Assembly (NCBI GenBank): GCA_023374045.1
Contig: CM041783.1
Span: 125,551,503 to 125,615,502, forward strand
Reading direction: 5' to 3'
Origin: Limonium bicolor
Taxonomy: Eukaryota; Streptophyta; Magnoliopsida; Caryophyllales; Plumbaginaceae
DNA: 64,000 nucleotides
The notes beneath the pieces were generated by a model. The model saw only the letters and a list, made by a program, of their open reading frames with translations. It was not told the origin of the DNA and did no database searches. Positions 1-64,000 of this stretch are shown here, one piece after another. Positions within the stretch are counted from its first letter, which is position 1. Every line of letters starts with the position of its first letter. A program made the translations under genes and the position numbers.

Positions 1-193
1 AACTAAGATACAAGAATGCTAAATTATGCCTTAGAAACATTAGGAAACAATTTAAACCAAAGAAAACACAAGGGAACACCATAAGAGCAATTTAAGCAAA
101 AACGTGCTTTAAGCATGGATTAACTTTGGGTAACACCCAAATATCATTCTTAGACCTTGGTAACAGGATAATGGACATGTTAAACCAATTACC
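1..193 (+). mobile_element. Family-E LTR, 5' part, interrupted by solo LTR D
   Basis: No gene is visible. The text around 1-110 resembles the start of the LTR at 63509 onward: both carry GCCTTAGAAACATTAG followed by AGAGCAA and GTGCTTTAAG-like words. By that alignment the LTR start lies about 60 bp left of the window. The sequence continues at 4495 after the insertion of D. The family assignment rests on visual similarity only. Confidence 0.55.
189..193. repeat. Target-site duplication TTACC, left of solo LTR D
   Basis: TTACC directly precedes the TGAAATACCCC start of D and recurs at 4490-4494 directly after its TTACA end. Five bases is the usual duplication length for Ty3/gypsy integrase. 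Confidence 0.85.
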
Positions 194-354
194 TGAAATA
201 CCCCGAACTTAAATATAGGGATTAAAATTAATCTAATACGTATTTAAGGGCCTAATGGTACCTGATTAATATTAGTAAGGAAAAATAAATCCAAAAGAAA
301 TAAAGAAAACGCTTTAAAAGCGGAAAACACTAAATAAGCGTTAAATAACCATAG

Positions 355-369
355 GAGGTATGAGACCTC
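355..369 (+). other. Short hairpin GAGGT-ATGAG-ACCTC near LTR start
   Basis: A 5-bp perfect stem with a 5-base loop. The same hairpin occurs at the same LTR position in F (about 5639 and 45299), A LTR1 (about 6831), LTR2 (about 19533) and LTR3 (about 32290). It is the first of several small hairpins in the 5' 550 bp of this LTR group. Confidence 0.5.
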
Positions 370-739
370 GGTCAGAGTATTATAGGGATTCTAAAGGTTT
401 AATAAGACCTAAATAATATATGGGAACAACTCCCGAAGAAAACGGATCCTTAAAACGGATTAAAATCACTAACGAACCTTAAAACGTGTTTTTCGAGGTA
501 ACCGGGAAAACGTGTCTCTAAGCGGGTCAAATAGACTCGTAACAATTTTGGTCAACTAAATAATCATTAATAAATATTAGTGAAGCCTTAGGACCAATAA
601 AATCAATAAAACGAGGAATTAGTAAAAACTGTCAAAAACGAGAAGTTGTGGGGTAGAAACATAAATAACACAAACTTATGTGTCCACTTTTAAAATAAAA
701 AAGTAAAATGTATGTGTGTGCTGTGTGTATGTCCGATTT

Positions 740-1520
740 GGACCCCTCACTCACACTCTCTCACACACACTCACTCCCTTATTTACAAAACTACAAAACT
801 AATAAAGTAAACACTTACTACTTTATTACCCCACACTCTCACACTCTCTCTCCTATCTCTATCTCCCTCTCTCACGTAAATCCCCCACCCTCACTCTCTC
901 TTTTATCTTCTTCTTCCTCCTCCAGCGATTTCCATGGAGAAATGGAAACACCCACACAAAACTCCACTTCTCTCCTCTTGTAACCCCCTTGAATCTCTTC
1001 CAAAAATTATAAAAACTACACCATTGGAATCCTCTCATCAAGAGCTACATTCCTATCTTTTCAAAAATCGAAAACAACAACTTTCATCTCCATGGGTATG
1101 GAGCATTTGGAGTTCCAAGACCACCATTAGAACCACCTCTTCCTCCTTGTCATTTTAAGGTAAAAATCTTCTTGAAACTCCTTTGTTTTTCTAGCCTCAT
1201 GGGTAAAACGAAAATGAAGCTAAAACTTTGTTTGGTTTCTTTACACTCTAGCCGATTTTGGCTTGTTGAAGGAGTTGGAAATATTGTTCTTGAACCACTC
1301 CAAGCTTCATTTGCACCCTTGCAAGGTAATGCAATTTTCTAAACCCTAAAACCTACATTAAAGCTTAAATAATGTTTAGGGTTAGTTTTAGTATTGAAAT
1401 GGTGTGTATTGTTATGGGTTGTAGCACTTGTGTGTGTGAACCTCATTGGGACCGAGAAAAAAGGAGAAGAAAGGAAGAGAAGGAAAGAAAAGGAAATAAA
1501 ACTAGAAACACAAGGTAACC
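740..1520 (+). promoter_or_regulatory. CT-rich leader of LTR D with donor-like AAGGTAA sites
   Basis: A pyrimidine-rich block (about 740-910) is followed by donor-like sites near 1157 (TTTTAAGGTAAAAATC), 1325 (TTGCAAGGTAATGC) and 1514 (ACACAAGGTAACC). The same order of CT-rich block then AAGGTAA sites is found in the A, F, E and B LTRs. It looks like a transcribed, possibly spliced, non-coding leader. That reading is inference; no promoter was identified with certainty. Confidence 0.35.
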
Positions 1521-2454
1521 ACCTTTACCTTGAGCTTGTTTCGTATGTAGTAGTGTAACAGTATTGGAGTAGTAAAATGAGTAACGAATTGAGGAATGAG
1601 TAGTAAGCATATTGTAGTATGATGAGTAATGAGATTGTAACAGTTTTGAAGTTTTTAAATGAGTTTTAAAAGCTGGGGAAAACGTTGGGTATTGATTGAG
1701 TATGTGCAGGAATTCTAGTGTGTTGTAATGATGTTGAGGTGTGGATATGATGTATTGTATAAAAAGGTTGTGAGAATGGGAAATTGTGAGCTGAAATGGT
1801 GTGTGAGCAAGTAAGAATTATAGGGGAGACTATGTCGAATTCTATCTAGGGATTTGAGGACATAGATACATTTGGAACAGATTTTGGAAAGTAAAAATGA
1901 GTGGTTTAGTAGCTGGTAACAGATTTGGATATGAGGTTGTAAATGGGATGGAATTAGGTTGTGAGTAATGTATTTTGGATGATAGGAGTAGCATTAGTTG
2001 AGGAAGTAATGGAGGTTAGAAGTTGAGTGATAAATCTGTAGCATGATAGTGGAAACCAAAATCTGTAGCAAAGTGTATTAATATGCATTGGAGAAGTTAG
2101 GAAGGATTAGTGTGCAAGAATTGGTAAAAAGAGTGTTGGACTTGGGTATAGGTACTGCAATGGCTTGGAAATGTATTTGGGATGCAAAGGATGGTATTGG
2201 TAGTAGGAGTATTGAGTGTAAAAAGTTAGAACAAAAATCTGTAGCATTGAAGGATGAAAATCTGTGGTAAGTGTGGAAAGGAAGTGATGAAATTGCGTAA
2301 GTTGATTGATGGATTTAGTAAAGAATTTGGTGGGTGAACTAAGGCAATTTGGAGGGCCTAGGTAGTGTTTAAACATGTGGGATTACATGTAAGAAGATTG
2401 GAGAAACAATGGGTAAAGTATAGAACTGAAAACATAAATAAAAATGCAAATACT

Positions 2455-2860
2455 GGGCCGGACCGAACTTGCGACCGGCCTTGCAAGTTCAGTCGAGCCC
2501 AGATTTACAAAGACGGGAATGCTTCTGGAATGGACCGAACTTGCGACCGGACTTGCAAGTTCGGGCGGACAAGAAAAATTCTCCCATCAGTAACCTTCTG
2601 GAATGGACCGAACTGGCGACCGGACTTGCAAGTTCGGTCGGCCAGAAAAACAATTTCTGTCGAGTAAGCTACTGGAATGGACCGACCTTGCGACTGGACT
2701 TGCAAGGTCGGTCGGGCTAAAATTTTCACATACGAAACTTACTGGAATGGACCGACCTTGGGACCGGACTTGCAAGGCCGGTCGGCCCTGTAATTCTCCA
2801 GCGCAATTCCTTACTGACTTGGACCAAACTTGCGACCGGACTTGCAAGTTCGGCCGAGTC
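2455..2860 (+). repeat. Six-copy two-arm/one-antiarm palindromic array (LTR D)
   Basis: Six units start near 2455, 2526, 2600, 2673, 2744 and 2815, a period of about 71-74 bp. Each has a left arm such as GACCGAACTTGC, a second direct arm GACCGGACTTGC, then an inverted arm GCAAGTTCGGTC. Units 4 and 5 read GACCTT in the left arm and AAGGTC or AAGGCC in the inverted arm. Spacers differ between units while the roughly 40-bp core is kept. Open frames cross it on both strands because of the palindromy and are not genes. Confidence 0.9.
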
Positions 2861-3078
2861 ATACAAAAAAAAATTATTTAAATTAAATAATTATATATAT
2901 GTATATATATACCCACACATATATATATGTACATGTATGTAAGCATGCCAACATTAAGTAAGAAAGTAAAACTTAAGGTAATGAAAAATAAGTAAGTAAT
3001 GTGTAAGTGTAAGAAGTATAAGGACATAGTAAGTATGAGTTAAGTTAATGATAGATAGATTAATCATTCAACTGTATG

Positions 3079-3087
3079 TATATATAA
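3079..3087 (+). promoter_or_regulatory. TATA-like box in LTR D
   Basis: TATATATAAT lies just before the block GTGAACACCGGAGGAACG that is kept in the D and A LTRs. The A LTRs have a weaker GTATATCATAGG here. A transcription start about 30 bp downstream would put the R region in the best-conserved part of the LTR. This is position-based inference. Confidence 0.3.
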
Positions 3088-3424
3088 TAGGATTTGATTT
3101 GTGAACACCGGAGGAACGTTGGGATACAAGTACAACGGTGAAAGGTATGATTTCTTCATGCCCTGTATCCTAATCTGGTTACCCCGATTTGTGTGCTTAT
3201 TTGACCACCTAAATAAGATAAATGCATGAATCGGACTATATTGCACTTACCTGTGCTTGACTTATGTTGTGCTTGATATTTATTGTCTTGAGCACTAGTT
3301 TGTATAATTCATGAAATATATGAATGATGATGAATGGTATTCGAACCTCGTATTGTACTTGTGTAATGTACTGTACCTCGTATGTATGTGTATATGGGTA
3401 TTGTATTATTGTGGCTTGGATGTT

Positions 3425-3490
3425 GACTTCTGCTAATTCCTAACTACCTAACTCCTAACTTAAGTGAGTAAATTGGAATGAGTAGAAGTC
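3425..3490 (+). other. Long imperfect inverted repeat in LTR D
   Basis: GACTTCTGCTAATTCC (3425-3440) faces GGAATGAGTAGAAGTC (3475-3490), 14 of 16 positions complementary, around a loop with CCTAACT repeats. The same structure is present in the A and F LTRs; in F one mismatch is repaired (GACTTCTACTAATTCC). It may fold in LTR RNA. Confidence 0.5.
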
Positions 3491-4051
3491 CGATATAGTT
3501 TCGGCCACGCGTGAGGATGAGGAGACACAAGAGGTTGGATCCGATTCCTGGTTCGTAAGCTGGTCCACGGCCCAAATCCCTTAAGTGGGTAGCATCCTGG
3601 ATTAGTGAACCAAGTAAAGCCTGGTGGTAGGATGGTGTAGTCCCTGCCCAGAGGCCATACCGGCTTAACATGAGTAAGAGTATGTAAGTAAGTATGTATG
3701 AGTACGAGTATGAGTATGAGTATGTATGCGTATGTATGGAGTAACGAGTAAAAGTGTAATCTCCACCCGATTAACCCGGGTGGACCAATGAAGCTAACAA
3801 GAACTGTACTTTGTGTATGTAATGGGTATGTATATTCAGAAGAAGGTAAGTATGTATTGGATGGTTATATTGTATTCCTTGTATGTAATGAAGTGTATGT
3901 ATGTATGCTTGCATAAGTATTATTGTATTGTGTATAAGAGCATATATGCATGTATGTTTGAAAGAAAATGAACTGCATGTATTCGACCAAGTGGTCGGCG
4001 TACCCTCACTAGTACGCGGGGTATGCGGTTATCATGCGCAGCGAAAGCTGA

Positions 4052-4062
4052 CCCCCAGGGGG
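4052..4062 (+). other. C5/G5 hairpin followed by a T run (LTR D)
   Basis: CCCCCAGGGGG is followed by AACG and six Ts. The A LTRs have CCCC-TTCG-GGGG then T runs, and F has GCCCC-TA-GGGGC then T runs. The stem is kept while loop and closing pairs change. Confidence 0.5.
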
Positions 4063-4489
4063 AACGTTTTTTGTGCAGGTACCCGAAGCGGATGTGTTCA
4101 AGGTAAGAGACCGGCGGCACAACCTTGTATCTAGAAAGTAAGTAGTTGTGAGGAGTGGGGGTAGTAAGTAGTCTCCTAGTGAGTATGTATGAGTTTGGAA
4201 GAGGTATACTTGTATGAGGATCCTAGTAGACTCGGTAATGTGAATTAAATTGTATTGTACATGGAGTATGTATGGAATGAGATTGTACTTATTTGGTAAA
4301 TGGAGTATGTGTTGTAGTTGTGTAGTACTCGGATTCCGGTCCATCAGACCGCTGCAGTATGTAGTAGCAGTAGCCTTTTCTATACGACACATTGTATCAC
4401 CCACATTATGTAAGTATGTATCCGCTGCGTGTATCTGATGTGTAAGGAGATTGGACGGTAAGCATTGTATTAATGGTAGGGGTGTTACA

Positions 4490-4494
4490 TTACC
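4490..4494. repeat. Target-site duplication TTACC, right of solo LTR D
   Basis: Matches TTACC at 189-193. Confidence 0.85.
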
Positions 4495-5488
4495 AAAGAA
4501 AACCAAGCTCAAAAACAAGTTAAAACACAAATTGTGCTTTAAGGACTCTTAAAGCACATTTTTGAAAAATTGTCTTGGAAAGAGGTTTTGGGTGATTAAA
4601 TGCCCATGATTACACCTTAATCAACTTGTGTGCTACTTATTATCACATTAGGAAGCCTAAATCAATGTGAAACCAAAAAATTCAAAAATTTGTGCATTAA
4701 TTATGAATAGTGCCGAAATAGTTCCTAGTTTAAGCTTTAGTCAACTTAGCCTAATTAATTTGTTAACCAAGACCATAAATATCTTCATTATTAAGGGGGG
4801 GCAGTTTTTGAAGTGCTGAGTAGTCACCACATGAGCCAGCAAGTAAGGGAAGAAAAGGGAAATTAGTAAATTCATTATTTCCTTTTAAAACAAAATATCT
4901 ACTTTAACTTACCCCTCTCCTCTTCTTTCTTCATTCTCTTCTTTCCCACCAGTTTCACCTTCTTCCTCCCTTCTCCATTCACATAAGAAGCAGCCCCATC
5001 TTTGCTCCATCTTCAATTTCTCACCAATTACTCATCTTAGCTCCAAATCAAAAACCAAGCTTAGATAACTCTTAGTTAGAGCAAGGTCTTTCTTCCTATC
5101 TTTACAAAACTGGAAAACTCCATTTTGGTGCCATGGGAAACCGCCATTAGAGGAGGAAAAATCAGCTTGAAGAGTCCTTTTGCTTCTCCATTCTCTTAAG
5201 GTAAGAAAAGTGAAAGAAAAATCATCTTTCCTCCCATTTTTCATTATGTCTGAAAATTACCTCTCATGGAGCCTTGTTTTCATGCCTTGAGCTAGCTTGC
5301 TTTTAATCACCAAGGACTAGTGGAGGTCTCTCTTTCATCATTGCCCAAGTCTACTTTGAGACTTCAAAGGTAATCATCCACATTAATGTCTTAAAACACA
5401 TTTTTAACCTAGGAATTATTCCTTAAGGTTGGTGTATTCTTTAGCACTCGTTAGATTCATTGTGTATTGGTTAGAACATTGGCAAGAG
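4495..5488 (+). mobile_element. Family-E LTR, continuation, cut by element F
   Basis: Continues the old LTR of 1-193. It holds a perfect 10-bp hairpin GTGCTTTAAG-GACT-CTTAAAGCAC (4534-4557), a CT-rich block (about 4910-5000) and donor-like AAGGTAA sites near 5201 and 5370, the leader layout seen in the other LTR families. The text AAAGAAAACCAAGCTCA at 4495 also occurs in the sense strand of B's LTR, so E and B look related. F begins at 5489; AAGAG at 5484-5488 is its candidate duplication, but F's right end is outside the window. Confidence 0.55.
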
Positions 5489-6668
5489 TGAATTACCCCG
5501 AACTTAAATATAGCGATTAAAATTATCCTACTAGGTATTTAAGGGCCTAAGTAATATTGGTAAGGAAAAATAAATCCAAAAGAAAAAAAGAAAACATTTT
5601 AAAAGCGAAAAACACTAAATAAGCGTTAAAGGACCATAGGAGGTATGAGACCTCGGTTAGCGTATTATACGGATTCGAAAAGCTTAATAAGGCCTAAAAA
5701 ATATATGGGAACAACTCCCGAAGAAAACGGATCCAAATAATGTATTAAAACGCTATTGAGCTTTAGCGCACGTTTTTCGAGAAAACCCGAAAACGTGACT
5801 TAGAGTGGTCAAACGAACCCGTAAAAATTATAAAACATTAAATAACAATAATTAATCATTAATGGAAGCTTAATAACCAATAAAATAAAAAGAAACGAGA
5901 AAATTCCCGAAAACGGGCCCGGTTAGGGAATAGTACCTAAACCGGGTAAAATAACGAGCGTTTTTTGCAAAAGACGAAAAACGCTCCAACTAGTATAACA
6001 GTAGGGGGCGGTTTTTAATCAGTCAAAAGCCCTCACACACACTCACATACTAGCTAGTTAATTAAGAGGCAAAAAGCAAAAAGTAAAAAGTGCCTCACAT
6101 ACCCTCTCTCCTCTCATTTCTCTCTTCTCTCTCCCATTTCTTTCTTCCTAACCATACTCTCTCTCTTTCTGCTCCCTTCTTCCTGCGATTTTGATCTCCC
6201 CACTACAACAATAGCAGCCCTCTCTTCTTCTCCATGCTCTACCTCCATGTGAGCTCCAAATGTAAAAATAATTACATATTCTTACTCCCCTCCTCATCCT
6301 CCACACTTCCCTCTTTTCAAAATCCAAAAATGAGGAAGTTCACTCCATGGGTTTTCCCCATTCAAAGAGGAAATAGCATCAATGGGTAGCTTGGAGTCTC
6401 CTCTCTCCATTAAGGTAAGAATCTTCATGAAAAACCCATGTTTTCTCCACCTTCCTTTGTAACCGATTTTTTCCCATTGTAATGCCCTATTTTTCTCTCT
6501 CTTTTGAGCACCAATTCAACCTTGCAATGGTGATGGAATCACCTTCTTGAACCAAGGGCTAAAACCACTCCTAAAACACTTCAAAGGTAAACCCTTGAAA
6601 TTATGTTTTTAACACTTATATGAATTAGTATAAATCTAAGGGTTAGCATTTTAATTATACTTGTTTTG
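5489..6668 (+). mobile_element. Element F, 5' LTR, left fragment
   Basis: Starts TGAATTACCCCGAAC (one base off the TGAAATACCCC of its 3' LTR at 45137) and matches 45137-46225 along its length. It contains the hairpin cluster, a CT-rich block (about 6100-6190) and AAGGTAA sites near 6413 and 6585. It is interrupted at 6668 by element A and resumes at 36425. The two fragments together make an LTR of about 4.18 kb. Confidence 0.85.
6664..6668. repeat. Target-site duplication TTTTG, left of element A
   Basis: TTTTG precedes the TG of LTR1 and recurs right after LTR3 at 36420-36424. The two copies bracket the whole three-LTR structure, so it descends from one integration event. Confidence 0.9.
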
Positions 6669-6829
6669 TGAAATACCCAGAATTTAAATATAGGGATTAA
6701 AATTAATCTCATATGTATTTAAGGGCCTAATGGTACCCAATTAATACTAGTAAGGAAAAATAAATCCAAAAGAAATAAATAAACGCTTAAAAAACGAAAA
6801 ACGCTAAATAAGCGTTAAGTAACCATAGG

Positions 6830-7175
6830 AGGTATGAGACCTCGGTTAGCATGTTATATGGATTCTAAAGGTTTAATAAGACCTAAATAATATATGGGAA
6901 CAACTCCCGAAGAAAACGGATCCAAATAAGGCATTAAAACGCTAATAGGGCTTTAACGCACGTTTTTCGAGAAAACCCGAAAACGTGATTTTAAGTGGTC
7001 AAACAGACCCGTAAAAATTATAAACCATTAAATAATAATTATTAAGCATTTATGGGAGCTTAGTAGTCAATAAAAATAAAGAAACGAGAAAATTCCGGAA
7101 AACGGGCCCGGTTAGTGAACAGTACCTAAACCGGGTAAAATAACGAGCGTTTTCTGTAAAAGACAAAAAACGCTC
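6830..7175 (+). other. Cluster of small hairpins near the LTR1 start
   Basis: In series: GAGGT/ACCTC; CACGTTTTTCG with CGAAAACGTG (6959-6987); CCCGGTTAG with CTAAACCGGG (7107-7135); GAGCGTTTT with AAAACGCTC (7145-7175). The series is repeated in LTR2, LTR3 and both F LTRs, with small changes mostly in loops. Role unknown. Confidence 0.5.
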
Positions 7176-7259
7176 CAGCTAGTGCAACTGTAGGGGGGCG
7201 GTTTTTATCAGTCAAATAACTCCCTCACACACACATGTAACTAGCTAATTAAATAAGAG

Positions 7260-7995
7260 AGCCAAAAAGCAAAAAACAATAAAGTAAAAGCTACTTTATT
7301 CTCTTCCCTCTCCCACTCTCACAATTCACTCACCTCTCTCTTTCCTTCCTCCCCTCCATCGAATCTCCCTCCCTCTCTGCTGGAATGGGCGATTTTGAGC
7401 TCTCCCCACAACACAATGGCTACTCTATCTTCTTCCTCATGCTCCATCCACATGTAAGCTCCAAATCGAAAACAAATTACATATTTGAACTCCCCTCATC
7501 ATCCTCTATCATTCTCTCTTTTCAAATTCGAAAAGGATGAGTTTCATCTCCATGGGTTTTCCCCATTTGAAGAGAAAAGCACACCATTATGGAGCTTGGA
7601 GTCTCCTCTTTCCAACAAGGTAAAAATCTACATGAAAAACTCATGTTTTCTTCATCTCCCTTCATAACCGATTTTTACCCTTGTGTAATGCCTTGTTTTC
7701 TCTCTCTCTTTTGAGCATAATATCAACCTTACAATGGTGGTGGATTCACCTTCTTGAACCAAGGGCTAAAACCCCTTCTAAAACTCTCCAAAGGTAAACC
7801 CTAGAAATTTCATTGCAAACACTTCAATGAATTGACATTAATTTAAGAGTTAGTATATTAATTGTAGGGTTCTGTGTTCATTAGGTGATGGGAATGGAGT
7901 TTTACAACTCCATTCCCCACATGGCCGATTTGGGCAAGAAAGGAAGAAGGAGGAGAGATGAGAAAGAATGAAGGAATTATAAGCTCAAGGTAAGA
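7260..7995 (+). promoter_or_regulatory. CT-rich leader of LTR1 with three donor-like sites
   Basis: A pyrimidine patch (7300-7380) is followed by donor-like GT sites at 7620 (CAACAAG|GTAAAAATC), 7794 (CCAAAG|GTAAACCC) and 7990 (CTCAAG|GTAAGAGC). Candidate acceptors between them are CTTTTGAG (about 7713) and TTCATTAG (about 7885). This resembles two or three small non-coding exons. Codon use and open frames do not support a protein. Confidence 0.35.
7890..7917 (+). other. Perfect hairpin GGGAATGGAGTT in LTR1
   Basis: GGGAATGGAGTT and AACTCCATTCCC form a 12-bp perfect stem. It is kept in LTR2 (20602-20629, 13 bp), LTR3 (33358-33385) and F (36440-36467), while the loop changes (TTAC, GG, TGGC). 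Confidence 0.6.
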
Positions 7996-9029
7996 GCTCC
8001 TTACTAATGTTAATTTTTATGCATTAGAGCAATGGAGTGGGTAAACAAGTAAAAGAACCTAAACTATTGTATTGGTATGGGAGTCTATGAAGTTTTGAGT
8101 ATTTGGGAACTAGTGGGTAAGTTGTAGGCCTTAGAGCCAAGTATATTGTGTGTGAGTATTGGTATTGATGTTGGAAGGAGTATTGATGTATTGTAATGGT
8201 TTAGATTGCCTTGTACTGCTGGTAGGACCCTTGTATGGGTGTGGCTAGAATAGGAATGGTTTTGGTGAGAATGTGTATGTGTGGCTAAGTAAGAAAAGTA
8301 GATGAACTATAGCAAAATTTTGGTAGGAATATGTGCATTTATGGATGACTTGGTGAATGGGAGAACCAAGGTATGTATTGAGGATAGTAGAGATGTTTAA
8401 TGACCATGGAGTAGTGATTATAGTATGAGAATGAAAGAATGTAAAATCTGCAACAAAAGTGTTGAATGGTATTGGAGGAACTAGGAGAACTTATGTACTT
8501 GACCTAGGGAATGAGTGTTGGACTTGAAGTGGTGAGACAATGCATTGTAGGCCTTGGAGATGGCATTAGGAGAGGAAATTATGTATGGAGGAAGTAGGAA
8601 CCAAAATCTGTAGCAAAGAGGTATCAAATTGTATAGAAGAACTAGGAAAGATTAGTGTGCAAGAATTGGTAAAAAGAATGTTGGACTTGGGTATAGATGG
8701 TACAATTGCTTGGAAATGAATTGGCATGGCAAGAGGAGGTATTTGGGATGCTAGGAGTGACATTGGTGGAGGAAGTATTGGATGGTAGGAGTTGTAGCAA
8801 AAACTGTAGCGTTAGAGAATGAAAAACTGTTATAAGTGTTGAAAGGAAGTGAGGAAATTGTGTAAATTGGTTGATGGATTTAGTAATGAACTTGATGAAT
8901 GAACTAAGGTGAATTAGAGGATTTAATTAGTGTTTAAACATGTAGGAAACATGTGGAAATGAGTAGGAAAAGATTGGGTGTGAATTGAGTAGAGTTTGAA
9001 GTTCAAAATGAGTAATTAAAATAAGTACT

Positions 9030-9279
9030 GGGCTGGACCGACCCTAGCAGGGTCGGTCGACCCGAAAATTTGCAATCTCGGAAGCTTCTGCATCCGACCA
9101 ACCCAGGGGACCGACCCTGACTGGGTCGGTCGAGTAGAAATTTTAGACGGGAAATGCTTCTGTAACAGACCGACCCAAGGACCGACCCTGGCTGGGTCAG
9201 TCGGATTGGAATTTTCTGTAATTGGAGTCTCTGCAGCCGACCGACCCATGGGTCCGACCCAGGGTGGGTCGGTCGGGTC
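9030..9279 (+). repeat. Four-copy two-arm/one-antiarm array (LTR1)
   Basis: Units start near 9030, 9094, 9167 and 9236. Arms are GACCGACCC, direct, with an inverted GGGTCGGTC. Units 2-4 show two direct arms before the inverted one; unit 1 is shortened to one of each. Same layout as in D, F and C with different arm sequence. Open frames here on both strands are by-products. Confidence 0.88.
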
Positions 9280-9306
9280 AAACTTACAAAAAAAAAACTA
9301 AAAGAT

Positions 9307-9313
<7 letters not shown>

Positions 9314-9357
<44 letters not shown>
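9314..9357. repeat. (TA)n microsatellite in LTR1
   Basis: About 22 TA units just after the palindromic array. The same site is shorter in LTR2 (about 13 units) and LTR3 (about 8), so length has drifted between the copies. Confidence 0.95.
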
Positions 9358-9359
<2 letters not shown>

Positions 9360-10514
9360 CACCGATACATATGAGCATATATAGTAAGTATACCATTGTT
9401 AGGCAATGAAAAGTAAGTAAATAAAATGTAAGTATAGGACTGTAAAGACTTAGTAAGTGTGAGTTAGGAAACATAAGGATAATCGAACTAAATTAATGAT
9501 AGTTAGATTAATTATTCGATCGTATGTATATCATAGGATTTGATTTGTGAACACCGGAGGAACGTTGGGATACAAGTACGACGGTGAAAGGTATGATTTC
9601 TTCATGTCCTGTATCCTAATCTGGTTACCCCGATTTATGTGCTTATTTGATCACCTAAATAAGATAAATGCACGAATCGGACTATATTGCACTTACCTGT
9701 GCTTGATTTATGTTGTTCTTGATATTTATTGTCGTGAGCACTAGTTTGTATAATTCATGAAATGTGTGAATGATGAGGACTTGTATTCGAATCTTGTATT
9801 GTGCTTAAGTATTGTGTTGTATTTTGTATAAGTAGGTATTGAGCATAGTAATTGTGTATGTGGCTTGAATGAATGACTTCTGCTAATTCCTAACTACCTA
9901 ACTCCTAACTTAAGTGAGTAAACCGGAATGAGTAGAAGTCCGATATAGCTTCGGCCACGCGTGAGGATGCGGAGTCACAAGAGGTTGGCTGCAATTCCTG
10001 ACTCTTAACTGGTCCGCGGCCAAAATCCCTTAAATCGGTAGCATCCCGGATTTGTGAGTCAAGTAAATCCCAGAGGTGGGACGGAGTAGTCCCCAGGGCC
10101 GGAGGTCCCGACGACTTAACTTGAGTAAGAGTAAGAGTAAGTAAGTATGGATCCGTAAGTATGTATGAGTATGAGTATGTATATGTATGTAATGAAGTAA
10201 CGAGTAAAAGAGTAATCTCCACCCGATTAACCCGGGTGGACCAATGAAGCTAACAAGTATCGTATGTTGTGCATGTAATGTATGTGTGTAATTCGGAAAA
10301 AGGTAAGCATGTATTGAATGGTTTACGTTGTACTTCTTGTATGTAATGAAGTGTATGTATGTGTGTATGTCTTACGTACTGTATTGCAATATTATGTATA
10401 AGAGCATGTATGCATGTATGTCTGAATGAAATCAACCGCATGTATACAACCAAGTGGTCGGCGTACCCTCACTAGTACGCGGGGTATGCGGTTATCATGC
10501 TCGGCGAAAGCTGA

Positions 10515-10526
10515 CCCCTTCGGGGG
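10515..10526 (+). other. CCCC-TTCG-GGGG hairpin near the 3' end of LTR1
   Basis: A 4-bp GC stem with a TTCG tetraloop (UUCG in RNA, an exceptionally stable loop), followed by ACATTTTA. LTR2 and LTR3 have ACATTTTTTAG at the same place. See the related hairpins in D and F. Confidence 0.5.
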
Positions 10527-10968
10527 ACATTTTAGTGGCAGGTACCCGAAGGATATGGTCGAGGAGAGACCGAGGCACACCCTTGTACTTAGAAAGTAAG
10601 TAGTTATGAGAAAATGGGTAGATGTAGACTCTTAGAGAGTATGTATGAACTTGGAAGAGACATTATAAATGTATAAGGATTCTAGTAGACTCGGTGAAGT
10701 ATATTGTATTGTATGGATTGAGGAGTAAGTAGTGAATGGAGCATTGTTGTAATTAATTGATGAATGGAGTATGTATTAGAGGTGTAGTACTCGGGATTCC
10801 GGTCCATCAGACCGATGTTGTAAGCAGTAGTAGTAGCCTTGTTAGCCATGTGGGTGGCTAACGGCATTGTATCACCCATTGTACGTAAGTAAGTATCCGC
10901 TGCGTGTATCTGATGTGTAAAGGGATTGGACGGTAAGCATGTATTAATGGTAGGGGTGTTACAAAAAG

Positions 10969-10980
10969 TGGTATCAGAGC
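10969..10980 (+). promoter_or_regulatory. Primer-binding site, INT1
   Basis: TGGTATCAGAGC, complementary to the 3' end of initiator-Met tRNA, five bases after the LTR end. Confidence 0.92.
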
Positions 10981-10996
10981 GGAGTGCCGCTCTGAT
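10973..10996 (+). other. Perfect hairpin overlapping the primer-binding site (INT1)
   Basis: ATCAGAGCGG, loop AGTG, CCGCTCTGAT. The 5' arm is the last eight bases of the primer site plus two. F has ATCAGAGCGA-AGTA-TCGCTCTGAT, where the terminal pair changed on both sides, and B has ATCAGAGCGG-AGTA-CCGCTCTGAT. Confidence 0.75.
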
Positions 10997-13726
10997 GACT
11001 AGAAATACCAAGTCTAGGAAATACCGAGTTAGGAATTAGAAGCTTAGGGCTAAGGGCTGAGTGTTAGCATTAGAGACATGCTAGTTAGGAACTACCGGTG
11101 AGTACCGGATACCTACAATACCAGTCCCGCCCGCCGCACACCCCACTGTATAACTTGGGAAAGGACGCCAGAGAGAAGAAAAGTCTTCTCATACTCGGGG
11201 AAAACCCGATCTGGCAGTGGTGAAGCAATCACACGGTAAACAAGAACCGACATATGATAGATTCCAAGAACTGGAAATCCCGGGGATGGATCCCGATTGA
11301 ACCGCAACACCGCACGTAATGGCGGTAGGATGAACACTCCAACCACGAGGAGGCTGCAACTTACAACAGCATGGGGCGACGTGCTTAGCAGTCGCGAAAC
11401 CTAGCTAGCTAACCAACAGCAGGAAAGAAGCACTCACCGTGCAACGGAATGGAAAAGGGAGCAGCAACGGAACCCGAGACACAAGTCTACGGGATAGTAA
11501 TACTTGAATAATACCACCAACGGTATGCTAGCCGACTAAGGACATAGTCAGAAGCGGTTAACTCCAAAACTATAATGCCATTAAGGTTGCAGTACCTGGG
11601 CGATAAGCTCAGACAACTACAAGAACAACCATGAGATACAAACCATAGGACTACGAGAGTAGTGCCTAAACGAGGAAGGTTCAGTAACCACCACAAATGT
11701 GTGGGAACGAGCCACAAGGAACGACACTAAACCAAATAGAACGGGAACCTCCAAGAAGTGGAGGAGTACCCAGATCTACGACAGCCATGTCTAGACCACC
11801 AAGAAGCCACCTAAAGGAGCGAGTATACCAATTATAGTTCAATAAGATCGAGGGAAGCGTCAACAAGACTAACAAACACAAATGGAAACCATACCGTGAC
11901 CGGTATAGGATTACTCAAAAACCGCCAGTACCACGCACTTGCTACGCAAGTGCAGTAAGAACATAAAATGTAAGGAATACCACCCGCCAATTACATTATA
12001 ATGTATGGTGACCGTAATGAACAACCACAGATCACACATCCTAACAACCAGACGTATGAAACTTGGAAGGCTTAACGGCCGACTTACTGTACTTACCAGT
12101 CAGCGAGAAGCTAGACTTGTCAAGACCTCAAGCATGGTTATGCCATGAGAGACTTCTTTTAACACCGAACCATATTTTAAAACCCAAAAATTTTCTTTCA
12201 AAACCATAAACCTTCTTTTAAAACCTTGGATTTTAAAACCAGGCCAACAGCATTACGGTGAGTATCAAAGAGTGATACAAGAGGATTTGACAATAGAATA
12301 CTACACCTAGGCGTGTGACGAACACTACGAGTGTACCCGTTACGGGATGTGGGACAACCGCACTCCGAAGGACTTGCGGGCCCGACATATAGTTGGGTAA
12401 GTGGTAACGTATCAACATGGTACCCCATATATGTATACATGTAGTGTACGACACACGGGAAGTAGTCAACTCCCTCTACGGACCATCAGTAAGTTCAACC
12501 CAGGACAGCTGGACACCTCAGAGGATCAAGCATAAAGGAACTCAGAGAATCCATCTGAAGATGAGGAATAAGAACTAGGAAGTGCAAAGAGCACATGCTA
12601 GTAACTATAGACGTTGGATATGTCTCAATAATCTAAGCAATTACCTGACAGCTGGATGGAATGCCCCGCCTAAACACATTAAGGCGAATGCCTAACGTGA
12701 ACCTAACAATACTCAACAAACGGGCAGAATTCCCAAAAGCAATCACAAAATTACCACGAAGCACAATCCATGATCGGAGAGGATATTCAAACCTAGTCTC
12801 AAGTACTAGGAACAAGTATAAACAGTCTACCCAAGGACGGGAGACGTCATGACCCAAAAGGGGACAACTCAAGTACAATACCACAAGACGGTACAGTGGA
12901 CAACATATCATAAACATTAGCCGGATGTAACGGCATAACTACCAGCACCCAGGAGCGATCCTTGAAGGGTGTCTGCGTTAACAACAGTTGAACAAGCACA
13001 ATGATATGAGCACGGGAGCTAAAACGAACACTCGGTTAGGACACCGAAGGGATTTCACTTAACAGGAATGCCCTAAAATACTGAGAGGCACCTATTGACA
13101 CCAGATTGCCTGAAGGGTCTCCTATGAACGGAAGCGTGACGTCACGACTTACCATGGAGCCCAATAATATCTCAACCTATGACGGTATACATGGAGTGGA
13201 AACATGTATAAGCAGCTTACGAAGAGCATGGCTCGCAACAATTCGGCTTAAAAGCCATAAACCGACTACGTTATGCAACTTAAACGGTTGCAAAACCCAC
13301 ACCATTTGATAACAAGACTTGCAAGAGATATTGCCGCATACGACAAGAAATCAACAACTGGACCCTCAGTTCAAACCCAACATCCTGAGTGGCTTGGAGT
13401 AATGGCCACCTCAGTGTCACTGTCACTAGAGCATCGGTCTAGTATGCAGTTGACGGAGTTTAATTACCCCTCATGCCTTCGTGGCAATTGTACACAGAGG
13501 CATAAGAAGCATGATAATGCCAACATTAGCCTAGTCCACACTTGGACTCTACGAGAAACCCAAGGGAAGGTACCCCTCGTTAACCGAAGACCACCAATGC
13601 GGTGATGATGTGAACCCTTAGAAAAGGCTTCCATCTACTATAACAATAAAACCACACAATAGATATTGCCAAGCGGTGATGGAATAAGGAAATGAGATTT
13701 CCAAACCATTACGACTTAAAGGAGTA

Positions 13727-13731
13727 AGCAT
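13727..13731. repeat. Target-site duplication AGCAT, left of solo LTR C (copy 1)
   Basis: AGCAT precedes TGTAACGACC and recurs at 16477-16481. Element F lacks the insertion at the equivalent place (about 42225). Confidence 0.88.
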
Positions 13732-14265
13732 TGTAACGACCCCAAAACCACCCTGGTTGAGAGACCGTTACACGCCGCGCGCTTATTACCTAAGACAACG
13801 CAAGGCTACACTAGCGAACTCCCAAAACAGAACTGAAGCTCGTATATTACCAAATAAACAATTACAACATGTCTTTACAATACACAGGCGGAAGCCAAAC
13901 TAAAATACAAAGCATAATCTAAATACAACTGGGCCCTAAGGCCAAACAAACTAAATACAAAACTCAAATGCCAAACGAAAAGCAAGAGCTGAATCTCCAA
14001 GCACGAACTAAAACCTGCAAATCAGACGGAGATAGGGGGTGAGCAAAACTATTGCTCAGCAGGTGATAAACTTCATCAGCTGAGCACGCTCAAAACATAA
14101 TCTGAACATACATACTTATACATATACAGAAGCGCTTAGCTAGGGCGAAACCAAAGTCAAAGCAGGAGACTTTCAAATAGGCGGAAGTCTAAAACAGAAG
14201 AGGCTAAGCAGTGGTCAAAGTATACACTTAATAGCAGAAGGAAAACTGAAGCTGAAAGCTTGACG

Positions 14266-14341
14266 AAATCAGAAGCTTAAGAACCTCAGAAGCTTAAACA
14301 CAATCAGAAGCTTAGGAAAATCAGAAGCTTAGCAAAATCCG
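14266..14341. repeat. AATCAGAAGCTTA minisatellite in solo LTR C, copy 1
   Basis: Four degenerate copies of a 15-20 bp unit around AATCAGAAGCTTA. Copy 2 (26997-27090) has one more unit, so the number changed after the duplication or in assembly. Confidence 0.8.
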
Positions 14342-15175
14342 GAACTTATCAGAAGACAGTACGCACACAGCAGACCGTCTCAATCAAATACTGATAGAGC
14401 AGACGAAGTGGAGCACTTTACAAACCAGAAATCCTCAAAACAGGAAGCACACAGCAGCCTATCTGAGTTTGAAAACAAACAGAACTGGCGGAAGCAGTAC
14501 AAGCAAACATAGGTACTCAAAGGACAGAAAGCACACAGCAGTCTGTCAAATACAAAAGCAGAGAGAACGGACAGAAGCCGAACAGAACACAAACAGAAGT
14601 GGGACACTAGCACCAAGCATAGCACTCAGAAAGGGTCAAAGACCCATGGATCTAACAGATCCCTCGACAACGCAGAAATGACCCGAAGGCCAAAGGGTTC
14701 GTCAACCCCACAGAACAGATTGGGCATGACCCACACTCAGAACGACGTCTACATGGTATACCACGGAATAGCTCGACCCAGCCATTCACGGCTCAGAAGC
14801 AGAGTAACTAGGTCCCAAAACAGAGGCTTAATCCAAACAGATCGAAGCTTAATACAGAGCAGAGCGGAAGTCTTAACCAGATCAGAACAGAAAGCGAAAG
14901 CCTAGCAAAATCAGAGAAGGAGCTTACCAATGGAAAGCCTTAGCAAAACAGAAGTCGAACCCGATTAGTAAATACGAAAGCAAACTGAAGTCAGAGGTTG
15001 AATCATATTTTCAGAGCAAAACAGAGTTCAAAAGATTAACGGAGACCTTAACAGAAAACACTTAAACCCATGCTAAAACACGTGAAAACAGATAGTACTC
15101 GAAAAGAGGAATCCAACGCCGCAAACGGCACTCAAAACGGAGCTCGAACGAAGAAGTTATGGTGAAAACAGAGGG

Positions 15176-15488
15176 GTGTCCGAACTTGTGTCCGGACGTC
15201 GAAGTTCGGACGCAAGTCGAACTCAAATCCGCAGAAAATTTCAAGGTGTCCGAACATCCAAGTTCGGACGGATGTTCGGACGTCCTTCGGAAAACAACTC
15301 GAGGAAAGTCCGAACATATGTCCGAGCTTCAAAGTTCGGACACATGTCGAAGAGAAAATCAGAGGCGCAAAACAGGGTGTGTCCGAACTTCCAAGTTCGG
15401 ACGGAAGTTCGGACACAGAGAAATTCTCAGAAAATCCAGACGCAACAGAGCGTGTCCGAACTTCCAAGTTCGGACGGAAGTTCGGACG
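15176..15488 (-). repeat. Five-copy two-arm/one-antiarm array in solo LTR C, copy 1
   Basis: Units start near 15176, 15250, 15307, 15375 and 15452. On the plus strand a typical unit reads GTCCGAACTT, CCAAGTTCGGAC, GGAAGTTCGGAC. In the sense (minus) direction this becomes two direct GTCCGAACTT arms followed by one inverted AAGTTCGGAC arm, the same order as in D, A and F. Confidence 0.88.
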
Positions 15489-16476
15489 CGCCGAAAAGTG
15501 CAGTTTACAGAGGCGATTTTCACACGAACAAAAGCACAAGACAATGCCAAATTAACATATGTTTGCAGCAACCAACTTTGGGGATTTAAGCCATTGAACG
15601 GCAGTAAAACAGACAGAATAAACACACACACGAAGTTAATCAAACGATTTAATTTACAGAACGAAACTCTTAAATCAGAAGCACTCAGAGTTTGCAAAAC
15701 AGAAGGGAATCACAGAGGTAGATTCGCCATTGTCAAAATATACTTATATATCAACATACGCAAAACACAACGATTCCCACGGGGTTGTAACACATCAAAA
15801 CACAAATCCGGAACACACACAAAGTTACCACAAATCAGAAACCACGCAAACACATACGGAAAACAACGAAACTAAAACCCCCGTGGGTGAACGCACACAA
15901 CTGAATCCATCTACCACCTACCTCACATCCGTAGCTAAGCCATCTCTGCGGACTCTACGAATCGTCTTCCCGAATCTCCAACCGAATGATAATCCCTCGA
16001 ATTGAACCGCTCCCAAAATATACAAAATCAGAATTAGAAAAGAGAAGAGGAAGCCTCAACGAAGAAGAGAATCAGATCTACAACCCAAACCTGACTGACG
16101 ACTGACAGACGAGCAGAATTCCACGGGCGGATCTCCAGCGATTATCAATCAAAAGGAATTGAAGAAGAAGATGAGCAAAGGGAGGAGAAGTTGAGAGCAA
16201 TGAGAACGTCGAGAGAACCGTCAGGGTAGTGGAAGGAGGAATAATAACGTGAATAGAAGTTTTAGAAAGGAAGAGAATAAATTAAAGAATTAAGAAGTCC
16301 CTTCCCTAAAAATAAATAAATAAAAAAGCATGTTATTTCTAATTCTCCTTCCTCAAGCTATGACCATAATATTTAAGGAATGTCATAAACACTCTAGTAT
16401 AAGGTACAAATTAATCTAAACTCCCTTTGCGAATCAGAAGGAATATGATAAAATAAAAAAAAACTGGGGCATAACA

Positions 16477-16481
16477 AGCAT
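16477..16481. repeat. Target-site duplication AGCAT, right of solo LTR C (copy 1)
   Basis: Matches 13727-13731. Confidence 0.88.
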
Positions 16482-17208
16482 ACTCCATAAGCACCCAAAC
16501 ATGTGGTGGACCATTGTGTAAACGCCAACATAGCAACCTTGTCATTAGACCTATGAATGGAGACAAACCCCTCAACAAGAACTTTCATTCATCAATGACA
16601 GAGTACTCTTCAATCGGAGAACGGGACCAGAAAACCCTTGAAGTTTTGTGGGATGTCCTGGTAATATACATACAAGCAAAACTACACAGCCAGAGCCTAA
16701 ACCAATGCCCATCTTTGGGAGGACAGTAATTGTCAAAAACAATCAATGTGAGTACACATTGCACACCACGAATGACCAACGCACAAGAGAGCTTGTAAAC
16801 CGGTAAATTGCTTTATCCTTGGTCAACCAAGATACTTGGCAGATTGTATCACAAATGATGATAGAATGTGAGGTAAGTTAACCTACACATAAAACCTAAG
16901 TGGAATAAGACATCTCCACATTGGGAAATAATAAGATTGCCGTACGCTACGACAACCGTCATACACACAAGCACAGGAAACTCTTAGAGTATTTACACCA
17001 TAAGGAAATGGTGCCAATGACAGTGTCACTAAGTAAAAAGGAACTACCATAGTAACAGAAACAGTAAAAGCAATGTTGTACAATGAGTAAGAATACGGTG
17101 CGCAACAAGCGACCGCTATGAGGAAGTAGTTAAGTAATGACACGGAGTATAAATACGAGATGACACACAGAAATATTCTTTCCTATCACATAAGTGACTT
17201 ACTGTCAA

Positions 17209-17257
17209 GCGTTTACGCCTCTGCACTCTGTATGACTGAGTGTTTTGGCATTGCACT
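17209..17257 (+). other. Conserved 50-bp interior block (INT1)
   Basis: GCGTTTACGCCTCTGCACTC then TGTATGACTGAGTGTTTTGG and an ATTGCA tail. It is almost unchanged in INT2 (29967-30016), F (42964-43013) and, inverted, B (53020-53070). GAGTG and CACTC can pair. No protein frame explains the conservation. Confidence 0.6.
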
Positions 17258-18133
17258 TGTTCAGCTAAGGATCTAATGAGATGGCTAGGGATATGGAGAA
17301 TGTAAACCGTAGTAAATCTTTCCTTTCACCACGAACATGGCATAAGCCAGTCAAGCAAGCTTAGCAACATACAGTGCGGCCTAAGGCCAAAGAAGCACGA
17401 AGAGTGTACAACACACTAGTAATCACAAGATGTGAATTCCATTGGAATATAAGGTGAAAGGAGATACAAGGAAGTCACTAGGACCGGCGCATAGAAAATG
17501 CAAGGTCATACAAGGGAAGAACACTTGTACTGAACCAGAAGAACTGGTATAATTTAGAAGCTAGTGACAATAGAGGAAGCACTACAGTTAAGCGGTGACT
17601 TAACCTCGCCTGACAATAAGTCGGAGGAACTTAACGAACAATCGTGGGAGCACGAATAGCATGCGCAGAAGATTACCAGAGAGCCGGCTATAAATTTTAA
17701 ACTCATTGATTTCAAACACGGTAAAAGAATACCGCATTTGTTTAGTAAACCTTATTCACATAATAAACGGATAAGAAGGTGATGTATAGCACATTAAGGA
17801 TAACAAGAAGGGTGAATAACCCAAGTTATCAAGGTCGCGCAGCAGAAGCTAGTGGGCCCTAGCTAGGAGATTAATGTACCTAGTAAGCATAGCAAAATGG
17901 CTATTAATGCCTTGAAGCCTAATAGGCTAGAACCGAATTAATGATGAGTTAAATAAACTCATACAGAAGTCCTTGGTGCAAAGACTAAACCATTGGTATG
18001 GTTAAGATCCCTTTGACCAGAGCATATTGTATAGTATACGGTAGTGAAGCTAAACGCTTCAGTTGACCAGACTGATTAAACCAAAGTTTAATAATAATAA
18101 AATATGGTAGATTACGTGGGCGTAATCCCTTTT

Positions 18134-18146
18134 AAGGGGGGTAGAG
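18134..18146 (+). promoter_or_regulatory. Central polypurine tract candidate (INT1)
   Basis: AAGGGGGGTAGAG, about 1.2 kb before the 3' tract, preceded by the hairpin GATTACG-TGGG-CGTAATC and CCCTTTTAAGGG. The same arrangement is in INT2, F and B. Central tracts prime a second plus-strand start in some LTR elements and lentiviruses; that role here is inferred. Confidence 0.6.
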
Positions 18147-19360
18147 CGAAAACCGCTTAATGCAAGTTTTATAAATAAAACATATAAAACTATAATGTGC
18201 ATAGCACAAAAGATAATCTATCCGATGAGTGGTGCTTACGTTATATAAACATACGTATGCACTCATAGTGAAATTGTGGTAACTAAGCATTAGACATGCA
18301 AATACCATAGGGCGAACATACCCATCTTGTAACCCAGCGTAAGAGTATTAGTAAAGAAGAGTAATGAGTAGTGGACGGAGCTCCACAAGTATTGTAACCT
18401 TTGAAGAAGTAGTACGAAATGAATTAGGATAGTAGATGAATGAAGCTTATGAGTAGTGGAATCGTAAGTAAAATATTTGAAACAATTGAAGTCAACTAAA
18501 TCTTATTAGTGTAGTATTCCTAAGTTGGAATATAGGAGATGATGGTGAGTAATGGATGGAAGTAGTGAAGGTTGATGAAATGAGCATTAGGATTGAACCA
18601 TGGAGTAAAGCATTTGGGAAGTAGAGTGAGGACGATCGATGGACTGATTCCATCCTTTAGAGATGTATGAATTTGTAATTACGACTAGAAAGAGTAAAAA
18701 GATAGAAAATGAAAACAATTAAATTATTTGTTTGATTGAATCTGATGTGGGAAGTCGAACTTGATCCTGATCAGATCAGGGGAAACCGAACACAAATTGG
18801 GGTGGAAAGATAGTTCAACACTAATGCTGATCACATCAGGGTCGAATGATTCTTGAAGCTCCCCTCAAGTGGTCACAAGAATCACACATAGGATAGAAGT
18901 AATGAATATAAACTGGAATATGGAGTTGTATGTTTTAGAAATTTTAATTGGTAGTGGTGGAAGAATTTCTTTTAGTATGGAGAATGAGGATATGTTAGAA
19001 GTGAGCACCGAAGAAGATAGTAAGGTAGTATATGGTATTATTCCAAGGGCGGCGGGACATAGAGGAGTCCCGTGTCTAAATGACCTGAGCGCCTACGGGA
19101 TTGGAATGTGTATTGCATTGCTTTGGGAATAGCCTTGCATTGTATGTATGAATAAATTTGGTAATGAGGAACCGGATGGTCGGTAGTAATGCGGATTGGA
19201 ATAACTATCGTACATTGGTATGGTATGGTATGTAGAGACACTGAGTAATGGATTTGGGAATTGTAAGGAGGAAGAAGGTATGGCTTTGGTATTAGACACG
19301 TAAGAATAAGTAAGCATTGTAAACCTATAACCTCGAACAACTTTGAGGACAAAGTTCCTA

Positions 19361-19372
19361 AGGGGGGTAGAT
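19361..19372 (+). promoter_or_regulatory. 3' polypurine tract, INT1
   Basis: AGGGGGGTAGAT directly before the TG of LTR2, after CTTTGAGGACAAAGTTCC, the usual end of plant Ty3/gypsy interiors. Confidence 0.9.
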
Positions 19373-21746
19373 TGAAATACCCCGAATTTAAATATTGGGA
19401 TTAAAATTAATCTCATATGTATTTAAGGGCCTAATGGTACCCAATTAATACTAGTAAGGAAAAATAAATCCAAAAGAAATAAATAAACGCTTAAAAAGCG
19501 GAAAACGCTAAATAAGCGTTAAGTAACCATAGGAGGTATGAGACCTCGGTTAGCGTGTTATATGGATTATAAAGGTTTAATAAGACCTAAATAATATATG
19601 GGAACAACTCCCGAAGAAAACGGATCCAAATAAGGCATTAAAACGCTAATAGGGCTTTAACGCACGTTTTTCGAGAAAACCCAAAAACGTGATTTTAAGT
19701 GGTCAAACAGACCCGTAAAAATTATAAACCATTAAATAATAATTATTAAGCATTTATGGGAGCTTAGTAGTCAATAAAAATAAAGAAACGAGAAAATTCC
19801 GGAAAACGGGCCCGGTTAGTGAACAGTACCTAAACCGGGTAAAATAACGAGCGTTTTCTGTAAAAGACGAAAAACGCTCCAGCTAGTACAACTGTAGGGG
19901 GGGGCGGTTTTTATCAGTCAAATAACTCCCTCACACACACATGTAACTAGCTAATTAAATAAGAGAGCCAAAAGCAAAAAACAATAAAGTAAAAGCTACT
20001 TTATTCTCTTCCCTCTCACCTTACTCTCACAATTCACTCACCTCTCTCTTTCCTTCCTCCCCTCCATCGAATTCTCCCTCCTCTCTCTGCTGGAATGGGC
20101 GATTTTGAGCTCTCCCCACAACAGCAATGGCTACTCTATCTTCTTCCTCATGCTCCATCCACATGTAAGCTCCAAATCGAAAACAAATTACATATTTGAA
20201 CTCCCCTCATCATCCTCTATCATTCTCTCTTTTCGAAATTCGAAAAGGATGAGTTTCATCTCCATGGGTTTTCCCCATTTGAAGAGAAAAGCACACCATT
20301 ATGGAGCTTGGAGTCTCCTCTTTCCAACAAGGTAAAAATCTACATGAAAAACTCATGTTTTCTTCATCTCCCTTCATAACCGATTTTTACCCTTGTGTAA
20401 TGCCTTGTTTTCTCTCTCTCTTTTGAGCATAATATCAACCTTACAATGGTGGTGGATTCACCTTCTTGAACCAAGGGGCTAAAACCCCTTTAAAACTCTC
20501 CAAAGGTAAACCCTAGAAATTTCATTTCAAACACTTCAATGAATTGACATTAATTTAAGAGTTAGTATATTAATTGTAGTGTTTTGTGTTCATTTGGTGA
20601 TGGGAATGGAGTTTGGAAACTCCATTCCCCACATGGCCGATTTGGGCAAGAAAGGAAGAAGGAGGAGAGATGAGAAAGAATGAAGGAATTATAAGCTCAA
20701 GGTAAGAGCTCCTTACTAATGTTAATTTTTATGCATTAGAGCAATGGAGTGGGTAAACAAGTAAAAGAACCTAAACTATTGTATTGGTATGGGAGTCTAT
20801 GAAGTTTTGAGTATTTGGGAACTAGTGGGTAAGTTGTAGGCCTTAGAGCCAAGTATATTGTGTGTGAGTATTGGTATTGATGTTGGAAGGAGATGAGTAT
20901 TGATGTATTGTAATGGTTTAGATTGCCTTGTACTGCTGGTAGGACCCTTGTATGGGTGTGGCTAGAATAGGAATGGTTTTGGTGAGAATGTGTATGTGTG
21001 GCTAAGTAAGAAAAGTAGATGAACTATGGCAAAATTTTGGTAGGAATATGTGCATTTATGGATGACTTGGTGAATGGGAGAACCAAGGTATGTATTGAGG
21101 ATAGTAGAGATGTTTAATGACCATGGAGTAGTGATTATAGTATGAGAATGAAAGAATGTAAAATCTGCAACAAAAGTGTTGAATGGTATTGGAGGAACTA
21201 GGAGAACTTATGTACTTGACCTAGGGAATGAGTGTTGGACTTGAAGTGGTGAGACAATGCATTGTAGGCCTTGGAGATGGCATTAGGAGAGGAAATTATG
21301 TATGGAGGAAGTAGGAACCAAAATCTGTAGCAAAGAGGTATCAAATTGTATAGAAGAACTAGGAAAGATTAGTGTGCAAGAATTGGTAAAAAGAATGTTG
21401 GACTTGGGTATAGATGGTACAATTGCTTGGAAATGAATTGGCATGGCAAGAGGAGGTATTTGGGATGCTAGGAGTGACATTGGTGGAGGAAGTATTGGAT
21501 GGTAGGAGTTGTAGCAAAAACTGTAGCGTTAGAGAATGAAAAACTGTTATAAGTGTTGAAAGGAAGTGAGGAAATTGTGTAAATTGGTTGATGGATTTAG
21601 TAATGAACTTGATGAATGAACTAAGGTGAATTAGAGGATTTAATTAGTGTTTAAACATGTAGGAAACATGTGGAAATGAGTAGGAAAAGATTGGGTGTGA
21701 ATTGAGTAGAGTTTGAAGTTCAAAATGAGTAATTAAAATAAGTACT

Positions 21747-21996
21747 GGGCTGGACCGACCCTAGCAGGGTCGGTCGACCCGAAAATTTGCAATCTCGGAA
21801 GCTTCTGCATCCGACCAACCCAGGGGACCGACCCTGACTGGGTCGGTCGAGTAGAAATTTTAGACGGGAAATGCTTCTGTAACAGACCGACCCAAGGACC
21901 GACCCTGGCTGGGTCAGTCGGATTGGAATTTTCTGTAATTGGAGTCTCTGCAGCCGACCGACCCATGGGTCCGACCCAGGGTGGGTCGGTCGGGTC
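21747..21996 (+). repeat. Four-copy two-arm/one-antiarm array (LTR2)
   Basis: Same as the LTR1 array, including CCGACCAACCC in unit 2, where LTR3 has CCGACCGACCT. Confidence 0.88.
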
Positions 21997-22034
21997 AAAC
22001 TTACAAAAAAAAAAAACTAAAAGATTATGATTAG

Positions 22035-22060
22035 TATATATATATATATATATATATATA
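22035..22060. repeat. (TA)n microsatellite in LTR2
   Basis: About 13 TA units at the site that has about 22 in LTR1. Confidence 0.95.
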
Positions 22061-23684
22061 CCCACCGATACATATGAGCATATATATGTAAGTATACCAT
22101 TGTTAGGCAATGAAAAGTAAGTAAATAAAATGTAAGTATAGGACTGTAAAGACTTAGTAAGTGTGAGTTAGGAAACATAAGGATAATCGAACTAAATTAA
22201 TGATAGTTAGATTAATTATTCGATCGTATGTATATCATAGGATTTGATTTGTGAACACCGGAGGAACGTTGGGATACAAGTACGACGGTGAAAGGTATGA
22301 TTTCTTCATGTCCTGTATCCTAATCTGGTTACCCCGATTTATGTGCTTATTTGATCACCTAAATAAGATAAATGCACGAATCGGACTATATTGCACTTAC
22401 CTGTGCTTGATTTATGTTGTTCTTGATATTTATTGTCGTGAGCACTAGTTTGTATAATTCATGAAATGTGTGAATGATGAGGACTTGTATTCGAATCTTG
22501 TATTGTGCTTAAGTATTGTGTTGTATTTTGTATAAGTAGGTATTGAGCATAGTAATTGTGTATGTGGCTTGAATGAATGACTTCTGCTAATTCCTAACTA
22601 CCTAACTCCTAACTTAAGTGAGTAAACCGGAATGAGTAGAAGTCCGATATAGCTTCGGCCACGCATGAGGATGCGGAGTCACAAGAGGTTGGCTGCAATT
22701 CCTGACTCTTAAACTGGTCCGCGGCCAAAATCCCTTAAATGGGTAGCATCCCGGATTTGTGAGTCAAGTAAATCCCAGAGGTGGGACGGAGTAGTCCCCA
22801 GGGCCGGAGGTCCCGACGACTTAACTTGAGTAAGAGTAAGAGTAAGTAAGTATGGATCCGTAAGTATGTATGAGTATGAGTATGTATATGTATGTATGAA
22901 GTAACGAGTAAAAGAGTAATCTCCACCCGATTAACCCGGGTGGACCAATGAAGCTAACAAGTATCGTATGTTGTGCATGTAATGTATGTGTGTAATTCGG
23001 AAAAAGGTAAGCATGTATTGAATGGTTTACGTTGTACTTCTTGTATGTAATGAAGTGTATGTATGTGTGTATGTCTTACGTACTGTATTGCAATATTATG
23101 TATAAGAGCATGTATGCATGTATGTCTGAATGAAATCAACCGCATGTATACAACCAAGTGGTCGGCGTACCCTCACTAGTACGCGGGGTATGCGGTTATC
23201 ATGCTCGGCGAAAGCTGACCCCTTCGGGGGACATTTTTTAGTGTGCAGGTACCCGAAGCGAATATGGTCGAGGAAGAGACCGGAGGCACACCCTTGTACT
23301 TAGAAAGTAAGTAGTTGTGAGAAAATGGGTAGATGTAGACTCTTAGAGAGTATGTATGAACTTGGAAGAGACATTATAAATGTATAAGGATTCTAGTAGA
23401 CTCGGTGAAGTATATTGTATTGTATGGATTGAGGAGGAGTAAGTAGTGAATGGAGCATTGTTGTAATTAATTGATGAATGGAGTATGTATTATAGAGGTG
23501 TAGTACTCGGGATTCCGGTCCATCAGACCGATGTTGTAAGCAGTAGTAGTAGCCTTGTTAGCCATGTGGGTGGCTAACGGCATTGTATCACCCATTGTAC
23601 GTAAGTAAGTATCCGCTGCGTGTATCTGATGTGTAAAGGGATTGGACGGTAAGCATGTATTAATGGTAGGGGTGTTACAAAAAG

Positions 23685-23696
23685 TGGTATCAGAGC
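23685..23696 (+). promoter_or_regulatory. Primer-binding site, INT2
   Basis: TGGTATCAGAGC after LTR2. The hairpin ATCAGAGCGG-AGTG-CCGCTCTGAT spans 23689-23712. Confidence 0.92.
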
Positions 23697-26458
23697 GGAG
23701 TGCCGCTCTGATGACTAGAAATACCAAGTCTAGGAAATACCGAGTTAGGAATTAGAAGCTTAGGGCTAAGGGCTGAGTGTTAGCATTAGAGACATGCTAG
23801 TTAGGAACTACCGGTGAGTACCGGATACCTACAATACCAGTCCCGCCCGCCGCACACCCCACTGTATAACTTGGGAAAGGACGCCAGAGAGAAGAAAAGT
23901 CTTCTCATACTCGGGGAAAACCCGATCTGGCAGTGGTGAAGCAATCACACGGTAAACAAGAACCGACATATGATAGATTCCAAGAACTGGAAATCCCGGG
24001 GATGGATCCCGATTGAACCGCAACACCGCACGTAATGGCGGTAGGATGAACACTCCAACCACGAGGAGGCTGCAACTTACAACAGCATGGGGCGACGTGC
24101 TTAGCAGTCGCGAAACCTAGCTAGCTAACCAACAGCAGGAAAGAAGCACTCACCGTGCAACGGAATGGAAAAGGGAGCAGCAACGGAACCCGAGACACAA
24201 GTCTACGGGATAGTAATACTTGAATAATACCACCAACGGTATGCTAGCCGACTAAGGACATAGTCAGAAGCGGTTAACTCCAAAACTATAATGCCATTAA
24301 GGTTGCAGTACCTGGGCGATAAGCTCAGACAACTACAAGAACAACCATGAGATACAAACCAATAGGACTACGAGAGTAGTGCCTAAACGAGGAAGGTTCA
24401 GTAACCACCACAAATGTGTGGGAACGAGCCACAAGGAACGACACTAAACCAAATAGAACGGGAACCTCCAAGAAGTGGAGGAGTACCCAGATCTACGACA
24501 GCCATGTCTAGACCACCAAGAAGCCACCTAAAGGAGCGAGTATACCAATTATAGTTCAATAAGATCGAGGGAAGCGTCAACAAGACTAACAAACACAAAT
24601 GGAAACCATACCGTGACCGGTATAGGATTACTCAAAAACCGCCAGTACCACGCACTTGCTACGGCAAGTGCAGTAAGAACATGAACATGTAAAGGAATAC
24701 TCACACGTCACAATTACATAGTAATGTATGGTGACCGTAATGAAACAACCACAGATCACACATCCTAACAACCAGACGTATGAAACCTTGGGAAGGCTTA
24801 ACGGCCGACTACTGTACTTACCAGTCAGCGAGAAGCTAGACTTGGTCAAGACCTCAAGCATGGTTATGCCATGAGAGACTTCTTTTAACACCGAACCATA
24901 TTTTAAAACCCAAAAATTTTCTTTCAAAACCATAAACCTTCTTTTAAAACCTTGGATTTTAAAACCAGGCCAACAGCATTACGGTGAGTATCAAAGAGTG
25001 ATACAAGAGGATTTGACAATAGAATACTACACCTAGGCGTGTGACGAACACTACGAGTGTACCCGTTACGGGATGTGGGACAACCGCACTCCGAAGGAGC
25101 TTGCGGGCCCGACATATAGTTGGGTAAGTGGTAACGTATCAACATGGTACCCCATATATGTATACATGTAGTGTACGACACACGGGAAGTAGTCAACTCC
25201 GCTCTACGGACCATCAGTAAGTTCAACCCAGGACAGCTGGACACCTCAGAGGATCAAGCATAAAGGAACTCAGAGAATCCATCTGAAGATGAGGAATAAG
25301 AACTAGGAAGTGCAAAGAGCACATGCTAGTAACTATAGACGTTGGATATGTCTCAAATAATCTAAGCAATTACCTGACAGCTGGATGGAATGCCCCGCCT
25401 AAACACATTAAGGCGAATGCCTAACGTGAACCTAACAATACTCAACAAACGGGGCAGAATTCCCAAAAGCAATCACAAAATTACCACGAAGCACAATCCA
25501 TGATCGGAGAGGATATTCAAACCTAGTCTCAAGTACTAGGAACAAGTATAAACAGTCTACCCAAGGACGGGAGACGTCATGACCCAAAAGGGGACAACTC
25601 AAGTACAATACCACAAGACGGTACAGTGGACAACATATCATAAACATTAGCCGGATGTAACGGCATAACTACCAGCACCCAGGAGCGATCCTTGAAGGGT
25701 GTCTGCGTTAACAACAGTTGAACAAGCACAATGATATGAGCACGGGAGCTAAAACGAACACTCGGTTAGGACACCGAAGGGATTTCACTTAACAGGAAAT
25801 GCCCTAAAATACTGAGAGGCACCTATTGACACCAGATTGCCTGAAGGGTCTCCTATGAACGGAAGCGTGACGTCACGACTTACCATGGAGCCCAATAATA
25901 TCTCAACCTATGACGGTATACATGGAGTGGAAACATGTATAAGCAGCTTACGAAGAGCATGGCTCGCAACAATTCGGCTTAAAAGCCATAAACCAACTAC
26001 GTTATGCAACTTAAACGGTTGCAAAACCCACACCATTTGATAACAAGACTTGCAAGAGATATTGCCGCATACGACAAGAAATCAACAACTGGACCCTCAG
26101 TTCAAACCCAACATCCTGAGTGGCTTGGAGTAATGGCCACCTCAGTGTCACTGTCACTAGAGCATCGGTCTAGTATGCAGTTGACGGAGTTTAATTACCC
26201 CTCATGCCTTCTGTGGCAATTGTACACAGAGGCATAAGAAGCATGATAATGCCAACATTAGCCTAGTCCACACTTGGACTCTACGAGAAACCCAAGGGAA
26301 GGTACCCCTCGTTAACCGAAGACCACCAATGCGGTGATGATGTGAACCCTTAGAAAAGGCTTCCATCTACTATAACAATAAAACCACACAATAGATATTG
26401 CCAAGCGGTGATGGAATAAGGAAATGAGATTTCCAAACCATTACGACTTAAAGGAGTA

Positions 26459-26463
26459 AGCAT
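26459..26463. repeat. Target-site duplication AGCAT, left of solo LTR C (copy 2)
   Basis: Same site and duplication as copy 1; the partner is at 29235-29239. Confidence 0.88.
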
Positions 26464-26996
26464 TGTAACGACCCCAAAACCACCCTGGTTGAGAGACCGT
26501 TACACGCCGCGCGCTTATTACCTAAGACAACGCAAGGCTACACTAGCGAACTCCCAAAACAGAACTGAAGCTCGTATATTACCAAATAAACAATTACAAC
26601 ATGTCTTTACAATACACAGGCGGAAGCCAAACTAAAATACAAAGCATAATCTAAATACAACTGGGCCCTAAGGCCAAACAAACTAAATACAAAACTCAAA
26701 TGCCAAAACGAAAAGCAAGAGCTGAATCTCCAAGCACGAACTAAAACCTGCAAATCAGACGGAGATAGGGGGTGAGCAAAACTATTGCTCAGCAGGTGAT
26801 AAACTTCATCAGCTGAGCACGCTCAAAACATAATCTGAACATACATACTTATACATATACAGAAGCGCTTAGCCAGGGCGAAACCAAAGTCAAAGCAGGA
26901 GACTTTCAAATAGGCGGAAGTCTAAAACAGAAGAGGCTAAGCAGTGGTCAAAGTATACACTTAATAGCAGAAGGAAAACTGAAGCTGAAAGCTTGA

Positions 26997-27090
26997 CGAA
27001 ATCAGAAGCTTAAGAACCTCAGAAGCTTAAACACAATCAGAAGCTTAGCAAAATCAGAAGCTTAGCAAAATCAGAAGCTTAGCAAAATCC
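26997..27090. repeat. AATCAGAAGCTTA minisatellite in solo LTR C, copy 2
   Basis: Five units, one more GCAAAATCAGAAGCTTA than copy 1. Confidence 0.8.
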
Positions 27091-27930
27091 GGAACTTATC
27101 AGAAGACAGTACGCACACAGCAGACCGTCTCAATCAAATACTGATAGAGCAGACGAAGTGGAGCACTTTACAAACCAGAAATCCTCAAAAGACAGGAAGC
27201 ACACAGCAGCCTATCTGAGTTTGAAAACAAACAGAACTGGCGGAAGCAGTACAAGCAAACATAGGTACTCAAAGGACAGAAAGCACACAGCAGTCTGTCA
27301 AATACAAAAGCAGAGAGAACGGACAGAAGCCGAACAGAACACAAACAGAAGTGGGACACTAGCACCAAGCATAGCACTCAGAAAGGGTCAAAGACCCATG
27401 GATCTAACAGATCCCTCGACAACGCAGAAATGACCCGAAGGCCAAAGGGTTCGTCAACCCCACAGAACAGATTGGGCATGACCCACACTCAGAACGACGT
27501 CTACATGGTATACCACGGAATAGCTCGACCCAGCCATTCACGGCTCAGAAGCAGAGTAACTAGGTCCCAAAACAGAGGCTTAATCCAAACAGATCGAAGC
27601 TTAATACAGAGCAGAGCGGAAGTCTTAACCAGATCAGAACAGAAAGCGAAAGCCTAGCAAAATCAGAGAAGGAGCTTACCAATGGAAAGCCTTAGCAAAA
27701 CAGAAGTCGAACCCGATTAGTAAATACGAAAGCAAACTGAAGTCAGAGGTTGAATCATATTTTCAGAGCAAAACAGAGTTCAAAAGATTAACGGAGACCT
27801 TAAAATCAGAAAACACTTAAACCCATGCTAAAACACGTGAAAACAGATAGTACTCGAAAAGAGGAATCCAACGCCGCAAACGGCACTCAAAACGGAGCTC
27901 GAACGAAGAAGTTATGGTGAAAACAGAGGG

Positions 27931-28243
27931 GTGTCCGAACTTGTGTCCGGACGTCGAAGTTCGGACGCAAGTCGAACTCAAATCCGCAGAAAATTTCAAG
28001 GTGTCCGAACATCCAAGTTCGGACGGATGTTCGGACGTCCTTCGGAAAACAACTCGAGGAAAGTCCGAACATATGTCCGAGCTTCAAAGTTCGGACACAT
28101 GTCGAAGAGAAAATCAGAGGCGCAAAACAGGGTGTGTCCGAACTTCCAAGTTCGGACGGAAGTTCGGACACAGAGAAATTCTCAGAAAATCCAGACGCAA
28201 CAGAGCGTGTCCGAACTTCCAAGTTCGGACGGAAGTTCGGACG
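27931..28243 (-). repeat. Five-copy two-arm/one-antiarm array in solo LTR C, copy 2
   Basis: Reads the same as the array at 15176-15488. Confidence 0.88.
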
Positions 28244-29234
28244 CGCCGAAAAGTGCAGTTTACAGAGGCGATTTTCACACGAACAAAAGCACAAGACAAT
28301 GCCAAATTAACATATGTTTGCAGCAACCAACTTTGGGGATTTAAGCCATTGAACGGCAGTAAAACAGACAGAATAAACACACACACGAAGTTAATCAAAC
28401 GATTTAATTTACAGAACGAAACTCTTAAATCAGAAGCACTCAGAGTTTGCAAAACAGAAGGGAATCACAGAGGTAGATTCGCCATTGTCAAAATATACTT
28501 ATATATCAACATACGCAAAACACAACGATTCCCACGGGGTTGTAACACATCAAAACACAAATCCGGAACACACACAAAGTTACCACAAATCAGAAACCAC
28601 GCAAACACATACGGAAAACAACGAAACTAAAACCCCCGTGGGTGAACGCACACAACTGAATCCATCTACCACCTACCTCACATCCGTAGCTAAGCCATCT
28701 CTGCGGACTCTACGAATCGTCTTCCCGAATCTCCAACCGAATGATAATCCCTCGAATTGAACCGCTCCCAAAATATACAAAATCAGAATTAGAAAAGAGA
28801 AGAGGAAGCCTCAACGAAGAAGAGAATCAGATCTACAACCCAAACCTGACTGACGACTGACAGACGAGCAGAATTCCACGGGCGGATCTCCAGCGATTAT
28901 CAATCAAAAGGAATTGAAGAAGAAGATGAGCAAAGGGAGGAGAAGTTGAGAGCAATGAGAACGTCGAGAGAACCGTCAGGGTAGTGGAAGGAGGAATAAT
29001 AACGTGAATAGAAGTTTTAGAAAGGAAGAGAATAAATTAAAGAATTAAGAAGTCCCTTCCCTAAAAATAAATAAATAAAAGAAGCATGTTATTTCTAATT
29101 CTCCTTCCTCAAGCTATGACCATAATATTTAAGGAATGTCATAAACACTCTAGTATAAGGTACAAATTAATCTAAACTCCCTTTGCGAATCAGAAGGAAT
29201 ATGATAAAATAAAAAAAAAATCTGGGGCATAACA

Positions 29235-29239
29235 AGCAT
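29235..29239. repeat. Target-site duplication AGCAT, right of solo LTR C (copy 2)
   Basis: Matches 26459-26463. Confidence 0.88.
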
Positions 29240-29966
29240 ACTCCATAAGCACCCAAACATGTGGTGGACCATTGTGTAAACGCCAACATAGCAACCTTGT
29301 CATTAGACCTATGAATGGAGACAAACCCCTCAACAAGAACTTTCATTCATCAATGACAGAGTACTCTTCAATCGGAGAACGGGACCAGAAAACCCTTGAA
29401 GTTTTGTGGGATGTCCTGGTAATATACATACAAGCAAAACTACACAGCCAGAGCCTAAACCAATGCCCATCTTTGGGAGGACAGTAATTGTCAAAAACAA
29501 TCAATGTGAGTACACATTGCACACCACGAATGACCAACGCACAAGAGAGCTTGTAAACCGGTAAATTGCTTTATCCTTGGTCAACCAAGATACTTGGCAG
29601 ATTGTATCACAAATGATGATAGAATGTGAGGTAAGTTAACCTACACATAAAACCTAAGTGGAATAAGACATCTCCACATTGGGAAATAATAAGATTGCCG
29701 TACGCTACGACAACCGTCATACACACAAGCACAGGAAACTCTTAGAGTATTTACACCATAAGGAAATGGTGCCAATGACAGTGTCACTAAGTAAAAAGGA
29801 ACTACCATAGTAACAGAAACAGTAAAAGCAATGTTGTACAATGAGTAAGAATACGGTGCGCAACAAGCGACCGCTATGAGGAAGTAGTTAAGTAATGACA
29901 CGGAGTATAAATACGAGATGACACACAGAAATATTCTTTCCTATCACATAAGTGACTTACTGTCAA

Positions 29967-30016
29967 GCGTTTACGCCTCTGCACTCTGTATGACTGAGTG
30001 TTTTGGCATTGCACTT
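29967..30016 (+). other. Conserved 50-bp interior block (INT2)
   Basis: Same as the block at 17209-17257. Confidence 0.6.
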
Positions 30017-30891
30017 GTTCAGCTAAGGATCTAATGAGATGGCTAGGGATATGGAGAATGTAAACCGTAGTAAATCTTTCCTTTCACCACGAACATGGCA
30101 TAAGCCAGTCAAGCAAGCTTAGCAACATACAGTGCGGCCTAAGGCCAAAGAAGCACGAAGAGTGTACAACACACTAGTAATCACAAGATGTGAATTCCAT
30201 TAGAATATAAGGTGAAAGGAGATACAAGGAAGTCACTAGGACCGGCGCATAGAAAATGCAAGGTCATACAAGGGAAGAACACTTGTACTGAACCAGAAGA
30301 ACTGGTATAATTTAGAAGCTAGTGACAATAGAGGAAGCACTACAGTTAAGCGGTGACTTAACCTCGCCTGACAATAAGTCGGAGGAACTTAACGAACAAT
30401 CGTGGGAGCACGAATAGCATGCGCAGAAGATTACCAGAGAGCCGGCTATAAATTTTAAACTCATTGAGTTCAAACACGGTAAAAGAATACCGCATTTGTT
30501 TAGTAAACCTTATTCACATAATAAACGGATAAGAAGGTGATGTATAGCACATTAAGGATAACAAGAAGGGTGAATAACCCAAGTTATCAAGGTCGCGCAG
30601 CAGAAGCTAGTGGGCCCTAGCTAGGAGATTAATGTACCTAGTAAGCATAGCAAAATGGCTATTAATGCCTTGAAGCCTAATAGGCTAGAACCGAATTAAT
30701 GATGAGTTAAATAAACTCATACAGAAGTCCTTGGTGCAAAGACTAAACCATTGGTATGGTTAAGATCCCTTTGACCAGAGCATATTGTATAGTATACGGT
30801 AGTGAAGCTAAACGCTTCAGTTGACCAGACTGATTAAACCAAAGTTTAATAATAATAAAATATGGTAGATTACGTGGGCGTAATCCCTTTT

Positions 30892-30904
30892 AAGGGGGGT
30901 AGAG
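30892..30904 (+). promoter_or_regulatory. Central polypurine tract candidate (INT2)
   Basis: AAGGGGGGTAGAG with the same upstream hairpins as in INT1. Confidence 0.6.
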
Positions 30905-32118
30905 CGAAAACCGCTTAATGCAAGTTTTATAAATAAAACATATAAAACTATAATGTGCATAGCACAAAAGATAATCTATCCGATGAGTGGTGCTTACGTT
31001 ATATAAACATACGTATGCACTCATAGTGAAATTGTGGTAACTAAGCATTAGACATGCAAATACCATAGGGCGAACATACCCATCTTGTAACCCAGCGTAA
31101 GAGTATTAGTAAAGAAGAGTAATGAGTAGTGGACGGAGCTCCACAAGTATTGTAACCTTTGAAGAAGTAGTACGAAATGAATTAGGATAGTAGATGAATG
31201 AAGCTTATGAGTAGTGGAATCGTAAGTAAAATATTTGAAACAATTGAAGTCAACTAAATCTTATTAGTGTAGTATTCCTAAGTTGGAATATAGGAGATGA
31301 TGGTGAGTAATGGATGGAAGTAGTGAAGGTTGATGAAATGAGCATTAGGATTGAACCATGGAGTAAAGCATTTGGGAAGTAGAGTGAGGACGATCGATGG
31401 ACTGATTCCATCCTTTAGAGATGTATGAATTTGTAATTACGACTAGAAAGAGTAAAAAGATAGAAAATGAAAACAATTAAATTATTTGTTTGATTGAATC
31501 TGATGTGGGAAGTCGAACTTGATCCTGATCAGATCAGGGGAAACCGAACACAAATTGGGGTGGAAAGATAGTTCAACACTAATGCTGATCACATCAGGGT
31601 CGAATGATTCTTGAAGCTCCCCTCAAGTGGTCACAAGAATCACACATAGGATAGAAGTAATGAATATAAACTGGAATATGGAGTTGTATGTTTTAGAAAT
31701 TTTAATTGGTAGTGGTGGAAGAATTTCTTTTAGTATGGAGAATGAGGATATGTTAGAAGTGAGCACCGAAGAAGATAGTAAGGTAGTATATGGTATTATT
31801 CCAAGGGCGGCGGGACATAGAGGAGTCCCGTGTCTAAATGACCTGAGCGCCTACGGGATTGGAATGTGTATTGCATTGCTTTGGGAATAGCCTTGCATTG
31901 TATGTATGAATAAATTTGGTAATGAGGAACCGGATGGTCGGTAGTAATGCGGATTGGAATAACTATCGTACATTGGTATGGTATGGTATGTAGAGACACT
32001 GAGTAATGGATTTGGGAATTGTAAGGAGGAAGAAGGTATGGCTTTGGTATTAGACACGTAAGAATAAGTAAGCATTGTAAACCTATAACCTCGAACAACT
32101 TTGAGGACAAAGTTCCTA

Positions 32119-32130
32119 AGGGGGGTAGAT
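32119..32130 (+). promoter_or_regulatory. 3' polypurine tract, INT2
   Basis: AGGGGGGTAGAT directly before LTR3. Confidence 0.9.
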
Positions 32131-34497
32131 TGAAATACCCCGAATTTAAATATTGGGATTAAAATTAATCTCATATGTATTTAAGGGCCTAATGGTACCC
32201 AATTAATACTAGTAAGGAAAAATAAATCCAAAAGAATAAATAAACGCTTAAAAAGCGGAAAACGCTAAATAAGCGTTAAGTAACCATAGGAGGTATGAGA
32301 CCTCGGTTAGCGTGTTATATGGATTATAAAGGTTTAATAAGACCTAAATAATATATGGGAACAACTCCCGAAGAAAACGGATCCAAATAAGGCATTAAAA
32401 CGCTAATAGGGCTTTAACGCACGTTTTTCGAGAAAACCCAAAAACGTGATTTTAAGTGGTCAAACAGACCCGTAAAAATTATAAACCATTAAATAATAAT
32501 TATTAAGCATTTATGGGAGCTTAGTAGTCAATAAAAATAAAGAAACGAGAAAATTCCGGAAAACGGGCCCGGTTAGTGAACAGTACCTAAACCGGGTAAA
32601 ATAACGAGCGTTTTCTGTAAAAGACGAAAAACGCTCCAGCTAGTACAACTGTAGGGGGGCCGGTTTTTATCAGTCAAATAACTCCCTCACACACACATGT
32701 AACTAGCTAATTAAATAAGAGAGCCAAAAGCAAAAAACAATAAAGTAAAAGCTACTTTATTCTCTTCCCTCTCACCTTACTCTCACAATTCACTCACCTC
32801 TCTCTTTCCTTCCTCCCCTCCATCGAATTCTCCCTCCTCTCTCTGCTGGAATGGGCGATTTTGAGCTCTCCCCACAACAGCAATGGCTACTCTATCTTCT
32901 TCCTCATGCTCCATCCACATGTAAGCTCCAAATCGAAAACAAATTACATATTTGAACTCCCCTCATCATCCTCTATCATTCTCTCTTTTCGAAATTCGAA
33001 AAGGATGAGTTTCATCTCCATGGGTTTTCCCCATTTGAAGAGAAAAGCACACCATTATGGAGCTTGGAGTCTCCTCTTTCCAACAAGGTAAAAATCTACA
33101 TGAAAAACTCATTTTTTCTTCATCTCCCTTCATAACCGATTTTTACCCTTGTGTAATGCCTTGTTTTCTCTCTCTCTTTTGAGCATAATATCAACCTTAC
33201 AATGGTGGTGGATTCACCTTCTTGAACCAAGGGGCTAAAACCCCTTTAAAACTCTCCAAAGGTAAACCCTAGAAATTTCATTTCAAACACTTCAATGAAT
33301 TGACATTAATTTAAGAGTTAGTATATTAATTGTAGTGTTTTGTGTTCATTTGGTGATGGGAATGGAGTTTGGAAACTCCATTCCCCACATGGCCGATTTG
33401 GGCAAGAAAGGAAGAAGGAGGAGAGATGAGAAAGAATGAAGGAATTATAAGCTCAAGGTAAGAGCTCCTTACTAATGTTAATTTTTATGCATTAGAGCAA
33501 TGGAGTGGGTAAACAAGTAAAAGAACCTAAACTATTGTATTGGTATGGGAGTCTATGAAGTTTTGAGTATTTGGGAACTAGTGGGTAAGTTGTAGGCCTT
33601 AGAGCCAAGTATATTGTGTGTGAGTATTGGTATTGATGTTGGAAGGAGTATTGATGTATTGTAATGGTTTAGATTGCCTTGTACTGCTGGTAGGACCCTT
33701 GTATGGGTGTGGCTAGAATAGGAATGGTTTTGGTGAGAATGTGTATGTGTGGCTAAGTAAGAAAAGTAGATGAACTATGGCAAAATTTTGGTAGGAATAT
33801 GTGCATTTATGGATGACTTGGTGAATGGGAGAACCAAGGTATGTATTGAGGATAGTAGAGATGTTTAATGACCATGGAGTAGTGATTATTGTATGAGAAT
33901 GAAAGAATGTAAAATCTGCAACAAGAGTGTTGAATGGTATTGGAGGAACTAGGAGAACTTATGTACTTGACCTAGGGAATGAGTGTTGGACTTGAAGAGG
34001 TGAGACAATGCATTGTAGGCCTTGGAGATGGCATTAGGAGAGGAAATTATGTATGGAGGAAGTAGGAACCAAAATCTGTAGCAAAGAGGTATCAAATTGT
34101 ATAGAAGAACTAGGAAAGATTAGTGTGCAAGAATTGGTAAAAAGAATGTTGGACTTGGGTATAGATGGTACAATTGCTTGGAAATGAATTGGCATGGCAA
34201 GAGGAGGTATTTGGGATGCTAGGAGTGACATTGGTGGAGGAAGTATTGGATGGTAGGAGTTGTAGCAAAAACTGTAGCGTTAGAGAATGAAAAACTGTTA
34301 TAAGTGTTGAAAGGAAGTGAGGAAATTGTGTAAATTGGTTGATGGATTTAGTAATGAACTTGATGAATGAACTAAGGTGAATTAGAGGATTTAATTAGTG
34401 TTTAAACATGTAGGAAACATGTGGAAATGAGTAGGAAAAGATTGGGTGTGAATTGAGTAGAGTTTGAAGTTCAAAATGAGTAATTAAAATAAGTACT

Positions 34498-34747
34498 GGG
34501 CTGGACCGACCCTAGCAGGGTCGGTCGACCCGAAAATTTGCAATCTCGGAAGCTTCTGCATCCGACCGACCTAGGGGACCGACCCTGACTGGGTCGGTCG
34601 AGTAGAAATTTTAGACGGGAAATGCTTCTGTAACAGACCGACCCAAGGACCGACCCTGGCTGGGTCAGTCGGGTTGGAATTTTCTGTAATTGGAGTCTCT
34701 GCAGCCGACCGACCCATGGGTCCGACCCAGGGTGGGTCGGTCGGGTC
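34498..34747 (+). repeat. Four-copy two-arm/one-antiarm array (LTR3)
   Basis: As in LTR1, with private changes (CCGACCGACCT in unit 2, CAGTCGGGTTGG after unit 3). Confidence 0.88.
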
Positions 34748-34783
34748 AAACTTACAAAAAAAAAACTAAAAGATTATGATTAT

Positions 34784-34799
34784 TATATATATATATATA
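34784..34799. repeat. (TA)n microsatellite in LTR3
   Basis: About eight TA units, the shortest of the three copies. Confidence 0.9.
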
Positions 34800-36419
34800 A
34801 CCCACCTATACATATGAGCATATATATGTATGTATACCATTGTTAAGCAATGAAAAGTAAGTAAATAAAATGTAAGTATAGGAATGTAAAGACTTAGTAA
34901 GTGTGAGTTAGGAAACATAAGGATAATCAAACTAAATTAATGATAGTTAGATTAATTATTCGATCGTATGTATATCATAGGATTTGATTTGTGAACACTG
35001 GAGGAACGTTGGGATACAAGTACGACGGTGAAAGGTATGATTTCTTCATGCCCTGTATCCTAATCTGGTTACCCCGATTTGTGTGCTTTTTTGATCACCT
35101 AAATAAGATAAATGCACGAATCGGACTATATTGCACTTACCTGTGCTTGATTTATGTTGTTCTTGATATTTATTGTCGTGAGCACTAGTTTGTATAATTC
35201 ATGAAATGTGTGAATGATGAGGACTTGTATTCGAATCTTGTATTGTGCTTAAGTATTGTGTTGTATTTTGTATAAGTAGGTATTGAGCATAGTAATTGTG
35301 TATGTGGCTTGAATGAATGACTTCTGCTAATTCCTAACTACCTAACTCCTAACTTAAGTGAGTAAACCGGAATGAGTAGAAGTCCGATATAGCTTCGGCC
35401 ACGCGTGAGGATGCGGAGTCACAAGAGGTTGGCTGCAATTCCTGACTCTTAAACTGGTCCGCGGCCCAAATCCCTTAAATGGGTAGCATCCCGGATTGGT
35501 GAGTCAAGTAAATCCCGGAGGTGGGACGGAGTAGTCCCCAGGGCCGGAGGTCCCAACGACTTAACTTGAGTAAGAGTAAGAGTAAGTAAGTATGGATCCG
35601 TAAGTATGTATGAGTATGAGTATGTATGTGTATGTATGAAGTAACGAGTAAAAGAGTAATCTCCACCCGATTAACCCGGGTGGACCAATGAAGCTAACAA
35701 GTATCGTATGTTGTGCATGTAATGTATGTGTGTAATTCGGAAAAAGGTAAGCATGTATTGAACGGTTTATGTTGTACTTCTTGTATGTAATGAAGTGTAT
35801 GTATGTGTGTATGTCTTACGTACTGTATTGCAATATTATGTATAAGAGCATGTATGCATGTATGTCTGAATGAAATCAACCGCATGTATACAACCAAGTG
35901 GTCGGTGTACCCTCACTAGTACGCGGGGTATGCGGTTATCATGCTCGGCGAAAGCTGACCCCTTCGGGGGACATTTTTTAGTGTGCAGGTACCCGAAGCG
36001 AATATGGTCGAGGAAGAGACCGGAGGCACACCCTTGTACTTAGAAAGTAAGTAGTTGTGAGAAAATGGGTAGATGTAGACTCTTAGAGAGTATGTATGAA
36101 CTTGGAAGAGACATTATAAATGTATAAGGATTCTAGTAGACTCGGTGAAGTATATTGTATTGTATGGATTGAGGAGGAGTAAGTAGTGAATGGAGCATTG
36201 TTGTAATTAATTGATGAATGGAGTATGTATTATAGAGGTGTAGTACTCGGGATTCCGGTCCATCAGACCGATGCTGTAAGCAGTAGTAGTAGCCTTGTTA
36301 GCCACGTGGGTGGCTAACGGCATTGTATCACCCATTGTACGTAAGTAAGTATCCGCTGCGTGTATTTGATGTGTAAAGGGATTGGACGGTAAGCATGTAT
36401 TAATGGTAGGGGTGTTACA

Positions 36420-36424
36420 TTTTG
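36420..36424. repeat. Target-site duplication TTTTG, right of element A
   Basis: Matches 6664-6668. Joining the flanks gives an uninterrupted F LTR. Confidence 0.9.
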
Positions 36425-37389
36425 TGTGCTTTGGATGACGGGAATGGAGTTTGGCAACTCCATTCCCCATGTAGACGATTTGTGCAAGAAAGAGAGGAGG
36501 AGAAATGAAAAAGAAATGAAGGAATTAAAAACTCAAGGAAAGAGCTCATTTTTAATGCTAGATTTTTAGTGCATTAGAGTAATGGGAATGGGTAAACCAA
36601 TTTAAAGATCCCAAACATTATATTAGTATTGTAGTTGTGGAAGTTTAAGTATTTGTGAGTAAGTATGTGGATTGTAGGCCTTAGAGCCAAATGATTGTGT
36701 ATGTATATTGGTATTGAAAGTGATGGTGTATTGATGTAGTGGGAATTGCTTTTATTGCTGGTAGGACCCTTGTAAGGGTGTGGCTAGATTAGGAATGAAT
36801 TTGATGAGGAAGTATATGTGTGGATAAGTAAGAAAAGTAGGTGAACTATGGCAAAATTTTAGTAGGAAATGTACATTTAGGGATGACATGGTGAATGGGA
36901 GAACGAAGGTGTGTATTGGGTTGAGTAGAGATGTTTAGTAACCAAGGAATGATTGTTGGAGGATGAGAGTAGAGTGTGTAAAAATCTGTAACAAATAGCA
37001 TGTGAAATGCATTGGAGAAACAAGGAAAAGAGTAAGTGTTAGTAACCTTGGAAATGGAGATTTGACTTGGGTATAGGTAGTACATATGTCTAGGATGTAA
37101 AGTAATGGATTTAGGATGCTAAGGGTAGCATTGGTATAGGGAGTATTGAATGGTAAAGGTTAAAATGAAAATCTATAGCATAAGAGGAATGAAAACTATT
37201 GTAAGTGTTGAAAGGAAATGAGGAGAAATTGTGTATGTGGATTTAGAAATGAGTAAGGAATTTGGTGGTTGAACTAAGGCAATTTGGAGGGTCTAAGTAG
37301 TGTTAAAACATGTGGGATTACATGTAGGAAGATTGGGGAAACAATAGACAAAGTATAGAACTGAAAACAGATTTTAAAACTGAAATACT

Positions 37390-37649
37390 GGGCTGGACCG
37401 GCCTTGGGACCGAACTTGTAAGGTCGATCGAGCCCAGATTTACAAAGACGAAAACCTACTGGAATGGACCAACCTTGGGACCGGACTTGCAAGGTCGGTC
37501 GGACCAAAATTATCCAGTAATGTAACTCACTGGAATGGACCGACCTTGGGACCGGACTTGCAAGGTCGATCGGACCAGAATTTTCCAGCGATGAAACTTA
37601 CTGACTTCGACCGACCTTGGGTCTGACCCTGGGTAAGGTCGGTCGAGTC
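37390..37649 (+). repeat. Four-copy two-arm/one-antiarm array (F 5' LTR)
   Basis: Units start near 37390, 37462, 37532 and 37604. A typical unit has left arm GACCGACCTTGG, second arm GACCGGACTTGC and inverted arm AAGGTCGGTC. The inverted arm matches the outer left arm, not the middle one, at the variable position. Confidence 0.88.
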
Positions 37650-38920
37650 AAAACAAAAAAAAATAAATAAAAAAACAAAATGATATGATTATAGTAATCA
37701 TAGGTATATGTATATATACCTATACGCATATGTATATGTATATATAGTAGTACATCATTAATAGGATGGAAATGGTAAGAAAGTATGCACATGGGTAAGA
37801 AAACAAGTTTGAGAAAATTGTGCACTTAGGAACATTAAGTTAAACCGAACTAACGGGATAACGGGGTAAGTATGGGAGTAGTAATTATGAATGTAGTGTA
37901 ATGCTTAGTATTAATGGAACCATTTGGCATGTATCCGGAGGTTCGAGAATAAGACTCAAGGAAAGAGAGTGAATCAAAGGAACAAGGGAACACCCGATAA
38001 AGTAAATCAACGGTGAAAGGTATAATTTCTTCATGCTCTGTATCCTAACCTCGTTACCCCGATTTGTGTGCTTATTTGATCACCTAAATAAGATAAATGC
38101 ATGAATCGGACTATATTACGCTTATTTGTGCTTGTTTATATTGTTCTTGATATATTTGTTTTGAACAATAGTTTGTATAATTCATGAAATGAATGGATAA
38201 TGATGATTGTGTATGTACCTTGTAGTGTATTTGCATAATGTATTGTACCTTGTATGTATGTGTATGGGAGTATTGATTTATTGAGTGACTTGAATGTGAA
38301 TGACTTCTACTAATTCCTAACTACCAAACTCCTAACATAAGTATTGAGTAAATTGGAATGAGTAGAAGTCCGATATAGTTTCGGCCACGTGTGAGGATGA
38401 GGAGACACAAGAGGTTGGATCCGATTCCTGGTTCTTAAACTGGTCCATGGCCCAAACCCCTTAAATGGGAAGCATCTTGGATTAGTGAACTAAGTAAATC
38501 CCGGTGGTGGGAGAGAGTTGTCTCCGGGCCGGAGGTCCCGACGACTTGACTTGAGTATGTAGTAAGTAAGTAAAGTAACTACTGTATGAGTAATGGTCTT
38601 GGCTGGTGTAAGTCATTGACCCCGAGTAAAAGAGTAATCTTCACCCGATTAACCCGGGTGGACAAATGGAGCTAACAAATATTGTATTGTGTATGTATTG
38701 TGTATGTGTATCCCAGAGAAAGGTAAGTAAGTATTGGTTGACAGGTATTGTCTTCCTGTATGTATTGAATTGTGTGTATGTATCCTTGTGTAGTATTGTA
38801 GTATCATGAGTGCATGTATGTATGTATGTATTGTAAATGAACTGCATGTATTCGACCAAGTGGTCGGCGTACCCTCGCTAGTACTTGGGGTATACGGAAG
38901 TCATATGCAGCGAAAGCTGA

Positions 38921-38932
38921 GCCCCTAGGGGC
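38921..38932 (+). other. GCCCC-TA-GGGGC hairpin before a T run (F 5' LTR)
   Basis: Same place as CCCC-TTCG-GGGG in A and CCCCCAGGGGG in D; followed by AACATTTTTAG. The closing G-C pair is new on both sides. Confidence 0.5.
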
Positions 38933-39430
38933 AACATTTTTAGTGTGCAGGTACCCGAAGCGGACATGATCACGGTAAGAGATCAGCAGCTATGTGTGGA
39001 TAGCTAGGAGTGGAATGTAGTTAGTAGAGAATCGTAAAAGGCTTGGAACCTTGTAGGTAGTTGTGAGGAATGGGTGGATGTAGACTCTTAATGAGTATGT
39101 ATGAAATTAAAAGAGGTATTGTACTTGTATAAGGATCTTAGTAAACTCGGTGTATTATATTGTATGGAACTATCAAGTGTTGTATTGAATGGGAATTGTA
39201 GTACTTAATTGGTAATTGTAGTAAGGATTGTGTTTGTGTAGCACTCGGATATTCCGGTCCATCAGACCGATGCTGTATGTAGTAGTAGTAGTAGCCTTGT
39301 TGATCACATGGGTGGCTAACGGCATTGTATCACCCACCGTTGAGTAAGTAAGTATTCCGCTGCGAAGGTATGTAAGTACATTGTGTTTGGACGGTAATAA
39401 CGGTGTTAGCGGTAGGGGTGTTACAAAAAG

Positions 39431-39442
39431 TGGTATCAGAGC
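39431..39442 (+). promoter_or_regulatory. Primer-binding site, element F
   Basis: TGGTATCAGAGC. The overlapping hairpin is 39435-39458: ATCAGAGCGA-AGTA-TCGCTCTGAT. Confidence 0.92.
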
Positions 39443-42400
39443 GAAGTATCGCTCTGATGACTAGAAATACCGAGTTAGGAATTAGAAGCTTATGGCTAAG
39501 GGTTGAGTGATAGCATTAGAGATATGCTAGTTAGGAACTCCCGGTGAGTGTCGGATACCAACAATATCAGACCCGCCCTCCACAAACCCACTGTATAACT
39601 TGGGAAGGAACGCCAGAGAGAAGGAAAGTCCTCTCATACTCGGGGAAACCCGATCTGGCGGTTGCGAAGTAATCATATGGTAAACAAGAACCTGACATAT
39701 GGAAGATTCCAAGAATTGGAAGTCCCGGAGATGGTTCCCGGTTGAATAACAATACCCGCACTTAATAGCGGTTGAATGAGCATTCCAGCCATAAAGAGGC
39801 TACAACTTACAACAGCATGGGGCGACATGCTCAGCAATCGAGAAAACTAGCTAGTCAATCAGCAGCAGGAAAAGGAGCACTAAGCGTGCAACGACGTGGA
39901 AGGAAAAACAATAACAAAACCCGAGACACAAGTCTACGGGACATTAATATCTAAATAATGCCACTAATGGTATGCTAGCCGACTAAGGACATAGTTGGGA
40001 GTGGTTAACTCCAAAACTGTAATGCCAAAAGGGTACAATACCTGGCCGACATAGCTCAGACAGTTACAAGAACAATCACGAGGGATAATCCAACAGGACT
40101 ACCGAAGTAGTGCCAAAACAAGCAGAGGCTCAATAACCATGATAAACATGTGGGAACGAGCAACAAGGAAAAACACAAACCAAATAAGTAAGGATATCCA
40201 AGGATTGGAGAAGTACCCCGACCAACTACAGTCATGTCAAGATCATTGAGAAGCTACTTAATGGATTGAGTATCCCCAAACATAGATCAATAAGATCAAG
40301 GAAGAGTCGACAAGACTATCAAATACGAGTGGAAACCATACCGTGACCGGTATAGGTTTACCCAAAAATCACCAGTACCACGCACTTGCTAGGGCAAGTG
40401 CAGTAAGGACAGGGACATGTAGAGGAACTCTAACACACCACAGGTACATAGTAATGTATAGTCACAGCAATGAAGGAACTATAGGACTACACATCCTAAA
40501 ACTGAAGGAAGAAAACTTGGAAAGGCCTAACGGCCCGACCATTGTATTAAGGACATACCAGTCAGCGGGAAGCTGGACTTGGTCAAAACGTCAAACATGG
40601 CTACGCCATGAAGAACTTCTTTTACCACCATACTATTATTTCAAACCCAAAAATTTTCTTTCAAAACCACAGCCCTTCTTTTAAACCTTGGATTTTAAAT
40701 CAAACCAACAGAATTACGGTGAGTATCATAAAATGATACAAGAGGAATTGACAATAGAATACTTCACCTAGGCGTGTGACGAGCACTACAAGTGTACCCA
40801 ATTACGGGATGTGGGACGACCGCACTCCGAAGGAGCTTGCGGGCCTGTCAGATAGTCGGGTAAGTGGTAACGTATCAACAAGGTACCCCACGTATGTATA
40901 CATGTAGTGCACGAAACACGGGAAGTAGTCAACTCCATCCTACGGACCATCAGTAAGTACAAACCAGAACAGCTGGACACCCAGACGATTTAGGAGAAGA
41001 AACTCAACTACGTAATAAGTATAAATGAACTCAGAGAATCCGTCTGAAGGTAAGGAATAAGAACTAGAAAGTGCAACGAGCACAGACTAGTAAGTATAGA
41101 CATTGGATATGTCTCAAACACTTCAAACAAATATATAACAGCTGGAAAGTGTACCCAGCCTGAACATAGCAAGGAAAATGCCTAATGTGAACACAACAAT
41201 GCTCAACGAACGGGACAGAGTTCCCAAGAGCAATCATAAAATTACCATAAAGTGTAATCCATCGTTGGAGAGGATCTTAAACCTAGTCTAAAACACTAGG
41301 AGGAGTATAAACAGTCAACCCAAGAACGGGAGACGTCATAACCCAAAAGGGATAATTAAAATACGATACCACAAGGCGGTATAGTGGACACAACATATCA
41401 TAAACGTTGGCCGGATGTAACGGCGTAACTAACAACACCCAAGAGCAATCCTTAAAGGGTGTCTGGGTAAACAACAGTCAAACAAAGCGTCATGTTAAGA
41501 GCACGGGAGATGGAACGAACACTCGGCTAGGACACTGAAGGGATTTCACTTAACAAGAAATACCCTCAATTACGAAAAGGCACTGATTAGCACCAGATTG
41601 CCTAAAGGGCCTCCTATGAACGGAAGTGTGATGCCATGACTTGCCATGGATCCCAGTAATACCTCCAACCTATGGGGTATACACGGAGTGGAAACATGTA
41701 TAAGCAGCTTGCAAAGAGAATAGCTTGCAGCAATAAGGCTCAAAATCCATGAACCAAATACGTTATATAAACTTAAACGGTTGCAAAACCCACACCATTT
41801 AATAACAAGACTTGCAAGAGATATTGCTCATACGACAAATATATCGACAACTGAATCACCCAATATGAACTCATCATAATGAGTGGCTTGGAGTAAAGAC
41901 TACCTCAATGTCACTGTCACTAGAGCATCAGTTTATATACAACAGACGAAGCTTTTAATTACCCTTCATGCCTTTTGTAGCAATGGTAGCACAGAGGCAA
42001 AGGAATCGTGATAATGCCAATATTGGCCAAGTCCACACTTGGACACTACGGGAAACTTGAGGAAGATACCTCTCATTAACCGAAGACCACCAATATGGTG
42101 AAGATGTGAACCCTTAGGAAAGGCATCCATCTACTATATAAAAACAGATAAGGTCAATGTCACACATAATAGTTATGCGTGCCAGAGACAATCGAATAAG
42201 AAATGAGATTCCAAACCAGACGCTTAAGGAGTAAGTACCCCATATGCACCCCAGCATACGGTGAACATGGTAGAATAATTAACAGAACACCGTCATGAGA
42301 GACTTAAGATGGGATAAACTCTCAACAAGAACCTTCACTTATCAGCGATAGAATACTCTTCAAATTGGAGAACGGGACTAGAAAACCCTTGAAGTTTCTT

Positions 42401-42963
42401 GGGATGTCCCGGTGATGTACATGCAAAAGTAAAACTGCACAGCTAGAGCCTATAACCAATGCTTAGCTCTGGGAAGACAGTAATTGTCAAAAACAAACAA
42501 TGTGAGTGCATAATGGACACCACGAATGACCAACGCTCAAGAGAGCTGATAACCCGGTAAATTACTTCATCCATTGTCAACCAAGATGCTTGGTAAATTG
42601 TATCATAAATGGTAAATAAATGTGAGGAAAGCTAACCTACACATGGAAACCTAAATTGAAATAAAACATCTCCACATTGGGAAGATATTAATATTGCGGT
42701 ATGCTACGACAACCTTCTTACACACGAACATTGGAAACCCCAGGGTATTCATACCATAAAGAAATGGTGCCAAAGACAATGGCAATGAGTAAAGAGAAAC
42801 TACCACAGTAACAGAAACAGTGAAAACGATGTTGTATAATGAGTAAGAATACGGTGCGCAACAAGGGACCGCTATGAGGAAGTAGTTAGACAATGACACG
42901 AGTATAAGTATGAGAAGACAAGCAGAAATATTCATTCCTATCACATAAGTGACTTGCTGCCAA

Positions 42964-43013
42964 GTGTTTACGCCTCTACACTCTGTATGACTGAGTGTTT
43001 TGGTATTGCATTT
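42964..43013 (+). other. Conserved 50-bp interior block (F)
   Basis: GTGTTTACGCCTCTACACTC then TGTATGACTGAGTGTTTTGG; only a few changes from A while surrounding text differs more. Confidence 0.6.
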
Positions 43014-43882
43014 GTGGAGCTAATGATCTAGTGGGATAGCGAGGAATATGGAGAACGCAAATAGTAGTAAACCCTTCTTTTCACCAACAAACATGGCATA
43101 AGCCAGTTAAACAAGCTTAGCAGCAAACCGTGCGGCCTAAGGCCAAAGAAGCACGAAGCGTGTAAAACACACTAACAATCACAAGATGTGAATTCCGTTG
43201 GAATAAAAGGTGAAAGGAGATGTAAGAAAGTCACTAGGACCGACACATAGAAATGCAAGGTCATGCAAGCAAAGAACACTTGTACTGAACCAGAAGAACT
43301 GGTATAATCCAGAAGCTATTGACAACAGAGGAAGCACTACAACTAAGTAGTGACTTAACCTCGCCCGATAATAAGTCGGAGGAGCTTAGCGAATAATCAT
43401 GGCATTACGAATAACACGTATAATAGATTGCCAGAGAGCTGGTCATAAATCTAAACCCATCGAGTTCAAGCACAGTAAAAGAATACCACACTTATTAGTA
43501 AACCTTATTCCCACAATAAAGGGATAAAAAGGCGATGTGTAGCACATTAAGGATAACAAGAAGGGTAAATAACCCAAGTTATCAGGGTCGCGCAGCAGAA
43601 GCTAGTGGGCCCTAGCTAGGAGATCAATGTACCTAGTAAGTATAATAGAATGGCTATTAATGTCTTGAAGCATGATAGGCTAGAACCGAATTAATTATGA
43701 GTAAATAAACTCATATAGGAATTCTTGGTGCAGGGACTAAACCATTAGTAGGGTTAAGACCCTTTGACCAAAGTACATTATATAATAGATAGTAGTGAAG
43801 CTAAATGCTTCAGAGTGCTCGAACTTAGTAAACCAATGTTCAATAATAACATGTGGTAGATTACGTGGGCGTAATCCCTTTT

Positions 43883-43895
43883 AAGGGGGGTAGAG
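43883..43895 (+). promoter_or_regulatory. Central polypurine tract candidate (F)
   Basis: AAGGGGGGTAGAG, with GATTACG-TGGG-CGTAATC just upstream, about 1.2 kb before the 3' tract. Confidence 0.6.
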
Positions 43896-45124
43896 CGAAA
43901 ACCGCTCAATGTAAGTTTCATGAATGAAACACATAAACTATAATGTGCATAACACAAATGAGAATTGAACTGATGATTGGTACCTATGTTAAATAAACAT
44001 ACGTATTCATTCATATTGTAATTGTGGTAATTAGGCACGAGAGATGCAAATACCATAACATGAGTCGGTATAAAACCGATGTAGAACCAAGTGAGAATTG
44101 AGTTCCCTTGGTGAATATTTTGAGGAATTGAGAATGAGTAGTGGGCGGAGTTCCACAAGTATGGTAACCCTTGAAGAAGTAGTACGTATTGATTGAGAGT
44201 AGTTGATCAATGAATTCTAAGAGTACTGTATTCCTAGGTATACTATTGGAAGCAAATTAAAGACAATTGGATTCCATAGGTATCGTATTCCGTAGTTAGA
44301 TTATTTGAGAGTAATTGATGAAAGTAGCGAAGGTTGATGAAATGAGGTCATAGGCATTGAATCTCGAAGTAAAGCTTTAGGGAAGTAGATTGAGGATGAT
44401 TGATGGACTGGATTCCATCCTTTGGAGATGTGTGAATTTATAACTATGACTAGGAAGAGTAAAAAGATAGATAATGGAAATAATTGAATTATTTGGTTGT
44501 TTGAAACTGATGTGGGGAGTGGAACTTGATCCTGATCAGATCAAGGGAAACCAAACACAAATTGGGGTGGAAAGATAGTTCAATACTGATGCTGATCATA
44601 TCAGGGTCGAATGATTCTTGAAGCTCCCCTCATGTGGTCACAAGAATCACGCATAGGATAGATATAATGGACATAAACTGGAATTTGGAGTTGTTGTGTT
44701 TTAGAAAATTTCTAATTAGTAGTAGTGAAAGAATTTCCCTTATTATGGAGGTTGAGGTTTTGTTAGAAGCTTGTACTAGAGAAGATAGTAGTGTAGAATG
44801 TTGTATTATTCCAAGGGCAACGGACATAGAAGAGTCCCGTGTCTAGATGACCTGAGTGCCTGCGGGATTGTAATGTGTATTGCATTGCTTTGGGGATAGC
44901 TTTGCACTATATGTATGTATAACCCTTGTAATGGAAAACCGGATGGTTGAGTGTATGCGGATTGGAGTAATTGTTGTGCACTGGTATGGTATGGAAAGGA
45001 GAAACCTTGAGTAACGGATTTGGGAAATTGTAAGGAGGAATGTATGGCTTTGGTATTAGGCAAGTATAAATGAGTAAGTATAGTAATCCTTTAACCTCGA
45101 ACAACTTTGAGGACAAAGTTCATA

Positions 45125-45136
45125 TGGGGGGTAGAT
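45125..45136 (+). promoter_or_regulatory. 3' polypurine tract, element F
   Basis: TGGGGGGTAGAT directly before TGAAATACCCC, after ACTTTGAGGACAAAGTTC. Confidence 0.88.
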
Positions 45137-46225
45137 TGAAATACCCCGAACTTAAATATAGCGATTAAAATTATCCTAATAGGTATTTAAGGGCCTAGTA
45201 GTGCCTAAGTAATATTGGTAAGGAAAAATATATCCAAAATAAATAAAGAATACGCTTAAAAAGCGAAAAGCGCTAAATAAGCGTTAAAGGACCATAGGAG
45301 GTATGAGACCTCGGTTAGCGTATTATATGGATTCGAAAGGCTTAATAAGGCCTAAATAATATATGGGAACAACTCCCAAAGAAAACGGATCTAAATAATG
45401 TATTAAAACACTAATAGAGCTTTAGCGCACGTTTTTCGAGAAAACCTGAAAACGTGACTTAGAGTGGTTAAACGAACCCGTAAAAATTATAAAACATTAA
45501 ATAAAAATAATTAAGCATTAATGGAAGCTTAATAACCAATAAAATCAAAGAAACGAGAAAATTCCAGAAAACGGGCCCGGTTAGCGAATAGTACCTAAAC
45601 TGGGTAAAATAACGCGCGTTTTCTGTAAAAGACAAAAAATGCTCCAACTAGTATAACATTAGGGGGCCGGTTTTTAATAAGTAAAAAGCCGTCACACACA
45701 CTCACATACTAGCTTGTTAATCAAGAGGCAAAAAGAAAAAAGTAAAAAGTGCCTCACATACCCTCTCTCCTCTCATTTCTCTCTTCTCTCTCCCATTTCT
45801 TTGTTCCCCACCGTACTCTCTCTCTTCCTCCTCCCTTCTTCCTGCAATTTTGAGCTCCCCACTACAACAATGGAAGCCCTCTCTTCTTCTACATGCTCTA
45901 CCTCCATGTGAGCTCCAAATGTAAAAATAATTACATATTCTTACTCTCCTCCTCATCCTCTACACTTCCCTCTTTTCAAAATCCAAAAATGAGGAAGTTT
46001 ATATCCATGGGTTTTCCCCATTCAAAAAGAAAATAGCATCAACGGGTAGCTTGGAGTCTCATCTCTCCATTAAGGTAAGAATCTTCATGAAAAACCCATG
46101 TTTTCTCCACCTTCCTTTGTAACCGATTTTTACCCATTGTAATGCCCTATTTTTCTCTCTTTTTTGAGCACCAATTCAACCTTGTAAGGGTGGTGGAATC
46201 ACCTTCTTGAACCAAGGGCTAAAAA
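45137..46225 (+). mobile_element. Element F, 3' LTR, left fragment
   Basis: Matches 5489-6564 of the 5' LTR, including hairpins, CT-rich leader and the AAGGTAA site near 46074. It stops in AAGGGCTAAAAA where element B begins. Confidence 0.87.
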
Positions 46226-49200
46226 TGTAACACCCCTCTCCATACTCACGATATAATCCCTCACGTAGCAATAAATAAAACGTCTCGCAGCGGAAAAATA
46301 AATAAGAATTACAAAACTCACTCGGGTGTCACCGGCCGTTACTCGCCCATGCGAGCAACGCAGCCAAACTACATCCACTTCCAATACAAATAAACTGCTA
46401 ACCGCAGTGATAACGAGAAACTCCTATACATCACACTAAGTCCATAAACCATAAACATCGACAAGTGAGCGTCTACCCAATCTGAATACACACCTTACCA
46501 TAATACAATTCACCATCTTCATTGCTATACAACATCTCCAATTACTTGTTCCTGCTCTTCAGCTCCGACAATGATCAACAACCAGTAATGGTGTAGTATC
46601 AGCGATAGACGCTGAGTATTCCGGGCCTGGACCCTAATGGTTACTTGTCATTTTAACCATCTTATTATTAGATCGGTTTCATGCTTTACCATTTACAGTT
46701 ATAAACAATACTGTAATAAAACATAATAAACACTTATTCATCCATCCAAATATTCATAGATATTCAGCCATCCATCCAATCTAGAATAACACAATCCACA
46801 ATTATATATCGAACGTATCGAACAATAACAATATAATGTACAATGTACATTCGCCGTAGCGTACAGTGTTCATATTTAATTTACCTTAGCCTTGTAAGCT
46901 CCATCCAACCATCAACACACAATAAAATAACCACAAGTATAACCAATGAACAACAAAGCGAAACAACGAGAATAATAAACAAGTATTAAGTCTCGTCCAT
47001 GGTATTGTTCGCCACTGTATAAGTCTCAATTGTTTTAGTTGTTCAGTTACACCTAGTGACAATGTCTCGTTAAAACGACATGTCTCTAGTTACCCATATA
47101 TTATGGCGGGTCACCCACGGCAGTAGCCACTCCAACGGTAGAGTCTCCGACCAACGAGCCATTCTAGCTCACGGGAAATTTTCTTGATACTTACGGACCC
47201 GTACGCGGACATCCTGGTATCGTTTTTGTGATCACAGCGCGCACCAAGAGCCACATCCTCTTGGCTTTACTTCCATTCCATTAATTAATTAATTATACCA
47301 TCGCATCGCATTACCAAATTTTCTAACACAGCAGACTAAGGTCATTAGTCCAATCCGGAGTCTGTAAACTCGGGATCCAGTGTTAGATACGAGAGCGGCG
47401 TATAGAAAGGCCAATGCTCCGTATAAAAGTCTCAGATTATGTATATATTATTATCTTAGTGCTACAACGTTTTTCTGACGTTCCTTATGTTTCATATAGA
47501 TAGCACCATAGCCGCTAGTTCGTTTTATATATAGGTTCATATATACGAACCAATACTGTTAACTCAACAACAGTAAATAATAAGCAGCTATAAATATACA
47601 ATTCATGCATATTAATTATCACGTTCAGACAAACAATCTTATCACAGATCACACAGAAGTCTGAACTGAGGAAGCCCTCAGAGACAATCAGAGACACATA
47701 ACAACATACAAGTTATATCAACCAAATCCGAGCCCAAGGAGCAACCTTAGGTCAACTCGGATCAAACCCCTTTACATACCGTTCACCCTGATTGTATTAC
47801 GGTGGAGTATGAATCAGCAAGATCCTATGCTCCGTGTAGTCCGTTAGCTCGTCGAGCGTCTTGTCAGAAGTACTCTAAACGGTAATAAAACTATAAGTCA
47901 GTCTCCATGACTAACTACATCCGGTATTTCCGAATAATAAGTAACCCCGACAGTTCACCCCTTTTCTACAGTTGTTGTTACGGGTTTCTCTAAAACAGTC
48001 GGTTTTGTTACTTAAACGCGTACGTCAAACTATTTCAACTGTTAAGTTTAATTCCTTATATTCTTTTAATCTTATCCACATCTAGTTTAGGTACGTACCT
48101 ATAGTTGCATGTATCATGCATGATTGTTCATATTATTTTTTGTATTGTTCCAAAATTCATAACTTATAGTTCGTAACTATATATTTTTTTTAAATAACCA
48201 CCACCATTAAATCATATGGTTTTCAACCAAAATATATATCCACCTTATATACATTATCCTTGTGTATGTATATTTTACCACGTAGGTAATTCCATGAGTT
48301 TAATAAACTCTTATATTATGTTACATTTTATCATCTTATGTTAGATGATTATTCCCATTAGTTGTATTGTATTATACAACTTATATTAAGATTTATCCTA
48401 ATATGTAACATTTTATGTTGTAATTACAACTCCTAAGGTTTATTCCATAAAACCTTAGTTTATAAATCCCATTATTTATAGTTTGTCACATTATTTTATG
48501 TGAGTACCCTTCCTTATATTAATTCCATCTAAACCATATAATTGTATAACATTTATAACATTATAGACCTTAGTCTAAAATTCATTTTCCAACTCTTATT
48601 AACTGGTATAGCCCTTAATTTATTTAAATTCCGTTTGACCACATAACATTATGTAATGTTATACCATAACTAATATCATACTATGATATTTTTATTCCCT
48701 TAACTTATAACCTATAGTTTTTATACAAAACTATTTATTATTGCCTCTTAGGCACCATAAGAAAATCTTATTCTTTTCCATAAACCATAGTTTCTTAACT
48801 TACAAAATCACTCCTTAAATCATACCATGTTATATCTTCCATTCAATATAACATTTCTAACTTATAAAAGAGTATAACCTATGGTTATTTTTTGTAAATT
48901 CCGAACAGCCCTTGTGCTATTCTATAATTGCCATTTGGCCCTATTTATAACATATAGTTTACCATATCATTAAAACTATATTATACACATAACTTATTAA
49001 ATTTTCTTAATAATTCTAAAAATCACCAAATTCCACCAAAGGGTTTAAATATCCTTATTAACCCATATACTTTCAATATTTACCATTCCACATCTATTTT
49101 TCTCCAAAGTGTCATAATGACAAAATAACTATATTATACATATATAGTTTATTTTAATTCCAAAAACATTCCAATAAATTCCTAAAAATTCCTAATAGCC

Positions 49201-51794
49201 CATGGGTGTTTAAAATACCATTGTACACCCTTTATTTTCGGTAATAACATATTTACCACATATGTTATAAAAATATTACCATAAGATACTTATCTCATTA
49301 TACAACCTTAAATAAGTTATTTAACTTATCTAATTTGGTCAAAACCTATCATATGGTCAAGGTTGACCACCTTAATATTTCCTTGACCATTAATTTCCTT
49401 TATTCACGGTTTGTACCCATACTTTTCAAAAATTACCATTTAATCCCAAAACTTTATAAAATCTTGTAAACTTTATTTTAACTCCTTTTTTACCTCTAAT
49501 TTTCGGCCTTATTATTCTAAAGCCCCCAAATTTAATTTAATTACATCTAAGGCCCACTTCTTTTCGGTAATGATAGAATATCACCTAAACATAAATAAAA
49601 ACTTGTAAATGCATAAATAAAATGGCCTAAAATACATGGCCTTATTACAACATTTGCTCACAAAATAAATTACACATAAATGTCCCAAAATACATATAAA
49701 TTTTCGGCCTCACCATAGATTCTTTGTTTAATTACCAAACTTCCACATAATGTCTTAAATTTGACACTTATGCTTGTTCAATTAGTTATAAAATTTATTA
49801 AACCATTCCTTAAACATTTTAAGGTCAAACAAGACCTTATTTCACCTCTTCACTCACGGCAATAGTATTAGAATTAGCTTAGAACATTTTTAACTTAGCA
49901 AAGTTAATGTTTAAGTGATTTATACCTTGATTTAGCTTAGGTAATCCTTGTTTGGTTCGGCCACCTTAAGTAAAAATTCTCCACAGCTTGTTTTGCATGT
50001 TTTCAAACAGAAAACAAGGCCTAGTTAGTCTCCAAGCAAGATCTAACCATAAGAAGTAATTTAATGTAAGATTTAAGGTAAAAATTACCTTAAGAGTGCA
50101 AGGAGAGTTCAAGATGGTTTCAACCTGAATCAAACACACCACAAGGTGTTAGATCCACCATATTGACATAGGAAATAGCTAGATCTCAACAAGCTACCTT
50201 GTTATTAGGTTTTACCTTGGAAAAATGCCTTAAAAGAGGGTATTTCCTTTGGATCTCGGCCACCCTTGCTCCAAATGGCTAACCAACAGATTCCACATGA
50301 AAAGGAGAAGAAGATGAGGCTATGACCAAAGTTTCACAGCCGAACTTGAATGGAATCAAAAGTTATGAGCTTAAAGCACATTTTTACCTTAAATGGTCAA
50401 GACTTGAACTTTCCTCCTTAGATCTGGTTAGGAACGAGATTGAACCTTCCTTTAACCTCCAAATCACTCTACATAGATGTATAGAAAAGGTTGGAGTGTA
50501 GATCAATCGAAAAAGGAAAGAAAGATGAAGAAAATGGGCATTTTTATGCCTTAAGAGCTTACCTAGAGCTTGAGATCTCATCAATGGTGCTTGGGAACCT
50601 TACCTACGGTGGAGGGGAGCCAGAGAGAGCTCAAGGAGTGAGCCATCTCGGCTGAAGAGAGGAAATGAAGGAGGAAGACCTATTATTGCCTTAAAGTCAT
50701 TTTTTGAATATTTTATGACATTATTGAATTGGTGACTCATCAATGCTTTATTGATGCTGATAATTGAAGAGGAATTTGGTGGAGACAAGAAGAGAGGGCA
50801 GGCGTGTATGATTGGAGAAGGTAGGGCTTGATTGATTCAAATTTGAATAAAAAATGAGATAATAATGTGACTTTTAGCAAAAGTGAAAGGTGACTCATCT
50901 TGCCTTGTCTTGTACTGCTTGGGCGCCACGAAATACAAGGGGGGAAGAGGCTCCAAAAATCGCTGGCTCACATGGGTAAGGTGAGTGTAGACAATTTGTT
51001 TTTGTTTTATTAGGTAAAGTATTCTTTTTCTTATTTTTTTATGTAAAAGTAAAGGAATATATTTAATTGTCACATGTCTCTTGTCTCTTGGTCTGTTAAG
51101 AGACTTAATTATCTGATTTCATGTGATCCATTTCGTGGTCAATGGTCAACATTGACCAACTTAGTCAATGTTGACCCAAACGGGCCCCACTTTAGGGTTT
51201 TATTAATATTTTAATATTAAATATGTAAAAATTCGTAAATTTCTGGTATTAAATTCCTAATATCATATAATATGATATTTTATCATATTTAAAGGTATTT
51301 ATAACCTTTTAGCTCATTTAAAACCAATTTAGAAGGCGATTACACAAAAACGTGCTTTAAGGAGTTTTAGTGCACATTTTGTGTCGCAAGGTGTTTCTGA
51401 GCTTGGTTTTCTTTGACAACGGTTTTGTTGTGTCCCTTACATGATATTTGATCATGGTATCCAATTTTATATCATTTAGAGGTCATTAGATTTTTAAGGT
51501 CTCTTAGAGCACCTTTTTGCTCTATTTGACCTTGAAGCATGTAAGTGCTTGTTCTTTGTGTTGGAGTGTTGTCCAACGGTTATAATATGTTTAATATTAT
51601 GTTGATAGACTTAGGACAAATTTTTAGGTCCTAAGAAGTTCATTTGGGTATTTATTTACCCTTAACAGTCAAAGGGTGCAACATCTTGTTTTATGTTGAC
51701 CACTGTTGTTCTCAGTTGACTTATAAGGCATGTTCAGGCCTTAATTAATGTGATTAAATATTTAATCCATGTTTAATAAGTTTGGGGTAGTTCA
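46226..51794 (-). mobile_element. Element B, 3' LTR (5.57 kb)
   Basis: On the plus strand TGTAACACCCC...GGGGTAGTTCA; the element runs on the minus strand, so this is its 3' LTR, next to the polypurine tract at 51795. It matches 56377-61990 closely, with clusters of small indels around 47940-48650. The AT-rich half (48000-49800) holds nothing I can name. The sense leader has donor-like AAGGTAA sites near 50602, 50561, 50385, 50213 and 50091 and a GGTCAACATTGAC hairpin near 51146-51178. It has no two-arm/one-antiarm array. The longer open frames inside are in leader-like sequence and are not recognised. Confidence 0.9.
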
Positions 51795-51807
51795 GTCTAC
51801 CCCCCTT
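51795..51807 (-). promoter_or_regulatory. 3' polypurine tract, element B
   Basis: Minus strand AAGGGGGGTAGAC before TGAACTACCCC, after GGGACGAAGTCTTTTT, the usual ending of plant Ty3/gypsy interiors. Confidence 0.88.
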
Positions 51808-52437
51808 AAAAAGACTTCGTCCCGAAGTCTCTCAATTAAATAGGTAAATATATAAATGTATAACTACCCATTATTCCCATAATGTATATCTATGTGATAT
51901 ATCATTTACACACATCGTGTTGTGCCTATACAGCACATAGCCATCACTTTGTGGCGTTAGTTCATTTATATGGATATAGGTGATCCATCAGCACCATCAT
52001 TTCCTATCAGTTCTACCAACCCTGACAACCTCTCTGAGGTGTCCATAACATTCCATTGTTCCACATTCCATATCTAATGATTCATTTCGTATCTAGGCGA
52101 TACCATATGTAATCATTCTATAAAGCAATATGAATACATATCACAAATAGCATAAGAAAAGTGTTACACACCTGGTGTAAACACAACAGTCATACATGTA
52201 TCTCGTAAGATACATACATACAAGTGCACATCACACACAAACAAACCAAACAACGCACGCCCCGCGTACCAACCATAACCATCAAAACCAGTTCACTGTA
52301 TGCTATGCATACTAAATCATTCACATACTAACCAAACAAACCTCGTATGCCCCGCACACCACCAATTCTCTTTTTTTTTGTATGCAATGCATATCAAACA
52401 GCCAAAACTTAGTGCACACATGTGCACAACCAAGAGG

Positions 52438-52453
52438 CTCTACCCCCCCTTAA
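52438..52453 (-). promoter_or_regulatory. Central polypurine tract candidate (B)
   Basis: Minus strand TTAAGGGGGGGTAGAGC preceded by GGGGGCGTAACCC, matching the A and F central tracts, but only about 640 bp from B's 3' tract. Confidence 0.6.
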
Positions 52454-53019
52454 AAAGGGTTACGCCCCCGTACCCCACAAGTATACAACAGCCGCTCAAC
52501 AAGGAGCGCTGGATACTTGGCTCTCAAAGAGTTCACCAATTCGTGGGTTATCCTCATATCAGAGAGAGGGGTATGACTCTAGCCCTTCTGGGCTCCGCAA
52601 TATATAAAGGGTGAGGCACTAACTATTTTTGCTCTCTCTAAGTTTGTTCTTATGGGCCCACTCGCTACGTATGAGGTGCAGACCCATGAATCATAGGCTC
52701 AATTTGCCTCTTTTTTTTTCCATTGCTGTGAATCCACTTGTTTGGATCACTAGCATACATGCGTGTGTCTTTTCTCACTGATATTCAGTTTGAGATGTAA
52801 TATGACATTGGCTACTGTTAGTGCTTAGTGCTTTTTGCACTTGTCTTTGTAATACTAAGACGTACCAGCCTAAATGTCCACAAAGATGATGTTTGTCATC
52901 CATGTCTCCTGGTGGTTTTGCTCCGGAGTAACATACTGTTATAGTTCTTTTTTTCTTTACACTCTCGTGTTGGTATCCACTTTATCTTTCTGTATTCCTA
53001 CTAGATTAATAACTGCACG

Positions 53020-53070
53020 AGTGCAATACCAAAACACTCAGTCATACAGAGTGCAGAGGCGTAAACGCTC
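53020..53070 (-). other. Conserved 50-bp interior block (B)
   Basis: Reverse complement of the A/F block: minus strand GCGTTTACGCCTCTGCACTC, TGTATGACTGAGTGTTTTGG, TATTGCACTC. Confidence 0.6.
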
Positions 53071-54787
53071 AACAGCTAATATCTCATGAGTCAAACAGAT
53101 AAGATGTGCGAATTATCCTATGAGTGGTACATTCCAAATCCATTGTTCTTTGCTTAAGGTATCTGCTATCATATAGCTTTATCTTTTCTCCTTGCGTAGT
53201 CACGCATTTATATCCATATCATCTGGTAGATTTCCTCTGGATTGCAAGCATTTGCTTGATCCTTATGAGGCTTCTACATATTATTCGTCCATTATGGGTT
53301 TTCCTGCTTCTTTTTTTTACGTCCTTGAAAGGTTTCTCTGTCTTCTCTGTATACTGTCCACTGTTCTCTGTTGAAGGTTCTTGATTTCTTTAGCCCGTTG
53401 GTTTAACTGTGGCTCTTCTCGTCCATCTTCGAGGTAATCCATTTACTGTCCGTAGAATGGAGTTGACTACTTATCGTGTTCCTAACACAACTTGTCTACT
53501 TGCATGGGGTATCGTACTGATACATTACTACTTACCCGACTAACTCATAAATAAGTCTGTCAGGCCCACATGCTCCTAACGGAGTGCGGTCGTCCCATGT
53601 CTCGTTTAGTAAACTGGTAATGTTCGTCACACGGTTGTTGTGAAGTATTCTTTTGTCAATCTCCCTTTGATGGATATCCCTTTTTTTTCTTCTTCTTCTT
53701 CCTTCTTCCTTTTTTTTTGCTTGCTTTTTTTTTGTGTAATAGTTCCTGTTATCAGTTATCTTGTAATAAGTGCTATTGCCTTTGTGGCAACCGTGGTAAC
53801 TTGTATCATAGACTGGTATTATTCAACTCGGTGTAAGTAAAATCCGTGCTACATTAGCAAACTTGTATCTCCCCTTTTTTTTTTCCTGATCTCATTGAGT
53901 ACAACACATTTTCCCTTTTTTTTCCTGTTTTTTTTTTATCGTATCTCATCCATAATTCATATTCGTCCCCTCATCCATGTAATTGGATGCATTGCAAATT
54001 GCATAATAGCTTGAGCAACTTGGCGCTTCACTTCCCAACCATCCTCACTGACGGTGGTGCATCTACAAAGGGTATGCTTGTCCATAAGGACTAAACATGT
54101 ATCACTAGTAGTGATTAGCATTAAATGCAAGTATACTCTGATGGTATTTGGCTAATAGCCCTGTCTGAAACTTCCTCGAACGTTTAAACTGGTGTGTTTC
54201 TCTTTTTTTTTTTTACAGTCATAGTGGCTGTATAATGTGTCCAGTTGCAGTGGTTGGACTATCGGTCCTTCCAAAATTGCATAGGTTTCTAATCTCCAGG
54301 TTTGAACGAAAAAGTTTGAAAAACAGTTTTTTTTTTTATAAAAGGTTAAAAAGTAGTAGTTGTTGCAGTTGCATTAGCAGTTGTTGTTGCTGTTGTTGCA
54401 CTTGCTCTGTCAAGTGCGCAAGGCAGATGGAAATTTCAGTGGTTTTCTTGTCATAGCGCTTGCAATAGCAAGTGCGCCATGCAGGTGGAAATTCTGGTTC
54501 AACAATTCCCGGTCTCATTGACTCTGTGTGATCGAGTATGGCAACCTGATAATGTAAGCTTAAACATCCTGTTCATATATATATCTGTCAAAGTTTAAAA
54601 CTTATAGGTACTGAGTACACACAACTAACCCCAAAGTCTACACAAAAGGCGAGTGGTCAATGACACACTCCCACAATCTTATAACATAGCTCCTTCTAAC
54701 ATCCAAAGTAAGTACTCAACATAGTAAGTAAAAAGTCTTCCACCAGCGGTCTCATGGAGTTCAGGGTATTCATGCCCTATCTACTCC

Positions 54788-55241
54788 CTAGCCTCTCTGG
54801 GCTCCAGTATCAGTAGATGTCTGGCCTTCCTGACCGCCTCGTGGTACTCCAGATCCTCCAGCTGAGGTCTTCTGAGTATTCTTTGGTGGCCTGTAATTAC
54901 GGCTCTCTGGGTTCATCAAGCATTCGAATTCCCTATGGCCCTCTTTCTTGCAGCACCGACAGACAACCTTGCGGCCTTCGCAGTCGACCCCTGGATGGTC
55001 CTCCCCACAACGCTTACAGTAGAAGTGGCGCTGGGGCTGTCTGGTGCCTAATGGTAGTAATTAAGTTTAAGTTAAAATCTGGTGGTATAAAGGTTAAGGT
55101 CACAATTAAATTTAAGAGGTAGGTGTTCTCACCCTTAGGAGGTGCTGGGCCGGTCAACCGAAGGATGGGATCTTTTCCCTTTGCTCCCTGGTGGCCCTGT
55201 TGCCCTTTCTTTGGAAAGAATTTCCGGTTTAAGGTTTCGGG
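54788..55241 (-). pseudogene. gag C-terminal fragment: linker and two zinc knuckles (nucleocapsid)
   Basis: The nucleocapsid part of gag binds genomic RNA in the particle. The frame from 55241 (after a stop) has a basic, Gly/Gln-rich linker (KKGQQGHQGAKGK), then at 55133 meets an 85-nt AT-rich stretch (55048-55132) with GT at its start and AG at its end. After it the same frame would continue into two Cys-His boxes: CKRCGEDHPGVDC (one residue shorter than the usual CX2CX4HX4C) and CRCCKKEGHREFEC (canonical). It stops at 54788-54790. The interruption can be read as an intron or as decay. It lies downstream of, and out of frame with, the capsid part. No protease or reverse transcriptase follows. 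Confidence 0.75.
55048..55132 (-). other. Intron-like 85-nt interruption in gag
   Basis: Begins GTGAGAACACC, ends CTACCATTAG, AT-rich, with stops in the two other frames. Taking out exactly this stretch rejoins the linker and zinc-knuckle frames without a stop. Flanks share AGG, so an insertion with a short duplication is also possible. Confidence 0.5.
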
Positions 55242-55294
55242 TCAGCATTCATAAGGTATTTAATATGATAAATAATCTGAAATGGGATAAGTCC

Positions 55295-55468
55295 TTACTT
55301 TCCCTTCTTTTGGCTTTCGCCTGGAGATGCTCCTCCACCCTCAGACTCTCCCTCAGGGTTCTTCCTTTTCTTTATCCCGAGAGTCTCTTCCCGAGTCTGG
55401 AGCATTAGCTCCGTCCTCGAGGCAGCCTCATAACACTCCTGGAATCTCATTGGTAGGTTCCCACAACG
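55295..55468 (-). pseudogene. gag middle fragment (end of capsid domain)
   Basis: A 58-codon frame bounded by stops. It carries FQECYEAASRTELML and QTREETLG, typical of the end of the Ty3/gypsy capsid domain, then a charged KKRKNPEGESEGGG tail. It is separated from the capsid frame above by a frame change with the branch-site-like TACTAAC (55490-55484) and from the linker below by a second change starting at GTAAGGAC (55299 downward). Confidence 0.7.
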
Positions 55469-55504
55469 TTAATCGGTAATGTAGTTAGTAAAGGATTATG
55501 GCTT

Positions 55505-56143
55505 TCATGTTAATACATGTATGGTAGTGTAGAGGGTAGCACCCATCGCCATCTGGATGCGAAATAATAGTCCTCCCCGGAACTTCTCGACCTTCACGGT
55601 CTCTGAGTAATCCACACCGGGAATGAAGTCCAACCGACCAATGAATCGAGAATAATACTCATCCACGGTCAGACCTCCCTGGGTCAATGTCTCGGACTCC
55701 TGGCGCTTCTTCTGTTTGAGATGTGCTGGGTAGTACTTCCCTCTCAGTAACTCGACAAAGGCAGCCCACGAAAAGTCAGGCGTAGCCAGGTGGTGGTCCT
55801 TGACCAACCTCCACCAAGTGCTGGCTGCATCCTTCAGATGGAAAGCAGCAATGGCGATCTTCTTATCGTCTGGTACCTGTAAAGCTTCATACGCTTTCTC
55901 ATGTTCAACGATGTAACGCTCCAAAGCCACGGGGTCGGGTTCCCCAGAATATGTAGGTGGTCGGGTCTCTATAACTGACTTCAGCCAGTTCGTTTCCCTG
56001 GGCTGTGGCGGGTGGGCTGGTGCTCCTCCTATCTGAGTACCCAGCTGTGCAAGAACGGCTGCAACCGTCTCAGCAACTCCTGGAATGCCGGGGTCACCGT
56101 CTCCACCTCTTCCAGTACCACGCCCTCTAGTTCCACTAGACAT
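55505..56143 (-). CDS. gag: gag, capsid domain (N-terminal 212 aa), Ty3/gypsy type
   Basis: Structural protein that forms the cytoplasmic virus-like particle of the retrotransposon. The start ATG (56143) lies about 230 nt after the primer site, as expected. Residues 4-16 are Arg/Gly-rich. The capsid (retrotransposon gag) domain covers about 52-200, with PPTYSG (62-67), FHLKDAASTWW (101-111), LLRGKYYP (132-139), LTQGGLTVDEYYSRF (153-167) and EKFRGGL (186-192). The frame stops at 55505 inside the domain's end; the rest lies in other frames down to 54788. So the gene is broken unless the interruptions are spliced out. It is the only recognisable coding region of the window. The family is clear from the ordered motifs; activity is doubtful. 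Confidence 0.88.
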   Translation of the reverse strand: MSSGTRGRGTGRGGDGDPGIPGVAETVAAVLAQLGTQIGGAPAHPPQPRETNWLKSVIETRPPTYSGEPDPVALERYIVEHEKAYEALQVPDDKKIAIAAFHLKDAASTWWRLVKDHHLATPDFSWAAFVELLRGKYYPAHLKQKKRQESETLTQGGLTVDEYYSRFIGRLDFIPGVDYSETVKVEKFRGGLLFRIQMAMGATLYTTIHVLT

Positions 56144-56344
56144 CTGTAGTACAGTATGTCACATAATTACTCGGTAAAATTACCGTACACAACCAATAGA
56201 TATTAAGTTGCCTTAAAGGCTAACCTGTCACGCAATTTGCGTTCTAGACACAATATCTTCCTAAGACGAATCGTCTCGTATCTCCCAAAAGTTTCCCAAT
56301 GTTTCCCAAGGCCTAAGTTCACTGTCTTAACCTACTTTCTCGTC

Positions 56345-56368
56345 ATCAGAGCGGTACTCCGCTCTGAT
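56345..56368 (-). other. Perfect hairpin overlapping the primer-binding site (B)
   Basis: Minus strand ATCAGAGCGG-AGTA-CCGCTCTGAT, same place as in A and F. Confidence 0.75.
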
Positions 56369-56372
56369 ACCA
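56361..56372 (-). promoter_or_regulatory. Primer-binding site, element B
   Basis: Minus strand TGGTATCAGAGC, four bases after the LTR end GGGGTGTTACA. Confidence 0.92.
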
Positions 56373-56376
56373 CTTT

Positions 56377-59300
56377 TGTAACACCCCTCTCCATAATCAC
56401 GATATAATCCCTCACGTAGCAATAAATAAAACGTCTCGTAGTGGAAAAATAAATAAGAATTACAAAACTCACTCGGGTGTCACCGGCCGTTACTCGCCCA
56501 TGCGAGCAACGCAGCCAAACTACATCCACTTCCAATACAAATAAACTGCTAACCGCAGTGATAACGAGAACTCCTATACATCACACCAAGTCCATAAACC
56601 ATAAACATCGACAAGTGAGCGTCTACCCAATCCTGAATACACAACCTTACCATAATACAATTCACCATCTTCATTGCTATACAACATCTCCAATTACTCT
56701 GTTCCTGCTCTTCAGCTCCGACAATGATCAACAACCTGTAATGGTGTAGTATCAGCGATAGACGCTGAGTATGCCGGGCCTGGACCCTAATGGTCACTTG
56801 TCATTTTAACCATCTTATTATTAGATCGGTTTCATGCTTTACCATTTACAGTTATAAACAATACTGTAATAAACATATATAATACACTTATTCATCCATC
56901 CAAATATTCATAGATATTCAGCCATCCATCCAATCTAGAATCATTTAATAACACAATCCACAATTATATATCGAACGTATCGAACAATAACAATATAATG
57001 TACAATGTACATTCGCCGTAGCGTACAGTGTTCATATTTAATTTACCTTAGCCTTGTAAGCTCCATCCAACCATCAACACACAATAAAATAACCACAAGT
57101 ATAACCAATGAACAACAAAGCGAAACAACGAGAATAATAAACATGTATTAAGTCTCGTCCATGGTATTGTTCGCCACTGTATAAGTCTCAATTGTTTTAG
57201 TTGTTCAGTTACACCTAGTGACAATGTCTCGTTAAAACGACATGTCTCTAGTTACCCATATATTATGGCGGGTCACCCACGGCAGTAGCCACTCCAACGG
57301 TAGAGTCTCCGACCAACGAGCCATTCTAGCTCACGGGAAATTTTCTTGATACTTACGGACCCGTACGCGGACATCCTGGTATCGTTTTTCTGATCACAGC
57401 GCGCACCAAGAGCCACATCCTCTTGGCTTTACTTCCATTCCATTAATTAATTAATTATACCATCGCATTGCATTACCAAATTTTCTAACACAGCAGACTA
57501 AGGTCATTAGTCCAATCCGGAGTCTGTAAACTCGGGATCCAGTGTTAGATACGAGAGCGGCGTATAGAAAGGCCAATGCTCCGTATAAAGGTCTCAGATA
57601 TTATGTATATCTTATTATCTTAGTGCTACAACGTTTTTCTGACGTTCCTTATGTTTTATATAAGATAGCACCATAGCCGCTAGTTCGTTTTATATATAGG
57701 TTCATATATACGAACCAATACTGTTAACTCAACAACAGTAAATAATAAGCAGCTATAAATATACAATTCATGCATATTAATTATCACGTTCAGACAAACA
57801 ATCTTATCACAGATCACACAGAAGTCTGAACTGAGGAAGCCCTCAGAGACACATAACAACATACAAGTTATATCAACCAAATCCGAGCCCAAGGAGCAAC
57901 CTTAGGTCAACTCGGATCAAACCCCTTTACATACAGTTCACCCTGATTGTATTACGGTGGAGTATGAATCAGCAAGATCCTATGCTCCGTGTAGTCCGCT
58001 AGCTCGTCGAGCGTCTTGTCAGAAGTACAATCTAAACGGTAATAAACTATAAGTCATTCTCCATGACTAACTACATCCGGTATTTCCGAATAATAAGTAA
58101 CCCCGACAGTTCACCCCTGTTTTCTACAGTTGTTCGTTACGGGTTTCTCTAAAACAGTCGGTTTTGTTACTTAAACGCGTACGAACATTTCAACTGTTAA
58201 GTTTAATTCGTTGTATTTCTTTTTAATCTTGTCCACCATCTAGCTTAGGTACATATCCTATAGTTGCATGTATTCATGCATGATTGTAGTACATTATTAT
58301 TTTTTTGTATTGTGTCCAAAATTCATAACTTATAGTTCGTAACTATATATATTTTTTTTAAATAACTTCCACCATTAAATCATATGGTTCCCAACCAAAA
58401 TATATATCCACCTTATATACATTATCCTTGCGTATGTATATATTTACCACGTAGGTAATTCCCATGAGTTTAATAAACTCTTATATCATATGTTACATTT
58501 TATCATCTTATGTTAGATGATTATTCCCATTAGTTGTATTGTATTGTACAACTTATATTAAGATTGTTATCCCAATATTATGTAACATTTTACGTTGTAC
58601 ATTTACAACTCCTAAGGTTTATTCCATAAATACCTTAGTTTATAAATCCCATTCATTTATAGTTTGTCACATTATTTTATGTGAGTACCCTTCCTTATAT
58701 TAATTCCATCTAAACCATATAATTGTTATAACATTTACAACATTATAGACCTTAGTCAAAAATTCATTTTCCAACTCTTGTTAGCTTGGTACAGCCCTTA
58801 ATTCTATTTAAATTCCGTTTTGACCACATAACATTTTGTAATGTTATACCATACACTAATATCATACAATGTGATATTTTTATTTCCCTTAACTTATAAC
58901 CTATAGTTTTTATGCAAAACTATTTATTATTGCCTCTTAGGCACCATAAGAAAATCTTATTCTTTTCCATAAACCATAGTTTCTTAACTTACAAAATCAC
59001 TCCTTAAATCATACCATGTTATATCTTCCATTCAATATAACATTTCTAACTTATAAAAGAGTATAACCTTTGGTTATTTTTTGTAAATTCCGAACAACCC
59101 TTGTGCTATTCTATAATTGCCATTTGGCCCTATTTATAACATATAGTTTACCATATCATTAAAACTATATTTTATACACATAACTTATTAAATTTTCTTA
59201 ATAATTCTAAAAATCACCAAATTCCACCAAAGGGTTATAAATATCCTTATTAACCCATATACTTTCAATATTTACCATTCCACCATCTATTTTTCTCCAA

Positions 59301-61990
59301 AGTGTCATAATGACAAAATAACTATATATTATACATATATAGTTTATTTTAATTCCAAAAACATTCCAATAAATTCCTAAAAATTTCTAATAGCCCATGG
59401 GTGTTTAAAATACCATTGTACACCCTTTATTTTCGGTAATAACATATTTACCACATATGTTATAAAAATATTACCATAAGATACTTATCTCATTATACAA
59501 CCTTAAATAAGTTATTTAACTTATCTAATTTGGTCAAAACCTATCATATGGTCAAGGTTGACCACCTTAATATTTCCTTGACCATTAATTTCCTTCATTC
59601 ATGGTTTGTACCCATACTTTTCAAAAATTACCATTTAATCCCAAAACTTTATAAAATCTTGTAAACTTTATTTTAACTCCTTTTTTACCTCTAATTTTCG
59701 GCCTTATTATTCTAAAGCCCCCAAATTTAATTTAATTACATCTAAGGCCCACTTCTTTTCGGTAATGATAGAATATCACCTAAACTTAAATAAAAACTTG
59801 TAAATGCATAAATAAAATGGCCTAAAGTACATGGCCTTATTACAACATTTGCTCACAAAATAACTTACACATAAATGTCCCAAAATACATATAAATTTTC
59901 GGCCTCAGCATAGATTCTTTGTTTAATTACCAAACTTCCACATAATGTCTTAAATTTGACACTTATGCTTGTTCAATTAGTTATAAAATTTATTAAACCA
60001 TTCCTTAAACATTTTAAGGTCAAACAAGACCTTATTTCACCTCTTCACTCACGGCAATAGTATTAGAATTAGCTTAGAACATTTTTAACTTAGCAAAGTT
60101 AATGTTTAAGTGATTTATACCTTGATTTAGCTTAGGTAATCCTTGTTTGGTTCGGCCACCTTAAGTAAAAATTCTCCACAGCTTGTTTTACATGTTTTCA
60201 AACAGAAAACAAGGCCTAGTTAGTCTCCAAGCAAGATCTAACCATAAGAAGTAATTTAATGTAAAATTTAAGGCAAAAATTACCTTAAGAGTGCAAGGAG
60301 AGTTCAAGATGGTTTCGACCTGAATCAAACACACCATAAGGTGTTAGATCCACCATATTGACATAGGAAATAGCTAGATCTCAACAAGCTACCTTGTTAT
60401 TAGGTTTTACCTTGGAAAAATGCCTTAAAAGAGGGTATTTCCTTTGGATCTCGGCCACCCTTGCTCCAAATGGCTAACCAACAGATTCCACATGGAAAGG
60501 AGAAGAATATGAGGCTATGACCAAAGTTTCACAGCCGAACTTGAAGGGAATCAAAAGTTATGAGCTTAAAGCACATTTTTACCTTAAATGGTCAAGACTT
60601 GAACTTTCCTCCTTAGATCTGGTTAGGAACGAGATTGAACCTTCCTTTAACCTCCAAATCACTCTACATAGATGTATAGAAAAGGTTGGAGTGTAGATCA
60701 ATCGAAAAAGGAAAGAAAGATGAAGAAAATGGGCATTTTTATGCCTTAAGAGCTTACCTAGAGCTTGAGATCTCATCAATGGTGCTTGGGAACCTTACCT
60801 ACGGTGGAGGGGAGCCAGAGAGAGCTCAAGGAGTGAGCCATCTCGGCTGAAGAGAGGAAATGAAGGAGGAAGACCTATTATTGCCTTAAAGTCATTTTTT
60901 TGAATATTTTATGACATTATTGAATTGGTGACTCATCAATGCTTGATTGATGCTGATAATTGAAGAGGAATTCGGTGGAGACAAGAAGAGAGGGAAGGCG
61001 TGTATGATTGGAGAAGGTAGGGCTTGATTGATTCAAATTTGAATAAAAAATGAGATAATAATGTGACTTTTAGCAAAAGTGAAAGGTGACTCATCTTGCC
61101 TTGTCTTGTACTGCTTGGGAGACACGAAATACAAGGGGGGAAGAGGCTCCAAAAATCGCTGGCTCACATGGGTAAGGTGAGTGTAGACAATTTGTTTTTG
61201 TTTTATTAGGTAAAATATTCTTTTTCTTATTTTTTTATGTAAAAGTAAAGGACTATATTTAATTTTCACATGTCTCTTGTCTCTTGGTCTGTTAAGAGAC
61301 TTAATTATCTGATTTCATGTGGTCCATTTCGTGGTCAATGGTCAACATTGACCAACGTAGTCAATGTTGACCCAAACGGGCCCCACTTTAGGGTTTTATT
61401 AATATTTTAATATTAAATTTGTAAAAATTCGTAAATTTCTGGAATTAAATTCCTAATATCATATAATATGATATTTTATCATATTTAAAGGTATTTATAA
61501 CCTTTTAGCTCATTTAAAACCAATTTAGAAGGCGATTACACAAAAACGTGCTTTAAGGAGTTTTAGTGCACATTTTGTGTCGCAAGCTGTTTCTGAGCTT
61601 GGTTTTCTTTGACAACGGTTTTGTTGTGTCCCTTACATGATATTTGATCATGGTATCCAATTTTATATCATTTAGAGGTCATTAGATTTTTAAGGTCTCT
61701 TAGAGCACCTTTTTGCTCTATTTGACCTTGAAGCATGTAAGTGCTTGTTCTTTGTGTTGGAGTGTTGTCCAACGGTTATAATATGTTTAATATTATGTTG
61801 ATAGACTTAGGACAAATTTTTAGGTCCTAAGAAGTTCATTTGGGTATTTATTTACCCTTAACAGTCAAAGGGTGCAACATCTTGTTTTATGTTGACCACT
61901 GTTGTTCTCAGTTGACTTATAAGGCATGTTCAGGCCTTAATTAATGTGATTAAATATTTAATCCATGTTTAATAAGTTTGGGGTAGTTCA
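56377..61990 (-). mobile_element. Element B, 5' LTR (5.61 kb)
   Basis: Same ends as 46226-51794 and very similar throughout. On its right (upstream in sense), where flanking host DNA is expected, sits another polypurine-tract end of a B interior (61991 onward). So this LTR, like LTR2 of element A, is flanked by interior sequence on both sides. Positions 58200-60000 are AT-rich with nothing nameable. Confidence 0.9.
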
Positions 61991-62276
61991 GTGTACCCCC
62001 CTTAAAAAGACTTCGTCCCGAAGTCTCTCAATTAAATAGGTAAATATATAAATGTATAACTACCCATTATTCCCATAATGTATATCTATGTGATATATCA
62101 TTTACACACATCGTGTTGTGCCTATACAGCACATAGCCATCACTTTGTGGCGTTAGTTCATTCATATATGGATATAGGTGATCCATCAGCACCATCATTT
62201 CCTATCAGTTCTACCAACCCTGACAACCTCTCTGAGGTGTCAATAACATTCCATTGTTCCACATTCCATATCTAAT
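61991..62276 (-). mobile_element. Remnant of a second B interior (polypurine-tract end)
   Basis: Matches 51795-52078 almost base for base, including CCCCCCTTAAAAAGACTTCG, then breaks into scrambled pieces. It implies that B once had the form LTR-INT-LTR-INT, as element A still does. Confidence 0.82.
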
Positions 62277-62487
62277 GATTCATTTCGTATCTCTTTCCAC
62301 ATTCCATATCTAATGATTCATTTCGTATCTAGGTGTCCATAACATTCCATTGTTCCACATTCCATATCTCTGAGGTGCAACATCTTGTTTTATGTTGACC
62401 ACTGTTGTTCTCAGTTGACTTATAAGGCATGTTCAGGCCTTAATTAACGTGATTAAATATTTAATCCATGTTTAATAAGTTTGGGGT
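62277..62487. other. Scrambled junction between B and F
   Basis: Short words of the adjoining interior are repeated out of order: TCCACATTCCATATCTAATG occurs twice more or less whole, CCATAACATTCCATTGTTCC is repeated, then comes a piece (about 62367-62487) of the B LTR end, up to TTTGGGGT. This passes into F sequence over the shared GGGT. It looks like templated filler from repair of a break, or a collapsed remnant of a third LTR. Confidence 0.75.
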
Positions 62488-63508
62488 GTGGCTAGATTAG
62501 GAATGAATTTGATGAGGAAGTTTCTGTGTGGATAAGTAAGAAAAGTAGGTGAACTATGGCAAACTTTTAGTAGGAAATGTACATTTAGGAATGACTTGGT
62601 GAATGGGAGAACCATGGTGTGTATTGGGTTGAGTAGAGATGTTTAGTAACCAAGGAATGGTAGTTGGAGGATGAGAGTAGAGTGTGTAAAAATCTGTAAC
62701 AAATAGCATGTGAAATGCATTGGAGAAACAAGGAAAAGAGTTAGTGTTAGTAACCTTGGAAATGAAGATTTGACTTGGGTATAGGTAGTACATATGTCGA
62801 GGATGTAAAGTAATGGATTTAGGATGCTAGGGGTAGCATTGGTAGAGGGAGTATTGAATGGTAAAGGTTAAAATGAAAATATGTAGCATTAGAGGAATGA
62901 AAACTATTGTAAGTGTTGAAAGGAAGTGAGGAGAAATTGTGTATGTGGATTTAGAAATGAGTAAGGTATTTGGTGGATGAACTAAGGCAATTTAGAGGGC
63001 CTAAGTAGTGTTTAAACATGTGGGATTACATGTAGGAAGATTGGGGAAACAATGGGCAAAGTATAGAACTGAAAACAGATTTTAAAACTGAAATACTGGG
63101 CCGGACCGACCTTGGGACCGAACTTGTAAGGTCGGTCGAGCCCAGATTTACAAAGACGAAAACCTACTGGAATGGACCGACCTTGCAGTAATGTAACTCA
63201 CTGGAATGGACCGACCTTGGGACCGGACTTGCAAGGTCGGTCGGACCAGAATTTTCCAGCGATGAAACTTACTGACTTCGACCGACCTTGGGTCCGACCC
63301 TGGGTAAGGTCGGTCGAGTTAAAACAAAAAAAAAAAAACAAAATGATATGATTATAGTAATCATAGGTATATGTATATATAACTATTCACATATGTATAT
63401 GTATATAAAGTTGTACATCATTAATAGGATGGAAATGGTAAGAAAGTATACACATGGGTAAGAAAACAAGTTTGAGAAAATTGTGCACTTAGGAACATTA
63501 AGTTAAAC
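62488..63508 (+). mobile_element. Element F, 3' LTR, right fragment
   Basis: Matches 36780-37829 of the 5' LTR. About 460 bp of F between 46225 and this point are missing compared with the 5' LTR. It is cut at 63508 by a new TGAAATACCCC start. Confidence 0.85.
63098..63320 (+). repeat. Contracted two-arm/one-antiarm array (F 3' LTR)
   Basis: Three whole units (near 63098, 63203 and 63276) and a stub (63171-63186) of a fourth that lost its middle and inverted arms. The 5' LTR has four. Confidence 0.85.
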
Positions 63509-64000
63509 TGAAATACCCCAAACCTCAATATATTAAAGAACTATCTAATTAGGATATACTAAGGCTAGAAAGTGCCTTAGAAACATTAGAAGAAGTGTTA
63601 AAAAACAATTTACACCAAAACATGCTTTAGGAACAATTAGAGCAAAAGGTGTTTTAAAGAACACAAATAAATTAGGGAGCTACAAATAAGTTCCCAAGAG
63701 ATTTCAAATGTGAAATACCTCTAAGATTAGTAATACAAATTAAGCGAAATTAGCGTTTAAACCGAAGACGCACCTTAGAGCACAAAAATGTGCTTTAAAG
63801 GAAAAAATGTGCTTTAAAGGAAAATGTGCTTTAAGCATGTATACATGGAAAGAAAAGGCTAATGAGCCTAAATACCAATAAGGAATAAGGGGACAGCAAT
63901 AAATGGTCACAGGAGCCATAGCGTATACACATAAATTAAGTATACAAGTCCACACAAAAACTGGTACTAAACTAACGAAAGTTAAGGAGAAACCACTAAA
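63509..64000 (+). mobile_element. Family-E LTR start, running off the window
   Basis: TGAAATACCCCAAACC opens a new LTR; TAAAC (63504-63508) is its candidate duplication. GTGCTTTAAAGGAAAA repeats at 63789-63830 and GTGCTTTAAG words recall 1-193 and 4534-4557. Orientation is plus. The right end is outside the window. Confidence 0.6.

Follow-up and report, generated by a model that had tools for sequence, protein, structure and literature searches.

What keeps the arms of a hairpin complementary while their letters change, and what might a row of such hairpins do in a long terminal repeat (LTR)? The question is raised by a 64,000-nucleotide stretch of Limonium bicolor DNA (the window), in which a first-pass annotation had described modules of two direct arms and one inverted arm, repeated in several LTRs and proposed to act as a switch between two hairpins.

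Nested LTR elements and their arrays

The plant-like DNA in the window consists of nested LTR retrotransposons, here called D, F, A, C and G. D is a solo LTR of ~4.3 kb (194..4489, plus strand) with TG..CA ends and the target duplication TTACC on both sides. A (6669-36419, plus strand, target duplication TTTTG) has the order LTR-internal-LTR-internal-LTR, its LTRs lying at 6669..10963, 19373-23679 and 32131-36419, all on the plus strand. Its insertion cut off the 5' part of the F 5' LTR (about 5489-6668) from the 3' part (36420..39425, plus strand), which ends ..GGGGTGTTACA. The F 3' LTR is split by G, a nested minus-strand element with a 5.9-kb LTR that lacks the array. C lies outside the A LTR, as a 2.7-kb LTR-like insert (13732..16476, minus strand) in the A internal region, with the target duplication AGCAT. 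Both internal copies of the tandem A carry the same C insert, and for this reason the tandem most likely arose through unequal exchange after C had inserted.

The sense of C is fixed by its sister copy, in which the LTR is followed by a primer-binding word and a purine tract precedes the LTR; C runs on the minus strand, opposite to the other arrays in the window as earlier described. The primer-binding-site word, TGGTATCAGAGC, occurs in F at 39431..39442 (plus strand), in A at 10969 and 23685, in G at 56372 (minus strand) and in the sister copy of C. D, A and F belong to a single LTR family as its subfamilies, with block alignments over much of their LTRs at about 67-84%, and seven of the eight BLAST hits between C and the D/A/F LTRs at E 0.01 fall within the array, all seven to D. 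The supposed four LTR groups are therefore two, D/A/F and C, and the array is found in two families that can hardly be aligned elsewhere.

The D array (2461..2855, plus strand) comprises six hairpin units, each with an arm a, a middle arm b and an inverted arm c, and with arm-a starts at 2461, 2533, 2606, 2680, 2750 and 2822 (spacings 72, 73, 74, 70 and 72). Four units form the A array in the first LTR (9036..9274, plus strand; arm-a starts 9036, 9096, 9168 and 9239, spacings 60, 72 and 71), unit 1 being without a middle arm, and copies stand in the second and third LTRs (21753..21991 and 34504..34742, plus strand). F has four units in its 5' LTR (37396..37644, plus strand; starts 37396, 37467, 37538 and 37609, spacings all 71) and three whole units with a truncated one in its 3' LTR (63104..63315, plus strand), an array absent from the earlier annotation. 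The five units of C (15178..15487; minus-strand starts 15487, 15414, 15341, 15281 and 15211, spacings 73, 73, 60 and 70) include a third with an inverted middle arm, and a second C array (27933..28242, minus strand) was duplicated along with A. The unit counts and places first given for D, A, F and C were borne out, as was the spacing of about 70 bp, mostly 70-74 bp with exceptions of 60 in A and C. The order direct-direct-inverted does not hold throughout: direct b is absent from A unit 1, diverged in F unit 4 and A unit 4, and inverted in C unit 3. The D, A and F arrays lie just past the middle of the LTR, that of C in its 5' half.

A scan of the window for inverted repeats gave 69 places, 32 of them inside the arrays; three first-order Markov shuffles gave 27, 25 and 24. 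Further repeats in the window deserve mention in their own right. One is a hairpin, TATCAGAGCGN..NCGCTCTGATG, at the primer-binding site of A, F and G, which it overlaps (10972-10997, 23688-23713 and 39434-39459 on the plus strand, 56344-56369 on the minus strand); it has a compensated pair in F relative to A and could hide or present the primer site. A conserved hairpin GGGAATGGAG..CTCCATTCCC with a variable loop (7889-7918, 20601-20630, 33357-33386, 36439-36468) is found in the A and F LTRs and in many copies fetched from the genome. The G LTR contains GGTCAA/TTGACC palindromes, likewise with more than two arms (49352-49391 and 51135-51177; copies at 59547-59586 and 61331-61373), which we take to be W-box-like words, and a perfect 38-bp tandem repeat lies close to the end of one G LTR (62257-62330).

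A coding function for the arrays was rejected, since most of the 70-74 bp spacings are not divisible by three; for C, the longest frame (15096-15875) had no Pfam match. Nor do the arrays represent a single recently amplified satellite: arm letters differ between families with pairing kept, and those in the window sit in LTRs.

The LTRs of D, A, F and G end in ..GGGGTGTTACA, which fits the U5 att site of type A Del elements (GGG at -8 to -10; PMC4029996), and C ends in GGGGTCGTTACA, which is not an exact fit. The 4.3-kb LTRs of D and A fall within the Del length range of 1.1-4.8 kb described in the same source (PMC4029996), and the 5.9-kb G LTR lies above it. Pfam scans of 75 translated pieces of at least 45 aa (52 of 52 from A, 17 of 54 from F, 6 of 42 from G) gave no match at E 0.01, and the 69 of 106 A and F pieces scanned contained no reverse transcriptase or integrase of the Del lineage, nor any coding domain indicating copia or gypsy. 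A scan of 32 pieces had none above the cut-off and six weak matches (best DUF4405, 0.0024; zf-CCHC_3, 0.044). Among ten further pieces, only the gypsy-type gag of G, the element without the array, exceeded it (55505..56158, minus strand; Retrotrans_gag and Ty3_capsid over the curated cut-off). Judging from LTR ends and length rather than a polymerase tree, we file the array-bearing elements as probably Del/Tekay-like and non-autonomous. Large retrotransposon derivatives (LARDs) combine long LTRs with an internal region in which no coding domains are recognised; D/A/F resemble them in both respects, a likeness judged solely on missing Pfam matches as regards the domains.

Pairing of the arms and decay of the stems

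Each unit is one dyad with a span of about 34-37 bp. One end is a constant 5-bp foot, G[AT]CCG, and the other is the inverse of this foot, CGG[AT]C; the inner stem of 5-7 bp varies in its letters by family while complementarity is kept. The D LTR holds two inner types, AAC/GTT in units 1, 2, 3 and 6 and ACC/GGT in units 4 and 5; both are paired, and the D middle arm stays near one sequence. Outer stems are perfect in all six units of the genome locus L004, in five of six in L002 and L003, and in four of four in L031, L033 and L051. Because several other D/F arrays have such perfect or near-perfect stems, we regard the D copy in the window as decayed.

We aligned 26 units (23 distinct), taken from the window (D 6/6, F 3/4, second LTR of F 1/3, C 5/5, and none from A, where lengths differ) and from hand-picked loci (L003 6/6, L031 2/4, one from L032 and two from L040). 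Outer arms a and c were paired in 90.5% of cells, against 83.2% after shuffling, and changed on both sides at 4 of 12 pairs (8 of 500 shuffles as high), and 14 cells showed such a change, against 4.8; this count leaves out C units 3 and 5, which appear as gaps. The innermost a-c pair (position 12 with 23) was open in 10 of 21 units.

Units were also collected without using complementarity, by searching for feet in 20 stretches of 4 kb at round genome coordinates. G[AT]CCG..CGG[AT]C pairs numbered 53 at 20-60 bp and 32 at 24-44 bp (some overlapping), and 23 of the 32 had a span of 34-37. At the next five inner positions these 32 pairs matched at a mean of 3.59 of 5, and partners drawn from different stretches at 1.77; full matches made up 10 of the 32, some of which overlap, against 1.9%. 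Seven pairs of span 37 include L071 and L077, each with two 16-bp palindromes, in which outer arms pair less well.

A second alignment took all 16 units of span 34-36, from five random stretches and partly related. In this set 95% of cells were paired against 76.7% shuffled, both-sided cells numbered 31 against 11.4, and the covariation score was 0.483 against 0.162; none of 500 shuffles, which take no account of kinship among units, came as high on any of the three. Both sides had changed at 6 of 10 pairs, which are all six positions left free by the choice of feet (2 and 6-10), position 10 through a single unit. Two of the five measures were weak: both-sided pairs numbered 6, with 4.6 after shuffling (equalled in 36 of 500 shuffles), and further pair types 10, with 10.3 after shuffling (equalled in 382 of 500). 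Slid partners reached at most 52.5% paired and a score of 0.152. The both-sided changes at 4 of 12 and 6 of 10 outer pairs agree with the earlier proposal that topology is kept while letters change. Unit-specific flanks pair as well (permutation p 0.0006, 18 units; D and F 0.017), weakly in C (0.095) and not detectably in A alone (p 0.50).

The same inverted arm was first thought to choose between two direct arms, giving two alternative hairpins per unit, and b and c can indeed still pair: 89.6% of cells were paired against 87.5% shuffled (23 units), with a covariation score of 0.129 against 0.091 that only 2 of 500 shuffles equalled. The middle arm does not follow c, however, since both sides changed at 1 of 10 b-c pairs (425 of 500 shuffles as high), against 4 of 12 for a-c, and at one position, where D and F differ, b fails to pair with c in 14 of 23 units. 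Moreover, three units (A unit 1, C unit 3 and F unit 4) have their direct b missing, flipped or replaced, and a direct middle arm is likewise lacking in the GTCCGGGACT arm type. The switch is thus poorly supported and in our judgement highly improbable.

Comparison of copies indicates when stems change. Against L003, 21 distinct D-type copies were 96-99% identical in the array and 35 to 100% in 100-bp flank bins, a contrast exaggerated by selecting copies on array similarity. Flank identity jumps many times between above 93% and 55-88%, and because it switches from bin to bin we consider D-type LTRs to be recombinant mosaics. In 248 D/F units from fetched copies, after dropping seven duplicate loci and ten units of other types, and with units below 7/10 paired missed, 193 were unchanged; the changes seen were 64 one-sided ones, with none compensated. 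Stems thus decay one side at a time after insertion, which points to compensation in active lineages or during reverse transcription.

Genomic context and related systems

First-look candidates in the 2.92-Gb assembly numbered 5246 (D), 4883 (F) and 3130 (C); scoring covered the best 40 of each. The best 40 of the C candidates all matched the C array at 100% identity (rounded) over 326 bp. Many C places come as same-strand pairs or as tandems spaced 3.3-4.0 kb, and in L059, of the C family, about 0.85 kb lies between the LTRs. C looks like a very young, short-bodied non-autonomous family. Clusters of G[AT]CCG half-sites, not all of them assigned to LTRs, were found ten times in 7 of the 20 random 4-kb stretches (80 kb), as D/F-like, A-like, C-like, GTCCGGGACT and GTCCGTGG types, against one cluster in 20 shuffles altogether. 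This pattern gave the most clusters of 16 tried (four G/C, A/T second), the next giving 8, 7 and 4, of which the first two partly represent the same arms. More clusters appeared in the flanks of L016, L018 (twice) and L021 (251 kb searched; none in one shuffle). L018 has an LTR-like element, in appearance an Athila/Tat LTR, in which CCGGAC dyads at 361-530 and 930-1040 flank a clear TATA box.

Folding was scanned in 110-nt windows with a threshold of -40 kcal/mol, an energy tied to small RNAs in maize (PMC10760457). Windows below it lay inside the array in 15 of 15 cases in A, 13 of 13 in C, 5 of 5 in F and 12 of 14 in D; the F count is for the 3' part of the LTR, the 5' part having 0 of 108 windows below threshold. 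Windows with miRNA-like folding energy are thus confined almost entirely to the arrays in these LTRs. The antisense strand of C gave the same picture (17 of 17 in the array), so that folding energy does not discriminate between strands. D arrays of genome copies mostly have 22-27 CpG per 300-bp central window, with observed/expected ratios of about 1.2-1.5, and equal CpG richness occurs elsewhere in the window, for example at 5550-6050. Downstream of the array, at a distance of about 35-60 bp, D, A and F have a TATA-rich tract. C has no TATA within 120 bp after its array and a TATA-like word about 250 bp before it, and because this word precedes the array, the C array would lie in the RNA leader. 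In L018 one array stands about 175 bp upstream of CTATATAAACC, with further dyads downstream of the TATA.

The first-pass annotation knew of no named feature of this kind, yet palindromic arrays in LTRs have been described as the repeated-motif (RM) boxes of Sireviruses (Ty1/copia), repeated CGG-CCG boxes upstream of the promoter (PMC2829016). As described there, these boxes share with our arrays a palindromic CCG/CGG core, many repeats in the LTR and a CpG island, and several of them contain half-site words found in ours, such as CGGTCTGACCG, CGGACCGTCCG and CACCGGACTGTCCGGTG (PMC2829016). The signature of a palindromic CGG-CCG repeat in the LTR was found in the D, A, F and C arrays. RM boxes are ~10-20 bp long and, among the Ty1/copia elements compared in that source, specific to Sireviruses (PMC2829016), whereas the units described here are dyads of 34-37 bp with a loop, have the CCG foot first and CGG last, stand about 70-74 bp apart and belong to probably Del/Tekay-like elements. 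We do not assign the elements to the Sireviruses. Del/Tekay elements with a 5' CpG island resemble ours in their very long LTR, variable CpG-rich stretch and U5 end (PMC4029996). The main text of that paper has no words beginning palindrom, hairpin or stem, nor the term 'tandem repeat', and no CpG island is reported there for eudicot Del (PMC4029996). LTR palindrome clusters with strong predicted structure have likewise been described, in Ty1/copia elements (PMC10760457). Rfam gave no match at the gathering score, an IMG/VR scan with one D-type unit pattern gave none, and we recognised no description of covarying hairpin arrays in Del/Tekay LTRs in the open-licence literature searched. RM boxes and Del CpG islands are known, and what appears new against the literature searched is the long, CCG-footed, covarying hairpin unit in Del/Tekay-like non-autonomous LTRs.

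Possible roles of the arrays

We propose, at what we consider an even chance of being right, that the array is a palindromic cis-regulatory island with hairpin capacity in the long LTRs of Del/Tekay-like (Ty3/gypsy) non-autonomous elements. It would be a CpG-rich LTR island of four to six hairpin-capable units, repeats that regulate the LTR promoter in cis. A host DNA-binding factor would recognise the feet as half-sites, much as has been proposed for the Sirevirus boxes, and the middle arm would be mostly loop with a spare half-site; the dyads would fold when single-stranded or transcribed, and may feed small-RNA silencing. That unit symmetry is what is kept is much more certain than control of transcription by the array, which could equally be true or false. 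Symmetry is predicted by both a dimeric DNA site and a hairpin. The fixed foot, the CpG richness, the likeness to Sirevirus boxes and the nearby TATA-rich tracts lean towards control at the DNA level, whereas the unit-specific inner arms and flanks in one LTR lean towards a fold, and the two inner arm types within the D LTR fit poorly with a single DNA-binding factor.

The preservation of pairing rather than letters, and the fact that the arrays are the strongest folding windows, would also suit units that act as hairpins of the genomic RNA, in packaging, dimerisation or stability, accepted by the Gag of one autonomous partner. Within the LTR, C has almost nothing but the array in common with D/A/F at the BLAST threshold used, and it has the same primer-binding word, as the cis needs of trans-mobilised elements would predict; a TATA-like word may also stand upstream of the C array. 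We nevertheless judge such an RNA signal unlikely, as G.U pairs are not in excess over C.A (12 against 22 in F and 7 against 22 in D, where orientation is mixed, a weak count that mostly samples decay after insertion), three of the five C units, scored by eye, have a C.A beside the foot in sense, and the G[AT]CCG foot is also found in Sirevirus boxes. More doubtful still is that hardly alignable non-autonomous LTRs keep, or converge on, CCG-footed hairpins as a shared sign for one partner, be it Gag or a host factor; if true, the array would serve as a cis ticket to mobilisation in trans, and this would account for the array being almost the only part of the LTR that C and D/A/F have in common.

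Pairing could, on the other hand, be maintained by mutation, with reverse transcriptase or polymerase switching template and copying arm onto arm, and with no selection on the inner stem. This would account for perfect stems with family-specific letters and for unit-specific flank pairing, and the LTRs of the D family are recombinant mosaics. It leaves the fixed foot and span unexplained, however, and no correction was seen after insertion (64 one-sided against 0 compensated changes in the D/F units at least 7/10 paired), a result that leaves room for correction during reverse transcription, and we find it slightly harder to credit than an RNA signal. That the hairpins are solely a substrate of host silencing, a by-product yielding small RNAs, would agree with the arrays containing windows below -40 kcal/mol, the maize small-RNA criterion (PMC10760457). 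Selection should then purge the structure, yet the young-looking C keeps it in the best 40 of its 3130 candidates, all at 100%, which makes this explanation very improbable.

If the array is indeed a palindromic cis-regulatory island, then palindromic CCG arrays recur beyond the Sireviruses in other LTR retrotransposons. With 10 half-site clusters per 80 kb of arbitrarily placed DNA, such clusters are frequent in this genome, and the arrays offer an alignable and countable sign with which to ask whether LTR regulatory islands owe their shape to a host factor, to RNA structure or to copying at the reverse-transcription step.
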